The notes under the pieces: generated by a model
What the model was told of the DNA's origin: nothing
The model's input: the letters and a program-made list of their open reading frames with translations, nothing else
Databases searched by the model: none
Translations under genes and position numbers: made by a program
In this document: piece by piece, positions 1-58,416 of the stretch
Layout: every line of letters begins with the position of its first letter
Numbering within the stretch: the first letter of the stretch is position 1
IMG/VR virus record: IMGVR_UViG_3300009130_000037
Span: 1 to 58,416 of that record
Source of the DNA: a virus
Length of the DNA: 58,416 nt
Direction: 5' to 3' (one strand)

Positions 1-1149
1 ACAACAATAGGCGGAACTATAGACTCCTCAAAAGAGTATTTTATAGATGGGGTTATAGATTTAGGTACTACCCAAATAACAGTACCCTCTACAGGTATTT
101 CTATAAAGGGTTATAATTTTGATGCTTCTGCTTTAGTTAGTACTGAAAATAATTACACTATGTTTGTTAGTGATGTTGGAGGCTCAGGTAATGTTCTTAT
201 GTCTGACTTATATATAGAAACATCAGGGACTTCATCTAAGGTTTACGATTTAATAGACGCTACGGGGTTTAATGCTATTGAGGTTAATACAATTAACTAC
301 ATAGATTGCACGTCTTTAGGTGTTATTGATGGTTATAGGCAAGGATTAGAAACGGGAACGGGTCGTTTTGGTGGTACTCCTGAGTTAGAGTTAAAAAATA
401 CTTGGGTAGGCGGTTACTTTATAGATACATCAATCGTCAGAAGTTTAACAGATGGTTCTTATTCTCTTTTTAAAGCAGGAACGGGTTTTAGTATGTCGTC
501 AAGATTTAGAAGCAATATGAATGTTGATTTACCTGCTTCTGCGTCTTTTTGTGATTTTGCATCATCGAACTTTGTAAATCCATCCACGCTACAAATAACG
601 AATATGATAATGACCAGAGCAGGAGTTTCTGATGCAACAGATAGTAATTATTTTCCAAATATAACAGAAAAAGAGATTGCGTCAATTTTTACAGATAATC
701 AAGGTTTACCAAACACATTTGTAGGCGGTAAATTAAATTTGTCCGCTGAGGGTTTAACCACGATAACATTCAATACACCTACTCCAATTTTAGGAACTTT
801 TACAGCATCAGAGTTACAACATTTCGATAGCCCCGCTAACGGTCAATTAAGACATCTAGGAAAAGACCCTAGAGAGTACTTAGTTAACTTTGACTTTGTT
901 TTAGAAGGCGGAGCAAATGACGATTATAAAATAGAGTTAGTTGTTAATGACGGTAGTGATACGGTAGTTTATGGACAAACAAGAGTAATTAATAATATAG
1001 TAGGAGGCCGAGATGTAGCATTTTATAATGGCTCTGTTAATATAATTTTAAATCAAAATGAGTACTGTTTTTGGCAAGTTACAAATTTAACTGATGGTAC
1101 AAATTGTACACTAGAATTAGATAGTACATTCACAGTAAACGCAAGATAA
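1..1149 (+). CDS. Tail fibre / receptor-binding-like protein, 3' part
   Basis: The frame is open from the first base of the window, so the N-terminus lies outside it and about 382 residues of the C-terminal part are visible. The first internal ATG is at 160, but in-frame protein-like sequence continues upstream of it. The protein is rich in Gly, Thr, Ser, Asn and Asp in short strand-like runs, as in beta-helical phage fibres or spikes. The C-terminal 100 residues look like a compact beta domain. It sits immediately upstream of the lysis genes. There is no catalytic motif and no family I can name, so the fibre role is inferred from composition and position. Confidence 0.55.
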   Translation, partial: TTIGGTIDSSKEYFIDGVIDLGTTQITVPSTGISIKGYNFDASALVSTENNYTMFVSDVGGSGNVLMSDLYIETSGTSSKVYDLIDATGFNAIEVNTINYIDCTSLGVIDGYRQGLETGTGRFGGTPELELKNTWVGGYFIDTSIVRSLTDGSYSLFKAGTGFSMSSRFRSNMNVDLPASASFCDFASSNFVNPSTLQITNMIMTRAGVSDATDSNYFPNITEKEIASIFTDNQGLPNTFVGGKLNLSAEGLTTITFNTPTPILGTFTASELQHFDSPANGQLRHLGKDPREYLVNFDFVLEGGANDDYKIELVVNDGSDTVVYGQTRVINNIVGGRDVAFYNGSVNIILNQNEYCFWQVTNLTDGTNCTLELDSTFTVNAR

Positions 1150-1170
1150 TAAACAATAAATAAAATTCGA

Positions 1171-1401
1171 ATGAAAACACAACTAGATACATTGATAGCA
1201 CAGACACCAGACATATTACAAAAGCACCCTCTAATAGGAGGATTAGGAGGAACGGGTGCAGGAGTTCTATATTGGATAGAAATAGCAGGCCCTATATTAT
1301 CATTTGTTGGTGTATGTTTAGGGGTAGGAATCGCAGCTATTACATTACATCTTAAGATGATGGAGTGGAAAGAGAAACGAAATAAACGTAAAAACAAATA
1401 A
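1171..1401 (+). CDS. Small single-TM protein, possible holin or lysis accessory
   Basis: The product has 76 residues. A hydrophobic segment spans roughly residues 33-60 (VLYWIEIAGPILSFVGVCLG and onward), and the tail is strongly basic and ends in KRNKRKNK. One membrane span with a charged cytoplasmic tail, lying directly before the endolysin gene (stop at 1401, next ATG at 1403), suggests a lysis role. A more typical holin is encoded at 2361, so this may instead be an antiholin or a membrane-associated virion component. Function is inferred from position only. Confidence 0.5.
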   Translation: MKTQLDTLIAQTPDILQKHPLIGGLGGTGAGVLYWIEIAGPILSFVGVCLGVGIAAITLHLKMMEWKEKRNKRKNK

Positions 1402-1402
1402 T

Positions 1403-1897
1403 ATGAAACTAAGTAACAATTTATCATTGAAAGAAGCAACTAAATCTAACACAGCTATTAAGTATGGTATCAGTAATGAGCCTACTCCAGAGCATTTAGA
1501 GAATATGAAGGTAACAGCTGAGAAGATATTTCAGCCTTTAAGAGAACACTTCAATATTCCTATAGGACTTACGTCTATGTATAGATCAAAAGATCTTAAC
1601 TCTAAGATAGGAGGAGCTAAAAGCTCTAGTCATCTAACAGGACAAGCTATGGATATCGATGCAGATAGATTAGGAGGACAAGTACTAGATGAAGAAGGGA
1701 ATAAAGTTGACTTAACTAATAAGATGATATATGATTGGATCGTAGCTAATTTAGAGTTCGATACTATTATATGGGAATTTGGTACTAGTGATGAACCTGC
1801 TTGGGTCCATGTCTCGTATAGAGAAGGGAACAACAGGAACAGAAGATTAAAAGCTTACAAAGACTCGAATAGAAAAACACAATATAGCATAATATAA
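1403..1897 (+). CDS. Endolysin, M15-type zinc D,D-/L,D-peptidase
   Basis: The protein has 164 residues, the usual size for a single-domain M15 phage peptidase. The M15 signature is clear: SMYRS (Arg61), SSHLTGQAMDID giving zinc ligands His77 and Asp84, and WVHVS giving His136. Glu125 or Asp130 precede the last ligand and may supply the catalytic acid. The family cleaves peptide cross-links in peptidoglycan. No signal peptide is visible, so release would need the holin encoded nearby. The gene starts two bases after the previous stop and is followed by two membrane-protein genes, forming a lysis cassette. Confidence 0.85.
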   Translation: MKLSNNLSLKEATKSNTAIKYGISNEPTPEHLENMKVTAEKIFQPLREHFNIPIGLTSMYRSKDLNSKIGGAKSSSHLTGQAMDIDADRLGGQVLDEEGNKVDLTNKMIYDWIVANLEFDTIIWEFGTSDEPAWVHVSYREGNNRNRRLKAYKDSNRKTQYSII

Positions 1898-1899
1898 TA

Positions 1900-2349
1900 A
1901 TGAAACTATGGACAAAAATTCAAGAAAACTTAGTAGCTTCAATAGCTACACTAGTTGCAGGAGTAATATTAACAGCTTTCCTTACAGTCGGAGACTGGAC
2001 TAAGAAAGGAAAAGAGCTAGAAGATAATAAAATATTAGATTCACGTATAATGTCTGTAATGTTATCTGATAGTGCCCAGACTAAATTTGTGGCACAAGAT
2101 AAAATTAAGAACTTTGTTCATAAAGTTAGGTTAGAAGCATTTGAAGACGCTAGACACCAGGATAGTTTGAAGGTTAAAATGTCTGCTTATTTAAGCACAG
2201 AGACAGGGATGACCAAAGAAGCTTTAATGGATACCCTGGCTGTGATACTTAACGAGAGAAAAGTAGGTAAGAAGTTTATAACGAATAATCAATGTATAAA
2301 GAACTCTAAACAATATGGTAGAGGGAGAAGTGTACTAACAGGGATGTAA
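1900..2349 (+). CDS. Membrane-anchored protein of the lysis cassette
   Basis: The product has 149 residues. A single hydrophobic span near residues 12-32 (LVASIATLVAGVILTAFLTV) follows a short basic N-terminus, and the remainder is a charged, largely helical soluble domain. The topology, an N-terminal anchor with a helical domain outside, is like an inner-membrane spanin, and the gene lies between endolysin and holin. No lipoprotein partner is seen overlapping it. I do not recognise the family; the spanin idea is inference from topology and neighbours. Confidence 0.5.
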   Translation: MKLWTKIQENLVASIATLVAGVILTAFLTVGDWTKKGKELEDNKILDSRIMSVMLSDSAQTKFVAQDKIKNFVHKVRLEAFEDARHQDSLKVKMSAYLSTETGMTKEALMDTLAVILNERKVGKKFITNNQCIKNSKQYGRGRSVLTGM

Positions 2350-2360
2350 AACATATAGAT

Positions 2361-2867
2361 ATGGGAAAAGAAAAGAAAGCATTTAAGGATACACTATTTG
2401 GAAAGATAGTAAGTAAAGCAGGAGGCATCATTAAAGATGTACCTACTGTTATGGGGCAAGTAGCTGCTGGTAACTATATAGGAGCTATAGCAACTGTTGC
2501 TGGAAACTTGGAGAATAGTAAAGACCCTAAGGCTCCTCAAATCCTTAATGAGTTAACTATAAAGATGGAAGAGATTAAACTTGAACTAGCTCGTGTAGAA
2601 TTAGAGGAGTTTAGAATAGGAGAGGAAAACGTTACTAAAAGATGGACTGCAGATATGATGTCTGATTCATGGTTAAGTAAGAACATTAGACCTTTAGGTA
2701 TGGCTTGGGTATTAATTATGACTACTGCACTCATGGTAGTTGCATGGGCAGGCGTGACAACTCCTTTACAAGTAATTACTATGTTTGGAGGATTAGCTAC
2801 TACTATTACAGGAGGTTACTATGTACTTCGTACTGTAGAGAAAAGAAATACTAATAAATATAAATAA
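2361..2867 (+). CDS. Holin, 3-TM GTA/phage type
   Basis: The product has 168 residues. The N-terminal half is amphipathic, followed by a helical charged stretch (residues 70-100). The signature region RWTADMMSDSWLSKNIRPLG at about residues 92-111 precedes two C-terminal membrane segments (WVLIMTTALMVVAWAGV, and LQVITMFGGLATTITGGYYV). A W-x-x-D...SWLS-x-N-x-RP motif before the hydrophobic part is typical of the GTA_holin_3TM family. Holins of this kind permeabilise the inner membrane at the time of lysis. Location beside the M15 endolysin supports the call. Confidence 0.7.
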   Translation: MGKEKKAFKDTLFGKIVSKAGGIIKDVPTVMGQVAAGNYIGAIATVAGNLENSKDPKAPQILNELTIKMEEIKLELARVELEEFRIGEENVTKRWTADMMSDSWLSKNIRPLGMAWVLIMTTALMVVAWAGVTTPLQVITMFGGLATTITGGYYVLRTVEKRNTNKYK

Positions 2868-2874
2868 TAGAATA

Positions 2875-3474
2875 ATGAGCCTAATACATAACGCAAACAA
2901 ACTACGTCTATTTAAAGGAAAAGTAAAACCTAACTATAGACCATTTAAAGATAACACAACAGGAGTAAGAGCTGCTGATGTAGATAATGTAGTAGAAAAG
3001 ATATATGAAGAATTAGAAGGTATAGATTCAAGTATTGCTTCTTTAACTGCACCTGGTATAACAAACCATGTAGATGTTACATTAACTCAAGCTGAGGTTA
3101 GATCTTTAAGTAGTGCTAACGGAGGTTATGGATATAAGTTTTTAGATGCGCCTGGAGCAGATAAAATTTATGTAATAACAAGTAACCCTGTTTACTATTG
3201 GAATGTGACAGGAGGAACTGTAGCAGCTTCTGATATATGGTTGTATAATGCTAGTACTACTGCACAATACTTTACATCTAGTCCTTCATCGGCTTTAGTT
3301 CCGTTTACATTATATAACATACCGAATGTATATAATACTGAAACAGATGCAGGAACAGACGGGTTAGCACCAGGAAATAACGATCCTCTTTATATGTATG
3401 CGTCTGTAGAGATGTCTGCTTATGAAGGAACACTAAGAGTTCAATTTGATTATAAAGTAATAGATTTTAGCTAA
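2875..3474 (+). CDS. Virion appendage-type protein, paralogous N-terminus with next gene
   Basis: The product has 199 residues. The first 55 residues (MSLIHNANKLRLFKGKV..., ending near EKIYEELEGIDSS) align by eye with the start of the downstream protein at 3474, so the two share an N-terminal module. The rest is beta-rich, with Gly/Thr/Ser/Asn-rich segments. Stop and next start overlap as TAATG at 3471-3476. A shared N-terminal anchor with different C-terminal domains is common in phage decoration or fibre proteins that dock on one site. The structural role is an inference. Confidence 0.5.
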   Translation: MSLIHNANKLRLFKGKVKPNYRPFKDNTTGVRAADVDNVVEKIYEELEGIDSSIASLTAPGITNHVDVTLTQAEVRSLSSANGGYGYKFLDAPGADKIYVITSNPVYYWNVTGGTVAASDIWLYNASTTAQYFTSSPSSALVPFTLYNIPNVYNTETDAGTDGLAPGNNDPLYMYASVEMSAYEGTLRVQFDYKVIDFS

Positions 3475-4037
3475 TGGCATTAATATACACCGCAGATAAA
3501 TGGAAGTTACTAGATGATAGAGCTCCAGTTCATGGATTAGAAAAGTTTAAATTTGATAATATTAGTATCAGACCTTCTCATATTGATGCTATTATAGAGG
3601 GTCTTTACGAAGAACTTACTGCACTAGAATCTGCAGTAGGAGGAGGCGGAGGAGGAGACTATATATCATATAGAGCTTTACTCACACAGGTAGGAGAAGC
3701 AGCACCTACAGCTTCTGTTTTAGAGGATGAAATAGTAGGTACTTATACATATGTAGCACCAGGGCATTATCAGTTTAGGTCTGTCGGTGCTTTCACAGAT
3801 GCAAATAAAGTAGAAGTAAGTATAGAAAATGCACAAGTCTTAGCATTAACTATGTCTAATGATGTTTTTCATGTAATAAGTGCGACTAGGTTAGATGCAA
3901 ATACTATTACAATTAAGACAGGTACTGTAAAAGATGATGGGTTCGAGCACCTTATAATGAATGGAAACTCTGCTGATACATTTACACTTAATGATATATT
4001 ACTTAATACTCCTTTTGTTATACGAGTATGGTCGTAA
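3474..4037 (+). CDS. Virion appendage-type protein, paralogue of preceding N-terminus
   Basis: The product has 187 residues. The N-terminus MALIYTADKWKLLDDRAPV and the helix IIEGLYEELTALES match the spacing and pattern of the protein encoded at 2875. A Gly-rich linker (VGGGGGGDY, about residue 55) joins it to a beta-rich C-terminal domain with no recognised fold. The module-linker-domain layout suggests a docking segment carrying an exposed domain, as in virion decoration proteins. It overlaps the SET-domain gene by 10 bases. Confidence 0.5.
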   Translation: MALIYTADKWKLLDDRAPVHGLEKFKFDNISIRPSHIDAIIEGLYEELTALESAVGGGGGGDYISYRALLTQVGEAAPTASVLEDEIVGTYTYVAPGHYQFRSVGAFTDANKVEVSIENAQVLALTMSNDVFHVISATRLDANTITIKTGTVKDDGFEHLIMNGNSADTFTLNDILLNTPFVIRVWS

Positions 4038-4336
4038 TAAAAGAAAGTGATATACACGGTAAAGGTGTATTTGCAGAAGTTGATATAAAGAAAGGAACTA
4101 TTTTAACTTGTGATGTACTAGAGATTATTGAACACCAGAGTATCTCAAAGTATCTCTTTCCTTATAGAGGTCACACAGTATGTTTACATATAGGATTTGG
4201 CACTTACTTAAATAGTAGTAGCTCTCCTAACTTGAAACATACTCATATAGATAAAGAAAAGAACATTAGTTATTTCGAAGTACTATCTGATATAGAGGCA
4301 CTTACAGAATTAACTTTAAATTATGGAATAAAATAA
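4028..4336 (+). CDS. SET-domain protein, putative lysine methyltransferase
   Basis: The protein has 102 residues, a minimal SET domain. The N-terminal SAM-binding motif is IHGKGVFA (residues 9-16), followed by IKKGTIL. The pseudoknot motif usually written NHSxxPN appears as NSSSSPN (62-68), and the domain ends with ELTLNYG (94-100), matching the usual E-L-T-x-x-Y-G. SET domains transfer methyl groups from S-adenosylmethionine to protein lysines. Small stand-alone SET proteins occur sporadically in bacteria and phages; targets are usually unknown. The usual His in the NHS motif is Ser here. The gene overlaps the upstream structural gene, so it is probably expressed late. Confidence 0.75.
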   Translation: MVVIKESDIHGKGVFAEVDIKKGTILTCDVLEIIEHQSISKYLFPYRGHTVCLHIGFGTYLNSSSSPNLKHTHIDKEKNISYFEVLSDIEALTELTLNYGIK

Positions 4337-4409
4337 AGAAAAGATTAGGTTATATAAATATATTTCCTAACTTAGCAATATATTAATATTAATAATTTAA
4401 ACTAAACAC

Positions 4410-4634
4410 ATGTTTGAAAAAAAAGATTTTGACCAATTAGGAGAAGTGTTTGCAGCAGCTAGAGCTCATTTAGCTAACGCACAGCCTCAAAACAGAGAAG
4501 GGATGGTAGGAATACTAAACTTCGAAGTAGAGCTTAAAGAAAAAATAGTAGCACTTATTCCTCAAGAGGATTTAGACAAGATGAAAGCTTCCCCTTCAAA
4601 AGAAGGAGAGGGAGAGCATAAGACAGAGGATTAA
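4410..4634 (+). CDS. Hypothetical small acidic protein
   Basis: The product has 74 residues, mostly charged and helical, beginning MFEKKDFDQLGEVF and ending in a Glu/Lys-rich tail (KEGEGEHKTED). No membrane span, cysteine or named motif is visible. It follows a 73-bp AT-rich gap and is directly followed by a terminator hairpin, so it ends a transcription unit. I do not recognise it. Confidence 0.55.
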   Translation: MFEKKDFDQLGEVFAAARAHLANAQPQNREGMVGILNFEVELKEKIVALIPQEDLDKMKASPSKEGEGEHKTED

Positions 4635-4639
4635 AAATT

Positions 4640-4666
4640 AAGAGGAGATATAACGTCTCCTCTTTT
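4640..4666 (+). terminator. Rho-independent terminator
   Basis: A perfect 9-bp stem AAGAGGAGA / TCTCCTCTT with a 7-base loop TATAACG is followed by a short T stretch, six bases after the stop of the gene ending at 4634. It would end transcription of the lysis/SET group, or reduce read-through into the phosphoesterase gene. Confidence 0.7.
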
Positions 4667-4687
4667 ACTAACAAATACATACGCAAT

Positions 4688-5440
4688 ATGCATTTAACAG
4701 ACGAACAAGAATATAAACAATTTTTAAAGTGGAAAGAGAAGCAACCTAAAGATAAACAAGAGTTGCCTAAACCATTTACTAAAGGAGATAAGAATAACGT
4801 ATTAGTCATAGGAGACTTACACGAACCGTTTTGTTTAGAACTCTATTTAGAGTTTTGTAGAGAACAACAAGAAAAGTATAACTGTGGTACAGTAGTATTT
4901 ATAGGAGACGTGATCGATAATCATTTTTCATCTTATCACGAAACTGATCCAGATGGATTAAGTGCGGGAGATGAGCTTACAATCGCTATTAGAAAGATAC
5001 AACGATGGTATGCAGTATTTCCTAAAGCAACAGTATTAATAGGAAATCATGATAGGCTGATAGCTAGAAAAGCAGTTACAGCTGGTATATCTTCAAGATG
5101 GGTAAGAGATTATTCTGAAGTCCTGGAAACACCAGGATGGAACTTTGTAGAGGAATACGAATTAAATGATGTAACATATATCCACGGAGAAGGAGGAACA
5201 GCTAGATCTAAAATGAAGAAAGAACTTCAATCAGTTGTACAAGGACACCTTCATTCACAAGGATATGTTGAATACGTTGTAGGAAAGAAATTTAAAATAT
5301 TTGGTATGCAAGTGGGATGTGGAATAGATAGAAACTCTTACGCTATGGCATACGGTAAGATGGGGCCTAAGCCTGTTATATCGTGTGGAGTTGTGTTAGG
5401 AACTAACCCTCAGCCTATACTTATACCTATGGATTTATAA
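4688..5440 (+). CDS. Calcineurin-like metallophosphoesterase
   Basis: The protein has 250 residues. All blocks of the calcineurin-like fold are present: GDLH (42-45), GDVIDN (73-78), GNHD (119-122), HGE (from 166) and GHLH (186-189), which together bind two metal ions. About 35 charged residues precede the domain. The family includes phosphodiesterases, nucleotidases and protein phosphatases, so the substrate cannot be told. It lies between virion-protein genes, after a terminator, suggesting its own promoter or read-through. Confidence 0.85.
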   Translation: MHLTDEQEYKQFLKWKEKQPKDKQELPKPFTKGDKNNVLVIGDLHEPFCLELYLEFCREQQEKYNCGTVVFIGDVIDNHFSSYHETDPDGLSAGDELTIAIRKIQRWYAVFPKATVLIGNHDRLIARKAVTAGISSRWVRDYSEVLETPGWNFVEEYELNDVTYIHGEGGTARSKMKKELQSVVQGHLHSQGYVEYVVGKKFKIFGMQVGCGIDRNSYAMAYGKMGPKPVISCGVVLGTNPQPILIPMDL

Positions 5441-5465
5441 TAACAAACAAGATAAATAATATATA

Positions 5466-5756
5466 ATGAGTGATTTAAAAGCTTTAAATAAAACATTACA
5501 GATGCTATTGGACTACTCTGTACTTGGTAAAAAGAGTCCAGTGTTTATTAGTGGTACTGATACGGTAACTATTAAAGATGGATTTTGTATTCATTTTAAA
5601 TCAGATACAGTTATTAATACTATAGTGTATGATGCTCATTCTTCATCAGATTCTATGAATGGAGAGGCTTATCTTGGAGGAGATAAGTTATTCATAAAAG
5701 GAATAACATCGATTAAATTAGATAGTGGAGAAGTTCACGTATACGAAGCTAAGTAA
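5466..5756 (+). CDS. Hypothetical small protein, possibly virion-associated
   Basis: The product has 96 residues. A short N-terminal helix (KALNKTLQMLLDYSV) is followed by a beta-rich segment with regular hydrophobic alternation (DTVTIKDGFCIHFKSDTVI), ending near a Gly-rich turn (YLGGDKLFIKGITSIKLDSG). The pattern resembles small jelly-roll or fibre-tip proteins. The stop at 5756 is two bases before the ATG of the LamG-repeat protein, so the two are probably co-translated. Family unknown. Confidence 0.5.
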   Translation: MSDLKALNKTLQMLLDYSVLGKKSPVFISGTDTVTIKDGFCIHFKSDTVINTIVYDAHSSSDSMNGEAYLGGDKLFIKGITSIKLDSGEVHVYEAK

Positions 5757-5758
5757 TA

Positions 5759-7978
5759 ATGTGGCCAGGAATTAGACTAGGATTAAATACAGTTAGAACT
5801 TTCTTAGGAGGGTTCAAATCCCTATGCTCATTTCTTTTTGACGGTACTGACGAATGTATAAATATAGACGAAGCATTAAATGACTTGTCTAGTACTACAG
5901 TTGGGACTTGGCTAGGAGTTTTCCAAATTATTGATTCTACTCCTAGTGCTACAGAAATGCTACTATCTTTTGGGGATGCGAGTGCAAATACTCACATTAA
6001 TTTGCAGTTAAGAACAGATGCTAAAATTAGGCTTGTGGGAAACCTGTCGGGTATTTCACAAATATTATTGACAACAGATGCAGCTGCGGTTTCAGATAAT
6101 ACTTGGCATACTATCGCAGCAGTTCAAGATGGAGTAAGCCCTGTAATTTATGTTGATGGTGTTGCAGTAGCTCAAACAGAAACAGGAGCAGATTCAACAT
6201 TTTGGTTTAATGATGCTAGTGGTTTAGATAATGGTAGAATAGGGTGTCTAAATTTCAATAGTGGCGGAGACCAATTCAATTTCAATGGTTATACTAACTA
6301 TATTGCTTTATTAGATACTAATTTAAGTGCTGCTCAAGTATCAGCTTGGCACAATGGGGGGCTACCTAAATCAGCTAACTCTATGTTTGGAGCTAATTGT
6401 GTATGGGAAACAATACCACAAAATTCTTACACTTATGACACAGCTAATAGTGAGTTTGGTATTCCTAATACTGCTAACACTCCTATTGTTTCAAAATCTT
6501 TTGAACTTGATGCAGTAAATGAACACTTTGAACTTCAAACACTTGCTAATTATACAGACTACACTAACGGAACTGGTAAAGCATTTTCCATTCCTTTTGT
6601 AGTTAAAAAAGGAGCTAACGGAGGTTTTGAGCCTATAGTTGGTCAGTGGGACACTGCTACTAGTGATAAGGTTTGGTACATAGGTTTTTTATCAGATAAT
6701 ACTTTTACTTTTACAGCAAGGTCAACAGGGGGTTCTACAAAAGTTGCAGCTACAACTAGTACTTTTGATAGTTTAACAGATTTTTATGTAGGTATGGCAG
6801 TATTTGATTATAGCCAAAGTTTAGGTAGTAGAGTTTCAATTTATATGGATGGAGTTGATGAGGCAATGGGAGCTGACCCTGTTGAAGCAGACTTAAGAAC
6901 TTCAACACAAGAAACATTTATAGGGTTGATACAAAGCACCTATGCTGATTTAACTATTAATCAAGTTGGATTAATTAATAAAGCCGTTACATTTGCAGAA
7001 TATCAAACGTGGTACAATAACGGCAATCCTTTAAATATGCTTACTCATTTTGGAACTGATTGTAAAGATTTTTTCAATCCTGATGATTCGGGAGACACCT
7101 CCCCGTTTACAGTAAATGATGGTACTAATCCAGCTACTTGGGTAAGTGCTAATATGGAAGATGCAGATAAGAAATTTAGAAGCCTTAACGTAGCTTATTC
7201 TGTTAATATGGAAAGCACAGACAAATACTGTAACATAAGTCCATTTATGTACACAATACTAAATTCATTCTTATTAGATGGTGTTGATGAATCATTTAAT
7301 ACAGATGATGTTTTAACTCCTTTAGCAACTACAACAACTGGGACTTGGTTAGGTTCTTTTTATATAATTGATGCTACTCCAACTGGGACTGAGTATTTAC
7401 TTAGTTTTGGAGACACTGATGCAAACACAGACTTAAGTGTTATGATTTTAACAGGAGGTCAGGTTAGAGCAGAAGGGAAAGATTCATCAGCAAAATGGAG
7501 GGTAACTACTTCTGCTGCTGCTTATTCGGATAACAGTTGGGGAACACTAGCTATTACTGCTGACGGAGTTAATATGCCTAAAATATACATTGATGGAATA
7601 GAAGTAGCTCACGGAAATAATGTTACTACTGATACTAGTTTATGGTTTAGTGATTTATCATCTCAACTTGATAACGGTAGAATAGGAAGTGTCAGTATTA
7701 ATAGTGCTGGGGATGCTAATAACTTTAATGGGAATGTAGGTCAAGTAGCTTTCTTAGACACAGAATTATCAGCAGCACAAGTTTTATCTTGGCATAATGG
7801 AGGCTCACCATTAAATCCACAAATAGAGTTTGGTTCTAGCTGTAAGTTCTTTTTTAATCCAGAGAATAGTGGGTCAACTGCTGAGTTTACTGTAAATGAC
7901 CCTATTAATAATATAGATGCAGTTTCAGTTAATTTAGAAGATGCAGATAAAACAACAACAACTCCTTATCCGAGTTAA
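5759..7978 (+). CDS. Triple LamG/concanavalin-like repeat protein, probable adhesin or fibre
   Basis: The protein has 739 residues and contains three tandem beta-sandwich domains, starting near residues 27, 248 and 504. Each begins with an F/L-x-x-D-x-x-[DN]-E strand (FDGTDECINID, FELDAVNEHFEL, LLDGVDESFNTD). Each carries a VYxDG or IYxDG strand. Each closes about 170 residues later with N-G-G/N-x-P followed by FGxxC (near 197, 418, 678). Repeats 1 and 3 are closest, with shared GTWLG, LLSFGD, LDNGRIG and LSAAQV. The LamG/concanavalin-like fold typically binds glycans, so a role in host-surface recognition is likely. No signal peptide is present. The domain call is by pattern, not by search. 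Confidence 0.7.
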   Translation: MWPGIRLGLNTVRTFLGGFKSLCSFLFDGTDECINIDEALNDLSSTTVGTWLGVFQIIDSTPSATEMLLSFGDASANTHINLQLRTDAKIRLVGNLSGISQILLTTDAAAVSDNTWHTIAAVQDGVSPVIYVDGVAVAQTETGADSTFWFNDASGLDNGRIGCLNFNSGGDQFNFNGYTNYIALLDTNLSAAQVSAWHNGGLPKSANSMFGANCVWETIPQNSYTYDTANSEFGIPNTANTPIVSKSFELDAVNEHFELQTLANYTDYTNGTGKAFSIPFVVKKGANGGFEPIVGQWDTATSDKVWYIGFLSDNTFTFTARSTGGSTKVAATTSTFDSLTDFYVGMAVFDYSQSLGSRVSIYMDGVDEAMGADPVEADLRTSTQETFIGLIQSTYADLTINQVGLINKAVTFAEYQTWYNNGNPLNMLTHFGTDCKDFFNPDDSGDTSPFTVNDGTNPATWVSANMEDADKKFRSLNVAYSVNMESTDKYCNISPFMYTILNSFLLDGVDESFNTDDVLTPLATTTTGTWLGSFYIIDATPTGTEYLLSFGDTDANTDLSVMILTGGQVRAEGKDSSAKWRVTTSAAAYSDNSWGTLAITADGVNMPKIYIDGIEVAHGNNVTTDTSLWFSDLSSQLDNGRIGSVSINSAGDANNFNGNVGQVAFLDTELSAAQVLSWHNGGSPLNPQIEFGSSCKFFFNPENSGSTAEFTVNDPINNIDAVSVNLEDADKTTTTPYPS

Positions 7979-7989
7979 AAATATAAACA

Positions 7990-8229
7990 ATGAATAACAA
8001 TACTTATTACTTAATAGATGAAACTCAACTAGACTTATGCGACCACGCTGAAATAGTAGAGAATAAAAACACTTTAACTCCTAGAGGTACTAGTGGAATG
8101 TATGTAATTAAAACTAAAGAAGGAATGACTTGTGAACATTTATCTAAAGTTCAATCTTACAATCATTCTGAAATAAAAGTAGAGCTGGCGAAGGCCAAAT
8201 ATCAAGTAGAAAACATAAACATAGACTAA
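7990..8229 (+). CDS. Hypothetical small protein
   Basis: The product has 79 residues, including a central TPRGTSGMYVIKTKEG segment and an LSKVQSYNHSEIKVEL helix-strand stretch. No motif is recognised. The stop overlaps the next start as TAATG at 8227-8231, implying coupled translation with the gene at 8229. Position in the virion block suggests a structural or assembly role, but nothing in the sequence proves it. Confidence 0.5.
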   Translation: MNNNTYYLIDETQLDLCDHAEIVENKNTLTPRGTSGMYVIKTKEGMTCEHLSKVQSYNHSEIKVELAKAKYQVENINID

Positions 8230-8480
8230 TGGAAGAAATTAAATCAATCTCTAGTACCACAGGTAAGGGAGACAAGAAAGTAGAATCTCGTATCTCTGTA
8301 GAGGAGATAGCAAATGGATTTCTAATAATAGAGAATAAAGATTATAAAAACGCTAAAGGAGAATATAAGTATGAAACTACTAAGACATTCTCTAAGACTA
8401 ATCCTCTAGGGGAGAAGGCAGTAAGCAGTTTAAAAGCGGCTATGTTAAACAACATGCCAGGATCTAAAAAAGCACAATAA
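8229..8480 (+). CDS. Hypothetical small lysine-rich protein
   Basis: The product has 83 residues, Lys- and Glu-rich, with alternating strand pattern (VEEIANGFLIIENKDY, then YKYETTKTFSKTNPLGEK) and a basic C-terminus. No cysteine or membrane span is present. It is bracketed on both sides by TAATG stop/start overlaps, and therefore belongs to the same translational unit as the ring-like protein gene at 8480. I do not recognise it. Confidence 0.5.
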   Translation: MEEIKSISSTTGKGDKKVESRISVEEIANGFLIIENKDYKNAKGEYKYETTKTFSKTNPLGEKAVSSLKAAMLNNMPGSKKAQ

Positions 8481-9184
8481 TGATTACACTAAATAAATTA
8501 GTATACGATATTAAAAACATTGCGTATGGAGGAACTCAATCTGATGATTCAGCTGTTAGTGACCGACAAGTTGCTTACTGGATTAATCAGTTGAGGGCCG
8601 ACCTTATAGATCAAACTATGAAGGCCAATCGTTCTATTCCTGATGTATTTGTACAACATATAGAATGTATTAATTTAGAGTGTATAGATGCAGTAGAATG
8701 CTGTGATGTATCATTATCTTCTAACGAGAGATTATTAAAGTCGACACAAAAGATTCCTTTAACTATACAACGTAGCGGAAAGAATACTATAGTGTCAGTT
8801 AGTAGTATTGATAAGACAGTAGGATTTGCTGAGACTAGTTACTATAGACAGAAGTTTAATAAGTACAATAAGTTTACAGGGTCTAAACCTAGATGGTTCT
8901 TAAGAGATGATTACTTATATGTAATTAATGACAAGCTTATGGAAACAATCTCTTTATCAGGAGTATTTGAAGATCCTACAGAAGCTATAGAGTTTCTTAA
9001 ATGTGATGGAGAAGCTTGTTGGAATTGGGATAGTGCATATCCTATTACTAATAAGATATCTAACGTTATTACTAATATCGTAATAAAAGAGAAACTAGGA
9101 TTAGCAATACAAGCTCCTCGAGATGATGCAAATGATGGAAGGGGACAAACAGAAACATCTACTCATACAAATGAACAAGACTAG
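8480..9184 (+). CDS. Ring/head-tail connector-like protein (crAss-like, P22 gp4-like position)
   Basis: The protein has 234 residues. The opening DIKNIAYGGTQSDDSAVSDRQ and AYWINQLRADLIDQTM are typical of the helical adaptor that docks under the portal in crAss-like and other Bacteroidota podoviruses. A middle beta domain (PLTIQRSGKNTIVSVSSID) is followed by a C-terminal helical region. Five cysteines cluster within ECINLECIDAVECCDV and further downstream. It opens the tail gene series leading to the muzzle-like protein at 10448. The family placement is from pattern memory and order. Confidence 0.6.
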   Translation: MITLNKLVYDIKNIAYGGTQSDDSAVSDRQVAYWINQLRADLIDQTMKANRSIPDVFVQHIECINLECIDAVECCDVSLSSNERLLKSTQKIPLTIQRSGKNTIVSVSSIDKTVGFAETSYYRQKFNKYNKFTGSKPRWFLRDDYLYVINDKLMETISLSGVFEDPTEAIEFLKCDGEACWNWDSAYPITNKISNVITNIVIKEKLGLAIQAPRDDANDGRGQTETSTHTNEQD

Positions 9185-9638
9185 AGGTAAAGGAAAGATA
9201 GGGAAAGTATTAGGTTTGAAAGACTCTTATAAGGAGTTTAATAAGACCCAGAGTAAAGATAATCCTTTTTATGTGGATTACACAACATACAAAGCTATCT
9301 GTGCAGAGTTTAATAAAGAAGTCATAAAAGATATATTATTAGACTCTGGAACCTTTAAGGTGCCATATAGACTAGGAGAAATAAGAATACAGAAAAGAAA
9401 GATGGACTTTAGTAAGCCAGCAGCTTTAAAAGTAGATTGGAAGAAAACAAATGCATCCGGTATAAGAGTATATCATATGAACGATCATAGAGATAACTAC
9501 AGGTACAAATGGCATTGGAAGAAGAGTAGCGCAATAGTAAAGAATAAGACCGCGTATAGTTTTATAGCGTCTCGAGCTAACTCGAGAGAACTAGCAAAGA
9601 TTCTTTTAACTAATAGGAGTATAGACTATTTTGAATAA
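9171..9638 (+). CDS. Conserved crAss-like phage protein of unknown function
   Basis: I chose the ATG at 9171 (MNKTRGKGKIGKVLG), which overlaps the preceding stop by 14 bases. An upstream ATG at 9123 would give a longer overlap and a non-protein-like start. The product has 155 residues, very basic, with YKAICAEFNKEVIKDILL, VPYRLGEIRI and a C-terminal YSFIASRANSRELAKILLTN ending in DYFE. Similar small basic proteins sit at this place in related phages, as far as I remember. A nucleic-acid-binding role is possible from the charge but is not shown. Confidence 0.55.
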   Translation: MNKTRGKGKIGKVLGLKDSYKEFNKTQSKDNPFYVDYTTYKAICAEFNKEVIKDILLDSGTFKVPYRLGEIRIQKRKMDFSKPAALKVDWKKTNASGIRVYHMNDHRDNYRYKWHWKKSSAIVKNKTAYSFIASRANSRELAKILLTNRSIDYFE

Positions 9639-9644
9639 AAGTCT

Positions 9645-9652
9645 TATCTTTG
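9645..9652 (+). promoter_or_regulatory. Candidate Bacteroidota -7 promoter element
   Basis: TATCTTTG matches the Bacteroidota -7 consensus TAnnTTTG exactly. It lies in the 45-bp gap before the ring-like gene at 9684, about 31 bases upstream of its ATG. The nearest upstream TTG (9631-9633) is only 11 bases away, shorter than the usual spacing, so the -33 half is weak. Confidence 0.4.
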
Positions 9653-9683
9653 TTAGATTATATAATATAGTAAAAACAAGTTA

Positions 9684-10448
9684 ATGGTATATAAGTATGT
9701 TAGTATTTACAACGTAATAGAGAAACTCTATAGAGATTATGATCACCAAGAGGAATTAGATGTATGGGATGTTATTGAATGGGGAGCTGAAGCTCTTGAG
9801 TTCATAGGCGCGGGACAACAATATGAACGTCGTGTAGCAGAATTAAAGGTAGAGAACTGTATAGCAGTACTTCCTTGTAACTACCATAGTCAACCTATTC
9901 CTTCATACTTAGGATCACCATTAAACTTAGCAACAGGAGGATTCGCTCCATTAGATAATGGGACAGCTGATAGTACAGCTAACCATATTAACGGAGTAGA
10001 AGTAAGTGACGATAACTTCCCTCTGTCTGGACAATCAACCGGAACAACACAAACTCTTAACGAGACGTTTTATATCAAGGACGGAGTCTTCGTTACATCA
10101 ATAAACTCAGGAACAGTTATACTTGATTACAAAGCTATAGCTACAGATAAAGAAGGATTCCCTAAGATTCCAGATCTTATATCATACAGAACAGCAGTAG
10201 CTCGTTACATTCAAATGAAACTAGATCATATCGATTGGAGACGTAAAAGAATAGACGTAAGTGTATATAGAGAAAGTAAAACAGAATGGCAAGAGTTCTG
10301 TCTACAAGCTAGAGCTGCAGCTAACATGCCTAATCTTGCTTATGCAGAAGCTATTAAGAATCAATGGGTTAAATTAAAACCTAATCAAAATTCAGCTGAC
10401 TCGTTCTATAATACAGGAACAATCAGAGAAATGAGAAAACTTAAATAA
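9684..10448 (+). CDS. Tail ring / stabilisation-like virion protein
   Basis: The protein has 254 residues. The N-terminal helix set SIYNVIEKLYRDY...LDVWDVIEWGAEALEFIGA and the following VENCIAVLPCNY strand are typical of a conserved crAss-like structural protein beneath the portal. A variable beta insertion (residues 75-140) is followed by GTVILDYKAIATDKEGFPKI and a helical C-terminal domain. It overlaps the next gene as TAATG at 10446-10450, coupling it to the muzzle-like protein. The specific ring assignment is inferred. Confidence 0.6.
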   Translation: MVYKYVSIYNVIEKLYRDYDHQEELDVWDVIEWGAEALEFIGAGQQYERRVAELKVENCIAVLPCNYHSQPIPSYLGSPLNLATGGFAPLDNGTADSTANHINGVEVSDDNFPLSGQSTGTTQTLNETFYIKDGVFVTSINSGTVILDYKAIATDKEGFPKIPDLISYRTAVARYIQMKLDHIDWRRKRIDVSVYRESKTEWQEFCLQARAAANMPNLAYAEAIKNQWVKLKPNQNSADSFYNTGTIREMRKLK

Positions 10449-13400
10449 TGGGTAGAGAACAAGCTAGAAATACCTTTGCAAAAGGGATGAATCAAGATAC
10501 TGCGTACTCTATATATAATGGAGAGCAGTATTTTAGTGCGTTTAATGTTAGGCCTACTACAGATGATATGGGTCTATCAACTGGTTCTTTAGCTAGTGTT
10601 AAAGGAAATTCATTAGACTTTACTATACCTGACGTAGGAGATTCATGGAAGTTAAAAGCTTTAGATACATTCGTAGCTACTAACTTCGATAATACAGCTA
10701 GATTCTTAGATCTTACTATAGGAGGTATTAATAGACAGATACCTTATCAAGTTACAGAACCTAAAGTGTTCTATGAAGTAATAGCAGATTTTATTAACTC
10801 AGGAGGATATGGAGCATCTATTCCAATAGTAGCTCAGTTCAGTATAGGAGAGATAGTAATATATACAACAGATTATTCTTTTCTAGCTCCTGTATTCTCA
10901 ACACATTTAGATTTCTCAACAACATTAGAATCTCCTGGAGCTACTGATTTAGTAGTAATTGGATCAGTTGATCTTAGAGAATCTATTATAATGTGTACTG
11001 CTCCTAGTACAGCTAATGGTTCAGGACAGATATGGGAAGTAACATGGGATATTAATAGTGTTCCAACATTAAGACTTGTAAGAAACTCAGGAGATAACTT
11101 CGCTAAAGAGTTCCCTATTGAGATGAAATCTAGACAAGAGACTTCTACTATTAGAAGAGTATATTGGACTGATAATGAGAACTCTGTTAGAACTATAAAT
11201 ATAGATTCAGATACAGCTTATATCGATAACATTGATATATTACCTTCAGCCTTAATGGATATTCCAATTCCTATAGAATTGCATCAAGCTGGTGGAGGAT
11301 TAGATGTTGCATTATATTCAGTATCATATAGATTGAAATCATTAGGAGGAGCGGAGACTAGCTTTAGTCCTTTCTCTCCTACCTTTAGAATAACAGCAGG
11401 AAATGAAGTTACTTCAGCATTTGTAGATTACCAGGGTAGTCCTCAACATACTGCTACAACAAAAGCTATTACATATAGGATAGATAACATAGACTCTAAC
11501 TTTAGTTTTATAGATATCTTAGTAGCAGAATATGATACAGCAGCTCCTATTTATTATTTAGTTAAAGAAGGAGAATCTCTGTTAGGAAGCAGTTCATATG
11601 AATTTACTATTGATACAGTAACATCAGAACAAATAATAGATGAAGCTGAAATACTATTACCACCAGCGTCTTTTGCGGCGGCAAAGACTATAGATATTAA
11701 AGACAACCGTTTAATGGTTGCTAACATCAGAGACTTAGATTTAAGTTTATCTGATTGGGATTCCCATGCTTATAGATATAATGGTTCAATGGGGACAGAT
11801 GGATATGAAGCTACTACTAATAAGATTAATAAATTTAATAAAGATTCCACTAGGACTTCTATAAGTACAGACCAACAAAAGTTTCAATCAGATGGAGTAA
11901 CCTTAGGAGCATCAGGAGCTAACGTAAACTATAAGTTTATAACTCAAGATCTACAATTAGATAACTTAGGAGGAACAGGAGATATACAGAATGTATTAAA
12001 TACTGAGATAAGATATGACGTAGATAAACTACAATCAGATATAACTTTAAACTCTAAGATATTACCTATGGGAGGACTATGGAAAAACTATAGTAATCCT
12101 TTCTTTGAGTCTTGGTTTAAAGGGTATCATCGTTCTGAAGTATATAGGTTTGGAATAGTCTTCTTTGATAGAAAAGGAAGAGCATCTGCAGTTAAGTGGA
12201 TATCAGATATTAGAATGCCTGATCCTTCAGAAGTAAATACATTTACTCAAACATCTTCAGAGTTATTAGGACATGCTTTAGGGGTAGAGTTTGATGTAAC
12301 TATTACTGCCGATATGAAAAGTACTTTTACTGGATTCTCTATTGTTAGAGCTCATAGAGGAAGTGCTGATTATACAATACTAGCACAAGGCCTTATAGGA
12401 GATACAACAAATGAATTAGCTTATTCAGATGGTACAGGTGGATTTCCAGATGTAGATGAAAACAATCCTTTTTCTATATTAATAAGATCAGATAGATTTT
12501 TATCTTATGGACAGTATGCTGTTAATAATATCTTTAAATCATTTGATGGACCTATGTTCAAGTTCTTTGCTCCTGGAGCATTATCTGGAACTAAAGTAAG
12601 ACCTATAGCAGGAGTTAGTCCATCCTTATATGGTATAATGAATGCTACTGATACACCCGGAGGTGTAGCTGAGGATCATGGAATCTATGGTAAATACTAT
12701 GCAGTTCAGAATGATGGATTAGGAGATCACTGGTATAGAGACAATACAGTAGCAGATAATCAAATGAATTTATCTTTAGCTATTACAGATTCTATACAAA
12801 TAGATCAAGATCTCGTTCCTCATAGAGAAGGAATTTTTACAGCTGGTACAGGATTTGAAGGGTTCTTTAACTATAAGACTATTCATGATTTTGGTTCTAC
12901 TACTAACACAGCAGGCTTTGGAACTAATGAAATGACATTTAGAACTATATGTGAGCCTACTTTAATGTTAAATACATCTAATGCATTTAGTACGTATACT
13001 ACTAACACCAGAATATTAGGCCCTACACATATCTCAGCAGCAGATGATGGCGTATGGGGAGCAACTCCAGGATTAGCATTGAAGGAATATCCTAATGCAA
13101 ACTTCGTAGCGTTAGCCTCTACTCTTGGATATAGTAATAGATTATTGGCAAACATATATAGAGAACTTCCTAATCAATACGGGGGAGACACTATCAGCTC
13201 TATTAATAATACTGAGTATATAACTACAGGACATTATCAATCAATATCTGATATTGATTCAAGTCTTACTTATACAGCACAAGTATATGGAGGAGATACT
13301 TATATAAATATCTATACAGAGAGTGTAGGTATGGCTAACCATGAAAGAGGAGGAGCAGCAGGTAATCCATATGTGCCCGATGAAAATAATGCTCGTATGG

Positions 13401-14755
13401 TATCTATCTTCTATCCTGTAGAGTCTCCTATTAATGTAGAATTAAGAACAGGACGTAACTTCTCTAATATAGGGAATAGTTCTATTACAGCAGGAGGATC
13501 TAACGTAATTGATTGGTTTATTCCTAATGATGCATATCAATATGATGCTTTTCAGAACAGACAGCATGATAATATAATATTCGAATCTCTAGATTCTTTT
13601 AGGTATAATACATTTGAATTTGATAATAGAGTTCATGCATCTGATGTTAAAGTAAATGGAGAACCTGGAGATTCTTGGACATCCTTTAGACCTTTAGAGT
13701 TTTTAGATGTTGATGGAAACCACGGGCCTATTAATAAGATTATAACATTTAGAGATACATTACTATACTTCCAAGATAGTGCATTCGGTAACATAGCAGT
13801 TAACCCTAGAGTTTCTGTACAAGGTTCAGATGATGTACAAATGGAATTAGGAACAGGAAGGATACTTCATGACTTTAATTATGTTTCTACTACAATAGGC
13901 TCTAAACATCAATGGAGTGTAACTCAATCTCCTAACGCGGTATATTGGTTTAATATCTTAGATAAGAAAGCATATAGATACTTTGGAAGAGGAGCAGATG
14001 AATTAGTAGATATGAAAGGGATGCATAGTTACTTTACTACAACAGTAGAGAATGGACTATTAGCAGCTGATAATCCTCTAGACCACAATGGAGTACACAC
14101 TACTTATGATTATTTAAACAAAGAAGTATTATATACAGTTCTACAAAAGAATGCAATAGTTAAACGATTTACTATTGCTTTAAATGAAACTGTAGACGCA
14201 TGGACTTCTTTCTTTGACTTTACTCCTTATCATTATTTAAATAGTAAGACTAGATTATTATCTCCAAACCGTTCAGATGGAAATACTATCTGGATGCATA
14301 ATACAGGAGAGTATCAACAGTTCTATGGAACATACTTTGATCTTCAATTAGATATTATAACAAACCCTAAGTCAGATAAGACTAAAGTGTTTGATAATGT
14401 TAGCTTGCACACTAATGCTCGTAACATAAATAACTATAGCATAGATCAACTTACATTTGATTCCTTTAACTGCTTTACAGATTACCAGCATTCAGGGCCA
14501 ATATCATTTACTCCTGGAACCAATATTAAAAGGAAAGAGAGAGAATGGCAATTTGCTATCCCTAGGAATGTAATGACAGAGTCAAGTAGTAACTTAGATT
14601 TATTTGATTCTAATAACTATGACTATACTAAAACGTATAAAGATAGAATGAGAGATAAGTATATCACTCAGAAGTATACTAAAGCTGGTTCGGCAGAGTC
14701 TGATCAGTTTGTGATTAATTATATTAATACTCTATATAGAGTTAGTGATAGATAA
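10448..14755 (+). CDS. Muzzle / tail stabilisation-like protein (crAss-like)
   Basis: The protein has 1435 residues and is beta-rich throughout. It begins MGREQARNTFAKGMNQDTAY with a following FSAFNVRPT strand, a start typical of the large 'stabilisation protein' of crAss-like phages, seen structurally as the tail muzzle. Size, beta content, lack of catalytic motifs and position (after ring proteins, before cargo proteins and virion RNA polymerase) all fit. The C-terminus becomes helical and charged (KRKEREWQFAIPRN, then YKDRMRDKYITQKY). The call rests on order and N-terminal pattern. Confidence 0.65.
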   Translation: MGREQARNTFAKGMNQDTAYSIYNGEQYFSAFNVRPTTDDMGLSTGSLASVKGNSLDFTIPDVGDSWKLKALDTFVATNFDNTARFLDLTIGGINRQIPYQVTEPKVFYEVIADFINSGGYGASIPIVAQFSIGEIVIYTTDYSFLAPVFSTHLDFSTTLESPGATDLVVIGSVDLRESIIMCTAPSTANGSGQIWEVTWDINSVPTLRLVRNSGDNFAKEFPIEMKSRQETSTIRRVYWTDNENSVRTINIDSDTAYIDNIDILPSALMDIPIPIELHQAGGGLDVALYSVSYRLKSLGGAETSFSPFSPTFRITAGNEVTSAFVDYQGSPQHTATTKAITYRIDNIDSNFSFIDILVAEYDTAAPIYYLVKEGESLLGSSSYEFTIDTVTSEQIIDEAEILLPPASFAAAKTIDIKDNRLMVANIRDLDLSLSDWDSHAYRYNGSMGTDGYEATTNKINKFNKDSTRTSISTDQQKFQSDGVTLGASGANVNYKFITQDLQLDNLGGTGDIQNVLNTEIRYDVDKLQSDITLNSKILPMGGLWKNYSNPFFESWFKGYHRSEVYRFGIVFFDRKGRASAVKWISDIRMPDPSEVNTFTQTSSELLGHALGVEFDVTITADMKSTFTGFSIVRAHRGSADYTILAQGLIGDTTNELAYSDGTGGFPDVDENNPFSILIRSDRFLSYGQYAVNNIFKSFDGPMFKFFAPGALSGTKVRPIAGVSPSLYGIMNATDTPGGVAEDHGIYGKYYAVQNDGLGDHWYRDNTVADNQMNLSLAITDSIQIDQDLVPHREGIFTAGTGFEGFFNYKTIHDFGSTTNTAGFGTNEMTFRTICEPTLMLNTSNAFSTYTTNTRILGPTHISAADDGVWGATPGLALKEYPNANFVALASTLGYSNRLLANIYRELPNQYGGDTISSINNTEYITTGHYQSISDIDSSLTYTAQVYGGDTYINIYTESVGMANHERGGAAGNPYVPDENNARMVSIFYPVESPINVELRTGRNFSNIGNSSITAGGSNVIDWFIPNDAYQYDAFQNRQHDNIIFESLDSFRYNTFEFDNRVHASDVKVNGEPGDSWTSFRPLEFLDVDGNHGPINKIITFRDTLLYFQDSAFGNIAVNPRVSVQGSDDVQMELGTGRILHDFNYVSTTIGSKHQWSVTQSPNAVYWFNILDKKAYRYFGRGADELVDMKGMHSYFTTTVENGLLAADNPLDHNGVHTTYDYLNKEVLYTVLQKNAIVKRFTIALNETVDAWTSFFDFTPYHYLNSKTRLLSPNRSDGNTIWMHNTGEYQQFYGTYFDLQLDIITNPKSDKTKVFDNVSLHTNARNINNYSIDQLTFDSFNCFTDYQHSGPISFTPGTNIKRKEREWQFAIPRNVMTESSSNLDLFDSNNYDYTKTYKDRMRDKYITQKYTKAGSAESDQFVINYINTLYRVSDR

Positions 14756-14757
14756 AC

Positions 14758-14788
14758 TTGATTATCACGCTAGAAATGAGTACTTTCG
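14758..14788 (+). promoter_or_regulatory. Candidate promoter for the cargo/RNA polymerase genes
   Basis: TTG at 14758-14760 is followed after 20 bases by TACTTTCG at 14781-14788, one mismatch from TAnnTTTG. The spacing is that of Bacteroidota housekeeping promoters (TTG, 19-21 bases, TAnnTTTG). It lies in the 54-bp gap between the muzzle-like and cargo-like genes, 21 bases before the ATG at 14810. Confidence 0.4.
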
Positions 14789-14809
14789 CATATAACTAAA
14801 TGAAGCTTA

Positions 14810-17134
14810 ATGGGACTATTCGGTAGAGGAGCACTTAAAGATATAAATAAGTTAGGGTTAAATACTCTAGCAGCGCCTGCTGAAATGATAACAGGCCAAA
14901 ACTTATACAATCCTGATGTAGAAGGGAATGTAGCTAATGATATAGAACAAGTCCAAGAAGGAGTTACACAAGCTGGATCGGCTATGGTACCTATGGTAGC
15001 AGGAGCTGCATTAGGTCCAGTAGGAGGAATGGCTGTTGGAATGGGACGAGGAATGTTACCTTCTATGGGAGCATCTGCTAACGGAGGTGGATGGGATCCT
15101 AACAGTACAGGAGCAAAGATTGGACAATTCGCTGGAACTGCAGGCTCTCTTGCAATGATGGGAGGTCTCGGAGGAGGCGGTGGTGCTGCAGTAGAAGGAG
15201 CTGGAGGTTTTAGCTCAGGTGCTACAGATATGATGCCAGCATCAGGATTCGGTAGTGGACAACAAATAGGAAATTTTGGACAAAATATAAATCAAATGGG
15301 AATGACAGGAACACCTATGTTTCCTTTCGGAGGAGCACTTCCTTACGAAGGACAACAACAATTTACAGGCGGTAATTTAGCTGCATTTAATGGTCCATCT
15401 CATGAAGACGGTGGAATCAACTATCAAGGAAAAGCTGAGATAGAACTTAAAGAAACAGTAGATATGGAAGGTAACTATGTATACTCTGATAAGTTTATAG
15501 TTCCAGGATCAAAGAAGACTTTCGCTGAAGCTAGTAAGAAGTATAAAGGTAAAGATACAGATGACGATATCACAAAGAACACTAATAAGTTAATGTTGAA
15601 TAGACTTAAAGGGCAACAAGAAGAAATGCGTAAAGAGAAGTTCGAGAAAGAAGCTAAACGTCTTCAGAAAAAGAACGAGAAGTTTATGGCAGAGTATGGA
15701 GGACAGATTCCTCAATATCCTGAAGGAGGATTTATAGCAGATCCTAATATGGGTAATGTACCTAATTTCCAGAATACAGATCGAATGAGTAGAATAGGAA
15801 CTGTAGGAACTGCATGGGAGAAACCAGACTTTGGAAGTATGACTACTAAGAGTGGAAGAGGATGGACTCCAACACAAGCTGTTGAATTACAAAAGAGACA
15901 AGCTGATATAAATAGATTTAAGAACTATGTTAGACCTATGTATAATGAATCAGGTAGAGCTATAGATCCTAATGCAGTTGATGCTGAAGGAAAGAGACTT
16001 ATACCTAATAGTATGTATATGGATTATTTAGATGCAGTAGCATTTAGAAACGAGATGAATCCTGGGTCAGTTCCTAATACTGGAGGAAGTATAGAAGGAA
16101 CACAACTTAAACCACACGAACAGTTAATAGGGCCTAATATCTTAGGGACTCAAAACGTACAAGCTATTTCAACTAACAACGCTCCAGCATTCGAATATGG
16201 AGGTCATTTACCAACTACTGGTATTAACTATGGTGGAAAGAACTATGGAGGAGCAGGAGTAAACTACGGTGGAGGATTTACACAATATGCTTTTGGAGGG
16301 CCTTTATCTCCAGGTATGATGCAAGCAGCTACAGATGCTACAACTAATCCTTTCACAGGAGGAGCTTATCCTACGATGGGTTCTCCTAATATAGGAAGTG
16401 ATTACGTATCAGGATTACCAGAAGCTGACTTTAGTCAAGCAGGGTCTTATATTAATTCTCCAGTAATGAGAGATAGTAATATTCCTTCAGAAGCAAGCTA
16501 TACTAATGCACCTATGTCAGGAGGCCCTAGTAATAGAATGGGAGGAGGAGATGGATCAGGGTTTAATGTAAACCAAGCAGCTATGGCTGTACCAGGTTTA
16601 TTCGCATTAGCGCAAGGGATGCAGAAACCAGAATCATATATGCCTCAGGTTAATCCTCAATACTCAACTGCTATTAATCAAATGTCTAATAGACGATATG
16701 ATGCTCAGCCTGAGATAATGGCTGCTAAAAATGCACAAAGACAAGCAGGTACTCAAGCTAGGCAAGCTGCCGGTGGTAACGCTGCTCTTGAATTAGCTAT
16801 GGGACGTGGAGCGTTAGTAGATTATAATAGAGCAGAGAGACAAGCGTTAGCTAACCAAAACAATATGAACAATCAATATCTAGGAGAAGAAGCTAGATTT
16901 AGAGCAGGTATGGGAAGTGAGCACGCTAGAAACATGCAACATGCTTATGAAATGAACATGAGAGGAAGAGCTAAAGGTAGAGAATACATGCAGAAAGGAG
17001 CAGACTACATTGGAATGTTTGGACAACTAGGACAACAAAATCAAATATATAGAGATCTTATTGACACTGAATATGGTGGACTTAAGAATGGAGCTTACAA
17101 CAAAGTAGGTAGAAGAAATAGAAAATCTAAATAA
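14810..17134 (+). CDS. Internal virion (cargo-like) protein, Gly/Ala/Met-rich
   Basis: The protein has 774 residues. An N-terminal hydrophobic, glycine-zipper-like stretch (about residues 55-135; MVAGAALGPVGGMAVGMGRG, GGLGGGGGAAVEG) could insert into a membrane. Around residue 200 comes FNGPSHEDGGINYQGKAEIE with YVYSDKF and KTFAEASKKYK, a block I associate with virion proteins of Bacteroidota phages. A charged coiled-coil region (260-300) is followed by repeated Gly-Gly turns (YPEGGF, FEYGGHL, YGGAGVNYGGGF) and a helical Arg/Gln-rich C-terminus. Such proteins are packaged and ejected with DNA in crAss-like phages. The role is inferred from order and composition. Confidence 0.6.
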   Translation: MGLFGRGALKDINKLGLNTLAAPAEMITGQNLYNPDVEGNVANDIEQVQEGVTQAGSAMVPMVAGAALGPVGGMAVGMGRGMLPSMGASANGGGWDPNSTGAKIGQFAGTAGSLAMMGGLGGGGGAAVEGAGGFSSGATDMMPASGFGSGQQIGNFGQNINQMGMTGTPMFPFGGALPYEGQQQFTGGNLAAFNGPSHEDGGINYQGKAEIELKETVDMEGNYVYSDKFIVPGSKKTFAEASKKYKGKDTDDDITKNTNKLMLNRLKGQQEEMRKEKFEKEAKRLQKKNEKFMAEYGGQIPQYPEGGFIADPNMGNVPNFQNTDRMSRIGTVGTAWEKPDFGSMTTKSGRGWTPTQAVELQKRQADINRFKNYVRPMYNESGRAIDPNAVDAEGKRLIPNSMYMDYLDAVAFRNEMNPGSVPNTGGSIEGTQLKPHEQLIGPNILGTQNVQAISTNNAPAFEYGGHLPTTGINYGGKNYGGAGVNYGGGFTQYAFGGPLSPGMMQAATDATTNPFTGGAYPTMGSPNIGSDYVSGLPEADFSQAGSYINSPVMRDSNIPSEASYTNAPMSGGPSNRMGGGDGSGFNVNQAAMAVPGLFALAQGMQKPESYMPQVNPQYSTAINQMSNRRYDAQPEIMAAKNAQRQAGTQARQAAGGNAALELAMGRGALVDYNRAERQALANQNNMNNQYLGEEARFRAGMGSEHARNMQHAYEMNMRGRAKGREYMQKGADYIGMFGQLGQQNQIYRDLIDTEYGGLKNGAYNKVGRRNRKSK

Positions 17135-17140
17135 CACAAA

Positions 17141-19069
17141 ATGGGAGCAAACGCATTTGATAACATTTCACCTTTATTAAATTATCAACCTATACCTTAC
17201 CAAGCGATTCAACAATCTGCTCAGCGTATGCAGGATGTATCTGATGATGCGTTTAAACAAGCTGGAGCATTGGGAGATATAGAAGCAGATGTTTTATCTG
17301 CAGATGTAGCTGAACGTAATGCTATATTAGAAAGAGCGGAAGCAGCTCAAAGTAAAATCTATGACCTATATAAATCAGATCCAAGACAGGCTTTAGAGGA
17401 AGCTCGTAGACAAGGTACTGCTCTTAATAAAGAGTTGACTAGGGGTCGTCTTAAAACTATGATGGATAATAAGGCAGCAGCTACTGCTAATATGGCCGCT
17501 ATAGATAAACAATATGCAGCAGGAGAAATTACAGCTCAAGATGCAGAACAAGCTAAACAGATTGCTATGAACAGATATAAAGGTATAGGACAAAAAACCG
17601 AGTTTGGAACCTATGCTGCTTTTGATCCTTTTAAAGTATCTTTTATAGAAGAGCAACTCGCAGATCAAGGATCTGCATTTGCTAAAGGGTGGAAGTCAGA
17701 TAAGTATCCTTTAGGTTTAACTAAAACTTCATATGGATATATAAATAATTCTAATAAAGAACTTGTAGATCAAAATGAAGTTTATAGTGCTATAACTAGA
17801 CATTTAAAAAGTAAACCTGGAAATGTACAATACGCCAAACAACAAGCCGATTTTGCATTTGCAGGAGTAGACCCTAATACTCCAGGATTAGCGCAACAAA
17901 AAGAACAATTTATAGATAATATGTTTGCACAAGCTGCAGCTCCTACATCAGATAGAGAAGCATTTACAAAAGTAGATAGAAGTTTAAATAAAGATTGGCA
18001 GAAAGCAATGTATATGCAAGATGCTGTAGATAACCCAGTTATTCCTGATGCGCATGTAAGACATGGTACAGGAACTGCTACTGAAGACTCTATACCTAAG
18101 TTCTATAAAGATATGTCGTTTGATAAGTATGGTAACCCTAAAGCTGATGTAGAAATAAGCGCAGATAGAATGCCTTACCCTTCTGTCCCAGAAGCTAACT
18201 TAACAGATAGCCAAAGACAAGAACAAAACAAAGCTAGAGCTGAAGCTAGAAGAGAAAACGTAATAGCTAAAGGAAGAGAGATATATAATAAAGGGAAAGA
18301 GTTTGGAATAGACATAAAAGGAAAGACACCTCAACAAGTTAATGATATTATAAAGAAAGCTCATATGGATTATGGAGCTAAATCTACTACGTCTAGAATT
18401 ATACAAGATCCAGCATCTGCTAAGTCTATGGGAAGTATATTAGCTAATAACTTAGGTTCAGCTACATTCTATATCACTGAGCCAGGATCAGGTAAGGTTA
18501 TGAATGAAGATGGTGACTTTGACACTGTAGCTTCAGAACTTATGGGAGCATGGGGAGGAGCAACAGCGGGGCAAGAAGCAGATGCACTATCTTTAATAGA
18601 AGAAGTATTAAGAGGACCTGGTCAAACAGGATGGGACAGTAAAGGAAATCCGTACTTTGAAGTGACGGATGATAATGGAAAGAAAAGAATGATTAGTATG
18701 AGTGGTACAACAGAAGTTGAACCTTATGTTAAACCATATAAAATACTAAGCGAAGCTAGAGATAATCATCAACCAGTAGTACACTATGATCCAGATAATG
18801 GATTAGTAATGACATATCATCCAACCATTAAAGCTAATGGTAAATTTAGTGATGAAATAATAGTAACAATGACGGATGATGGACAACCTTTACCGGAGGG
18901 AGTACATCCAACAAGTCCTGAAGGACAACTATATTATAGTAAACAACGAGTAGCTACTAAAGATTTCAACTGGTTACAGAACGTAACGGAAGAAACTTTA
19001 AAGGATAAAGACTTACAAAGAGTAAGAAAAGTTACAAAAAGTCCTATTACTAGTTACACAGATGATTAA
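17141..19069 (+). CDS. Second internal virion (cargo-like) protein
   Basis: The protein has 642 residues and starts six bases after the previous stop. The N-terminal 170 residues are strongly helical and Ala/Gln-rich (ERAEAAQSKIYDLYKSD, QALEEARRQGTALNKEL), predicting a long coiled coil. The middle carries a low-complexity charged helix (QRQEQNKARAEARRENVIAK). The C-terminal part alternates strands and helices without a named motif. It sits between the first cargo-like protein and the virion RNA polymerase, the place where crAss-like phages encode capsid cargo ejected early in infection. No enzyme motif is seen. Confidence 0.55.
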   Translation: MGANAFDNISPLLNYQPIPYQAIQQSAQRMQDVSDDAFKQAGALGDIEADVLSADVAERNAILERAEAAQSKIYDLYKSDPRQALEEARRQGTALNKELTRGRLKTMMDNKAAATANMAAIDKQYAAGEITAQDAEQAKQIAMNRYKGIGQKTEFGTYAAFDPFKVSFIEEQLADQGSAFAKGWKSDKYPLGLTKTSYGYINNSNKELVDQNEVYSAITRHLKSKPGNVQYAKQQADFAFAGVDPNTPGLAQQKEQFIDNMFAQAAAPTSDREAFTKVDRSLNKDWQKAMYMQDAVDNPVIPDAHVRHGTGTATEDSIPKFYKDMSFDKYGNPKADVEISADRMPYPSVPEANLTDSQRQEQNKARAEARRENVIAKGREIYNKGKEFGIDIKGKTPQQVNDIIKKAHMDYGAKSTTSRIIQDPASAKSMGSILANNLGSATFYITEPGSGKVMNEDGDFDTVASELMGAWGGATAGQEADALSLIEEVLRGPGQTGWDSKGNPYFEVTDDNGKKRMISMSGTTEVEPYVKPYKILSEARDNHQPVVHYDPDNGLVMTYHPTIKANGKFSDEIIVTMTDDGQPLPEGVHPTSPEGQLYYSKQRVATKDFNWLQNVTEETLKDKDLQRVRKVTKSPITSYTDD

Positions 19070-19106
19070 TTTTTAATATATTTACATTTCCATTAAACTA
19101 ATTGAG

Positions 19107-22100
19107 ATGAGTAAGAAAAGTAATTCCGTTTCTATCGAAGATGTTTTTAAGAATACAAAGAGAACTAGATTAGATACAGCAACAAATGAAATACAAGAGG
19201 ACAAAGTGCCTTCACTTGATGATGTCTTTATCAAGACTAAAAAGAAAACTGTATTAGATGTTCCTACCTTTGGATCAGAACTAGATTACAATCTAGATTA
19301 TATGGAAGGTGTAAAACCTGAACAAGCTAAGTATGCTACTCAATTAAGAGGAAAGAGACAAAGTGCTGGAAGGCAAGCAGTTAATGTAGCTGGTCGTATC
19401 TTACCTAAGATTGGATTATCATTAGTAGAGAATGCTGGTTATGCTTTAGATTTAGAATCACATTGGAAGACTATTACAGGAGAAGGAGGAGCATACTCAA
19501 ATGCTCTAACTCAATTTGCTGATAGAGGAGTTGAAGCTATAGATGATTGGGCTCCTATATATAGAGAGAACCCAAATGAAGTATTTGACTTAGGAGATCC
19601 AGCTTGGTGGTTTCAGCATGGAGAAGGACTAGGCGTATCTATATCTTCATTCGCTTTGACAGGAGCAGGCCTAGGAAGTACATTTAGTAAAGGAGCTAAG
19701 TACCTAGGAAAGGCTTTAAAAGCAGGAGCAAACACGCAAAAAGCATTAAATGCAGGAGCACAGATATTAACTACTGGAGAACTTACTTATATAGAAAGTG
19801 CTATGGGAGGTGCCGAAGTACGTAAGAATATCATAGCAGAAGGGCTACAGAATATGCCTACTGATTTAACAGAGGCTGAATCTATATTATATCAACAGAA
19901 ATTAGTATCTGATGCTAATGAAGGAGCAGCCTTAGCTGTTAGACTTAATACTATTGTTAATGCACCATTAAACTTCGGAGCAGCTGGAGTATTAATGAAA
20001 GACCTTAAGACTACAAAAAGATTAAATTCTAAGTTTAGTAAGAACTCAGGGGAAAGTACTAAAGACTGGGCTACTAGATTAAAGACTGATCCATCTACAA
20101 GAGAGTTATCAGAGAATGTATTCAGAACTACTTTATCTGAAATGGGTAAAGAGTCTTTAGAAGAGATTGTAAATGAAGTAGCTGTTGGTGTAGGTGAGCA
20201 TAAAGGAAAGAAACTTCAAGGTTTATTAGACGATAAAGAAAAGCGAGGAGGTTATCTAGGAGCTGTATTAGAGACCCTGGGTAAAGATGAGACAGCTTTG
20301 TCTGCTATCTTAGGAGCAGTAGGTGGTGGAGGTCAACACTTTGTTACATCTAAGATGGGTAACAATAAAGAGAATAAACAACTCAAACAAGATATACATA
20401 ATAAACAATTAGATTTCTTAGTTAAGAAAGTAGATCAATTTCAATTAGCTCAAGATAACTTGGTGGCTGCGGCTGAAGAAGGAAACATTGCTAAATACTA
20501 TACAGCTCAAGAAGATCTATTCAAAGCTCAGGTATTTGATAGCTTCGTTAATGGAGGACAGGAACAGCTTACTTCTTTGTATTCAGAGATAGCAGAGTTA
20601 TCACCTGAAGAAGCAGAAGCAAAAGGACATGTAACTGATCCTAATCATGCTGACTACTATAAGAATAAAGCTAACGCTAAGATAGCAGAGATTAATACTC
20701 TATCTAAAGATTATGAAAATATTATGGCTCGTTACAATGAGAACGACCCAGAGGCTAATTTAGCTTCTTATGGAGAGCATATCTTTGCAATGCACCTAGA
20801 GAAGAAACAGTTAGAGAATAACCTAGAAAGAAATTTAAAAATCTTATCTGATCAAAAAGCTATTCATAAAAAGAACATGTCTCTTAGAGGTACAGAGCTT
20901 GGACTAGAAGATGCTCAACAAATGGCAACAGCTATTAAAGCTGGAGAAGAAGCATTAGCTGAAATAGATTCTAGAATAGCAGAAGTATCTAAACTTGATG
21001 CAAGAACTACATCTGGTAAACAGATACTTGCAGATAAATATGGTATGCCTCCTAAAGGAACTAGTAGAAAGGCTCATGCTATCAATAAGATAAAGCAAGC
21101 AAAGAAAGTACAAGAAGCGAAGGTATCTGCTAACGCTATCAAACTTAAGAAAGACAAGGCAGAGTTTATAAAAAATGAAGATGGAACTGAAGAGAGTTGG
21201 ATTAAAGCAATGAAGCAGACATCTGCTGAACGAGATGCTTTAGTTAATACTCTTAAACAAATAGACGCTTCAAGAGCTCAATTAGAAGTTATGGACCAGA
21301 CATATGAAGATTTTACTTCGAAAGAGGGAAGAGACGCACATGTCAAAGAATCACAGAAGACTAATGAGAAGAGAAGACAAGAAAAAGAAACTGAAGATAA
21401 AAAGCAACGAGATACTGAATCTGTCGCAAAGGAAACAGCTAAAAGAGAAGCAGTCAAAGAAAAGAAGAGAGAACAAGAGAGAGCGAAAGCAGAACAAGCT
21501 AAACCTACAGAACCTAGTACAGAAGCACCAACCGAAGGTCCACTTACTGAGGAGGAAATTGAAGCTATCTCATTGGTGTCTCCAGAAGAAGCTGAAGCGC
21601 AGAGAGCTGCTGAAGGAGGGACACCGTTGCTTACGGAGGAAGAAGTTGACATTATTGAAGCCGAGGAAACGGTACCTGTAGAAGCAAAAGAAGATGGAGA
21701 TGTAGAGAATGTATCTGATACTCAATCAAGTAAAGCAACAGAACAAGAACCTTCCAGGGCTATTACTGTTGACAAGGTGATAGAAGCTGGGACTACATTT
21801 GCATACCTTTCAAAAGAGTATGGAGATGCAGAAGGAGTTAAGAAATCAACAACTAATGAGAAGAATGAATCTCTTCACAAACCTTTAGAGTCATCTAAAG
21901 AGTTTCAAGTAGGAGATGAAGTTACATTAGAAATAGATAAGACAGCAACATGGACAGATAAGGATGGACAGACTAGGTCATATAATGACTTTGTATCTCC
22001 TGATGGATCTGTAGATATAGCAAATGTACCAATAGGTATTAAAAAAGGAAACGAAGTAGTAGCTCACGTACGTACACAGGACTGGTTAAATCAGAAAGAC

Positions 22101-25100
22101 GAGAGTGGAACTTATTCAAATATAGCAACTAGTGAAGATAGCGAGCACCCTTTATATGATAATGGACCGAAGCAAATTGAAATTAATCAACGTATTAGAG
22201 AAGCGGTGGTTTCAACTGGTTCTATTAGCGTTAAGATAACTAATAAGAGTAATGGACATATCTCTAAGAATGTAGATGGTAAAGCACTACTTAGTGCTGC
22301 CATGCCTAACATTAAAACTTTTACAGTTGTAAAGGATGGAGAGTTCTATGTAAACAAAGATGAGATATATTCTAATCTTTCATTAGTTAACAGTACTGAA
22401 TTTCAAGATAACTTAAATGATTACAGTGGTATAGTATTCGCTGAGTTACCTACCCCAGTAAGAGGTAAAGCTTTGATGGTACCATTAAGTATACCTACAC
22501 TATCTACTGACCAAGTTGATACTATATATAATGCAATAGTATCTCATTATAAAGATAACAAAGAGGTATCTACTAAAGTCTTTGAAGAAGCTGGTTTTGA
22601 TATTAGAACTAACACAGGTCTTCTATCTTTATTACAACAGATAACTCATACAGTAGATGAGAAAGAAAGTGATTTCGAAGAGAGAGTATCTAAAGAGGGC
22701 CCATTAAGTGCTCGTCATCTTAATGTATCAACTAAGACAGGATTAATATCTTATGCTAAACATAATAAAGGTATTCACACTATCTCATCTTTAACCGACT
22801 TAGTTAATCAAGCAGAAGACTTTAAAGAGTTTTTATCAGAGAAATTATTCTCAGTAAGACTATCAGAGATTAATGGAACTGATGAGGTATCTGAAGTAAC
22901 TATCAGTAATGATAATCAAGTAACAACTAAACTTAATGCATCTTATAATGAGTACATTAAATCTAAGTTATCTACTAACCTTATCTCTACTCCAATAAAC
23001 GAAACTGAAGATTCATACTTTGATCAACCAGTTATCCAATTTGATACTAATTTCTTAGAGACTAGCCCTATAGAAAAAACTGAAGAGAAGCTAGAAGAAA
23101 AAGAACAAGAAGAATCTAAACCTAGTGATAACATATCTGAAGATGATATCAATGATATATTTGGATTTGACAGCTATATTGATTATACCCTGGGTACTGA
23201 TGATTCAGTAACTGACTATACATTAGATGAAGATAAGAAATCTTTAATAAGAGAAAGCCTTGAAGGGTTTTTAGTAGTGGATTCTGAATCAGGTATACCT
23301 TATAATACATACAAGCAAACACAAGTAATCGATTCTATTATAGAATTAACTGTAAAAGGATTACAAAATAAACAACCGCTACAGGAATCTATAGAGGCAG
23401 CTAAGAAAGTATTCGAACAAAGATCTACAATGTTAGCTCGTATCGAAGATAACTTCTCTACTATCGATCCTGCTATTAAAACAAAGTTAAATTTAACTAC
23501 AGTTGATGATGCTGCTGAACTTAAAGACGAGTTCGATAAAGTATTACGTAACTGGGATGAGTTTAAAGACCATGCTTCTGCAAAACTTGCAAAGATCTTT
23601 GGTGTTAAAGAAACAATAGAGGACTCACAGGATGCACAGGCAATAGAAGATTCTCTATCTGCATATGAGAACTTAGAGTCTATGTTAGAGAAGATATCTT
23701 TTGATGATGGAGCTACATTCCAAACTAATCATAAGGACACTGCATCTGCAAGGTTTAAGCTATTCTTAGCTCTTCAGGAAAATACTTCACGTAACTTCTT
23801 GAACCTGAAATCATTTATACCATTTGATACAGTATACGATGACTTACAAATGTTATTAGCAGGTACAGAACCTAACTATGATGCAATGGTAGCTAAGCTT
23901 GCATTAGAAGGAGCAGGTAAACCATACATTCCTACATTGATATCTAGATTAGAGAATCAATCTGAACAGATTAAAAATGAGTTTGTAGTAGCTTTCTCTA
24001 AACAATATAATCCATACATTACAGTTCTTTGGGCCCGTAATAGAAAAGACGGCTCATACCAACTACAACCTATTGATACAAATAGAAACTCTGTAGTAAA
24101 ACGTATTGAAGCTTACTGGTTAAACAACCAAAAGACATCTGACATAGTTAAGACTGTAGGAGGAGAGCTTACTATTAATGAAGTTAAAGCAGAAGAATTT
24201 AAAGGTAAGGTAGAGGCAATGGCTGCCTCTAAACCTACCGCAGAAGGTATACAAGAGCTGTTATCTTCTATTGGTATTGATATGCCTATTGAAGCAATAA
24301 ACTACCTAGGAACTAACTCTAAGAGGTTAACAGGGATGGATTTCTCACAGCACTTCACATCAGGTATCTTTAATAGAATGGCGAAAGCTTTAACTATGAA
24401 AAATAAGAATACTGAAGTAGAGTCTAAGTTAGATCTTAATAATCCTTTAACCGGGACTAATAAAGAAGGATCTAGTATTAAGATATTGGCCACATTAACA
24501 GCGCAGTTTAACCCATCTATATACTCTAACTCTCACAGAGATAGTGAAGGAAAGACTATATACTCTTACTCTTTAAATAGTCACTTATCTCATACTATGA
24601 GAAGACTATTAGAGAATGAAGGGAACAATGGATTAACAAATGGATTAGCTAATCTTTCTTTTACTAAGAACTCTTTATGGTTACGTCAAATACAAAAGGA
24701 TTCTAAGTTTAGAAACACATTCAAGATCAGCTACTTAGATGGAATAAACAAAAGATACTCTAATCAAAAAGGAGTTAAGAGAAAGAATCAATCTGATAGA
24801 GAGATGGAAATGCAATCACTTGCTCTCTTCCAAAATCAAAACCAGGGTGAAGCTGGAGGACGTAAAGTTTCTCACTTTGTATACCCTACTATATCAGATA
24901 AGACTACCACTCCTATCATCACAGCTATACGTCACAATGTAGAAGTGTTAATGGAAGATGATCTATCTTACACATTAGGTGGAGGGACTAGAAAAGAGAT
25001 CCTTAATATAGTTAGAGGAGAGATGAATCGTATCGAAAACTATAAAGCACCTTCGAAAGATAATGCTATTAAAGGATATGATAATGGAGGAGCTACCAAG

Positions 25101-28100
25101 TTCTTCACATTTCCAGGACTAAATGAAATAGCTCAGATAGTTGAGAAAGAAGATGGTACTAGATTAATAACAAATAGAGCAGAAGTTGAAGCTGCAGTTA
25201 TTAATCACGTTAAAGCATTAGCAGAGAATACTGTTACATCATGGAAAGAATCTGGTATCGTATCAGATAATTCTCTTATGATGGATAAGTCATATATAAT
25301 GGCAGCAAGGTCTGCACTACGTAAGCCTAACAATAATAAGCTTGCTTTATATGCTGCTTTAGATCTAGAGATTAACTACATCATAGCAAACGCTAATGTG
25401 TTACAGTTAATTACAGGGGACCCTGCACTTCACTTTAAGAAGAATGTTGAGACTACTTTAATAGATGTACAAAAGAGATTAGCAAAAGATATAGCTCCAG
25501 GATTAGATGGAAACTTTAAGAACGATAAGTATAAGACTGTATACTTAAATGATAAAGAAACAAACTCTCAACACCTAGAACAATATAAAACTGTATTAGG
25601 AGAGAAAGCATCTGCTTATACTGGTATGGAAGGAACTGATGCTCAAGAGTATACAACATTACAAGAACATTTAGATGTAATGAATGCTTATGGGAAGTTA
25701 TCTCCTGAACAATATAAGCGTATGAGTAATGCTAAAACTCTTTCAGCAGAAGATCTTAAAGTTGTATTACAACCTATGAAGCCAGTATTTGTAGGTAACG
25801 ATGTTATACCATCAAGTGATGTTAACAAGATATCATATATCAAATCATCTAGTTATCCATTAATCCCTCAATTAACTAAGGGTCTAGAAATAGATAAGTT
25901 AAGAAAGGCAATGGAGTCTGAAGATATAGCAAGAGCTGCATATGTATCAGCTGCTAAACTAGGAACAACTAAGAGAGTAGATATATGGGATGGAGATAGC
26001 TTAGATTCTAAGTTCTCTTTAAAAGATAAAGCAGTTACATTAAGTAGAACTGGTTTCCGTATTCAACAAGAGGTACCATATAAAGAATCTAAAGATAAGA
26101 TTCTAACAGTATCTCAAATGAACAAACTTCTATTTGAGGGAATCCTGGGTATTGAAGGTATGCCAGCATTAAAGACAAGAAAAGAAGAAATAAGAATGTC
26201 TTTATTCGAATCAGGGAAGAAAGAATTATTCACTAAACTTGGAGCTGACTCTAACGGGAAGTTCAAAGATCTTTCTAAAGTTAAGAAAGCACTAGAGCAA
26301 GAAGCTAAGTCTAGAGGATATTCTATAAACGATATTCAATCATTAGAATTAACAGAAGATAAGAAGTCATTCAGAATACCATTAGCTTTTAATGCTAGTG
26401 CTAAGAAGTTTGAATCTCTGTTATTATCTATGGTAACTAACACGATACTCAAACAAAAGATGCCTGGTAAATCTTATGTTCAAGGGTCTTCAGCAGGGTT
26501 CTTAACTGGAACAACTTCTTCTAAAGAATGGAGTGAGTTGACTGAGTCAGATCTAGGGGGAATAATCTGGACAGGAGATGTGAATATGGACAAAGGATTA
26601 CAATTCGTAAGAAAGGAAGGCGGAAAGGTTCGAGGAGCGCAACTCCTTGTTCCTTTTTACTTCAGAGATGCCGATGGTAAAATGTTAAATATGAAAGATT
26701 ATACTACAACAGTAGATGGTAAAACTTTCATAGATGATAATAAGATTGATCCTGCATTACGTAACTTAATTGGAGCGCGTATTCCTAACCAAGGACACTC
26801 TTCAATGTTACCTATTGAGATAGTAGGGTATGTACCTGAATCTATGGGAGACCTTATTATAGTACCGGATGAGATTACTAAACAGATGGGATCTGATTTT
26901 GATGTTGATAAGTTATTTACTTACCACTATAACTATAATGTAGGAGAAGATGGTTCTTTAACTAAAATACCAACAGATGAAACAGTAGCAGGATTACAAA
27001 ATGAATACATTGATATTCACTGGAATGTATTAACTACTCCAGAAGTATTACCTAGAATATTAGCTCCATTAGATCAAACAGGAGCTCACTCTGTAGCAGG
27101 GGAAGCTGACCTTATTAATGATATAAGAACACAAAATGCTACTCAGCATTCTTTCTTATATAGAAAGGAACAACAAAAAGGATTTATTCAGAATCGTTCT
27201 GGAAAGTCTGGAGTTGCTATCTTCTCATTAGCTTCTACATTTAATGCTACAATACAAGATAAAGATCTTAAATATGGTAAATACTTTAAGGGAGAGTATG
27301 TTCCTTTATATATTAATTTTAAAGGATTAAAACTAACTAACCTTAGTGGTAAGGGAAAGAACCCAATAGCTGATAAAGCTGCTGTTATTTCTGATATGCA
27401 ATCAGCTGCGGTTGATAATGCGAAAGAACAAAGATTAGATAAACTTAATCTTAACGATCATACATTTGCAGCTGCAACTGCTTTAGCTCAACTGGAGACT
27501 GAAGAAGGAAAGAACGTTGATATCCAATACATATCAAGACTTCTTTCTCAGCAAGTTATCCAGGACTACGTTAAAGAACTAGAAGCTTTAAATGATACTA
27601 CTATAGAGGAGTTTGTTTCTGATAAGAAAGAAGAAGCATTCTTCAGAGCATCTAAAAAGTATAGAGCATTAGTTGGAGAAAGTAAAGAGAACTATGATAA
27701 GTATGTAAAAGAAGCTCCATTATTATCTCCTAGTCTTATGTTACAAATGATTAAGGATGAAGGTAATAAAGATGCTTACTGGGCAGGTTTACAGTTAAAG
27801 GCTTTAAAAGTATTTAGAGAACTTGATGATATAGGAGCTCAGATGACACAGATTAAAAGTGCAATCAATGCTGACTCTCAAGGAGCCGGTAAAGATCTAT
27901 TAGCTGTGTCTGATAAAGTACAACGTATAGCAGAACTACATAAGTTACCTTCAGTCCAAGGTGCCACAGAGCTTTTAAATACAGAGAAGGAAGTAGGGAA
28001 AGCAGTTTCTTTAGGACCTATACTAGCTAACAATGTATATGCACCTTTATTCCCATATGATAGTTATTCATTCAAAGAACTTAAAAGATCTATTGCATCT

Positions 28101-31100
28101 CTTACAGGTAGAGAAGCTTTAACTGTAGAGAAACAAGATGAACTATTCAATCACTTAAGAGGGTTTATGTACTCTACTGATGGTATGTTCTCTGAGACAG
28201 AGACTGCAATTGAAAGAAATAGATTATTAATCGATACTAAAGACAACAAGTCATTAGCTACTCGTGTAGAGGAAGCTCAGCAATCATGGGGTAAGAATAA
28301 CTTCTTATTACAAAGACTTGCAGCTAGACATCCAGAGAAGAAAGGATCATTTAGTCTAGTAACATATATTGCATCTGCAGGCGCTCGTCTAGATGAATCA
28401 GAAGCTATTAAGTCATTCGTTGATATGATGATATCAGAAGACCCAGTTCAAAATGAATTAGCAGTTGACTTAGTTACATACTCATACTTAACAGCTGCAT
28501 CTCAAGGAGCTACTAACTTTATGAAGTTCATTCCAACTACTTACCTTAAGTCTAAGGGAGTAGGAGAGAAACTTAATGGTATAGAATGGGAAGCAGGTAT
28601 TGGATTAGATATCTTTAGAAGACAGTACTTCCAACATAACCCTAGTGTAACACCTAAGGCACCTGAAGATATTCCAGCTACTGAAGGATTTATAGTACCT
28701 GCAGTTTCAGATGAGATGGAACAGAAGTATAACAATATGTTAATCGAAATGGAGATATACCCAGGTGAGTTCATCACGGGTTATCCACCATTCGTACATA
28801 TTAGAAACACAGATACTAACTCTTATAACTTATATGAGTTAACTCCTAACGTAGATTCTTCTTTTACTTATAATAGAATAAGTACACTAGGAGGAGAGAG
28901 AGGATTAATGGAATATAATAGAAGTTCTTCATTAGCTACTTCTCTATTAGAAAGTAATAGACCTAAAGTACAAAAGCAATTGGAATCTAATGTTCCATCT
29001 GCCTCATATGAAGAAGGAATAGATAACCCAGAAGCTAATACTAACTTGTTAAAGAAGTATAACCTTAAGACCGGAGATGGTAAAGGGCCTGTAGTTAGAG
29101 CACTGTATACTATTATGGGAGAGTCTACTAACACAGGACATAGATTAGTAGCTGAGATAATGGCCAAGAATGCTGATAACTTACCTACACTTACATTCTC
29201 TTCTAAGAATGAGAAAGGTAAAGGATACTTCAGACAAGGAGGAAGAATATTAAACGTTAATGTATCTAAAATAGATAGTGCAAATGAATTTGAGAAAGTA
29301 TTCTTACATGAATTATTACATGGTTATACTTCTCATATAGTTAAAGCACCAGGTAAAGCGGTAGCTCAAGGACATAAAAATCCTTTAAACGCGGCGCAAG
29401 ATAGAGCATTAAAATCTATTGAGGCCCTGCAGAAAAAAGCAATCACTAGCCTTAATAAGGAAGATAAAGAAGGCTTTAAAGCATTCGCTAAGAAATATAG
29501 AGCTTGGGAGAAAGACACATCTAAAGGACTAGATGCTACGACAACAGAGTTTGATAAGTTTTATGGTCTTATTAAGACAGAGGAGTTTATCACATTAACA
29601 ATGACAAATGAAAACTTCCAGAAGTTCTTAAACAATATTCCATTCACAGGAGAGACTACTTTATTAGATAGATTTGTAGAGATTATATCTAAGTTATTTA
29701 AAGCTATCTCTCAACAATTAGGAGTAGAAGTAAATGATAACAGTATATTACCTCATGCTATCAAAGAGATCACTAATATGATAGAGAGTACAACGTCATT
29801 AAGTGAAGGACAAGGAAATGACTATAGTATATTTAATAACAATGAGTATGCAGCTAAGCAAGCATTAACTACTACTAAACACCTAAGAGCAGAATTTGGT
29901 TTAATCAATAGCTCTGGGTTGAATAAGAAGTTAACTTTTGAACAAGCTTCAAAGAAAGCTAAAGCATTAAATACTACTAATAAGAAATTCCAATCTAAAT
30001 ATGGAAGTACTTATGAAGCTAAGTCTACTAAGATACCAGGGGAGCCAGGAGATAGTAAGACATATTGGAATGTAACATTTACACCTAAATCTTCTCAAGT
30101 AGATTACTCTATAGAGACAGGAAAGAAAACTGATCCTTCTATCGATACTCTTATTAAAAGAATCGAATCTAGAATAATTAGTTATAAGCATGCTATGAGT
30201 GATGCTAAAGCTGACAAGTCTGTATATAAAGATAAGATAGAAGTTCTAGAAAGACAGATAGAGAAGTTAGAAGCTACTAACAACCTTAAATCTGTAGAGC
30301 TTATCGCTAAGTCTCACTTAGACTGGGTAGATCAAATCTTAGATAAAAAGAAAATATCACCATCTGAAATAAGAGAGGCTGATACGGCTATTGCTGTATG
30401 GCAAGATCTTAAACGTATCTTCCAAGAGGAGTATGAAGAGGGTGGAAAGTTTAAAGAGACTATAGCATCTATTACTAATAGAGCTGATGACTTACAATTA
30501 AGATGGGGATCTGTAGCTAAGCAAGCTATGATCGTAGAAGCTAATAAGAATAGTACTAGAGAAGTTAAACTTAAGCACTTAGAGTTAATGAAAGACATTA
30601 GCATGAGTCCTAGTTTATTATTAGACTTATCTAGTTATGATAATGAGTTCACTCAATCTTTAGATAACATCTTAAAGAGATCAGCAAGAGATACTAACTA
30701 TGAGTTTAACGAATGGTCTAAGACTATTAACACAGCTATAGAAGAGTTCCAAGCTACTGATGAATATAAGAAGAACAAGTTCGAAAAGTTATTACAGAAA
30801 GATAAAGATGGTAACTGGACAGGACATTTAACTATCCGTTATTCTCAAGATCTATACGATGAAAGAGCTAAGAGACAAAGAAAACTTAATAACTCTAAGA
30901 AGACTAAGAAAGACTTCAAAGATTATTACAGATGGAAGAAAGTAAATGAAGTAGCTATTGATAGTAGATTATTATTCTCTGAGGATGGAAAACTACAAAG
31001 TACTCCTAAAGCTGGTGAACATAAAGCTGCTTTAGAGAAAGAGTTTGGTGTAGAAAGAACTCAGGAATTAATAGATAGAGCTCAAGAGAAATTCCAAAAC

Positions 31101-33338
31101 TATCTTGATGATAAAGAAGCATTCATCTTAGAGTTAGAGAACAGAAAGGAAATCAACCCAGAGTATACAGAAAAGAATTATGATAATGATTTAAGATCTT
31201 GGGTTATACGTAACTCCCCTAAATCTTATTTAGCATCTTACGAAGGGTCTAACATAAGTAGTGAAGCTAAGGGATGGGAATACGTTGTTACAGTTCCTAA
31301 GAAGGTATATGATAGTGGTCGTAAAACTCCATGGTATGACAGTAACTTTGAAGAGATAAACAACAACCCTGAATTGAAAAAGTTCTATGACTTCTTTAGA
31401 GATACTTTATCTCATATGATGGCAGAACTTCCTACGTATGAAACTTATAACTTACAAGCTAACTTCTTACCGGTTATGAAGAAGAACTTAGCAGAGGCAT
31501 TTGGTAAGGGAGATATGAAAGGAGCACTAGCTAACTTGAATAGTAGCTTAGTAGATGAACTTACATCAGGAGAGTCTCAAATCTCAGCTGATAGAGATAT
31601 TCATACTGGAAGAGTTAACAAACGTATCCCGGTAGGATTCACTAAAGAGACTAGTGCTATTAATGAAAGAACTAAAGATCTAGGTAAAATGTTAGAAGCA
31701 TTTACTATGATGTCTTTAAACTATAAACATAAAGCTAAAGTAGAAGATACAGTATTACTTATGCAAAGAGTTATAAATGAAGCTGTTGAGCAACAAGTTA
31801 ACTCTAAGAAAGAAGCTGTAACTGATGCTAAAGGAAACTTATACCAAATCAAAGATGGTTTAACTAATCTTAAGAAGGTTGTTTCTCATGCAGTAGATGC
31901 TCAGATCTATAATGACAAACGTGAAGAGGGAACTCCAACTGGTGTTTTATTAAGTGAGCAAGGTATTAAAGCGTCTATTAAAGCAACCTCTTTAAATAAG
32001 AAGATTAAGAAGTACAACAGAGAGTTAGCTATGGGTAGAATGACTGATGAAGCTCACTCTATTATAACTAAGCCATTACAAGAAGAGCTATCTAAACTAG
32101 GAGGTAGAAATGTAACTAACGTTGATATAGCTGATGCTACAATGAAGATTACTCAAATGAAAGGAATGGGATATAATATATTTGCCTCTGCGAATAACAT
32201 GACTTTCGGACTTATATCTAATATATTACAAGCAGCAGGAGGAGAAGACTTTACATTAAAAGAATCTATGCAAGCTTATAAGATGATGTTATCTTCTACT
32301 AGTAAAAGTTTAGGATACAGTAACAATGCAGGTAAGAAGATAGCTGCTCTTATGGAGAAGTTTGATGTCTTATTCGAAGTTAATGAGGCTGCATACAATG
32401 GATCAGATAGACGTAAGTCTGTTGGATTATCTAAGTTCAATCCTTATGAACTACAAAGAAGATCAGAGTACTTTGTACAAGGACAGAATATGGTAGCTAG
32501 AATGCTTAACGAGAAAGTTAAAACATTAGATGGCCAAGAAACTAGTTTATTCGAAGCATTCGATGTAAACGGTAAATGGAGAGCTGATGTATATGGAGAA
32601 CACAAAGGATGGGATGGAGACATCAGTACTGAAGGAGACTTAAAAGAGTTTAAGAAATTCCAGGACAGATTAATAGCTATCAATAAGGTTGCACACGGTA
32701 ACTACGATCCTGCATCATTCCCAATGGCTAAGCGTTATATCTTTGGTAGATTCGCATTACAATTTAGATCATGGTTAGCAGAATCATGGGAAAGAAGAAT
32801 GGGAGATGAGAAGTATAATGAGCAGTTAGGAAGAAACGTTAAAGGATTCTATAGATCTATAGGAGAGAACTCTAAGGTATTCCTTAAGTTAGCTCTTATG
32901 CAGAAAGATGGATTGACATCATTGTCTCCAGTAGATCAAGCTAACCTTAAGAAAGGAATGGTAGAGATGATTGTTATCTTAGGTACTATGGCAGCAGGTC
33001 TTATGGTTAAGAGTTTAGGAGATGACGATGATGATGACAAGATGGTAACTAACTTACTATTGAATCAAATCTATAGACTTGAATCAGATATGACTTTCTA
33101 CTTAAGTCCTGGGTCTTTCAATAGAATATTATCTAGTCCTATCCCTGCAATTAGAACTTATCTAGATGCAGAGAAAGCTATCTCGAGTACTATGTCTTAT
33201 ATGGTACAGTCAGTTGACTTAGACGGTCGTAAGAAGATGTCTAATGAAGATGTGTTTAACAAGTGGGCTAAAGTATTCCCATTCATTAATCAAACTGTTA
33301 AATTTAAAACACAGTCTGAGAAAGTTTTTAATAATTAA
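19107..33338 (+). CDS. Giant virion polyprotein: RNA polymerase plus zincin domain
   Basis: The protein has 4743 residues in one uninterrupted frame. Residues 170-220 hold a hydrophobic, Gly/Ala-rich region. A charged coiled coil and a Pro/Glu-rich linker cover about 750-850, and a second acidic linker lies near 1320-1355. The RNA polymerase core is visible. KQKMPGKSYVQGSS (near 2450) fits the first barrel. ARIPNQGHSSMLPIEIVGY followed by KQMGSDFDVDKLF places the metal-binding DFDVD at 2597-2601, equivalent to the DFDID/DFDGD motif of crAss-like virion and multisubunit polymerases. A zincin motif HELLHGYTSH lies at 3401-3410. Long helical regions follow, and a hydrophobic segment (VEMIVILGTMAAGLMV, about 4618-4633) precedes a run of Asp. 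In relatives the packaged enzyme transcribes early genes after ejection. The strand ends with a terminator. Confidence 0.85.
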   Translation: MSKKSNSVSIEDVFKNTKRTRLDTATNEIQEDKVPSLDDVFIKTKKKTVLDVPTFGSELDYNLDYMEGVKPEQAKYATQLRGKRQSAGRQAVNVAGRILPKIGLSLVENAGYALDLESHWKTITGEGGAYSNALTQFADRGVEAIDDWAPIYRENPNEVFDLGDPAWWFQHGEGLGVSISSFALTGAGLGSTFSKGAKYLGKALKAGANTQKALNAGAQILTTGELTYIESAMGGAEVRKNIIAEGLQNMPTDLTEAESILYQQKLVSDANEGAALAVRLNTIVNAPLNFGAAGVLMKDLKTTKRLNSKFSKNSGESTKDWATRLKTDPSTRELSENVFRTTLSEMGKESLEEIVNEVAVGVGEHKGKKLQGLLDDKEKRGGYLGAVLETLGKDETALSAILGAVGGGGQHFVTSKMGNNKENKQLKQDIHNKQLDFLVKKVDQFQLAQDNLVAAAEEGNIAKYYTAQEDLFKAQVFDSFVNGGQEQLTSLYSEIAELSPEEAEAKGHVTDPNHADYYKNKANAKIAEINTLSKDYENIMARYNENDPEANLASYGEHIFAMHLEKKQLENNLERNLKILSDQKAIHKKNMSLRGTELGLEDAQQMATAIKAGEEALAEIDSRIAEVSKLDARTTSGKQILADKYGMPPKGTSRKAHAINKIKQAKKVQEAKVSANAIKLKKDKAEFIKNEDGTEESWIKAMKQTSAERDALVNTLKQIDASRAQLEVMDQTYEDFTSKEGRDAHVKESQKTNEKRRQEKETEDKKQRDTESVAKETAKREAVKEKKREQERAKAEQAKPTEPSTEAPTEGPLTEEEIEAISLVSPEEAEAQRAAEGGTPLLTEEEVDIIEAEETVPVEAKEDGDVENVSDTQSSKATEQEPSRAITVDKVIEAGTTFAYLSKEYGDAEGVKKSTTNEKNESLHKPLESSKEFQVGDEVTLEIDKTATWTDKDGQTRSYNDFVSPDGSVDIANVPIGIKKGNEVVAHVRTQDWLNQKDESGTYSNIATSEDSEHPLYDNGPKQIEINQRIREAVVSTGSISVKITNKSNGHISKNVDGKALLSAAMPNIKTFTVVKDGEFYVNKDEIYSNLSLVNSTEFQDNLNDYSGIVFAELPTPVRGKALMVPLSIPTLSTDQVDTIYNAIVSHYKDNKEVSTKVFEEAGFDIRTNTGLLSLLQQITHTVDEKESDFEERVSKEGPLSARHLNVSTKTGLISYAKHNKGIHTISSLTDLVNQAEDFKEFLSEKLFSVRLSEINGTDEVSEVTISNDNQVTTKLNASYNEYIKSKLSTNLISTPINETEDSYFDQPVIQFDTNFLETSPIEKTEEKLEEKEQEESKPSDNISEDDINDIFGFDSYIDYTLGTDDSVTDYTLDEDKKSLIRESLEGFLVVDSESGIPYNTYKQTQVIDSIIELTVKGLQNKQPLQESIEAAKKVFEQRSTMLARIEDNFSTIDPAIKTKLNLTTVDDAAELKDEFDKVLRNWDEFKDHASAKLAKIFGVKETIEDSQDAQAIEDSLSAYENLESMLEKISFDDGATFQTNHKDTASARFKLFLALQENTSRNFLNLKSFIPFDTVYDDLQMLLAGTEPNYDAMVAKLALEGAGKPYIPTLISRLENQSEQIKNEFVVAFSKQYNPYITVLWARNRKDGSYQLQPIDTNRNSVVKRIEAYWLNNQKTSDIVKTVGGELTINEVKAEEFKGKVEAMAASKPTAEGIQELLSSIGIDMPIEAINYLGTNSKRLTGMDFSQHFTSGIFNRMAKALTMKNKNTEVESKLDLNNPLTGTNKEGSSIKILATLTAQFNPSIYSNSHRDSEGKTIYSYSLNSHLSHTMRRLLENEGNNGLTNGLANLSFTKNSLWLRQIQKDSKFRNTFKISYLDGINKRYSNQKGVKRKNQSDREMEMQSLALFQNQNQGEAGGRKVSHFVYPTISDKTTTPIITAIRHNVEVLMEDDLSYTLGGGTRKEILNIVRGEMNRIENYKAPSKDNAIKGYDNGGATKFFTFPGLNEIAQIVEKEDGTRLITNRAEVEAAVINHVKALAENTVTSWKESGIVSDNSLMMDKSYIMAARSALRKPNNNKLALYAALDLEINYIIANANVLQLITGDPALHFKKNVETTLIDVQKRLAKDIAPGLDGNFKNDKYKTVYLNDKETNSQHLEQYKTVLGEKASAYTGMEGTDAQEYTTLQEHLDVMNAYGKLSPEQYKRMSNAKTLSAEDLKVVLQPMKPVFVGNDVIPSSDVNKISYIKSSSYPLIPQLTKGLEIDKLRKAMESEDIARAAYVSAAKLGTTKRVDIWDGDSLDSKFSLKDKAVTLSRTGFRIQQEVPYKESKDKILTVSQMNKLLFEGILGIEGMPALKTRKEEIRMSLFESGKKELFTKLGADSNGKFKDLSKVKKALEQEAKSRGYSINDIQSLELTEDKKSFRIPLAFNASAKKFESLLLSMVTNTILKQKMPGKSYVQGSSAGFLTGTTSSKEWSELTESDLGGIIWTGDVNMDKGLQFVRKEGGKVRGAQLLVPFYFRDADGKMLNMKDYTTTVDGKTFIDDNKIDPALRNLIGARIPNQGHSSMLPIEIVGYVPESMGDLIIVPDEITKQMGSDFDVDKLFTYHYNYNVGEDGSLTKIPTDETVAGLQNEYIDIHWNVLTTPEVLPRILAPLDQTGAHSVAGEADLINDIRTQNATQHSFLYRKEQQKGFIQNRSGKSGVAIFSLASTFNATIQDKDLKYGKYFKGEYVPLYINFKGLKLTNLSGKGKNPIADKAAVISDMQSAAVDNAKEQRLDKLNLNDHTFAAATALAQLETEEGKNVDIQYISRLLSQQVIQDYVKELEALNDTTIEEFVSDKKEEAFFRASKKYRALVGESKENYDKYVKEAPLLSPSLMLQMIKDEGNKDAYWAGLQLKALKVFRELDDIGAQMTQIKSAINADSQGAGKDLLAVSDKVQRIAELHKLPSVQGATELLNTEKEVGKAVSLGPILANNVYAPLFPYDSYSFKELKRSIASLTGREALTVEKQDELFNHLRGFMYSTDGMFSETETAIERNRLLIDTKDNKSLATRVEEAQQSWGKNNFLLQRLAARHPEKKGSFSLVTYIASAGARLDESEAIKSFVDMMISEDPVQNELAVDLVTYSYLTAASQGATNFMKFIPTTYLKSKGVGEKLNGIEWEAGIGLDIFRRQYFQHNPSVTPKAPEDIPATEGFIVPAVSDEMEQKYNNMLIEMEIYPGEFITGYPPFVHIRNTDTNSYNLYELTPNVDSSFTYNRISTLGGERGLMEYNRSSSLATSLLESNRPKVQKQLESNVPSASYEEGIDNPEANTNLLKKYNLKTGDGKGPVVRALYTIMGESTNTGHRLVAEIMAKNADNLPTLTFSSKNEKGKGYFRQGGRILNVNVSKIDSANEFEKVFLHELLHGYTSHIVKAPGKAVAQGHKNPLNAAQDRALKSIEALQKKAITSLNKEDKEGFKAFAKKYRAWEKDTSKGLDATTTEFDKFYGLIKTEEFITLTMTNENFQKFLNNIPFTGETTLLDRFVEIISKLFKAISQQLGVEVNDNSILPHAIKEITNMIESTTSLSEGQGNDYSIFNNNEYAAKQALTTTKHLRAEFGLINSSGLNKKLTFEQASKKAKALNTTNKKFQSKYGSTYEAKSTKIPGEPGDSKTYWNVTFTPKSSQVDYSIETGKKTDPSIDTLIKRIESRIISYKHAMSDAKADKSVYKDKIEVLERQIEKLEATNNLKSVELIAKSHLDWVDQILDKKKISPSEIREADTAIAVWQDLKRIFQEEYEEGGKFKETIASITNRADDLQLRWGSVAKQAMIVEANKNSTREVKLKHLELMKDISMSPSLLLDLSSYDNEFTQSLDNILKRSARDTNYEFNEWSKTINTAIEEFQATDEYKKNKFEKLLQKDKDGNWTGHLTIRYSQDLYDERAKRQRKLNNSKKTKKDFKDYYRWKKVNEVAIDSRLLFSEDGKLQSTPKAGEHKAALEKEFGVERTQELIDRAQEKFQNYLDDKEAFILELENRKEINPEYTEKNYDNDLRSWVIRNSPKSYLASYEGSNISSEAKGWEYVVTVPKKVYDSGRKTPWYDSNFEEINNNPELKKFYDFFRDTLSHMMAELPTYETYNLQANFLPVMKKNLAEAFGKGDMKGALANLNSSLVDELTSGESQISADRDIHTGRVNKRIPVGFTKETSAINERTKDLGKMLEAFTMMSLNYKHKAKVEDTVLLMQRVINEAVEQQVNSKKEAVTDAKGNLYQIKDGLTNLKKVVSHAVDAQIYNDKREEGTPTGVLLSEQGIKASIKATSLNKKIKKYNRELAMGRMTDEAHSIITKPLQEELSKLGGRNVTNVDIADATMKITQMKGMGYNIFASANNMTFGLISNILQAAGGEDFTLKESMQAYKMMLSSTSKSLGYSNNAGKKIAALMEKFDVLFEVNEAAYNGSDRRKSVGLSKFNPYELQRRSEYFVQGQNMVARMLNEKVKTLDGQETSLFEAFDVNGKWRADVYGEHKGWDGDISTEGDLKEFKKFQDRLIAINKVAHGNYDPASFPMAKRYIFGRFALQFRSWLAESWERRMGDEKYNEQLGRNVKGFYRSIGENSKVFLKLALMQKDGLTSLSPVDQANLKKGMVEMIVILGTMAAGLMVKSLGDDDDDDKMVTNLLLNQIYRLESDMTFYLSPGSFNRILSSPIPAIRTYLDAEKAISSTMSYMVQSVDLDGRKKMSNEDVFNKWAKVFPFINQTVKFKTQSEKVFNN

Positions 33339-33402
33339 GTTGGAGGTATAGTATTTATTACTATCTTTACGGAGAAATTTAAAATAAATCGTCTGAATCT
33401 TT

Positions 33403-33434
33403 AATCCCTTGGCTATCCTAGTCAAGGGATTTTT
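33403..33434 (+). terminator. Strong Rho-independent terminator after the late block
   Basis: AATCCCTTG and CAAGGGATT form a perfect 9-bp stem, extended inside by a G-T pair and CTA/TAG around a TCC loop, and followed by TTTTT. It lies 65 bases after the stop of the giant gene and would end the whole late transcript. On the opposite strand the hairpin lacks a good T run, so it acts mainly on the + strand. Confidence 0.75.
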
Positions 33435-33737
33435 GCTAGAGCCCTGAACAAAAGGGGGTAAGTAGCGTTAACTACTCCCCTCATTCTAAATACGTTATGG
33501 GCTAACAGGTTTATGTCGAACCCCAGCATTACCTGACCTTCTTGTGTTTTATTCACTCACCGTATTTATGTTGTTCTCTGCCCATTCCACCGGAGTAAAT
33601 CGTATTATATACGTGAATGGATTTACATTCAAGGTATTAAATAGATAACTTATCCAATAAACTATGAACTGTTGGAAGCAGTTCTGTAAGCCTTGTTTTT
33701 CATTTTGTCAGACGTGCCTGTTTTTGCCATCTTACTA
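33435..33737. other. Structured non-coding stretch between convergent operons
   Basis: No convincing gene is seen. The stretch holds several hairpins: GGGG-TA-AGTAG / CTACTCCCC around CGTTAA (about 33454-33480); nested GTAAATC/GATTTAC with CGTAT/ATACG (about 33595-33626); and GAACTG/CAGTTC with a 7-base loop (33666-33684). On the minus strand a 22-codon frame (33662-33730, MAKTGTSDKMKNKAYRTASN and two more residues) starts shortly after the stop of the 33738 gene; it is basic and too short to call. The region may be a 3' untranslated RNA or bidirectional termination zone. Confidence 0.4.
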
Positions 33738-33974
33738 TCATTTATCTTCAAACAGAGAATTTCTTAATTTAACTTTTAGTTTTTTAGACTCTTCTTTCTT
33801 CCCTCTTATAACATTATTTATAAGCCTTCTGGCTTGATGTAAGTCTTTTAATTCTTCCTTTGTAAAATGTGCATGGTTTCCTATTAGATTCCTAAGGTTA
33901 CCATTAATATAAGAGAGTCTACCAAATAACCAATTCCTAGGAATGATTAGTTGTTGTATCTTAGAACGTCTCAT
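33738..33974 (-). CDS. Hypothetical small basic protein downstream of ligase
   Basis: The product has 78 residues, strongly basic and helical (LHQARRLINNVIRGKKEESKK, first part LIIPRNWLFGRLSYINGN). It starts two bases after the ligase stop and is the last gene of the minus-strand block. No cysteine, signal or named motif is present. A nucleic-acid-binding role would fit the charge but is not demonstrated. Confidence 0.5.
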   Translation of the reverse strand: MRRSKIQQLIIPRNWLFGRLSYINGNLRNLIGNHAHFTKEELKDLHQARRLINNVIRGKKEESKKLKVKLRNSLFEDK

Positions 33975-33976
33975 AT

Positions 33977-35026
33977 CTATTTATCTAATCTAAATCCAAC
34001 ACATACAGGGAATCGAGGAATACCTCCATCTGTAAACTCAAAGAACCTAAGTTCTGCAGTTCGTCCTATATAGTCAGCTTTATTAATTAACATCTCTTCA
34101 CGTTCATCGTGAGAGAATTTCATTCCTGTTTTGAACCTTTGTCCTTTATACTCACACACACATACAGCATGTGTAGGTCTTTTTTCTGAAGGTTCTATAT
34201 CTACTACTTCAGCAGCAAGATCTAAGAAGTCTTTATATTTCAGTAAGTTTTCACTACGTCCATTAAACTTATATCCAGCATCTCCCCATCTTACGATAGT
34301 TCCTTCATATCCGTCCTTTAAGAACTGTATATGATACTTTTTAATATCTTCTTCACTATCAACTACATAAGTAGGCACTACACAGATATTTTCCATATCT
34401 TTAAAGTGCATCTGTAATATAATGTATCTTTCACTGAAAGGTAAGTTCTCAAGAGCTACATCATAAACATGAAACTTAACTTGTTCAGACTCTCCCTTTC
34501 TGTACTTCTTAATCAATCTCATATTCTCCTGAAAAGTATATCCATGAGCATACAATTCTCCATCAATAGTATCAGCAAGTCCAGAAGTATCTAAAGCATC
34601 TTGTATATGATCCATAGTAGTGATAAGCTTATTCTTTCTAGATACTAAAGGAGTTCTAATCCCTCCGTGTGCTCTCATACCATCTAACTTAGGTTGTACA
34701 AAGCAAGGGAATGTAATCTTCTTTATATGATCATCATAGTTTTTAGCCAACATAGGAAGTTTAATCTCTCCCTCTTCAGCCTCCTCTATAGTTTTAAAGT
34801 ATCCTTCAGATAACTTCTCTGTAACTTTACGTTCAGCTGTTAAATAAGCTTGTTGACTAGGGGTAGTCTCATTACTCTTCCCTATATTCTTTCCTTTACA
34901 TTCACTCTCATGAGTGACTAATGCTCCTCCTAATACTCCAGATTCTCTAATTACTTTATTATTCCTTGTAGAAATATGAAGTACTCTAATTTTACCCTTC
35001 GTATCTTTCTTATATAATCTAACCAT
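33977..35026 (-). CDS. ATP-dependent DNA ligase
   Basis: The protein has 349 residues. An N-terminal region of about 90 residues (with KNIGKSNETTPSQQAYLTAE) precedes the nucleotidyltransferase domain, as in several phage ligases. Motif I is KLDGMR with the adenylated lysine Lys113. Motif III contains DGE (155-157), motif IV is EGTIVR (241-246), and motif V is KYK (263-265). An OB-fold domain follows (VVDIEPSEKRPTHAVCVCEY, ending RFPVCVGFR). The enzyme seals nicks in duplex DNA using ATP and would join Okazaki fragments made by the polymerase and primase of this phage. It overlaps the upstream glucosaminidase gene by 8 bases. Confidence 0.92.
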   Translation of the reverse strand: MVRLYKKDTKGKIRVLHISTRNNKVIRESGVLGGALVTHESECKGKNIGKSNETTPSQQAYLTAERKVTEKLSEGYFKTIEEAEEGEIKLPMLAKNYDDHIKKITFPCFVQPKLDGMRAHGGIRTPLVSRKNKLITTMDHIQDALDTSGLADTIDGELYAHGYTFQENMRLIKKYRKGESEQVKFHVYDVALENLPFSERYIILQMHFKDMENICVVPTYVVDSEEDIKKYHIQFLKDGYEGTIVRWGDAGYKFNGRSENLLKYKDFLDLAAEVVDIEPSEKRPTHAVCVCEYKGQRFKTGMKFSHDEREEMLINKADYIGRTAELRFFEFTDGGIPRFPVCVGFRLDK

Positions 35027-35429
35027 ATTCTTTTTTAATTTGTTTAACTATCTGTTTAAGTTTATCTTCATATCCTGGATCCTCGGCATATCCTACACGT
35101 TTAAGGAAACTATAATAATCGCCTCCTTTGTACCATTTAGTTTGCCAAGTCTTGTAATACCGAACGGCATGAGAAAGATCCTCAAATCGCTTGTATTTAC
35201 CTTTCCAGAAGAATCCAAAGGGATTGTTAAGTTCTCTACTACAGTTAGTACATTTAAACCAACCTGATTCTAATATAGCTTGAGCTAATACTACATCAAC
35301 ATTGGATACTTTGTTAACTATAAGTAGTTCTTTTAATTCTTTTATCTTATCATTAGTCTTACATGAAGCTATTCCAGCCCACATAACTAAGATTAAACAC
35401 ATTATTAGTCCTCTTTTAGGTCTCGTCAT
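35019..35429 (-). CDS. Lipoprotein glucosaminidase-like (GH73-type) enzyme
   Basis: From the ATG at 35429 the product has 136 residues. An upstream ATG at 35453 would add a basic extension and overlap the previous gene more. MTRPKRG and a hydrophobic stretch end in the lipobox IASC (Cys23), so the mature protein should be lipid-anchored. AQAILESGWF (Glu54 as catalytic acid) and NNPFGFFWKG match the glucosaminidase fold of GH73/Bax-type enzymes, which cut the glycan backbone of peptidoglycan. Location in the early/replication block rather than the lysis cassette is unusual. Cys60 and Cys63 (KCTNC) are extra cysteines of unknown role. Confidence 0.7.
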   Translation of the reverse strand: MTRPKRGLIMCLILVMWAGIASCKTNDKIKELKELLIVNKVSNVDVVLAQAILESGWFKCTNCSRELNNPFGFFWKGKYKRFEDLSHAVRYYKTWQTKWYKGGDYYSFLKRVGYAEDPGYEDKLKQIVKQIKKEYG

Positions 35430-35868
35430 ATTGTTCTTCTTTCGTTTTACCACATTCTAAGCATTTAAAAACAGATAACGTGGATGTTTTACCTGGTTCT
35501 CTTTCCCATTTATATCCGTGTATCTTGTTCCACGAACATTCATGTTTAAATACACCTTGTAATCCAGGGCCTGTATTAGGTTCTTGAACTTGTTTAGGTG
35601 TAGTCTTTTTCTTATTCATCATACCAAAGTAACTTCCTATAAGTCCTCCAGAAAGTGAACATATAACTATAGGTAAGTATTCTAATCTAAAATCATTCAT
35701 GATCTTATACATACTTATTGCTCCAATAGCTATACCTACTAACCAAGCTATATGAACTACAGCCCCTGTTAATAGTACATTCTTTATATTAGCAGATGCT
35801 ACTGCTCTTACATTAAGTGTCCTACTACAGTAGTACCACTTATATGCTCTGTTGTTATCCTTATCCAT
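35416..35868 (-). CDS. Two-TM protein with C-terminal Zn-ribbon-like motif
   Basis: The product has 150 residues. The N-terminal 25 residues contain YYCSRTLNVRAVASANI. Two hydrophobic spans follow (VVHIAWLVGIAIGAISMY and LPIVICSLSGGLIGSYFGMM). A soluble tail carries HECSW and, about 27 residues later, FKCLECGKTKEE, giving a C-x(n)-CxxC arrangement compatible with a zinc site. It overlaps the glucosaminidase gene start. The function is unknown; an inner-membrane factor acting with the lipoprotein glucosaminidase is possible only by adjacency. Confidence 0.5.
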   Translation of the reverse strand: MDKDNNRAYKWYYCSRTLNVRAVASANIKNVLLTGAVVHIAWLVGIAIGAISMYKIMNDFRLEYLPIVICSLSGGLIGSYFGMMNKKKTTPKQVQEPNTGPGLQGVFKHECSWNKIHGYKWEREPGKTSTLSVFKCLECGKTKEEQYDET

Positions 35869-35884
35869 ATCTATTATATATTAG

Positions 35885-36217
35885 TTATATCATATCCATA
35901 TTAACGCCTACCATATCACCATATCTTAGGGGTAAATCAGCATAGCTATATACCTTAATAGTGTTGCCTCCATTCCTTAGATAGTATGTATCATGCCTCT
36001 TCATATAGTACTCATACTCAGTAGGTGTATTAGGCACTTCTATACTGTACTCTATGGGTGTTATATCAGCCACATCTATAGACCATTGTCTACACCCTTT
36101 TAATCTATCCTTATCTATTGTGGGTAGATTTAAATGCTCTCTTGTGTGACCTATCTCTTTACCTCCTATAAATATCTTTAATGGTTTTCCGTTACTCATA
36201 ATCTCTTTATATTCCAT
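35885..36217 (-). CDS. Hypothetical protein
   Basis: The product has 110 residues, beta-rich with mixed charge (KPLKIFIGGKEIGHTREHL, YEYYMKRHDTYYLRNGG, LPLRYGDMVGVNMDMI). The last segment, a YGDMVGVN turn before the C-terminus, resembles small beta-barrel edges, but I do not recognise the family. Its stop lies 16 bases before the start of the 35868 gene. Confidence 0.45.
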   Translation of the reverse strand: MEYKEIMSNGKPLKIFIGGKEIGHTREHLNLPTIDKDRLKGCRQWSIDVADITPIEYSIEVPNTPTEYEYYMKRHDTYYLRNGGNTIKVYSYADLPLRYGDMVGVNMDMI

Positions 36218-36221
36218 AATT

Positions 36222-36575
36222 CTATTCTTTTATTGTTAGTTCTTCTCCTGTTAATGCAAAGTAAAGGTTTTGTAGTTGGTGGACGTATTTGATATGTTTT
36301 CTTAAATATTTTAATCTAAAAATACTGTTCTCTAAAATTATTTGAAATCCATCTTTATCACTAATAAACCAAACATTTCGTTTTAACTCTTTAAACCCAA
36401 ACTTTATTAACCATTCTTCTGTTAGTGGTATTGGTTTAAAGTCGTTTATATCTTCAATAACATTGCCCTCTCCAATATTTAAGTGTTCATTATCTATTGT
36501 ATTTACTTGACAATATCCATTAGAGTACGGATGTTCTAAATAATTCCCTATTCGTAAATCTTTAGCTTCTATCAT
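36222..36575 (-). CDS. Conserved Bacteroidota (pro)phage protein of unknown function
   Basis: The product has 117 residues. MIEAKDLRIGNYLE, FKPIPLTEEWLIKFGFKE and YVHQLQNLYFALTGEELTI are hallmarks of a family I remember as widespread in phages and prophages of Flavobacteriia. Function is unknown. It sits in a run of small accessory genes with AT-rich codon choice, next to other likely mobile small genes. Assignment to the family is from memory, without a search. Confidence 0.6.
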   Translation of the reverse strand: MIEAKDLRIGNYLEHPYSNGYCQVNTIDNEHLNIGEGNVIEDINDFKPIPLTEEWLIKFGFKELKRNVWFISDKDGFQIILENSIFRLKYLRKHIKYVHQLQNLYFALTGEELTIKE

Positions 36576-36578
36576 AAC

Positions 36579-36887
36579 TTATTTATTAAATTTTTCTTTG
36601 TAGTATTGTTCGGCTTCTTCTAATGGGTTTCCGTTAAATCCCTCCATTATTTCCTTATCTGTTAACGCTGAACTTCTAGCCTCTATAATAACCGCTTTTT
36701 CTTTTTCTAAACCACTTTCTAATAAATGTACTATCTTTCTATAACTATATTCATTTAAGCCCAAATCCCCAAAATAATCAGCATCTATTTTTATTTTTTC
36801 AATCAATTCCTCTAATGGTGTTTTCATAACTTTTTTACTGTCGGGGGAAACTGTCGGTATTCCATCCTTACTTTTTGAGTATGCCAT
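36579..36887 (-). CDS. Hypothetical charged helical protein
   Basis: The product has 102 residues. A short polar N-terminus (SKSKDGIPTVSPDSKKVMK) is followed by helices LEELIEKIKIDADYFGDLG and a C-terminal NPLEEAEQYYKEKFNK. No cysteines or membrane spans. Its stop is three bases before the next start at 36575, so the pair is co-translated. I do not recognise it. Confidence 0.45.
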   Translation of the reverse strand: MAYSKSKDGIPTVSPDSKKVMKTPLEELIEKIKIDADYFGDLGLNEYSYRKIVHLLESGLEKEKAVIIEARSSALTDKEIMEGFNGNPLEEAEQYYKEKFNK

Positions 36888-36918
36888 ATCTATCTATTAT
36901 TAATTGTTTTCTATTGTG

Positions 36919-37056
36919 TTAATCTACTATTGATTTACAGTTAGGACAAAATAGCTCCTCTGAAAATCCTTTATGATGTGCGTAATCATCTTCAAGTAAA
37001 TCAGTTTCTAAACACTCTTTTTCACAATGAGGACAATTATATACTTCTTCTCCCAT
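36919..37056 (-). CDS. 45-residue double-CxxC zinc-ribbon protein
   Basis: A short gene filling the gap between 36887 and 37111: ATG at 37056, TAA at 36919-36921. The product begins MGEEVYNCPHCEKEC and ends LFCPNCKSIVD. CPHC and CPNC, about 28 residues apart, form a classical four-cysteine zinc ribbon with acidic/His residues between. Such micro-ribbons often bind nucleic acid or host RNA polymerase. Length and the clean cysteine pattern argue it is real; function unknown. Confidence 0.5.
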   Translation of the reverse strand: MGEEVYNCPHCEKECLETDLLEDDYAHHKGFSEELFCPNCKSIVD

Positions 37057-37110
37057 AATCTTATTAATGTTTTATTGTTTGGTTAAAAAATCTCTCATAG
37101 TCTTTTTATA

Positions 37111-37323
37111 TTATTGTTCTAATAACTTTCCGTCAAAATAAATTGAATTATCTTTAGTTAGTATTTTATAATTTCTACAATCAAGAGTTGCATCTACATC
37201 TTCAAAAATGCCACAACGAATACAACTTCTAAATCTAATATCTTGAACTAACCACCCCTCCTCTATTGTATGTTTCTTATTAAAACATTTAAGCCTTTTG
37301 AAAAACTTTTTTATTCCTCTCAT
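37111..37323 (-). CDS. Small cysteine-containing basic protein
   Basis: The product has 70 residues. A very basic N-terminus (MRGIKKFFKRLKCFNKKH) is followed by FRSCIRCGIFEDVDATLDCR, giving CxxC and a third cysteine, suggesting an incomplete or unusual metal site. The C-terminal strand ends in SIYFDGKLLEQ. It is flanked by other small accessory genes. No family recognised. Confidence 0.45.
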   Translation of the reverse strand: MRGIKKFFKRLKCFNKKHTIEEGWLVQDIRFRSCIRCGIFEDVDATLDCRNYKILTKDNSIYFDGKLLEQ

Positions 37324-37350
37324 ATTTATTAGTTTTTATTAAGTAGTTGG

Positions 37351-37782
37351 TTAATAATGTTTAAGTTCTGTTAGCCATTTATTTGGTGTAACATATCCGT
37401 TTCTATTACAATATTCATAATAGTATTGCATATCCATTTTTTTACTCTCTTTTAACTTGGTTATATCATCTCTAAATTCTAAGTTTTGTTGTTGAATAGA
37501 TTTATTATGTTTTTCTAAAAACTTATTATCTGCTTTTAACTTGGTGTTTTCTTCTAACTCTCTATTTAATTGCTTTGTTAAATTATTAACAGAGTTAATT
37601 TTATAATCTGCAAACTCTTTACATTCCTCATTCTCTGCTTTTAGTTCTTCTATTTGGGTTTGTTGGCTTTCTGCTCCAGCAATAAATGAACGCAAATGAT
37701 GTCCATACATTCTTCTTATAGAACTATCTCCGCAGTTATCTATCCATTCAGCTCCTAACTTTTTTACTTTATCTATATCCAT
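37351..37782 (-). CDS. Coiled-coil protein of the accessory region
   Basis: The product has 143 residues. After a short N-terminal domain (VKKLGAEWIDNCGDSSIRRM, HHLRSFIAGAES), residues 38-115 form a long heptad-type coiled coil (NLTKQLNRELEENTKLKAD, HNKSIQQQNLEFRDDITKL). The C-terminal YYEYCNRNGYVTPNKWLTEL resembles the tail of several phage hypotheticals. No enzymatic motif. Spacer upstream contains the sequence AGAAAAAGAACACTAA, also found before the 38608 gene. Confidence 0.5.
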   Translation of the reverse strand: MDIDKVKKLGAEWIDNCGDSSIRRMYGHHLRSFIAGAESQQTQIEELKAENEECKEFADYKINSVNNLTKQLNRELEENTKLKADNKFLEKHNKSIQQQNLEFRDDITKLKESKKMDMQYYYEYCNRNGYVTPNKWLTELKHY

Positions 37783-37863
37783 AATCTATTTTTTTTAGTG
37801 TTCTTTTTCTAACTCCTAATATAAACCATTTAAACGGTTAATATTGAGGTGTTATATTTAATA

Positions 37864-38073
37864 CTAAGCACCTACTATACCAATAGGTGTACCGTATAAA
37901 TGCAAACAGCTAATACCTTCTTTGTATTTTTCATTTGTGCCAATATCTTTAAAGTAGAAGTTAAATTTTTCATACTTCCATCTTCTCCCGTAACCATCTG
38001 CTAATTCAGTTCCTTGGTTATCCATTAACCAGTTAACCATTTCTTTAGCTGTTTTAAATTCTATTTTTCTCAT
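37864..38073 (-). CDS. Hypothetical small protein
   Basis: The product has 69 residues, with KTAKEMVNWLMDNQG, DGYGRRWKYEKFNFYFKD and a C-terminal SCLHLYGTPIGIVGA. The mix of short helices and strands suggests a small folded domain. It lies just downstream of the palindrome-rich stretch at 38.1-38.3 kb, which would be its leader region. Family not recognised. Confidence 0.45.
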   Translation of the reverse strand: MRKIEFKTAKEMVNWLMDNQGTELADGYGRRWKYEKFNFYFKDIGTNEKYKEGISCLHLYGTPIGIVGA

Positions 38074-38112
38074 AATGTTTTCGTTTTTAAATCCGTACTA
38101 AAATATAACAAT

Positions 38113-38323
38113 GGCTAAAACGGCATTAAAACGACCGTTTAGCCTAACCGTTATAAAGTAAGTGGGTCGCCTACTCCTACTGCAACTGCTTTTTCGTTAA
38201 CGATAACGCTTATTGGATTTACGTTGCTCTTACCAATGCCCCTATCGACACTCCCCACCTACTTATAACATTATTTAAAAATCATTAAAACGCTTTTTAC
38301 ATTTAGCGTTGTGCGTTTTAATG
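38113..38323. repeat. Palindrome-rich non-coding stretch with repeated CATTAAAACG
   Basis: The gap from 38074 to 38356 contains several inverted repeats. GGCTAAAACGG/CCGTTTAGCC lies at 38113-38144. A long imperfect repeat pairs GTTATAAAGTAAGTGGG (38150-38166) with CCCCACCTACTTATAAC (38253-38269). CGTTA-ACGA-TAACG lies at 38195-38208. A perfect 11-bp pair CATTAAAACGC/GCGTTTTAATG lies at 38283-38323. The word CATTAAAACG occurs at 38124 and 38283 and inverted at 38314. This density of structure is not explained by coding. Candidates are a replication origin, a structured RNA or operator sites. Confidence 0.5.
38151..38258 (-). CDS. Doubtful 35-codon frame with GTG start
   Basis: Inside the structured gap a minus-strand frame runs from GTG (38258) to TAA (38151-38153) and includes the protein-like stretch NPISVIVNEKAVAVGVGDPL. 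Its two ends coincide with the arms of the long inverted repeat, so the frame may be a by-product of that structure. No ATG and no good leader are seen. Confidence 0.25.
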   Translation of the reverse strand: MGSVDRGIGKSNVNPISVIVNEKAVAVGVGDPLTL

Positions 38324-38356
38324 CACTCTAACGCATTGTATAAGTAAACATAAAAT

Positions 38357-38608
38357 TTACTTAGCGTGTTCATCCAAATAAGCACGTAATTTTTTTAAGT
38401 CCTCTTTTTTAAATATTGTGCTATCCCAATCACCAAACCTACTTTTATAACCAAAAGCATACTTTAACCCTCGCCATAGTCTTTTAAAAAAGTTTCTGTG
38501 AGTTGTCAAGTGTGGTTCGCAATATAAGTCACCATCTTCTTCATCATACCAAAAAATTACTTGGTGTTCAAGCGAGTGGCAGTCGCATATCATTACTATT
38601 CTATCCAT
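38357..38608 (-). CDS. Conserved small Bacteroidota phage protein, CDC/EHQ motif
   Basis: The product has 83 residues. MICDCHSLEHQVIFWYDEEDG opens with a CDC-x-S-x-EHQ pattern that could bind a metal. NFFKRLWRGLKYAFGYKSRFGD and a C-terminal helix KKEDLKKLRAYLDEH follow. I remember similar small proteins in phages of Bacteroidota, without a known role. The gene lies between the reductase hairpin and the palindrome-rich gap. Confidence 0.55.
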   Translation of the reverse strand: MDRIVMICDCHSLEHQVIFWYDEEDGDLYCEPHLTTHRNFFKRLWRGLKYAFGYKSRFGDWDSTIFKKEDLKKLRAYLDEHAK

Positions 38609-38665
38609 AATTAGTGAATTTTTCGTTTCTTATACTTAGCGTTATTCCTTAGTGTTCTTTTCTAT

Positions 38666-38706
38666 AAGTGTGGGTAGCCGGTCTCCACCAAACTACCCTC
38701 TCACTT
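38666..38706 (-). terminator. Terminator-like hairpin after the reductase gene
   Basis: On the minus strand, starting four bases after the stop of the reductase, AAGTG/CACTT (5 bp) and GGGTAG/CTACCC (6 bp) form a two-part stem separated by a small internal loop, with a 15-base apical loop. A T run is missing downstream (CACTTATAG), so it may be an RNA-stabilising hairpin rather than an efficient terminator. Confidence 0.45.
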
Positions 38707-38709
38707 AAT

Positions 38710-40563
38710 TTACGGTAACTCGCAAGCTCCGCCTGCGCATGCTACTTGTTGATTTAAATTAGTTTGATCCTCAACTTCTATTACTTTAGTTAAGTCAACC
38801 TCTTTAAGTACTTCAAATAGCTTATCATATTTCTGTTTACTTATAGTCTCGAAAGGAGCTTGTGTATAAGTACCACCATCATAAGGTAATACACTCATAC
38901 CATTATAGTTATCTCTCTTTCTCCACATCCAACTTCCTACATATCCCCATTCATTATCTCTAATGTTACAGGTAGCAGAAACATTGTTACAATTCTCTCC
39001 ATCTCTATGTCCTTCTCTTACCCATTCGATATTAAATCTATCTACTCTCTCTAAGAACTCCTTAGCAGTTTCCTTATTTCTAAGAATAGCTCCTTTTGGA
39101 GCAGCTTGTGGAAACTCTAATACATAGTCTCCAGGACGTCTTTCGAGAGGTTGAATGATTTCAGGGTGATGTTCTAATAGATAAGGAACAATAGCTTCAT
39201 TACCACTTAGTTCCATTCTTCTTATATAGTAAGCATCATGCCAAGCATGTATACCTGAACTAGATCCTACTACGCATGAAGTAGAACCAGAAGGTTTAAC
39301 TGTAGTTACTCTGGCAGCCGGGTTAATACCAATCAACCTTGCTATTTGTTCATTAACTACTTTAGCTCTATCAGCTGCAGCCTTAAGATCTAACTTAAGT
39401 ACTTTACCTGATGCTATACCTGTCATTCCTACTCCTATTAAAGCATCTTCCTCTGTAGTCTGTTGCCATATAGATCTTAGATAATGAAAGTCTGTTATAC
39501 CAGCCTGTAGTGTACCAAAGTATGCAGCCTGTCCTATCAGTTCTTCTAATTCTTCTTGAGAATCTATACCTGAAACATTTACTTCAGTAAGATTACAGAA
39601 TTGGAATGGTTTAAGAGCTATCTCACAACAAGGATTAGTTCCCCAATCTTTGTTATTAGTCCAATATACACCCGGTTCTCCTGAACCTGATGCTTTAATC
39701 ATCTTCCATAGGTCTTTGAACTCATCTTCTGTTACTTCCTCTCTAGGTAATACAGCAGAGTTATTAGCTCTACCACGTTGGCCGTTAGTTTCCCACCATG
39801 TTCCACTCTTACAAGTAATCATATCTACATCAAATCTATCAAACAAACTAATCATAGCTGCTCTTCTGATTCCTCCCGCCAATACAGCATCAGCTATATG
39901 ACATTGAATATCATGACAGTCTATAGGACGTAACTTATGTCCATCTTCTATTCTATCTAATATAAGTTCAATCTCCATAAGACATCTACGTAAAGGCTCT
40001 GGGCCTGGTGCTTTTCCACCTGCAGTTACTAGTCTTTCTCCTTTAGCTCTAATAGCTGAGAAGTCATATCTAGGTTTAAACTTTCTTAATCCAAAGTAAG
40101 CTTTCATAAGATACTTAACAGCATCAGCCCATCCTTCTATAGAATCCTCTATTACAAACTTTTGATCTTTTTCTGGTTTAGATATAGCAGGTAAACGCTC
40201 TACATGATGTGATTGTACACTATACCCAACTCCAGTACCTCCTAATAGTAAGAACATAGTCTCACTAAATCCTCTATAATCATCTAAAGGAAGGAAAGCA
40301 CAGTTATATACTCGGGACTCATTCTTTTCAATGGCCGCACCAGCAAACTGCATTCCTCTCATAGAAGGCAATATCTTTCTTTCTTTTATTACGTTAATAT
40401 TCTTTCGTGTCGTCATTTTTAACTCTGGATACCTTTCTATCATCATATCCTCATATCTAAGGCATACTTCTTCAAAGGTCTCTCTTCTCTGTACAGTGCT
40501 ATTATGCCTAGCATATTTATTCCATACAGTTACATTAGATAAGATCTCGTTACTTTTATTCAT
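38710..40563 (-). CDS. nrdJ: Class II (adenosylcobalamin-dependent) ribonucleotide reductase, monomeric type
   Basis: The protein has 617 residues. TNPCCEIALKPFQFCNLTE supplies the thiyl cysteine Cys312, Glu314 (C-x-E) and Cys323 eleven residues on, the spacing of Cys408/Glu410/Cys419 in the Lactobacillus leichmannii enzyme. Cys88 (VYNCAF) is the probable partner. The tail ACAGGACELP gives the C-x4-C redox pair Cys609/Cys614, again as in that enzyme. It needs coenzyme B12 and no partner subunit, and reduces ribonucleotides (triphosphates in the reference enzyme) to feed phage DNA synthesis with or without oxygen. It is shorter than the 739-residue reference. An attenuator-like leader precedes it and a hairpin follows it. 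Confidence 0.92.
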   Translation of the reverse strand: MNKSNEILSNVTVWNKYARHNSTVQRRETFEEVCLRYEDMMIERYPELKMTTRKNINVIKERKILPSMRGMQFAGAAIEKNESRVYNCAFLPLDDYRGFSETMFLLLGGTGVGYSVQSHHVERLPAISKPEKDQKFVIEDSIEGWADAVKYLMKAYFGLRKFKPRYDFSAIRAKGERLVTAGGKAPGPEPLRRCLMEIELILDRIEDGHKLRPIDCHDIQCHIADAVLAGGIRRAAMISLFDRFDVDMITCKSGTWWETNGQRGRANNSAVLPREEVTEDEFKDLWKMIKASGSGEPGVYWTNNKDWGTNPCCEIALKPFQFCNLTEVNVSGIDSQEELEELIGQAAYFGTLQAGITDFHYLRSIWQQTTEEDALIGVGMTGIASGKVLKLDLKAAADRAKVVNEQIARLIGINPAARVTTVKPSGSTSCVVGSSSGIHAWHDAYYIRRMELSGNEAIVPYLLEHHPEIIQPLERRPGDYVLEFPQAAPKGAILRNKETAKEFLERVDRFNIEWVREGHRDGENCNNVSATCNIRDNEWGYVGSWMWRKRDNYNGMSVLPYDGGTYTQAPFETISKQKYDKLFEVLKEVDLTKVIEVEDQTNLNQQVACAGGACELP

Positions 40564-40584
40564 TAACGTTACTATTTAATATTT

Positions 40585-40683
40585 TTAATTTTGTAAATCA
40601 TTAAAATCCCCAACTATTTCCATAGTCAGGGATTCATTTAAATAGGGAACAGGCCGCTCTGACACAATAGTCATATTTTTCAT
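40585..40683 (-). CDS. Possible 32-residue leader peptide before the reductase
   Basis: ATG at 40683 is preceded five to ten bases upstream by AAGGAG, an unusually good Shine-Dalgarno match for this window, where such sites are rare. The frame ends with TAA at 40585, 21 bases before the reductase ATG. The peptide begins MKNMTIVSERPVPYLNE and ends FNDLQN. The hairpin at 40605-40634 lies inside its 3' half. Either a small gene or a translated leader controlling the reductase. Confidence 0.35.
   Translation of the reverse strand: MKNMTIVSERPVPYLNESLTMEIVGDFNDLQN
40605..40634 (-). terminator. Terminator-like hairpin between secreted-protein and reductase genes
   Basis: On the minus strand AATCCCTGACTA and TAGTTGGGGATT form a 12-bp stem (two G-T pairs) around TGGAAA, followed by TTTTAATGATTT. 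The left arm is nearly the same as the arm of the late-block terminator read in the other direction (AATCCCTTGACTA at 33419-33431). It would stop transcription between 40728 and the reductase. Confidence 0.5.
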
Positions 40684-40723
40684 TGCTCCTTATTTGTCAT
40701 ATTCTAGCGTTATGACTCGGCCT
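40651..40723 (-). promoter_or_regulatory. Competing inverted repeats, attenuator-like leader of the reductase
   Basis: Read on the minus strand, AGGCCGAGTCAT can pair with ATGACT and CGGCCT some 25-50 bases on. Alternatively the same GTCATA pairs locally with TATGAC (40696-40716, 6 bp, 9-base loop). The Shine-Dalgarno and ATG of the 32-residue frame lie within the long loop. Two mutually exclusive structures around a start site are typical of cis-regulatory leaders. No recognisable cobalamin riboswitch box is present. Confidence 0.35.
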
Positions 40724-40727
40724 CTAT

Positions 40728-41633
40728 TTAATACTTTATAATACCTCGTTTGAAATAAGGGGTATCTTTATACTTTATGATATATAGTCCTGAAGTAGAT
40801 GGTAGTTTGGTTCCTAAAAACCTTCCATCTATAGTCCATATACCTTCTATGTCTTTCTTATTATAAGTAAGACAGTTAATATACTTAGTACTTAACTCAG
40901 TAACAGTCCCGTTAAAGTCTGTTTGTGTTAACTTATAATAACCTCTATGAATGATTTCATCATAAAAGTCATATGTTAGAAAGGTGTTATTATTACCATT
41001 CCCAGGGTATTCCTTATAGAAATTCCAATCATAACCATTATAACTATGATATATAGTGAAGTAATCATTATTTACTTCTGAAGCTGTACTCCACGTAAAT
41101 CCATTACAGTTTACATCAAATGATATAAATTCCACAGGTAATACTACATTATTAAAATAATAAGGACAGTAATCTGTAAACCCTATACATCCCGGGCCTC
41201 CTCCCCATGCACTTGATGTCATACACCACGTATATTGTACTCCTGGAGTTAGTCCTGTAAAGTTTAATCCTGTGCCTATTAAAGTACAGCTTGCATCGTA
41301 TAGTTCAAAAGGCCCATGTGATATATTAGCACACCCTGTAGTAGAGTATCCTGAGTTCAATGTCACTGAACTACTTGTAGGAGTGAAAGTCCAACATACA
41401 GTCGGATTAGTTCCATAAGCAGCAGGATAACAATAACCATTAGCATCCAACCAAGCATGACTTGGAGGAGTAACAGTAGTTACAGTATTAGTTCCATCAG
41501 GAGACGCACAAGACCCTGCTTTAGGGGTAAGAAGTTTATGCTTACCATATTCTTGTAACGTACTTTCAGATTTAGTCTGAGCTATCATACCTATTGATAA
41601 GGTAAGAGATAGCATTAACAATAATTTTTTCAT
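40728..41633 (-). CDS. Secreted protein with type IX secretion-like C-terminus
   Basis: The protein has 301 residues. MKKLLLMLSLTLSIGMIAQ is a clear Sec signal peptide. Residues 40-160 form a Cys-rich, Tyr/Thr/Gly-rich domain (WTFTPTSSSVTLNSGYSTTG; FTGLTPGVQYTWCM). Residues 165-250 (LPVEFISFDVNCNGFTWSTA, SEVNNDYFTIYHS, GYYKLTQTDFNGT) and the end (IDGRFLGTKLPSTSGLYIIK, then FKRGIIKY) are very like flavobacterial extracellular proteins with a type A T9SS sorting domain. Export to the host surface or medium is the likely outcome. The gene looks acquired from a host. It is preceded by a 30-residue membrane peptide and followed by the reductase leader. Confidence 0.75.
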   Translation of the reverse strand: MKKLLLMLSLTLSIGMIAQTKSESTLQEYGKHKLLTPKAGSCASPDGTNTVTTVTPPSHAWLDANGYCYPAAYGTNPTVCWTFTPTSSSVTLNSGYSTTGCANISHGPFELYDASCTLIGTGLNFTGLTPGVQYTWCMTSSAWGGGPGCIGFTDYCPYYFNNVVLPVEFISFDVNCNGFTWSTASEVNNDYFTIYHSYNGYDWNFYKEYPGNGNNNTFLTYDFYDEIIHRGYYKLTQTDFNGTVTELSTKYINCLTYNKKDIEGIWTIDGRFLGTKLPSTSGLYIIKYKDTPYFKRGIIKY

Positions 41634-41645
41634 TTCTTTAAAGTT

Positions 41646-41738
41646 TTAAATCATAGCCGATGGAGGTTCCCCTGTATTATCGTTATCTATAATAACAGAG
41701 CCTACTAATAAAACTACTATTATTATAATTATTAACAT
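41646..41738 (-). CDS. 30-residue single-TM micropeptide
   Basis: ATG at 41738 lies four bases after the stop of the 41743 gene, and TAA at 41646-41648 lies 12 bases before the secreted-protein ATG. The product starts MLIIIIIVVLLVGSVII and ends DNDNTGEPPSAMI: one hydrophobic helix and a short polar tail. Tight spacing on both sides and a perfect hydrophobic segment support a real gene. Role unknown; it could help membrane targeting or be a small toxin-like peptide. Confidence 0.5.
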   Translation of the reverse strand: MLIIIIIVVLLVGSVIIDNDNTGEPPSAMI

Positions 41739-41742
41739 TGTT

Positions 41743-42156
41743 TTAAGTTTTAGTTTCTTGTTCTTTTACTTGTTCTTTAAGTTGACGTTCTGAGTTCTCT
41801 TTCATCTCAAGTACTCTCTGAAGTCTATTAATATCTGCATTGCTGATACTAATCTCTTTCGTCTCTCCTTGAGTAGGAACGCCTTTGTCATCTAACTTAG
41901 TCTCTATATAAGACATAGTCGGTTTTGGCCCTTTAACAGTTGCCGTTGAATCTCTTCTTTCTATTGCTTTATCTAAAATTCCTTTTAGTTCAGCTGCCGT
42001 TAAAGAGTTACTAGCTTCTTGAAAAAGCATACCTCTTACCATAGATAGTCGTCTTACATTATTAATATGTTTTTTAGTACGACTATTTGCAATCTTTCCA
42101 GATCCATCTACTTGTTTAGTAATTTTCTTTTTCTTTCTACCTTTTGATACTGGCAT
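41743..42156 (-). CDS. Hypothetical basic, helical protein
   Basis: The product has 137 residues. The N-terminus is extremely basic (KGRKKKKITKQVD, ANSRTKKHINNVRRLS), the middle is helical (FQEASNSLTAAELKGILDKAI) and the C-terminus is a charged coiled coil (RLQRVLEMKENSERQLKEQV). Such a tail/coil layout fits a nucleic-acid-binding oligomer. The family is not recognised. It is followed immediately by the micropeptide gene. Confidence 0.45.
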   Translation of the reverse strand: MPVSKGRKKKKITKQVDGSGKIANSRTKKHINNVRRLSMVRGMLFQEASNSLTAAELKGILDKAIERRDSTATVKGPKPTMSYIETKLDDKGVPTQGETKEISISNADINRLQRVLEMKENSERQLKEQVKEQETKT

Positions 42157-42165
42157 AGTTTTAAT

Positions 42166-42462
42166 TTATATTATACACATATTCAGTACTTTAGCAAAAT
42201 CCATATTAGTTCTACAAAGTCCATTAAATACTATAGGAATAAGACCTTGTCTCATTGCTTCCATAGGGTCTGTCTCTATTCTAATTAAGACATTAGTTTC
42301 TTGTAATCCAGAATCATCATATTCTATACGATATACTGCTTTCTTACCTTTCTTTTGGTACATAGTAGCCACACATTCAGGTAAACCGCACTCACAAGGA
42401 GGTAATATTTCATCTACACAATCTTCAATAAATGATTTTTCAATCTCGATTTCGTCGCTCAT
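42166..42462 (-). CDS. Hypothetical small protein with cysteine cluster
   Basis: I prefer the ATG at 42462 (MSDEIEIEKSFIEDCVDEI), since the one at 42492 overlaps the upstream gene by 53 bases. The product has 98 residues. LPPCECGLPECVATM contains four closely spaced acidic/cysteine residues (C-x-C-x4-C), a possible metal knuckle. The rest alternates strand and helix (YRIEYDDSGLQETNVLIRIE). No family recognised. Confidence 0.45.
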   Translation of the reverse strand: MSDEIEIEKSFIEDCVDEILPPCECGLPECVATMYQKKGKKAVYRIEYDDSGLQETNVLIRIETDPMEAMRQGLIPIVFNGLCRTNMDFAKVLNMCII

Positions 42463-42667
42463 TGGTATCTTCTTTAAAAGATTCATATTCATCTCGTAAT
42501 TGTTCTTCTGTCATCTCTCCCCCCTTACAATGTGGACAATCTATAGTTAAACCACAAAATGTAAATTCTCCTTTTCCCTCACAGTGTCCACATACTTCTG
42601 ATTCCTTTTGATTAAAAGGAGCATCTTCATTATCAAATGCTCCAGCAGGATAGTCTGATCTGCTCAT
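42440..42667 (-). CDS. DnaJ-type zinc-knuckle small protein
   Basis: The product has 75 residues. CGHCEGKGEFTFCGLTIDCP continuing into HCKGG carries two CxxCxGxG-like units, as in the zinc domain of DnaJ. Flanks are acidic and polar. Proteins made only of such knuckles occur in phages, where they may bind host factors. It is transcribed from the start of a new unit: a terminator and a perfect -7 element lie just upstream. Confidence 0.55.
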   Translation of the reverse strand: MSRSDYPAGAFDNEDAPFNQKESEVCGHCEGKGEFTFCGLTIDCPHCKGGEMTEEQLRDEYESFKEDTNERRNRD

Positions 42668-42674
42668 AAGTTTA

Positions 42675-42682
42675 CAAATTTA
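42675..42682 (-). promoter_or_regulatory. Perfect Bacteroidota -7 element, near-leaderless
   Basis: TAAATTTG on the minus strand matches TAnnTTTG exactly and ends seven bases before the ATG at 42667. With usual start-site distance the transcript would begin at or within a few bases of the start codon. It follows the terminator at 42696-42716. Confidence 0.45.
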
Positions 42683-42695
42683 AGATTAATATTAT

Positions 42696-42716
42696 AAAAG
42701 GGGAACTTAATCCCCC
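42696..42716 (-). terminator. Rho-independent terminator
   Basis: On the minus strand GGGGA-TTAAGT-TCCCC is followed directly by TTTTATAATATT, just after the stop of the 42725 gene and before the promoter of the 42667 gene. Stem of 5 GC-rich base pairs with a 6-base loop. Confidence 0.65.
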
Positions 42717-42724
42717 TAATATTT

Positions 42725-43087
42725 TTATGAAGTACGTTGAGCTTTTTTAAACTCTCTGTATTCTTTATAAGAAGCATGAGTAGCTGTCTTACCTTGTCCT
42801 CTTTCCATCATAACAAACTCTTTCTTAGGAGTAGAATTAGCCCATCTTGGGTATCTTCCTCTTAAGCTAATAGAGCTAGCTGTAGTTTTAGACGTTGCTG
42901 TGGTTTCTTTTGCAGGTGCTTTAGTAGTACCTGACATATTAAACTTAGCAAAATCTTTAGAGTTAATAGCTTGTCTCTTACCTTTAGAGTCTTTTACTAT
43001 TACACTCTTCTTGTTTACTTTTATAACAGTAAACGTACTCTCTGTTGTTAAAGTAGAATTTACTTTAACCTTCTTAATGTTAATCAT
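42725..43087 (-). CDS. Small SH3/KOW-like basic protein
   Basis: The product has 120 residues. The N-terminal half (STFTVIKVNKKSVIVKDSKG, then RQAINSKDFAKF) has the strand pattern of a small SH3/KOW barrel. A Thr/Ala/Lys-rich linker follows and the end is basic (RGRYPRWANSTPKKE, YREFKKAQRTS). It resembles the three barrel-like proteins encoded at 49.1-49.8 kb. Function unknown; RNA or RNA polymerase binding is a guess. Confidence 0.45.
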   Translation of the reverse strand: MINIKKVKVNSTLTTESTFTVIKVNKKSVIVKDSKGKRQAINSKDFAKFNMSGTTKAPAKETTATSKTTASSISLRGRYPRWANSTPKKEFVMMERGQGKTATHASYKEYREFKKAQRTS

Positions 43088-43110
43088 ATATATAAAATTT
43101 AAATTACATT

Positions 43111-43662
43111 TTATTCAGACTCTTGTATTGTTTTAAACAAGTCATCTGTAAATATTTCATTCTTAATATTAACTGGGTCTGTTATCTTCGACCACACTTC
43201 TTCATCCTTCTTCAGCTTTACGCCTGTTCTATTCTCTTGATATGTAGCCATTGCTTTATCACGATTTAAAACTTGCATAACTGCCTTAGAAGCTCCTGTA
43301 TTCTTAATTAATCCTTTTGCGGCATCACTCATATGAGAGTACTTTCCTTTTAGGAAAAGTTCATAATCAGGTATCACTTCCGGAACTAATTCAAATATAT
43401 GCATTACATAGATTTCTTCTTCGTCTATATAATACTGACTTACATGAGTTCTACTCTCCACTAAAGTCTTATCTAACGTTTTATAGCGTTCATCTAATCC
43501 TTCTTTTAATAAGACGAATAGATGATTCTTTTGAAAGTGTTCAAGTCCTTCATGTTTTATGTAAGTATTTATAAGATAAGGCTCAAACATTGATCTCCTC
43601 CATCCTAATAAAGGAAGCGCGAATCTAGTTGTCCAGTTATATGCTTTTCCTTTACTCTTCAT
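43111..43662 (-). CDS. Conserved-looking hypothetical protein
   Basis: The product has 183 residues. TTRFALPLLGWRRSMFEPYL, HFQKNHLFVLLKEG, SRTHVSQYYIDEEEIYVMHI and MSDAAKGLIKNTGASKAVMQ indicate a compact alpha/beta fold, with no cysteine or membrane span. It overlaps the nuclease gene by 11 bases and is probably co-translated with it. I do not recognise the family; recombination or anti-host function would fit the neighbours. Confidence 0.5.
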   Translation of the reverse strand: MKSKGKAYNWTTRFALPLLGWRRSMFEPYLINTYIKHEGLEHFQKNHLFVLLKEGLDERYKTLDKTLVESRTHVSQYYIDEEEIYVMHIFELVPEVIPDYELFLKGKYSHMSDAAKGLIKNTGASKAVMQVLNRDKAMATYQENRTGVKLKKDEEVWSKITDPVNIKNEIFTDDLFKTIQESE

Positions 43663-44647
43663 TCAAATTTAATGTTATTACACCGTCTCCTTCATAATAC
43701 TCTTTAGGGAAATCCCACTTATCATTATCAAAGTGCCATTCCATCCTTTTAAGAGCTACTAAAGTTTCAGTACTGCCTTGTTTAAGATCATCCGCAGATG
43801 GTTTATACACAACGCATTCATTGTACCCAGTCGTTTGTACTGCTACAATATACTCTTCAAATGTCCAATCAGATATATCTAATTCTAACACTTCTTTCGC
43901 ATACCAAATAGCAGCTTGTCTGTACAATGCTAGTTGTTTATAGTAACCATACATTTCATAAGCTCTTAGGAACTTATGGACATTCTTTGCTGTTGTCTTT
44001 AAATCTACTACTATGATAGTCTTAGTGCTTTCATCTACTATTAACCTATCTATAATAGACCTCATCTTAAACTTAAACTGAGGGTGTTTCCATACTATAT
44101 CTAATTCAACAAATGTATCACTTAATCCATAACCATATAAAAGCTCTTGAGCCTTCTTATGAATATCAGTCGATAATTTACATCTGTTGATAGTTTCCAT
44201 ATCAGAATTAGATAACTGTAGTTTACCTTCAGCTTCTAGTAAGTAATCCCAATATCTTTGTAAGTCTTTACCTTTATCAGTATCAGATGTAAAAGATTCC
44301 CACGTTTTAAGTGCAGTACTCTTTAATCCGGATACTTTCCAAGCATTATCTATCCACTCCTCTTGGATTTCATCTGTCAAGATATCATCCTGGACTCGTG
44401 TTCTAAATAATTCCTCTACAAAGACAGCGTTCTTACCAGTTGGTATTTCAAATTTGGATACTAAATAGCGATTAGTAAATTCATCAGGTTCCAGGATAAC
44501 ACAATGAGCCGCTGTACCTAGATTCATTCCAGCAGAAGCTGAATTTTCTCTAGCTTTATAAGCTCTATATGCAACCGGGCCTACCTCTAGTGAACTTAAT
44601 CCACTATGACTTACCGTTTCTATTTCATATCTATCCTTAATCTCCAT
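43652..44647 (-). CDS. PD-(D/E)XK nuclease, RecE/exonuclease VIII-like
   Basis: I chose the ATG at 44647, one base after the RusA-like stop, giving 331 residues; the 44671 ATG would overlap that gene. Counting from that longer start, GTAAHCVILEPDEF (52-65) is the N-terminal block of phage PDDEXK nucleases. The catalytic residues are Glu189 (FVELD), Asp208 (IIDRL) and DLK (223-225), and YGYYKQLALYRQA is the following helix. The family digests duplex DNA 5'-3' for recombination or repair. The neighbourhood of RusA-like resolvase, SSB-like protein and AAA ATPase suggests a recombination module. Confidence 0.75.
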   Translation of the reverse strand: MEIKDRYEIETVSHSGLSSLEVGPVAYRAYKARENSASAGMNLGTAAHCVILEPDEFTNRYLVSKFEIPTGKNAVFVEELFRTRVQDDILTDEIQEEWIDNAWKVSGLKSTALKTWESFTSDTDKGKDLQRYWDYLLEAEGKLQLSNSDMETINRCKLSTDIHKKAQELLYGYGLSDTFVELDIVWKHPQFKFKMRSIIDRLIVDESTKTIIVVDLKTTAKNVHKFLRAYEMYGYYKQLALYRQAAIWYAKEVLELDISDWTFEEYIVAVQTTGYNECVVYKPSADDLKQGSTETLVALKRMEWHFDNDKWDFPKEYYEGDGVITLNLNEE

Positions 44648-44648
44648 T

Positions 44649-45203
44649 TTAACAATCTTTAGAGATAACAAATACGAGTTTTCTCTTGTTAAATTCTTTT
44701 ACACTACGAAATCTTACACCTCCTGAATCGGAGATATAACTAACAGAATCATCTTTTATGTACTCTAGTTCTGTAAGAGTATCATTAAAGACCTTACCCC
44801 ATATCCATAAATTATCTGCGTCCCAGTTTGCTTCATAAGTAGGTAAAGGAGGTTTCCACCTTACTACTCCTTTAAGCATTCTAACGCTTCCATAATTAAT
44901 AGGGGCATGTACTTCTAGTCTAATAGACAAAGGATAAAGGCGAGATAAATCCCGCCCTTTTAATTCCTTATCTATGAATGGAGTAACATATTCGTGCATT
45001 TGTTTTACCATAAAGGCACGAATGAAAGGGTTTATTCTTCCATTATATATGTTCTGTCCATTTATCTTTACGTATTTAGTTTTAGACTTATTTACGTGTG
45101 TAATAAATTCGGGAATAGTGATTTTGATAATTTCTTTCTTCTGTCTTTTCTTCTTCACAGGCTTATCAACACTTTCTCCTATTCCTTCCCATTCATCTTT
45201 CAT
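44649..45203 (-). CDS. RusA-like Holliday-junction resolvase
   Basis: The protein has 184 residues. The C-terminal half contains DADN (128-131), WGKVFNDTLTEL with Lys137 and Asp141, and DDS (151-153), the acidic layout of RusA resolvases (D-x-D-N...K...D). The first 45 residues are a basic extension (KKKRQKKEIIKITIPEF). RusA enzymes resolve four-way junctions during replication and packaging. The stop is followed one base later by the nuclease start. Confidence 0.6.
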   Translation of the reverse strand: MKDEWEGIGESVDKPVKKKRQKKEIIKITIPEFITHVNKSKTKYVKINGQNIYNGRINPFIRAFMVKQMHEYVTPFIDKELKGRDLSRLYPLSIRLEVHAPINYGSVRMLKGVVRWKPPLPTYEANWDADNLWIWGKVFNDTLTELEYIKDDSVSYISDSGGVRFRSVKEFNKRKLVFVISKDC

Positions 45204-45204
45204 A

Positions 45205-46374
45205 TTATAAAGACTTGATTTCTTTTAACCCAGCTTCTATATCTGCAGTTAATTCACCAAAGTTCTCTATAACTTCTGCTCTATCTTCTTCCCATTTAGT
45301 ATCAGACTGAGCTGCATACTGAGAAGAGTGATAAATAGATCCATTTACACCAGAGAAAGCATCTAATACGAAATACTCTAATACTCTTATTGCTCCTGCG
45401 TCATCACAAGGAACAGCTCCAATATTCATTGGATCTACTAAGATGTTATGAGTTTCAGTATTACTATCTTGATACCCACGTATATAGTCTAATCCTCCAC
45501 AATGTAGTCCTTTTACACAAGAAATTTGATCATCAGTATTAACCATTGACCAACTTTTTAATCTATGTGCATGTCCTACTTTGATAAAGTGACCTTCTAC
45601 ATCTCCACAGAAGAATGCATCTCCGCTAGTTCCCATCATTGCAGGTTGGAATAAACGCTCTTCATTAGTAAGTTCTGTATAAGTAATTAAACCTGTATCA
45701 GGATCAATAGTTTTAGCTTGTCTACGGTCTACTTGCTTAGCTTCTTTATTCTCATCTAATTCATACTTAGTATGGATTTCAGTAGATACTTTAAAAGTAC
45801 GTAATAGTCCTTCTACAGTAATTCCTACTTGATAAGTAGTAGCTCTTGCTACAGCAACCTCTTCGCTTACTCCCTCTTCATCCATTAGTTGTGCAACTAA
45901 TTCATGGTTAGTGTAAGTAGAGTTGATATAGTTAAACATACGTGTTGAGAAATCTTCTCCTAAACCTAATCCTGTTTTAGTTCTTAATACAGGGTTTCTT
46001 AACCATCTAGTCCACATCTTAATTAAAGGTGTGAAATCAATCTTCTTATCCATAGAATCAAGTATTCTATCTACTAATGCTTGAGGCATTGCGATAGAGG
46101 ACACTTGTTTTCCTACTTTAAGATGATAGGTTCCAGTAGCTTTATTAACGTGAATATTAGGACACTCACTTTCGATTGTTTCCTTATAGTCCACTACTAA
46201 TAACTCAGTAAATTTTTCAACAATTTTAGCATACTTAGCAGGAGTATCTACTGTATCAGCTTTTGCTTGTAATTTAAGCATTGCTTCGTATTTCTCTTCT
46301 GTATAAGGAATACCAAATTGTTCGTTGTTGACAGACCCACAAATAGAGTCTCCCATTAAATTGATTGTAATCAT
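45205..46374 (-). CDS. rIIB: RIIB-like protein
   Basis: The protein has 389 residues. Two blocks match T4 RIIB closely as I recall it. LVDRILDSMDK (from residue 100) corresponds to LVDRILDSMEK, followed by a similar helix and R-N-P. The C-terminal domain has CVKGLHCGGLDYIRG (from 286) and a VDPMNIGAVPCDDAGAIRV stretch, equivalent to the T4 GLH-x-x-x-x-YIR and the following strand. RIIA and RIIB act at the host membrane in T4, opposing lambda-Rex-type exclusion and affecting lysis timing. It overlaps the 46371 gene as ATGA and lies two genes from rIIA. Confidence 0.85.
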   Translation of the reverse strand: MITINLMGDSICGSVNNEQFGIPYTEEKYEAMLKLQAKADTVDTPAKYAKIVEKFTELLVVDYKETIESECPNIHVNKATGTYHLKVGKQVSSIAMPQALVDRILDSMDKKIDFTPLIKMWTRWLRNPVLRTKTGLGLGEDFSTRMFNYINSTYTNHELVAQLMDEEGVSEEVAVARATTYQVGITVEGLLRTFKVSTEIHTKYELDENKEAKQVDRRQAKTIDPDTGLITYTELTNEERLFQPAMMGTSGDAFFCGDVEGHFIKVGHAHRLKSWSMVNTDDQISCVKGLHCGGLDYIRGYQDSNTETHNILVDPMNIGAVPCDDAGAIRVLEYFVLDAFSGVNGSIYHSSQYAAQSDTKWEEDRAEVIENFGELTADIEAGLKEIKSL

Positions 46375-46937
46375 GCTTCTTCTAATGTTTGATTAGCATT
46401 ATTTAATAATTCTTCAGGTACTTCAAAGTCACCTAGGCCTTTAGCCTGTAAGATTTCTCTTATTTCTTGTTCTAATTCTATAGTAATATCACTAAAATTT
46501 GGATTATACAAAGGTACGATAAAATTAAAGATATTCTTCACTGATTCGCTATATTCTATCAACATATCTAGCTGATTAAGTATTTGAATATCAACACAAT
46601 GTGCCTCTGCAACATCTTTATTTCCAAAGATCTCTTTAGCTCTTTTTGAGATGATTCCTGCTTCAGAATTATCTTCATTTTCAGCTACTAATAACTGAAA
46701 TTCTAACATCTTATCTAGATACTTAAGCCAATCATCAAAATTAGTTTCACTATACCCATGAGCACTTCTAAATTTACTTTGTATATTAGACCAATTATCT
46801 TCTTTATATTTCATTATAGAACTATAAATATCATATAAATCAGAATGAATACCTTTATATCCTTTAAAGAACTCTAATTGTTTACAATGTGTATTTATAA
46901 TACGAGCTGTATTCCATCTAATTAAATGATTATCCAT
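46371..46937 (-). CDS. Hypothetical protein inserted between rIIA and rIIB
   Basis: I use the ATG at 46937, which overlaps the rIIA stop (ATGGATAA), giving 188 residues; the 47009 ATG would overlap rIIA by 80 bases. The protein is helical and acidic (CKQLEFFKGYKGIHSDLYD, EIFGNKDVAEAHCVDIQILN, EIREILQAKGLGDFEVPEEL) with no membrane span. Its fixed coupling to rIIA upstream and rIIB downstream suggests a third component of an rII-like complex. Family unknown. Confidence 0.55.
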   Translation of the reverse strand: MDNHLIRWNTARIINTHCKQLEFFKGYKGIHSDLYDIYSSIMKYKEDNWSNIQSKFRSAHGYSETNFDDWLKYLDKMLEFQLLVAENEDNSEAGIISKRAKEIFGNKDVAEAHCVDIQILNQLDMLIEYSESVKNIFNFIVPLYNPNFSDITIELEQEIREILQAKGLGDFEVPEELLNNANQTLEEA

Positions 46938-49110
46938 CGATATCCGTTGTTTGTTCGAAGAAATTATTAACGTGGATGCAGTTTGCTCGTCCCCTAAAAT
47001 ATCTTTCATTAGTTTTATTTATTTTAATTATTTTAATCTCGTCATTATAAAAACGATAATTGTACTTATCATCGGGATTCCCCCATTGTTTATCTAATTG
47101 TGCTTGATCCCATTTATCTGGGTATTGAGCTCCTAATATCATTCCTAAGAAGTGAAGTCTTTCATCATCTTTATTACACCCATAATAAATAGTAGCTGTA
47201 TCTTCTTGAACATCAATTAGTTTAGTGTCTCTTTGTTTCCAAACAAAATGTTTAGGTTTCTTTTCATGAGAATATCCGATATTAGATTTAGGAGTTAAAG
47301 AATGAATAGGAATTTTAGCTTCTATCTTACGTCTTTCTTTCGCACTCATAGCGTACTTAATCCCCTCTTCTTCCTGTTCTTCGAATACTTTTCCGAAATC
47401 TTCAGGTACTTCTATATCTTCATAACATAGTACGTCTTTAGAATCCTCAATAGCTTTCCATAGTACTGGAATACTAGCTTTAAGATCATTAAACATCTTA
47501 TCCGATAGGTTTCTAGAATCTACTTCATTCTCTTTATACTCTTTTACTAACTCTTCATCAGACATTAATTCAACAGTAAGAAAGTTACCAGCTATAGAGT
47601 GGATATAAGCATCCTTCTTAGCACTAGTTTTACTAGTCTTTAAGTATACTCTCTCATGAGAGAACTCACTCCATGCACCAAAAGATGTTCTTTTGATAGA
47701 AGTTTGGTTCTTCTTATGATCATATTGAGACGAATTAAATCTAGTTTTAAATCCTCTAAACATTCTACTAGGGTTTGAATACCTGATAGAAGTTCCAGCA
47801 AACTTAGGTCTAATACCTTCTAAATCAACAACACGACTTAACTCACTCATTATACTATCTTGCCCAGTGTGCATCAACACATCTTTACAAGTAGTTAACC
47901 AACGTAAGAAATCTGTTTCTAATAATTTATCTTGTACTAATTCTGTAGCCTCTTCAACTGCATTCTCAAATCGTTTTTTAATAAAATCTCTAGTATGCTC
48001 TGACCAAACTACCGTTTCTCTACTAGGAGTAACCTCTACTCCCTCTTGTAGTACCGTTTCCTGTCCGGTTACTTCATCACGAATTACAGAACGTATAGGA
48101 CACTTAATCCCTACATTACCATAAAGCTGTTCCATTTCAAGCTCTGGAAAATCAATATACCCATAACATACACCAGTTCCCTCTCCTTTTGTATCGTCTC
48201 CTTTGACAATAACAACGTGGGGTTTACTAAACTGATTGTTTTTAGATACTATTAATCTACTAGAACTATATAATACTTCTGCAGCTGTATCTATACTACG
48301 TACATGACCATCTTCTTCGATGATATTAAATTCTACATTACCAAAATATAATAACTGAGCTTTTACAGCCTGTTCATATTTAGATCGGTGATGCCTCTTT
48401 GTCGGTACAATAATTTCCGTATAATTCTGTTCATTTGTTTTTTCAAAATATACTTGTGTACCATTAGTAAAAGTAATAAAATCATTCTTCTCGTTTGTAT
48501 CTAAGTTAAACTTACCTACAGTGGAATCAATCTTATAAGAATAACAATTAAACTTATACTTCTTCCCATTGTGGACAGTAATAACTGTGTAATAATCACA
48601 CCTTGTAGATAATGCCACTTTATTACCAAACCCAAATGCTCCTAATGAGCCTTTAGAGTTTCGTTTAGTAGAATAACCTATCTGAAAGTAACCTTCTAAT
48701 CTAGCTTCTCCTATTCCGATACCAAAATCCTTAACGGAAAATGTATCACAATATCCTACACCTTCATTCTGTGTGTAAGTAAGCTCTACGTTCGTCTTAG
48801 TCTGATCTAAATGTTTAAGATCATAATAAGAAGGATCCCAATTGGAATCAGCGTACTTAGCGCCTTCTCTTTGAATAAAATGATCTTCAGGAGTTGTTTG
48901 TCCTGATAAGATAGACACTGCTATCTCTTTTTCTCTTTGTGAATCAACTGCATTAGCTGTTAATTCTCTAACTGTACTCTCTTCAGGTTTAGTGTACTGG
49001 GTTATTTGAATAGTATCTAATACTAATCCCCTAGCCCCTTCATTAATCTCTCGTTTAAATCCGGTATTACCATCCCCGTGAGATGATATTTCAACCTCTT
49101 GTATAGCCAT
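46930..49110 (-). CDS. rIIA: RIIA-like GHKL ATPase
   Basis: The protein has 726 residues. The GHKL/Bergerat fold is visible at the N-terminus: STVRELTANAVDS (45-57, N box with E49 and N53), VKDFGIGIG (126-134, G1 box) and GAFGFGNKVALS (157-168, G2 box). This N-terminal ATPase with a long C-terminal region matches T4 RIIA. The mid and C-terminal parts are alpha/beta without other motifs. Together with RIIB it probably protects the infected cell membrane against exclusion systems. It overlaps small barrel-like genes upstream and is followed by the inserted 188-residue gene. Confidence 0.85.
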   Translation of the reverse strand: MAIQEVEISSHGDGNTGFKREINEGARGLVLDTIQITQYTKPEESTVRELTANAVDSQREKEIAVSILSGQTTPEDHFIQREGAKYADSNWDPSYYDLKHLDQTKTNVELTYTQNEGVGYCDTFSVKDFGIGIGEARLEGYFQIGYSTKRNSKGSLGAFGFGNKVALSTRCDYYTVITVHNGKKYKFNCYSYKIDSTVGKFNLDTNEKNDFITFTNGTQVYFEKTNEQNYTEIIVPTKRHHRSKYEQAVKAQLLYFGNVEFNIIEEDGHVRSIDTAAEVLYSSSRLIVSKNNQFSKPHVVIVKGDDTKGEGTGVCYGYIDFPELEMEQLYGNVGIKCPIRSVIRDEVTGQETVLQEGVEVTPSRETVVWSEHTRDFIKKRFENAVEEATELVQDKLLETDFLRWLTTCKDVLMHTGQDSIMSELSRVVDLEGIRPKFAGTSIRYSNPSRMFRGFKTRFNSSQYDHKKNQTSIKRTSFGAWSEFSHERVYLKTSKTSAKKDAYIHSIAGNFLTVELMSDEELVKEYKENEVDSRNLSDKMFNDLKASIPVLWKAIEDSKDVLCYEDIEVPEDFGKVFEEQEEEGIKYAMSAKERRKIEAKIPIHSLTPKSNIGYSHEKKPKHFVWKQRDTKLIDVQEDTATIYYGCNKDDERLHFLGMILGAQYPDKWDQAQLDKQWGNPDDKYNYRFYNDEIKIIKINKTNERYFRGRANCIHVNNFFEQTTDIDG

Positions 49111-49360
49111 AAAAATCTCTTATTTGCTTTAACGTTTGACGCTGGGTAGCATCTAATCCTTTTTCGGATACTTTCATAAAACTAGTTCTAGAATATGCTA
49201 AATGGGGTTTTGTTGAGGTACTATATTGTGAATATCCAATAGTAGCTCTCCCTTTAGGAGTTACTTTTATTAAAACTCCTACTTTAATAGCTCTAGAGTA
49301 AGAAGGAACGAATACTACTGTATCCCCTTCTTTTACTTCTTGTTTCAATGTATCTTTCAT
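49091..49360 (-). CDS. Small SH3/KOW-like protein 3
   Basis: The product has 89 residues. VKEGDTVVFVPSYSRAIKVG and LIKVTPKGRATIGYS show the strand-turn pattern of a KOW/SH3 barrel. The C-terminal helix is DATQRQTLKQIRDFYGY. It is the last of three adjacent genes of similar design and overlaps the rIIA start by 20 bases. Barrel domains of this kind often bind RNA or ribosomal/transcription factors. Confidence 0.5.
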   Translation of the reverse strand: MKDTLKQEVKEGDTVVFVPSYSRAIKVGVLIKVTPKGRATIGYSQYSTSTKPHLAYSRTSFMKVSEKGLDATQRQTLKQIRDFYGYTRG

Positions 49361-49563
49361 ATTTTTCTTTTTATAATACGGTGTTTAGCCCTAGAATGAC
49401 TTATTCTAGCTTTATACCATCCTTGATTATCTTCAACCATTACATTCTTACCTGTAAATTTCTTAATCTTCCCTTCTCTTATCCATTCATCTCCATATAC
49501 AGTAAAATATACTTGATCTCCTTCATCTAAAGTTTCTCCGTGAATATCTGTTATATCAGTCAT
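49357..49563 (-). CDS. Small SH3/KOW-like protein 2
   Basis: The product has 68 residues. LDEGDQVYFTVYGDEWIREG, KIKKFTGKNVMVEDNQGWYK and a basic end ISHSRAKHRIIKRKI give one small barrel and a basic tail. Stop and start overlaps by four and eight bases link it to its neighbours. The family is not named; the fold assignment is by strand pattern. Confidence 0.5.
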   Translation of the reverse strand: MTDITDIHGETLDEGDQVYFTVYGDEWIREGKIKKFTGKNVMVEDNQGWYKARISHSRAKHRIIKRKI

Positions 49564-49810
49564 TATCTTTTATTGTTTTAATTAAAGTAGCTGCTCTAAC
49601 AGTATTAGGTTTATTATGCATACTATTTAAGAAAGAATAACCATCATAAGTTGGTTTTACTCCTGCTACTATTTTATTTTTTGTAAATAAAACTTTATCG
49701 TGTTTAATCTGATATATATAAGCTCTACAAGTACAACTACCTCTAACAGCTATAACTTCTGAACCTAATTCTAACTTATTTCCCTCTCCGTCTATTACTA
49801 TTCTTTCCAT
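49556..49810 (-). CDS. Small SH3/KOW-like protein 1
   Basis: The product has 84 residues. DGEGNKLELGSEVIAVRGS, AYIYQIKHDKVLFTKNK and a C-terminal NTVRAATLIKTIKDND follow the same barrel layout as the next two genes, with a CTC (Cys-Thr-Cys) turn in GSCTCRA. It overlaps the primase gene by 13 bases, so the three barrel proteins are translated as an extension of the primase message. Confidence 0.5.
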   Translation of the reverse strand: MERIVIDGEGNKLELGSEVIAVRGSCTCRAYIYQIKHDKVLFTKNKIVAGVKPTYDGYSFLNSMHNKPNTVRAATLIKTIKDND

Positions 49811-50838
49811 ATTGTCTTAAGTTTATCATTAATAAATTTAATCGTTGCATCCTTAGAATGCCATTCTCTATAATCTGATATATCCTTCAATCCATTAGAC
49901 CTCGTAGAGAAGTCCTGTAAGAAGAAATAAGGCAGATTATAAGCCTTTTTCATTAAGTTTGTTCCGGTTACCCCAGCATAATCAAAATCGTTCTGTAAAA
50001 CGATTCTTTTAAAGCGAGAGCGTAACTCCTCAACAACTGTATCCTTTATTACTCCTAACTCATTTTGACACGACAGTCCTATATAACCCAGGGTTCTATA
50101 AACTGCAACGTCTTTGAGTGATTTAGTTAGTATTAAAAGATCTCCGGTCGCTGGTAGCTGATCCCATCCTTGTAAGATAGTACGGTTTGTACTACTTATC
50201 CACTTATATCTCTTATCTTTTTCAAGAGGTCTATAACACTTGTAAGTGTATTTACCATCTTTTAAGAATAAGTAAGCATAGATAGGATTGTCATCACTAT
50301 GTGACCATATTATCTCACTTCCTAAGAAAACGTGTTGTACAGGGAATATATTAAAGAACTTCAATTGCTTAGAAGTAAGAGAATACTTAGTATTCCAATA
50401 CTGTTTATCACATTGTTTCCATTTCCTGAACTTAACACCTAGTTGTCTATCTGAAGGGAGTTCTATATTTCTTTTAGCTACCTTAATGACAGGCTGATAT
50501 TTTCCTGCTTTTGTTGCAGAATACCTAAATCCGAGATTAAAATCTCTATTAATAACACCACATGCATCATATAATGACATACCATAAATATGTCTTACTA
50601 TATCGAATGCATCGCCAAATGCACCTGTAGCATGATCTTTAAACATTAGTTTTTGATGATATTTACTAGCAAATACCACAAAGGAAGGAATATTATCCTT
50701 CCTAAGTGGGCTATGCATAGATTTGTTCAACTTAAATTCACCAATATAATGTTTAATAATGTCTGCATCTGATATCTTAGATAAGATAGCATCTCTAGAG
50801 ACAATCTCTTCATCATTAGCACTATTTAAGTCTAGCAT
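49798..50838 (-). CDS. DnaG-like TOPRIM primase, altered catalytic motif
   Basis: The protein has 346 residues. The N-terminal part resembles a CHC2-type primase zinc domain without its cysteines (SPLRKDNIPSFVVFAS; FKDHATGAFGDAFDIVRHIYG). The TOPRIM domain has GDLLILTKSLKDVAVYRTLG (232-251) and VLQNDFDYAGV with the D-x-D pair Asp284/Asp286. The usual catalytic Glu of the E-G motif is Lys239 (TKS). Primases of this shape make RNA primers for the phage fork. It is followed by the SH3-like genes and preceded by the SSB-like gene. Confidence 0.8.
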   Translation of the reverse strand: MLDLNSANDEEIVSRDAILSKISDADIIKHYIGEFKLNKSMHSPLRKDNIPSFVVFASKYHQKLMFKDHATGAFGDAFDIVRHIYGMSLYDACGVINRDFNLGFRYSATKAGKYQPVIKVAKRNIELPSDRQLGVKFRKWKQCDKQYWNTKYSLTSKQLKFFNIFPVQHVFLGSEIIWSHSDDNPIYAYLFLKDGKYTYKCYRPLEKDKRYKWISSTNRTILQGWDQLPATGDLLILTKSLKDVAVYRTLGYIGLSCQNELGVIKDTVVEELRSRFKRIVLQNDFDYAGVTGTNLMKKAYNLPYFFLQDFSTRSNGLKDISDYREWHSKDATIKFINDKLKTIWKE

Positions 50839-50839
50839 C

Positions 50840-51439
50840 CTAGAATGGTAAATCGTCTCCTACTGGTTCCGCTGCCATTGCTGCTTCAGGTTTATCCGCC
50901 TGAGGCCTAGTTAACTGATCAAAGTCAGTAAGCTTTAACTTAGTTTCCTCTGCAGGTACGCTCATAGACTCTATGAATGGTACATACTTAGGGATAGTTA
51001 AGTAACCTTTTGTATTGTAGATTAACTTCAATCTCATTGGCTTAGTGTTACATTGCTGTGCAATTAACATAGTCTTAACTGCTTCCCATAAATCAGGAAA
51101 CGTATTAGCTTGAGGAAGCTGTGTTCCTTCAGGAGCAAATTTTGTTAAGATATGCTTAAGTCTTGTAATTTGACTTTTCTTTTTCTTTTCAAAATCGTCT
51201 CTATTTGGATCCGGCTCATACTCACGCATATTAGTTTCATTCCCATTAGAGTCTTTCAACTTAATGTCAAAGAATTTACTTCCAGTCCCTTGACCGATTT
51301 CAAATCCTGAAATGAATACGTTATCTAACGTATTAATAATTGTGTTGTCTTGTACTACTGAGTATCCAAAGATCTTAGAAGGGTCAAAGTTTCCACCACT
51401 TCCATCAGCTTTAATACTGTCATCATTTAAATTTAACAT
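50840..51439 (-). CDS. Single-stranded DNA-binding-like protein
   Basis: The protein has 199 residues and ends VGDDLPF, the acidic DDxPF tail by which SSB proteins recruit partners. The middle holds strands around VFISGFEIGQGTGSKFFDIK and MRLKLIYNTKGYLTIPKYV that could form an OB-type fold. A Pro/Ala/Glu-rich linker precedes the tail. Its gene lies between primase and AAA ATPase genes, fitting a replication/recombination SSB. The fold itself is not proven. Confidence 0.65.
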   Translation of the reverse strand: MLNLNDDSIKADGSGGNFDPSKIFGYSVVQDNTIINTLDNVFISGFEIGQGTGSKFFDIKLKDSNGNETNMREYEPDPNRDDFEKKKKSQITRLKHILTKFAPEGTQLPQANTFPDLWEAVKTMLIAQQCNTKPMRLKLIYNTKGYLTIPKYVPFIESMSVPAEETKLKLTDFDQLTRPQADKPEAAMAAEPVGDDLPF

Positions 51440-51476
51440 CTTTCTTTATAAGTTAAATTAATAATTAATTAAATTG

Positions 51477-52058
51477 TTAGTCTTGTACTAACTCGTCTGT
51501 AACCTCTTCAGGTGATTCAACTACTTCACCACTAAGTGCATCCGTAGGTTGTTCTTCTGTATTCTCTGTTTGAAACACTACTGGCTCTTCATTAACATTA
51601 TCTGCTAATGTAGGAGTTGCATCTGTTTCTGTTTCTGTAACAGTAGATTTAGTTCTAGTAAGATCAGCTAATACAGTTTGAAATGTAATAGGATATAATG
51701 ATGTACCTTCGTAATCAACAGTATTCTCCATATCAATATTCAATTTAAATCTAGTTGTTGCGTCTTCCATACCTTCAGCAGATTTATACATCTCCTTTAA
51801 TTTAGAAGAGTGAAACTTACTAGATACTGATCCACCTTTTCCTACTGCACATCCATCTTCTACAATGTATAAGAAAGATCTAGATCCCTGAGTCTCTTGA
51901 GCATCATACCCAAATCCTACAGCAACACTTTCTCCTAACTTACTCATCACTGCTTTAGACAATGTAATTCTTCCACTTTTAGTGTTTACTAACACTTCCG
52001 GTTCACTATTTAAGTTTAATCCTTTATTAGGACTAATCACTTTACCGTGTAATTCCAT
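51477..52058 (-). CDS. Hypothetical replication-region protein with acidic tail
   Basis: The product has 193 residues. The first 125 residues look like a beta-rich domain (VLVNTKSGRITLSKAVMSKL, SRSFLYIVEDGCAVGKGG). The remaining 65 residues are an unstructured Thr/Glu/Val-rich acidic tail ending TDELVQD. Flanked by SSB-like and AAA ATPase genes, it may be an accessory DNA-binding or anti-nuclease protein. Not recognised. Confidence 0.5.
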   Translation of the reverse strand: MELHGKVISPNKGLNLNSEPEVLVNTKSGRITLSKAVMSKLGESVAVGFGYDAQETQGSRSFLYIVEDGCAVGKGGSVSSKFHSSKLKEMYKSAEGMEDATTRFKLNIDMENTVDYEGTSLYPITFQTVLADLTRTKSTVTETETDATPTLADNVNEEPVVFQTENTEEQPTDALSGEVVESPEEVTDELVQD

Positions 52059-52093
52059 ACTTTTAAAATTTATTTATTTATAATTATTTAATA

Positions 52094-52750
52094 CTACTTG
52101 TAAGCCTCTATGCTATCCAATACTAATTGTAAATCATTAGGGATAAAATCTGATTCAAACATATCCTTAGGTGATTTAACGGTGTCTCGCACTCCTCCTC
52201 TAGTCTTAAATCCATATACTACTTCGTTTCCTTCTTCTCTTTGTTCAGCCATAAGAACTATAGTGAATAAACCTTCGATAGTAATCTTATCATCTAATAG
52301 TTTACCAATAGTTTTAATCTTATAACTCTTCTGTCCCATACTATCCACAATCTCTTCTGTGTGACATAAGAAGATAACTGTTAAGTCATCTCTCATATTC
52401 TTAGATAAATTAATAATAGAAAACATATGTTCAGCTATTTCATTAAACTTATCAAATCCAGTAGTTGTTGTAGTCATAAACTCATAACTCATAATATACT
52501 GAGCATCATCTATGATTAAGGTCTTAATATGCTTCTTCTCATTAACCTGTTTCATAGCTCCAAGTATCTTAGAGTGGTGATGTGCTTTGAAGATATTCTT
52601 CTTTTCCTTAGTATACTTAGTAGCTCCACCTTTAAAAGGTAAGTCTTTACCAACTACATTGATAATAAATGTTTCATCTGGTTTTAAGTTTTCTATACTA
52701 GTAGACTTTCCAGATCCCGTCTTTCCTAGTATTAATACTGCATTACTCAT
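52094..52750 (-). CDS. AAA/RecA-like ATPase, possible Sak4-type recombinase
   Basis: The protein has 218 residues. Walker A is GKTGSGKS (9-16) and Walker B TLIIDD (77-82). DDLTVIFLCHTEE carries a sensor-like polar position. The small single-domain size and the setting beside an SSB-like gene and PD-(D/E)XK nuclease fit the AAA_24/Sak4 group of phage recombination ATPases. A DNA-pairing role is inferred from that; the ATPase call is directly supported. Confidence 0.7.
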   Translation of the reverse strand: MSNAVLILGKTGSGKSTSIENLKPDETFIINVVGKDLPFKGGATKYTKEKKNIFKAHHHSKILGAMKQVNEKKHIKTLIIDDAQYIMSYEFMTTTTTGFDKFNEIAEHMFSIINLSKNMRDDLTVIFLCHTEEIVDSMGQKSYKIKTIGKLLDDKITIEGLFTIVLMAEQREEGNEVVYGFKTRGGVRDTVKSPKDMFESDFIPNDLQLVLDSIEAYK

Positions 52751-52760
52751 TAATATTTTC

Positions 52761-53153
52761 TTAATAAGTTCCTAACTGTGGATCTAATTCCACTAATTCT
52801 ACTGATGACTTCATTCTATCTATTTCAGATATAAATGTAAGACAACACATTGCGTGATACATATGTGGTTGACCTGTTTCTTCATCCATCATCTCTCCTT
52901 TACGGTAAGCTTCTAGATGTCTCATAGCAGCCGCCACATATCTTTCTTTTTCAACTTTCTGCCAGTTATTCGGTGCATACTTAGCCGCACCAAATGTTAG
53001 TATTCTAACAACACCCTCTAAAGCGTGAGGAGGCATTAAGTCATACCTAAGTTTATCCTCATCGAATTTCATTCCTGTAGATTTAAACACATCTCCACCT
53101 TTTCCTACTGCACCTTGTGGTGGAAAAACGTTCGGAGGTTCTCCTTTTTTCAT
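52761..53153 (-). CDS. dATP/dGTP diphosphohydrolase-like (DUF5664) protein
   Basis: The product has 130 residues. KFDEDKLRYDLMPPHALEGV, TFGAAKYAPNNWQKV, AAMRHLEAYRKGE and DEETGQPHMYHAMCCL are the blocks of the DUF5664 family, all-alpha nucleotide pyrophosphohydrolases related to MazG. These shape the deoxynucleotide pool. The gene lies between DnaB and the AAA ATPase. Related enzymes occur in phages with diaminopurine genomes, but no PurZ-like gene is seen here. Confidence 0.7.
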   Translation of the reverse strand: MKKGEPPNVFPPQGAVGKGGDVFKSTGMKFDEDKLRYDLMPPHALEGVVRILTFGAAKYAPNNWQKVEKERYVAAAMRHLEAYRKGEMMDEETGQPHMYHAMCCLTFISEIDRMKSSVELVELDPQLGTY

Positions 53154-53156
53154 ATT

Positions 53157-54155
53157 TTAACTATTTAAGTCAATTACTTGACCCTGATTCATAGAACCAA
53201 GATCTAAATCTTTTACTTCGTTAGTAGCGAGCTTATTTTCCATTGCTGCAATAATAGCCTCGCCCTCTCTAACTTTAAGAAAGTGCCAATAAAGTCTTCC
53301 TTTGGTTTCCCATCTATGTGGCCCATACATATCCATTCCCATTTGATAAGGATTCATAGTAACTAGTACTACATCACTCATCTGATATAAGGAGTCTCCC
53401 CCGAATATATCTCTCTTCTTTGGATAATTCTGTGATCCTGGTTCCCCTGTTCTTTCTAATTCCTCAATGTATCTATTTAATTGAGATAGTAGAACTACAG
53501 AGAAGTTCTGTCCACATTTAGCAAAGTATTTAATAGCCTGTTTAAACATCTTTACTAAGTTGATTAAGACGATTCGCTCCATTTCTCCCATCTTACCATT
53601 AACTAAAATAGTATGATCCAGAGTAATTAATAAACCACGAGTATGATCTCTCTTAGCGAACTCAAAGATAGTTCTTCGTACGTCATCGACAGTACCAGCT
53701 TCATCTACATAATAAATAGGTAAGTTCTCTACCCTCTTCTGTTGCTCTTTAATTCTATTAAAATCTTCATCAGTAAGATGGTGATCTCTTTTACCACTAT
53801 GTAGCTCTTGTACTGTCATACCTAAAGCCTTAGAATATTTACGTCCTACTAGGTTTCTAGCTAACATCTCAAAGTTAAAACTTAAGATATCAAACTTTTC
53901 ATTAGGGTTTAATAGTATTAAATCGGTTTCAAGTTGATTTAATATAGCAGTCTTACCAGAGCCTGAAGCTCCTGCAATCGTATGCATAGTAAACCATTCT
54001 ATTCCTCCCATCGATACGTCATTATACTTATCCCAAGGTGTCTTTAATGATTGTATAGTGCCATCTTTTCTAGCCTCTATATAATCAGTCTCTTCCTGTG
54101 CGACTTGTTTAATAGACCGTACATCTAATCCTTTCTTAGATAAGTCCTCCGCCAT
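53157..54155 (-). CDS. DnaB-like replicative helicase (helicase domain only)
   Basis: The protein has 332 residues. Walker A is GASGSGKT (62-69). FNFEMLARNLVGRKYS is the motif 1a region, GLLITLDHTILV the Walker B strand, and FSVVLLSQLNR motif 3. GEPGSQNYPKKRDIFGGDSLYQMSDVVL resembles the final DnaB motif; that stretch is at about residues 242-270. The usual DnaB N-terminal domain is lacking, as in several phage RecA-fold helicases. It unwinds DNA ahead of the polymerase and overlaps the probable loader gene by 20 bases. Confidence 0.85.
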   Translation of the reverse strand: MAEDLSKKGLDVRSIKQVAQEETDYIEARKDGTIQSLKTPWDKYNDVSMGGIEWFTMHTIAGASGSGKTAILNQLETDLILLNPNEKFDILSFNFEMLARNLVGRKYSKALGMTVQELHSGKRDHHLTDEDFNRIKEQQKRVENLPIYYVDEAGTVDDVRRTIFEFAKRDHTRGLLITLDHTILVNGKMGEMERIVLINLVKMFKQAIKYFAKCGQNFSVVLLSQLNRYIEELERTGEPGSQNYPKKRDIFGGDSLYQMSDVVLVTMNPYQMGMDMYGPHRWETKGRLYWHFLKVREGEAIIAAMENKLATNEVKDLDLGSMNQGQVIDLNS

Positions 54156-54711
54156 ATTCTTCTGTATTACCTACTGTTAAACTTCCTACTTCATCAACCA
54201 TTGCCTCGTAGTTCTCCCACGAGTTCTGATTTAACCAAGTAACTAATTTCTGCATATATCCTAAGTTCTTCTCTTTCTTCCGTATATTTAATTCAAACTC
54301 TAGGCATTTAACTACCTTTCTGTGTTTTGATTCAGTTTTTACTTTAGAACGATACTTCTTTAAGCATTCTTTTGCTTCTTTACTATCAGGACTAGCACTT
54401 CTTAATATCCGTGTAGTGCTTCCATTGTATACTTTAATAGGATACAGACCAAATACCTCCCAAAACATGTTATCATCGATATCTAAGATCTTATTACATT
54501 GTTTTTGATTGATTAAGTAGCCTGTTTTATCCATCTTAAGTATATATCCTAATGACTTTAAGACTTTTATATCTTTAATCGTATTAGGGTCTAAGTCTAT
54601 GTACTTTCTTATAAGCTTATCCTTACGTAGTCTTAACAATTCTAATAACATATACTGAGAAGCTGTTAACTTCGACTCAATCATACGTTCAACATCAAGT
54701 TGTAATATCAT
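54136..54711 (-). CDS. Possible helicase loader / replication organiser
   Basis: The protein has 191 residues. An N-terminal winged-helix-like part (SKLTASQYMLLELLRLRK, DIKVLKSLGYILKMDKTGYL) is followed by LYPIKVYNGSTTRILRS and a C-terminal KNLGYMQKLVTWLNQNSWEN. The last block resembles replisome organisers of Bacteroidota phages, which pair with DnaB-type helicases. The 20-base overlap with the DnaB-like gene supports a shared role, but the function is inferred. Confidence 0.45.
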   Translation of the reverse strand: MILQLDVERMIESKLTASQYMLLELLRLRKDKLIRKYIDLDPNTIKDIKVLKSLGYILKMDKTGYLINQKQCNKILDIDDNMFWEVFGLYPIKVYNGSTTRILRSASPDSKEAKECLKKYRSKVKTESKHRKVVKCLEFELNIRKKEKNLGYMQKLVTWLNQNSWENYEAMVDEVGSLTVGNTEEYGGGLI

Positions 54712-54889
54712 GTTGTATTTTTTTAGTTATCTTATCGTTAATCGTCTGTAAACTTACAGTTGTGTTTCCTTTAATAGGGAACGTTCCATATCCCGTACAA
54801 TGTGTACACTTCTCTCCATGTATATGTGTCTGGCCTATACAGACCGGACAACCATATACAGGAAGTTTATTAACTTGCCACTTAGCCAC
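54695..54889 (-). CDS. DnaJ-type zinc-knuckle small protein
   Basis: The product has 64 residues. GCPVCIGQTHIHGEKCTHCT gives two CxxC pairs followed by GYG, the layout of a DnaJ-like zinc knuckle. A basic/polar helix follows. It is similar in plan to the 75-residue protein at 42440. It overlaps both neighbours (17 and 8 bases). A role as adaptor in the replication complex is possible. Confidence 0.5.
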   Translation of the reverse strand: MAKWQVNKLPVYGCPVCIGQTHIHGEKCTHCTGYGTFPIKGNTTVSLQTINDKITKKIQHDITT

Positions 54890-55208
54890 CTATTGCAGTC
54901 AATTCAGACTCATAGGCAAAGTGATATCTTTTATTAATGTTAATATCAAGATCTGGGTTCAGATCTGTTTGATTATTAGGATACCATCCAAAGTAATGTA
55001 GAATAACATATCTGTTCTCCACTTTACCCGTACCTGGATTTACCCTTCGAGGCTTATAACCCTTAGCAGTTTCACAATAACGTTTCTTCCAAGGATTTTC
55101 ACTGTTATCCTGGAAACCAACAACTAATGTTTTCTTCATATCTATTCCTGCTGCACACTGTGCTCTATACCTAACTGCTTGTTTAGGACTAAATTTTATC
55201 TTACTCAT
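54882..55208 (-). CDS. Hypothetical protein, first gene of a transcription unit
   Basis: The product has 108 residues. SPKQAVRYRAQCAAGIDMKK, ENPWKKRYCETAKGYKPRRV and YVILHYFGWYPNNQTDLN show a basic, tryptophan/tyrosine-rich protein of mixed fold. A perfect -7 element lies 17 bases upstream, so it probably heads the unit that includes the loader and DnaB-like genes. Not recognised. Confidence 0.5.
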   Translation of the reverse strand: MSKIKFSPKQAVRYRAQCAAGIDMKKTLVVGFQDNSENPWKKRYCETAKGYKPRRVNPGTGKVENRYVILHYFGWYPNNQTDLNPDLDININKRYHFAYESELTAIGG

Positions 55209-55225
55209 ATATAATATTTATATTA

Positions 55226-55233
55226 CAAATTTA
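55226..55233 (-). promoter_or_regulatory. Bacteroidota -7 promoter element
   Basis: TAAATTTG on the minus strand, in the 85-bp gap between the SF2 helicase and the 55208 gene, matches TAnnTTTG exactly and is 17 bases from the ATG. The expected TTG about 20 bases upstream is not clear. Confidence 0.45.
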
Positions 55234-55293
55234 CTAATTTAACGTCTATCTACCTAATAAATGACGCCTAATTTCACTCTTTAACCTCCTCTG

Positions 55294-56559
55294 TTACAAG
55301 TAATTAAGAGCCTCTTTATACCCATTTAATTCAATCGTTTCGTAACCCTCTTGAGAGGATTTAACCCACTTTTCTTCTTGTGAGTTTTTTACATACAATC
55401 GAATTATAATAGCTTCTTTCTCTCCTTCAATACGTATACATCTACCTACTCTTTGTAGAAATCCTTTTAGCTTACTAGTTCCAGAAGCAACAATAATGAA
55501 TTTAATATCTCTAAAGTTAGCACCTTCATTAAGACTTCTAACAGCTGATATTCTATTCACTTTAGTTCTCTTGTCTTTAAACTTAGCTATATTCTCTCTA
55601 CGTTTCTTAGCAGGTTTTACCTTAGAGTGCTCTGCGACACATATATCTCCTAAAAGAATATCTATTTGATTTGCAAACGAAGCACTTTCACTAAATATTA
55701 ATCCTCTATGCGATCCAAATGCATCAGATAATTGTTTAGTGAAGTTTAATTTATTCTTTGCTTCATATAAGATACGTTTCCTCTCTCTCATAGCTTTACT
55801 GCAATCGTATGGATAGTTCTTATATTGTTCAAACAAATTCTTAAGATCCTCTGGCTGACTATTATACATATTAAAGTAATGTATTAGATGTTGATTATAT
55901 ACTTTCTTATTCTTAAGACAAGCAAACATTAGTTTTAAATCTTTATTAAAAATTTCAAACGTTTTCTTAAACATCTTATCATACTTATTATAATCAGATA
56001 ATTCTAATGATGATAATCGAACTGCTACATTAAGTACTTTAAAAGAAGAGACTAACTTTAGTTCTCTAGCTAACTTAATATCTATAGTATCTACAATAGG
56101 AGCTATCTTATTCAACTTAGGTAATAACTCTTTATCAATAGAAGCACTTAAACCTAATATCTTATCAAAGGTATTCTGACCAAAGAAATTATAATATATA
56201 TACTCATCAGTAATAGGTATATAATTATGTATCTCATCAGCTATAATAAGGTCGTAATGTTGATTTTCATACTTGTATGCTGTCTGAATACAGATAGCCT
56301 CTACGTTTTCTTTGAAAACCTTCTTACATCCCCACTTAGTAAACTCATCTCTCCAAGCGTCGTCACGTATGACAGTAGTAGGAGTTAATATAAGGATCTT
56401 AGCTTTTGGATTCTGTTTAACTACATATTCTGCGGCCAGTACACCACAACGTGATTTACCAACCCCTGTAGCATACTCTAAAGTACCTCTACAAAAGTTC
56501 TTGAACCAAATATTTAATCCTCTTCTTTGTACTTTATCTTTTATGCCATTACTGGACAT
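55294..56559 (-). CDS. Superfamily 2 (DEAD/SNF2-like) helicase
   Basis: The protein has 421 residues. Motif I is ATGVGKS (30-36), motif Ia ILTPTTV, motif II DEIH (108-111), motif III GLSAS, motif V RSLNEGANF and motif VI QRVGRCIR. The whole two-lobe core is present with little extra. The middle insertion (about 190-270) is Lys- and Tyr-rich. Such helicases in crAss-like phages remodel nucleoprotein during replication, repair or recombination. It overlaps the preceding gene by 11 bases. Confidence 0.88.
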   Translation of the reverse strand: MSSNGIKDKVQRRGLNIWFKNFCRGTLEYATGVGKSRCGVLAAEYVVKQNPKAKILILTPTTVIRDDAWRDEFTKWGCKKVFKENVEAICIQTAYKYENQHYDLIIADEIHNYIPITDEYIYYNFFGQNTFDKILGLSASIDKELLPKLNKIAPIVDTIDIKLARELKLVSSFKVLNVAVRLSSLELSDYNKYDKMFKKTFEIFNKDLKLMFACLKNKKVYNQHLIHYFNMYNSQPEDLKNLFEQYKNYPYDCSKAMRERKRILYEAKNKLNFTKQLSDAFGSHRGLIFSESASFANQIDILLGDICVAEHSKVKPAKKRRENIAKFKDKRTKVNRISAVRSLNEGANFRDIKFIIVASGTSKLKGFLQRVGRCIRIEGEKEAIIIRLYVKNSQEEKWVKSSQEGYETIELNGYKEALNYL

Positions 56560-57094
56560 CAGATTTAAAGGATTGAATAGATTTATTTACATCTTCAAAC
56601 ATAAACTTACTACCATCAACCATATAAGATTTAGTAGTAGTTTCTCTACCTCTTTTCTCTGTAACAGATACTATTACTTCACACTTTCCTGATAACTTTT
56701 TATGAATCTTGTTAGCTTCACTAGTTGGAAACTCCATTGTAGTTTGTAATACAGGAGTAGTTTCTAGCTTAGTTCCAGGTGTAGGTGTTTCTAACTTCAC
56801 TACAGAAGGTACTACAGTACTTTTAATAGCGTTTACTCTAGGAGCAGCCAGGATAACAGATAAAGACTTAGGGCCTTTTCTAGTTTTCCATTTAAATACT
56901 TTAGGAGTACTAGTTTCTGCTACATAATTCTCTCTTATTTCTTTATAAACTCTAGTACTAATACCATGTTCATTAGCTTTTACACCAAATAAGAATCGTT
57001 TACCTTCTTTACAATGATTCTTTAAATCATTTAAGAAGGCTTCAGTTTTAGCTTCTCTAGCAAGTACAGTATTGCTTTTCTTGTTTTTATTCAT
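56549..57094 (-). CDS. Hypothetical protein co-translated with the SF2 helicase
   Basis: The product has 181 residues. The first 70 residues are basic helical (KTEAFLNDLKNHCKEGKRFL, then ISTRVYKEIRENYV). A Thr/Pro/Val-rich linker (VPSVVKLETPTPGTKLETT) leads to a C-terminal domain with strands KCEVIVSVTEKRGRE and KSYMVDGSKFMFED. A DNA-binding head and a partner-binding tail are plausible. Not recognised. Confidence 0.5.
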   Translation of the reverse strand: MNKNKKSNTVLAREAKTEAFLNDLKNHCKEGKRFLFGVKANEHGISTRVYKEIRENYVAETSTPKVFKWKTRKGPKSLSVILAAPRVNAIKSTVVPSVVKLETPTPGTKLETTPVLQTTMEFPTSEANKIHKKLSGKCEVIVSVTEKRGRETTTKSYMVDGSKFMFEDVNKSIQSFKSDVQ

Positions 57095-57117
57095 ATTATA
57101 TTAATATATTAATCGGA

Positions 57118-58416
57118 TTATTTACTCCATGCTTCTGTTAATTCAGTTTCACTTTTTAATAATCCATTAGTTACTATTATAAGAGCTGCTTTTTCCATCA
57201 ACTCTGTCATTTTAACACTCCATTCTTCTGCTCTGTCTTTATGACAGATAGTATCTATCTGATCGTGAACAGTCATAACCATCTTAACAGGCCAGTTATT
57301 CTCTTTGATTTCTCTTCTGATGAATATCATAGCTTGTTTAGTCATATCTGCACTAGAGCCTTGTATTGGAGTATTCTTTGAGGCACGTTCAATGTCCCCT
57401 TTAATTTTGAAGCTCATACCTTGTTTCCAATCTCCAAACCATCTCCTTCTTCTATAAGGAGCATAAGTAAGTATTACGCCATTGCGTACTCCATATGCAC
57501 CTAATGTATCCAGAAAGGATTTAATCTTAGGAAACGTGTTAAAGTAATCTTCTATTAAAGTAACAGCTTCTTCAACTGTTATCTCTAATGTATCTGCAAG
57601 TTTAAACTCACTCATGCCGTATGCCAAACCGAAATTTATTGTCTTAACACCTGTTCTAAGTGATTTATGTTTCTTACACTTACACTTCTGTTGATTAATC
57701 ATATACTGACAATCATCATCTGCAGCTTCTTTCCATATATCTCCGTATACTAAATCAGCACATACACTATGAAGATCCTTCTTAGTTTCTAATGCTTTTA
57801 ACCATACCGGATCTTGACTTCCAAATGCAATAACAGCTAACTCCTGAGAGCTATAATCTGAACTAGCATATACCCAATCCTCATATCCTGATACAAAACA
57901 ATTCCTATACTCATTAGTACCCGGAATCTGTTGCATATTAGGTTTAGAAGATGATACTCTACCAGTATTCAATATCTGTTTAAAATTAGTATGAACTCTA
58001 CCGTCTGACTTAACGTGTTTTAAGAAGTCTACTCCATAAGCGTTAGCTAATTTCTTCTTCTTCTTATACGATAAGTACTTACCAACGAATCGGTCTCGTT
58101 TGAACTTCATCAACTGATCAGCTCCAACGCCTTCAATATCTAATCCATATCTTCTAAATACTTCAAGTACTTGAGAAGGACTAGACCATTTAATTTCTAC
58201 TTTCCTAAGAGCATCAACAGGAGTGAATAAATCGCCCTGGACAGTCTTAGCTACAAAGTCTTGTAAATCTTCATCTTCCATTACTATATCATCTAACTCT
58301 AGAGATAGAGCTACAGCTTCATCAGCTGACCTATCACTTAGTTTAAGCCACGGTTTAGAGTCAAATCCAATTCCATTATATTCTATTTCAGAGAATGCTA
58401 TAACAGCCTCATTTTC
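57118..58416 (-). CDS. DNA polymerase I, family A, C-terminal part
   Basis: The frame stays open to the window edge. A Met at 58281 is internal, because polymerase-like sequence (IEYNGIGFDSKPWLKLSD) continues upstream. The visible 432 residues cover the polymerase domain: SSKPNMQQIP, motif A DYSSQELAVIA, motif B RTGVKTINFGLAYGMS and motif C VMTVHDQI. Between motifs A and B is a cysteine-rich insert with C-x8-C-x-C-x2-H (QKCKCKKH). The 3'-5' exonuclease domain, if present, lies outside. It is the replicative polymerase of the minus-strand block. Confidence 0.92.
   Translation of the reverse strand, partial: ENEAVIAFSEIEYNGIGFDSKPWLKLSDRSADEAVALSLELDDIVMEDEDLQDFVAKTVQGDLFTPVDALRKVEIKWSSPSQVLEVFRRYGLDIEGVGADQLMKFKRDRFVGKYLSYKKKKKLANAYGVDFLKHVKSDGRVHTNFKQILNTGRVSSSKPNMQQIPGTNEYRNCFVSGYEDWVYASSDYSSQELAVIAFGSQDPVWLKALETKKDLHSVCADLVYGDIWKEAADDDCQYMINQQKCKCKKHKSLRTGVKTINFGLAYGMSEFKLADTLEITVEEAVTLIEDYFNTFPKIKSFLDTLGAYGVRNGVILTYAPYRRRRWFGDWKQGMSFKIKGDIERASKNTPIQGSSADMTKQAMIFIRREIKENNWPVKMVMTVHDQIDTICHKDRAEEWSVKMTELMEKAALIIVTNGLLKSETELTEAWSK

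Follow-up and report, generated by a model that had tools for sequence, protein, structure and literature searches.

Phages must move megadaltons of folded enzyme in the right order down a tail whose channel measures only a few nanometres across. A single gene (positions 19107–33338, plus strand, as are all the modules and upstream genes located below) in a 58.4-kb virus record, whose whole stretch of 58,416 nucleotides is referred to here as the window, bears on how this is done. By ORF and cysteine count, the gene encodes one protein of 4743 amino acids and 531 kDa that has no cysteine, and the frame is open from ATG to stop without interruption, as the first-pass annotation had reported. 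A megablast search of phages gave no match for the window sequence, the sole blastn match was 91 bases long, and a Pfam search of the protein gave no significant match. The nearest relative is L005, which shares 59% identity in the core, has at least 5114 amino acids and is truncated at its 5′ end. Amino acid identity between the two is 39–68% across blocks of 300 residues, and the substitutions follow a single coding frame across the whole gene. Because third codon positions differ most and second positions least in every such block, the length of 4743 codons is, judging from this comparison, neither a chance opening nor an assembly join. Apart from L005, seven more chains proved complete and in one frame.

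As to what this frame encodes, HMMs cut from the protein and iterated matched three consecutive phi14:2 genes in the same order, and the modules along the chain are an N module, a polymerase, a zinc metalloprotease-like (zincin) domain and a C module. The gene is thus, on profile matches, phi14:2 g067, g066 and g065 joined in order. The N module (residues 60–620; 19284–20966), the g067 homologue, is matched through HMMs N1 and N2 at E<1e-4 and contains a hydrophobic stretch at residues 175–193 (hydropathy). Sequence and profiles place two polar linkers, residues 725–946 and 1262–1367, around a region designated M1 (residues 880–1340), the whole spanning 21279–23207. The C module (residues 3640–4743; 30024–33335) has by profiles its homologues in phi14:2 g065, crAss001-type gp49 and Fpv1 gp34, with a hydrophobic helix at residues 4619–4637 (hydropathy); HMMs Z, Zc and C3 match g065. 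At the N-terminus (window 19131–19247) a short motif is repeated (SIEDVFKNTKRT, SLDDVFIKTKKK), which may serve as a packaging signal. Directly upstream of the giant gene lies a 642-aa protein without cysteine (17141–19069), preceded by a 774-aa protein also without cysteine (14810–17134), both candidate cargo by position and cysteine count, and before these a homologue of the tail muzzle protein crAss001 gp44 (10448–14755; 7qok_A, E 4.4e-43); a muzzle homologue followed by the cargo block is a trait of Crassvirales. Elsewhere in the window, a protein at 40728–41633 starts like a signal peptide and ends in what by eye resembles a Bacteroidota secretion sorting domain, with no Pfam match for the protein.

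The polymerase, homologous to phi14:2 g066 by sequence and profile matches (profiles R1, core and R3), occupies residues ~1440–3293 (23424–28985), its end (residues 3127–3293) showing a weak likeness to residues 1860–2127 of 6vr4, the structure of phi14:2 gp66. This structure is the only PDB sequence match, at E 2.6e-33 with the single sequence and 2.6e-155 with a profile. An AlphaFold model of the core (residues 1930–3110; 24894–28436), built from 50 related sequences, has a mean pLDDT of 87.4 and a pTM of 0.84, and contains both double-psi barrels and the helices that follow. It matches 6vr4_A with a Foldseek E of 2.2e-43 and superposes with Z 30.2 and an rmsd of 4.5 over 1061 residues, the next structural matches, RNA-interference polymerases and the phage polymerase P74 gp62, standing at about Z 10. 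Both barrel signatures are where the first-pass annotation had put them: SYVQGSS of the first barrel at residues 2456–2462 (26472–26492), immediately preceded by a conserved K.K..G, and SDFDVDKLF with the catalytic DxDxD of the second at residues 2596–2604 (26892–26918). The DxDxD is invariant in 50 relatives; the valine that had drawn attention in DFDVD is real but ordinary, this being the commonest form among 76 matches in relatives (45/76, with DFDID in 21/76). We conclude from sequence and model that the protein carries a two-barrel crAss-like virion RNA polymerase of the phi14:2 gp66 family. It is indeed fused on both sides, to the N module before it and to the zincin and C module after it, while in phi14:2 the polymerase is a protein of its own (2180 aa). 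The giant protein would presumably be packaged in the virion of this uncultured phage, and its polymerase would transcribe early genes in the host.

The domain at residues 3305–3565 (29019–29801) is a predicted zincin of gluzincin type, on the basis of its motif. H3401, E3402, H3405 and E3493, an HExxH with a downstream glutamate, are invariant in 48 sequences, and HExxH is present in 73 of 79 ORFs. Its best structural matches are gluzincins, with a Z of only 7.4, and Foldseek gave no match for the domain at E<0.001. The profile matches an internal virion protein (9sfn_G, E 9e-14), a tetrameric ejection protein (8vb2_A, E 2e-7) and a virion RNA polymerase (11fw_A, E 5e-6), HExxH being kept in all three; the length of 11fw and the position of its HExxH agree with N4 polymerase residues 1007–3500 as described (PMC12633501), and in the gene of N4 the motif reads HELVH, at residue 2228. 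As side observations, the N protein of cr112_1, a close relative of crAss001, gp6 (L086:13713–20681), has a zincin-like HEAFH, so that the zincin may shift place within the chain, and extra copies occur elsewhere in the chain at L023:4937–19078, L053:16741–22539, L083:19365–22694 and L031:338–7666.

It is tempting to take the fusion as the mark of this phage, as the first-pass annotation did. The relatives speak against this. Of the first 85 loci, over 50 have polymerase and N module fused, and gp33 of Flavobacterium phage Fpv1 is a 4401-aa version of the protein. Across 154 related loci the module order is constant and the gene breaks shift, a set of 80 related loci presenting all-in-one genes, N-to-zincin genes with a separate C, separate N with polymerase-to-C, and three genes. 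In an 85-row tree, a quick one with some weak branches, at least eight changes of state are counted at the break between N module and polymerase and at least nine at the break before the C module; like break types recur in separate parts of this tree, so fusion itself is no rare event. In four loci (L067, L068, L070, L083) the polymerase gene itself is split. The ~900-base insertion there was considered as an intron between the barrels, and this was rejected: the break lies upstream of both barrels, the second half holds both, and a ferritin-like ORF lies between the halves (L067:11803–12276, L068:11902–12387, L070:11920–12396, L083:11305–11805). L063:3869–19864 and L039:2870–16360 have long insertions, in frame and close to the polymerase core; the L063 chain is without cysteine.

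What does follow the breaks is cysteine. At 164 of 174 breaks, a count of joints in loci related to each other and so not of independent events, there is a cysteine at the C-terminal end of the upstream protein and at the N-terminal end of the downstream one, versus facing cysteines in 8 of 199 control pairs of neighbouring genes. A first survey found both facing ends so equipped at 79 of 83 joints; with the criterion fixed beforehand, 85 of 91 joints fit in 70 new loci, counted after removal of duplicates from 79 fetched with a phi14:2- and crAss001-type query. The outer ends of the chains have none (0/236). Inside the chains, cysteine is depleted ~50-fold (87 in 464,562 and 44 in 344,072 residues, versus 0.87% and 0.70% in other genes). 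Among complete chains, those without a break have no cysteine in eight of eight cases, the 4743-aa protein included, while those with one break have at least two and those with two breaks at least four. Most joints have one cysteine per side, about half of the one-break chains have extra ones, and a locus counted with three breaks has three. Several of the ten joints that depart from the rule are broken reading frames (L057, L117, L121, L148). The break inside the polymerase in the four split loci is likewise flanked by a facing pair.

The rule extends to cultured and distant phages. In crAss001, gp47 ends in RCNS, gp50 begins with MSKRC and has another cysteine nine residues from its end, and gp49 begins with MAKKC and has no C-terminal cysteine. 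Suoliviridae member cr4_1 also fits, and crAss002 does by half: gp32 ends in VCS, and the first cysteine of gp33 comes only at residue 35. A cyanobacterial phage, Leptolyngbya phage Lbo-JY46 (L169:4723–17629), fits too: it has a C-module homologue and two giant neighbour proteins with one cysteine each at the facing ends; a simple pattern search found no DxDxD at this locus. Two other causes were considered and rejected. One is translational coupling: crAss001 and DAC15 fit the rule with an N gene that runs on the opposite strand, and in crAss001 this placement excludes gene adjacency and translation alike as the explanation. Another is a nucleotide signal: the terminal cysteine codons TGT and TGC are used roughly as in the genomes at large and the flanking bases vary, which points to selection on the residue. 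The literature searched, outside which lie the phi14:2 polymerase paper and the 2018 paper on the crAss-like family, contained no mention that the cargo of crAss-like phages has cysteines at its ends or disulfides, and as far as that literature goes, the link between breaks and facing terminal cysteines is undescribed.

Our reading, to which we give a probability of roughly 0.7, is that the whole ejected cargo is one covalent chain, fused in the phage described here and made of probably disulfide-joined pieces in its split relatives. The gene would encode the entire transcription cargo, with the N module probably first out and membrane-active. In split relatives the cysteines at facing ends would probably be bonded in the virion, making the two forms equivalent. 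One continuous, nearly cysteine-free string would then be threaded partly unfolded through portal and tail, refold in the host and transcribe early genes, its pieces being released in the cytoplasm by reduction or by the zincin. Cysteine would have been purged elsewhere in the chain, perhaps against wrong pairs. The bacterial cytoplasm is reducing, so the disulfides would have to form late or outside. In crAss001, the tail and portal vertex contain disulfides, and partial unfolding of the cargo on tail passage has been proposed (PMC10172136). Of the earlier suggestion that a machine of this size must be unfolded or cut to leave the capsid, partial unfolding thus agrees with what is proposed for crAss001; cutting is only possible, the zincin being conserved, and the cysteine pattern favours a continuous chain. 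We also lean toward the general form of this reading, in which the transcription cargo of crAss-like phages and of some relatives leaves as a single covalent string in every case, facing cysteines restoring continuity through a host-reducible disulfide and fusion and stapling being interchangeable.

The same zincin suggests a different view, of a polyprotein that it cuts in the virion or after entry, freeing the polymerase from the N and C modules. Zincin processing of multidomain injected proteins has been proposed (PMC5512222), the HExxH...E is invariant in 48 sequences despite their divergence, and the domain has homologues in the N4-type virion polymerase and other ejection proteins. We nevertheless consider this view rather unlikely. 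The zincin persists in phi14:2 g065 and in the crAss001 type, in which the modules are encoded apart to begin with, so it must do more than separate them; HExxH is missing from L040, a fused chain; recombinant N4 polymerase of full length, HExxH included, was purified intact for cryo-EM (PMC12633501); and no cleavage site was found in the 4743-aa chain. It is also conceivable, given that there is mostly one cysteine per side and that other partners can be imagined, that the terminal cysteines do not join subunits, serving instead to bind metal, to form homodimers, or to attach to the portal or a different part of the capsid. This we hold to be unlikely: cysteines are confined to facing ends, their number follows the breaks (0, 2, 4), the new break inside the polymerase has a pair as well, and docking would neither need a facing pair nor disappear upon fusion. 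Finally, that there is no single chain at all, with separate genes concealed by starts inside the frame or by an error of sequencing or assembly, is highly improbable, as a raw count of eight SD-like sequences followed by ATG inside the frame stands against continuous coding constraint, a similar all-in-one frame in eight other genomes, and the cysteine that relatives' separate subunits nearly always have in their first residues, whose absence from the 4743-aa chain means that it has no start of that type.

If the one-chain reading is true, fusion and disulfide stapling are two interchangeable ways of keeping several proteins in order while they are threaded through a narrow tail. For gut and environmental phages of a very abundant group, the cysteine rule would then be a simple answer that can be tested. 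It would explain the free fusing and splitting of genes in the cargo block and, in genomes without annotation, allow cargo proteins to be recognized from their sequence, as proteins nearly free of cysteine except at facing ends.

In terms of known systems, the closest comparison is phi14:2, whose gp66 (PDB 6VR4), g067 and g065 are alike in polymerase fold, catalytic motif and module order, with the zincin in g065 and hydrophobic stretches in g067 and g065 as in the 4743-aa protein; the difference is that phi14:2 has three genes with cysteines at the facing ends and this phage one cysteine-free gene. The nearest cultured relative of the polymerase is Fpv1 gp33, whose sole annotation is virion structural protein (PHROG 16227), in a phage that its record does not class in Crassvirales; N module, polymerase and zincin are fused in it, whereas the C module has a gene of its own, gp34, with a terminal cysteine pair at the joint. 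In Bacteroides phage crAss001, the equivalent three parts are gp47, gp50 and gp49, detected in virions by mass spectrometry (PMC10172136), in three genes, that for N on the opposite strand. The giant, fused two-barrel virion RNA polymerase gp96 of Thermus phage P23-45 (5002 aa; PMC10770324) is joined to a tail tape measure protein and belongs to a distant polymerase lineage. As crAss-like polymerase genes reach ~6000 aa (reviewed in PMC10136315) and multidomain transcription proteins have been described (PMC7886860), the fused gene alone belongs to a known kind, here complete and cysteine-free. The virion RNA polymerase of coliphage N4 (Schitoviridae) shares the order of N domain, polymerase, zincin and C domain in one gene, and its zincin is homologous (E 5e-6), but its polymerase is of the unrelated T7-like fold; the two-barrel core described here, not being of that single-subunit type, is not a member of the N4 type, though alike in layout. 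No cysteine occurs in the 3008 residues of the N4 polymerase that were read, nor in the N4 ejected proteins within the sequence read; the absence of cysteine in N4-like polymerases was already known (PMC2784036, PMC4837373) and already tied to entry (PMC2784036). That the N4-type polymerase and other ejection proteins share this zincin, even beside a polymerase of unrelated fold, suggests that delivery follows a common layout.

Follow-up and report, generated by a model that had tools for sequence, protein, structure and literature searches.

We identified a gene in a crAss-like phage that probably encodes a cargo protein for export by the type IX secretion system (T9SS) of the host. The window, meaning the whole stretch of DNA that was analyzed, is a linear 58,416-bp IMG/VR record and an incomplete contig. 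Within it, the open reading frame (ORF) at 40728..41633 on the minus strand was confirmed with exactly the coordinates originally predicted and encodes a 301-aa predicted secreted phage protein with a short T9SS-type C-terminal domain (CTD).

The protein begins with a Sec-type signal peptide at residues 1 to 18 (41580..41633, minus strand; MKKLLLMLSLTLSIGMIAQ), assigned from the sequence and a hydropathy rule, with probable cleavage between MIA and Q. The signal peptide claimed in the original prediction is borne out as a Sec-like N terminus by the hydropathy rule only, a rule of thumb, not SignalP, that 3 of the 49 window ORFs of at least 100 aa pass. A cysteine-rich beta-sandwich domain that is kept in phage orthologs follows at residues 38 to 163 (41145..41522, minus strand), with eight cysteines between residues 42 and 156. 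Residues 165 to 259 (40857..41141, minus strand) form an FN3-like module of the pattern LPxE...WSTASE...YYKLTQTDFNG, typical of Bacteroidota T9SS cargo, which here reads LPVEFISF...WSTASEVNNDYFTI...YYKLTQTDFNG and has LPVEF at residues 165 to 169 and WSTASE at residues 181 to 186. The short CTD (residues 260 to 301; 40731..40856, minus strand) includes SGLYIIKY at residues 281 to 288 and ends in SGLYIIKYKDTPYFKRGIIKY. All three stretches that the original prediction had quoted from the protein were found in it. Just 5' of the gene, at about 41645-41740 on the minus strand, lies a 30-codon frame recognized by eye (MLIIIIIVVLLVGSVIIDNDNTGEPPSAMI), possibly a membrane microprotein.

No family in NCBIfam, Pfam, or PHROGs matched the 301-aa protein, even at E < 10. 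TIGR04183, the profile for type A CTDs, had no match to the protein at E < 10 or to the window in a genome-mode search; TIGR04131, the profile for type B CTDs, had none in the NCBIfam and Pfam searches at E < 10; and a PDB sequence search returned chance-level matches only. The original prediction had proposed a search with sorting-domain profiles such as TIGR04183 and had named a lack of matches as its refutation, and that profile gave zero matches. We do not regard this miss as decisive, because TIGR04183 models a 72-aa, seven-strand CTD and the tail of the window protein is a shortened one, of a kind that is functional in Prevotella intermedia (PMC11969387).

The resemblance to T9SS cargo came from a hidden Markov model (HMM) of 79 bacterial cargo modules, containing zero virus sequences. 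This bacterial-only HMM matched residues 169 to 266 of the protein with 99 bits (E = 4e-30), and the next window ORF had an E value of 0.25. As judged by these profile scores, the likeness of the module is beyond chance and specific to T9SS cargo. Together with the architecture of the protein and its relatives, the match gives good support to the T9SS cargo reading.

Searching with tblastn, we found the module in four huge uncultured phages (L002 to L005; best E = 6e-9), in one of which (L003) the module protein passes TIGR04183. A search with an alignment of these four modules and that of the window detected the module in at least 259 viral contigs; on the bacterial side, it was present in no fewer than 551 stretches, and of the best 80 of these, nearly all had Bacteroidota titles. 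Scans of viral and genome contigs with single proteins, which used exact peptide patterns, had given zero matches because such patterns are too narrow; alignments were required. Eighty-four viral proteins carry a related module at their C-terminal end, and of the 78 viral module proteins whose 5' end is complete, 73 had a signal peptide-like start. In 20 of 49 module-carrying viral contigs we found a terminase belonging to a single Pfam family, which makes their assignment to viruses credible. A phage gene of this kind had been expected to be unusual. That expectation did not hold: the presence of the module in at least 259 viral contigs points to a widespread, little-studied phage habit and no oddity, and there are earlier examples in Cryophage (PMC7468147) and in BACON phages (PMC6949934).

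End-to-end orthologs of the protein occur in other phage contigs, with identities in the N-terminal domain of 73% (L172), 61% (L033), 60% (L176), and 42% (L084). The genomic position of the gene differs between carriers. The L033 ortholog sits on a 353-kb contig and the L176 ortholog on an 83-kb contig, where a giant 4814-aa frame matches the RNA polymerase region of the window and an ORF just 3' of the cargo gene reads, by eye, as a terminase large subunit. The DNA ligase near the L084 ortholog is 56% identical to that of the window. On the strength of the L176 polymerase-like frame and terminase, the L084 ligase, and the L033 contig, we consider that members of the family occur both in crAss-like phages and in a group of jumbo phages. 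By eye, an RNA-ligase-like gene 3' of the L172 cargo gene (8823-11704) apparently has an intein-like segment and an endonuclease-like ORF inserted in it, and an RNA-ligase-like gene after the L033 cargo gene is uninterrupted.

Among 295 bacterial genomes of the class of G005, the N-terminal domain was found in only one, with a weak match (E = 4e-4). This bacterial relative (L177:961-2577) is a 538-aa protein that has the same N-terminal domain and module and a canonical TIGR04183 CTD scoring 35.4 bits (cutoff, 23), an architecture that connects the family in phages with genuine T9SS cargo. Its canonical CTD suggests that the tail was shortened in the phages. The family appears to be phage restricted, and both the family and its short-CTD form appear to be new.

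In type A cargo (TIGR04183/Por_Secre_tail), of which L177 is an example, a signal peptide, an N-terminal domain, an LPxE FN3-like module, and a C-terminal signal follow one another in the same order as in the window protein; the module before the CTD is common in such cargo and not obligatory. Type A cargo is exported through SprA with the help of the PorV shuttle and is processed by PorU. The type A CTD, however, has about 72 aa and seven strands, whereas the window tail has about 42 aa and three to four short strands and no match to TIGR04183. The distance from LPxE to the end is 137 aa in the window protein and 166 to 200 aa in canonical bacterial cargo. A distance of 125 to 150 aa, here called a compact tail, was found in 68 of the 84 viral relatives, and the stretch absent from such tails corresponds to a large part of the classical seven-strand CTD. 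In an alignment of 25 compact tails from viral relatives (A2), two glycines are invariant, and a DG turn and a lysine near the C terminus are nearly so. With an HMM built from the tails of other phages, which included neither the window tail nor P. intermedia sequences, the window tail was the best of 348 window frames, a weak match (12.5 bits, E = 0.002; next, 0.94). Comparison with canonical CTDs was not significant, giving probabilities of 42% for the group and 3.6% for the window tail alone. In a tree of the modules, the window sequence lies outside the main phage compact clade, weakly placed on a long branch. The L176 ortholog (7896-8780) has a tail that ends early (ILYYDILGRIVDRKVSILYMDNK), without the motif D glycine and the basic end, and may have lost its sorting signal.

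Short CTDs, for which cleavage and glycosylation were measured, have been described in P. intermedia, where they occupy about 40 to 55 aa at the C-terminal end, the distance from cleavage site to terminus being 40 to 51 aa, and have motif B and D glycines, GxY followed by Ile, a basic end, and three strands (PMC11969387). The window tail resembles them in its length, its B and D glycines, its GxY followed by Ile, and its basic end, the relevant motifs being a B-like IDGR (residues 268 to 271), a D-like GLYI (282 to 285), and a basic, E-like KRGIIKY (295 to 301). The key residues, assigned by eye from the description in that paper and not from its sequences, are G270-R271, G282-L-Y284-I285, and K295/R296/K300. 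The P. intermedia domains have been shown experimentally to be cleaved and glycosylated, whereas the window tail is a prediction. In HBP35, the targeting signal was mapped to the last 22 residues (PMC11285876). P. intermedia was called the sole species seen with short CTDs (PMC11969387), whereas we found similar tails in phages and in some Flavobacteriales.

The compact tail is not exclusive to phages, a possibility ruled out by L164, L166, and L167 and by 37 of the 80 genomes of one bacterial order. Short T9SS-type tails thus occur in Flavobacteriales-type bacteria (L164, L166, L167, and the order of G005); TIGR04183 gave zero matches to the two bacterial compact-tail proteins tested and to one phage compact-tail protein. 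Eight Bacteroidota genomes had 0 to 7 compact tails each, whereas their TIGR04183 matches numbered from 62 to at least 150 per genome. The raw contrast between compact tails in viruses (68 of 84) and bacteria (1 of 80) is inflated, because the genome scan required D[FYK]N, which many compact proteins lack. When both sides were restricted to D[FYK]N proteins, the ratio of compact to other tails was 16:6 in phages versus 1:78 in bacteria (Fisher p = 7e-13; related sequences are not independent). On this like-for-like basis, compact tails are enriched in phages. Across 49 phage contigs, with the protein that recruited each contig left out, canonical CTDs appear commoner than compact ones, and phages therefore use both.

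It is unlikely, in our judgment, that a cargo gene was captured from a host and that its tail has since degenerated, leaving a protein exported by Sec only, with a periplasmic or outer-membrane role (as an exclusion factor, for example) and without type IX secretion. Such decay would fit the missing TIGR04183 match, the short and divergent tail of the window protein, and the partial loss of the tail in the L176 ortholog. Unconstrained decay would, however, erase features such as a compact length kept by most of the viral relatives and the glycines and lysine shared by the aligned tails, and short CTDs of this size function in P. intermedia.

An AlphaFold2 model (input A5) had a mean pLDDT of 73.6 and contained a beta sandwich at about residues 78 to 161 and an FN3-like sandwich at residues 168 to 252. 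In the tail, strands were predicted at residues 262 to 267, 272 to 274 (three residues), 283 to 288, and 295 to 299; the mean pLDDT was 80 to 88 over residues 261 to 290 and fell below 50 over residues 295 to 301. Foldseek searches of the PDB gave generic multidomain beta-sandwich matches only (query TM-scores of ≤0.26), so function could not be read from the fold. The best matches to virus models included phage proteins named "Fn3-like," "CUB domain," and "Secretion system C-terminal sorting domain," and automatic annotation thus already labels some relatives. Among the weaker virus matches, all with low TM-scores, some were tail proteins.

The carrier, on the evidence of its gene matches, is a crAss-like phage (Crassvirales), presumably one of Bacteroidota. 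A 4743-aa ORF (19107..33338, plus strand) contains a crAss-like RNA polymerase core near residues 2084 to 2622 that matches 6vr4 (E = 2.6e-33), which we take to be the DNA-dependent RNA polymerase of the crAss-like phage phi14:2. A 1435-aa ORF (10448..14755, plus strand), which reads as the crAss-like "stabilization" virion structural protein (E values to 1e-75), matched 83 records, Cellulophaga baltica phages among them. The structural arm lies on the plus strand. The cargo gene sits in a minus-strand DNA-metabolism arm, together with a DNA ligase gene (33977..35026); the next gene downstream on the same strand encodes ribonucleotide reductase (RNR; 38710..40563), and rIIB-like (45205..46374) and rIIA-like (46930..49110) genes lie nearby, also on the minus strand. 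The lytic carrier assumed in the original prediction is plausible in that no integrase was found in the 58,416-bp fragment and rIIA- and rIIB-like genes are present, but the contig is incomplete. A search based on RNR retrieved an unrelated phage (L171), and one based on rIIA retrieved one 19-kb contig with a 100% identical rIIA that ends before the cargo locus.

Two other features of the fragment were recorded. A Glucosaminidase-domain protein at 35019-35453, with a signal- or lipoprotein-like N terminus from an internal ATG at 35429 (LVMWAGIASC), is probably a second exported phage protein and perhaps a lysis enzyme. A 48-bp hairpin-forming intergenic element at 38106-38153 folds better than shuffled sequences (z = −2.9) and is 96% identical to an unannotated site between DNA methyltransferase genes in the otherwise unrelated Polaribacter phage P12002L. 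One 19-bp arm of the element recurs exactly in 23 viral contigs; an attC-like site is one possibility, and a different mobile or regulatory element is another.

Virions of phages are known to contain FN3- and Ig-like domains. This, along with the low-scoring Foldseek matches to tail proteins, would fit a virion component, either an Ig-like/FN3-like decoration or a tail-associated adhesin, whose likeness to cargo arose by domain shuffling. We consider such a role highly improbable: the protein has a Sec signal peptide, its gene is opposite in strand to the structural arm and lies beside RNR and near the rII genes, and the likeness is specific to T9SS cargo. We give least credence to the idea of an ordinary gene recently acquired from the host, as cargo DNA or an assembly artifact, without a phage function; capture would be easy given the number of TIGR04183 matches per Bacteroidota genome, but this already disfavored reading is at odds with the orthologs that match along their whole length in other phage contigs (including one of 353 kb), set against a single bacterial genome of 295, and with the GC content of the gene, which agrees with that of the window (0.343).

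Phage genes for T9SS cargo have been described before. In Cryophage, type A sorting domains are carried on an endoglucanase, a GH39 protein, and a PA14 protein, and hijacking of the host system was proposed (Bellas et al. 2020, PMC7468147). Cryophage and the window phage are alike in encoding T9SS cargo; Cryophage is a different phage with its cargo in variable islands, whereas the window protein belongs to a small, conserved beta-sandwich family. A 2019 study on gut phages, crAss-like and related ones, described T9SS sorting-domain proteins in BACON-domain phages (PMC6949934). There, the T9SS-tagged genes lie near head genes, one is fused to a BACON domain, and the study tested no claim of export. 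The idea of phage T9SS cargo is therefore already known, and the literature that we searched contained zero reports of this cargo family or of phage proteins with a short CTD. Overall, the original interpretation is partly supported; the effects it proposed, namely blocked superinfection, changed gliding, or an action on neighboring cells, are candidates.

Returning to T9SS cargo as the preferred reading, we infer a course of events from the observed architecture, homology, phage-family conservation, and location outside the virion arm. The 301-aa protein would be made during infection and cross the inner membrane by Sec. It would then fold in the periplasm, where its conserved cysteines probably form disulfides, and its short CTD would be recognized by the host translocon and the PorV shuttle, as in type A cargo. 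After export, the mature beta-sandwich protein would either stay anchored to the surface of the infected cell or be released from it, and its cysteine-rich N-terminal domain would most likely alter the cell surface through binding or masking. What the phage would gain is the most inferential part: our guess, and a hesitant one, is that the protein excludes superinfection or masks a receptor. We rank this first among the possible benefits given its small size, the lack of a recognizable catalytic domain, and a conserved cysteine-rich domain resembling a binding module.

More speculatively still, Bacteroidota phages, both crAss-like and jumbo, might keep their own sets of short-CTD T9SS effectors, phage-restricted families included, and remodel the surface of infected cells through the rotary secretion machine of the host. 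Host cargo might even face competition from the short CTD for PorV, with a shutdown of host surface proteins or gliding as the result. Because the sorting tail is short, standard annotation (TIGR04183) misses many such proteins; a short-tail profile would reveal the whole set, and the phage families offer small natural test proteins for the minimal T9SS signal. Secreted effectors with a role beyond the infected cell are seldom attributed to phages. If such proteins are exported as predicted, phages infecting a bacterial phylum that ranks among the most abundant would decorate infected cells by means of the type IX machine of their hosts.
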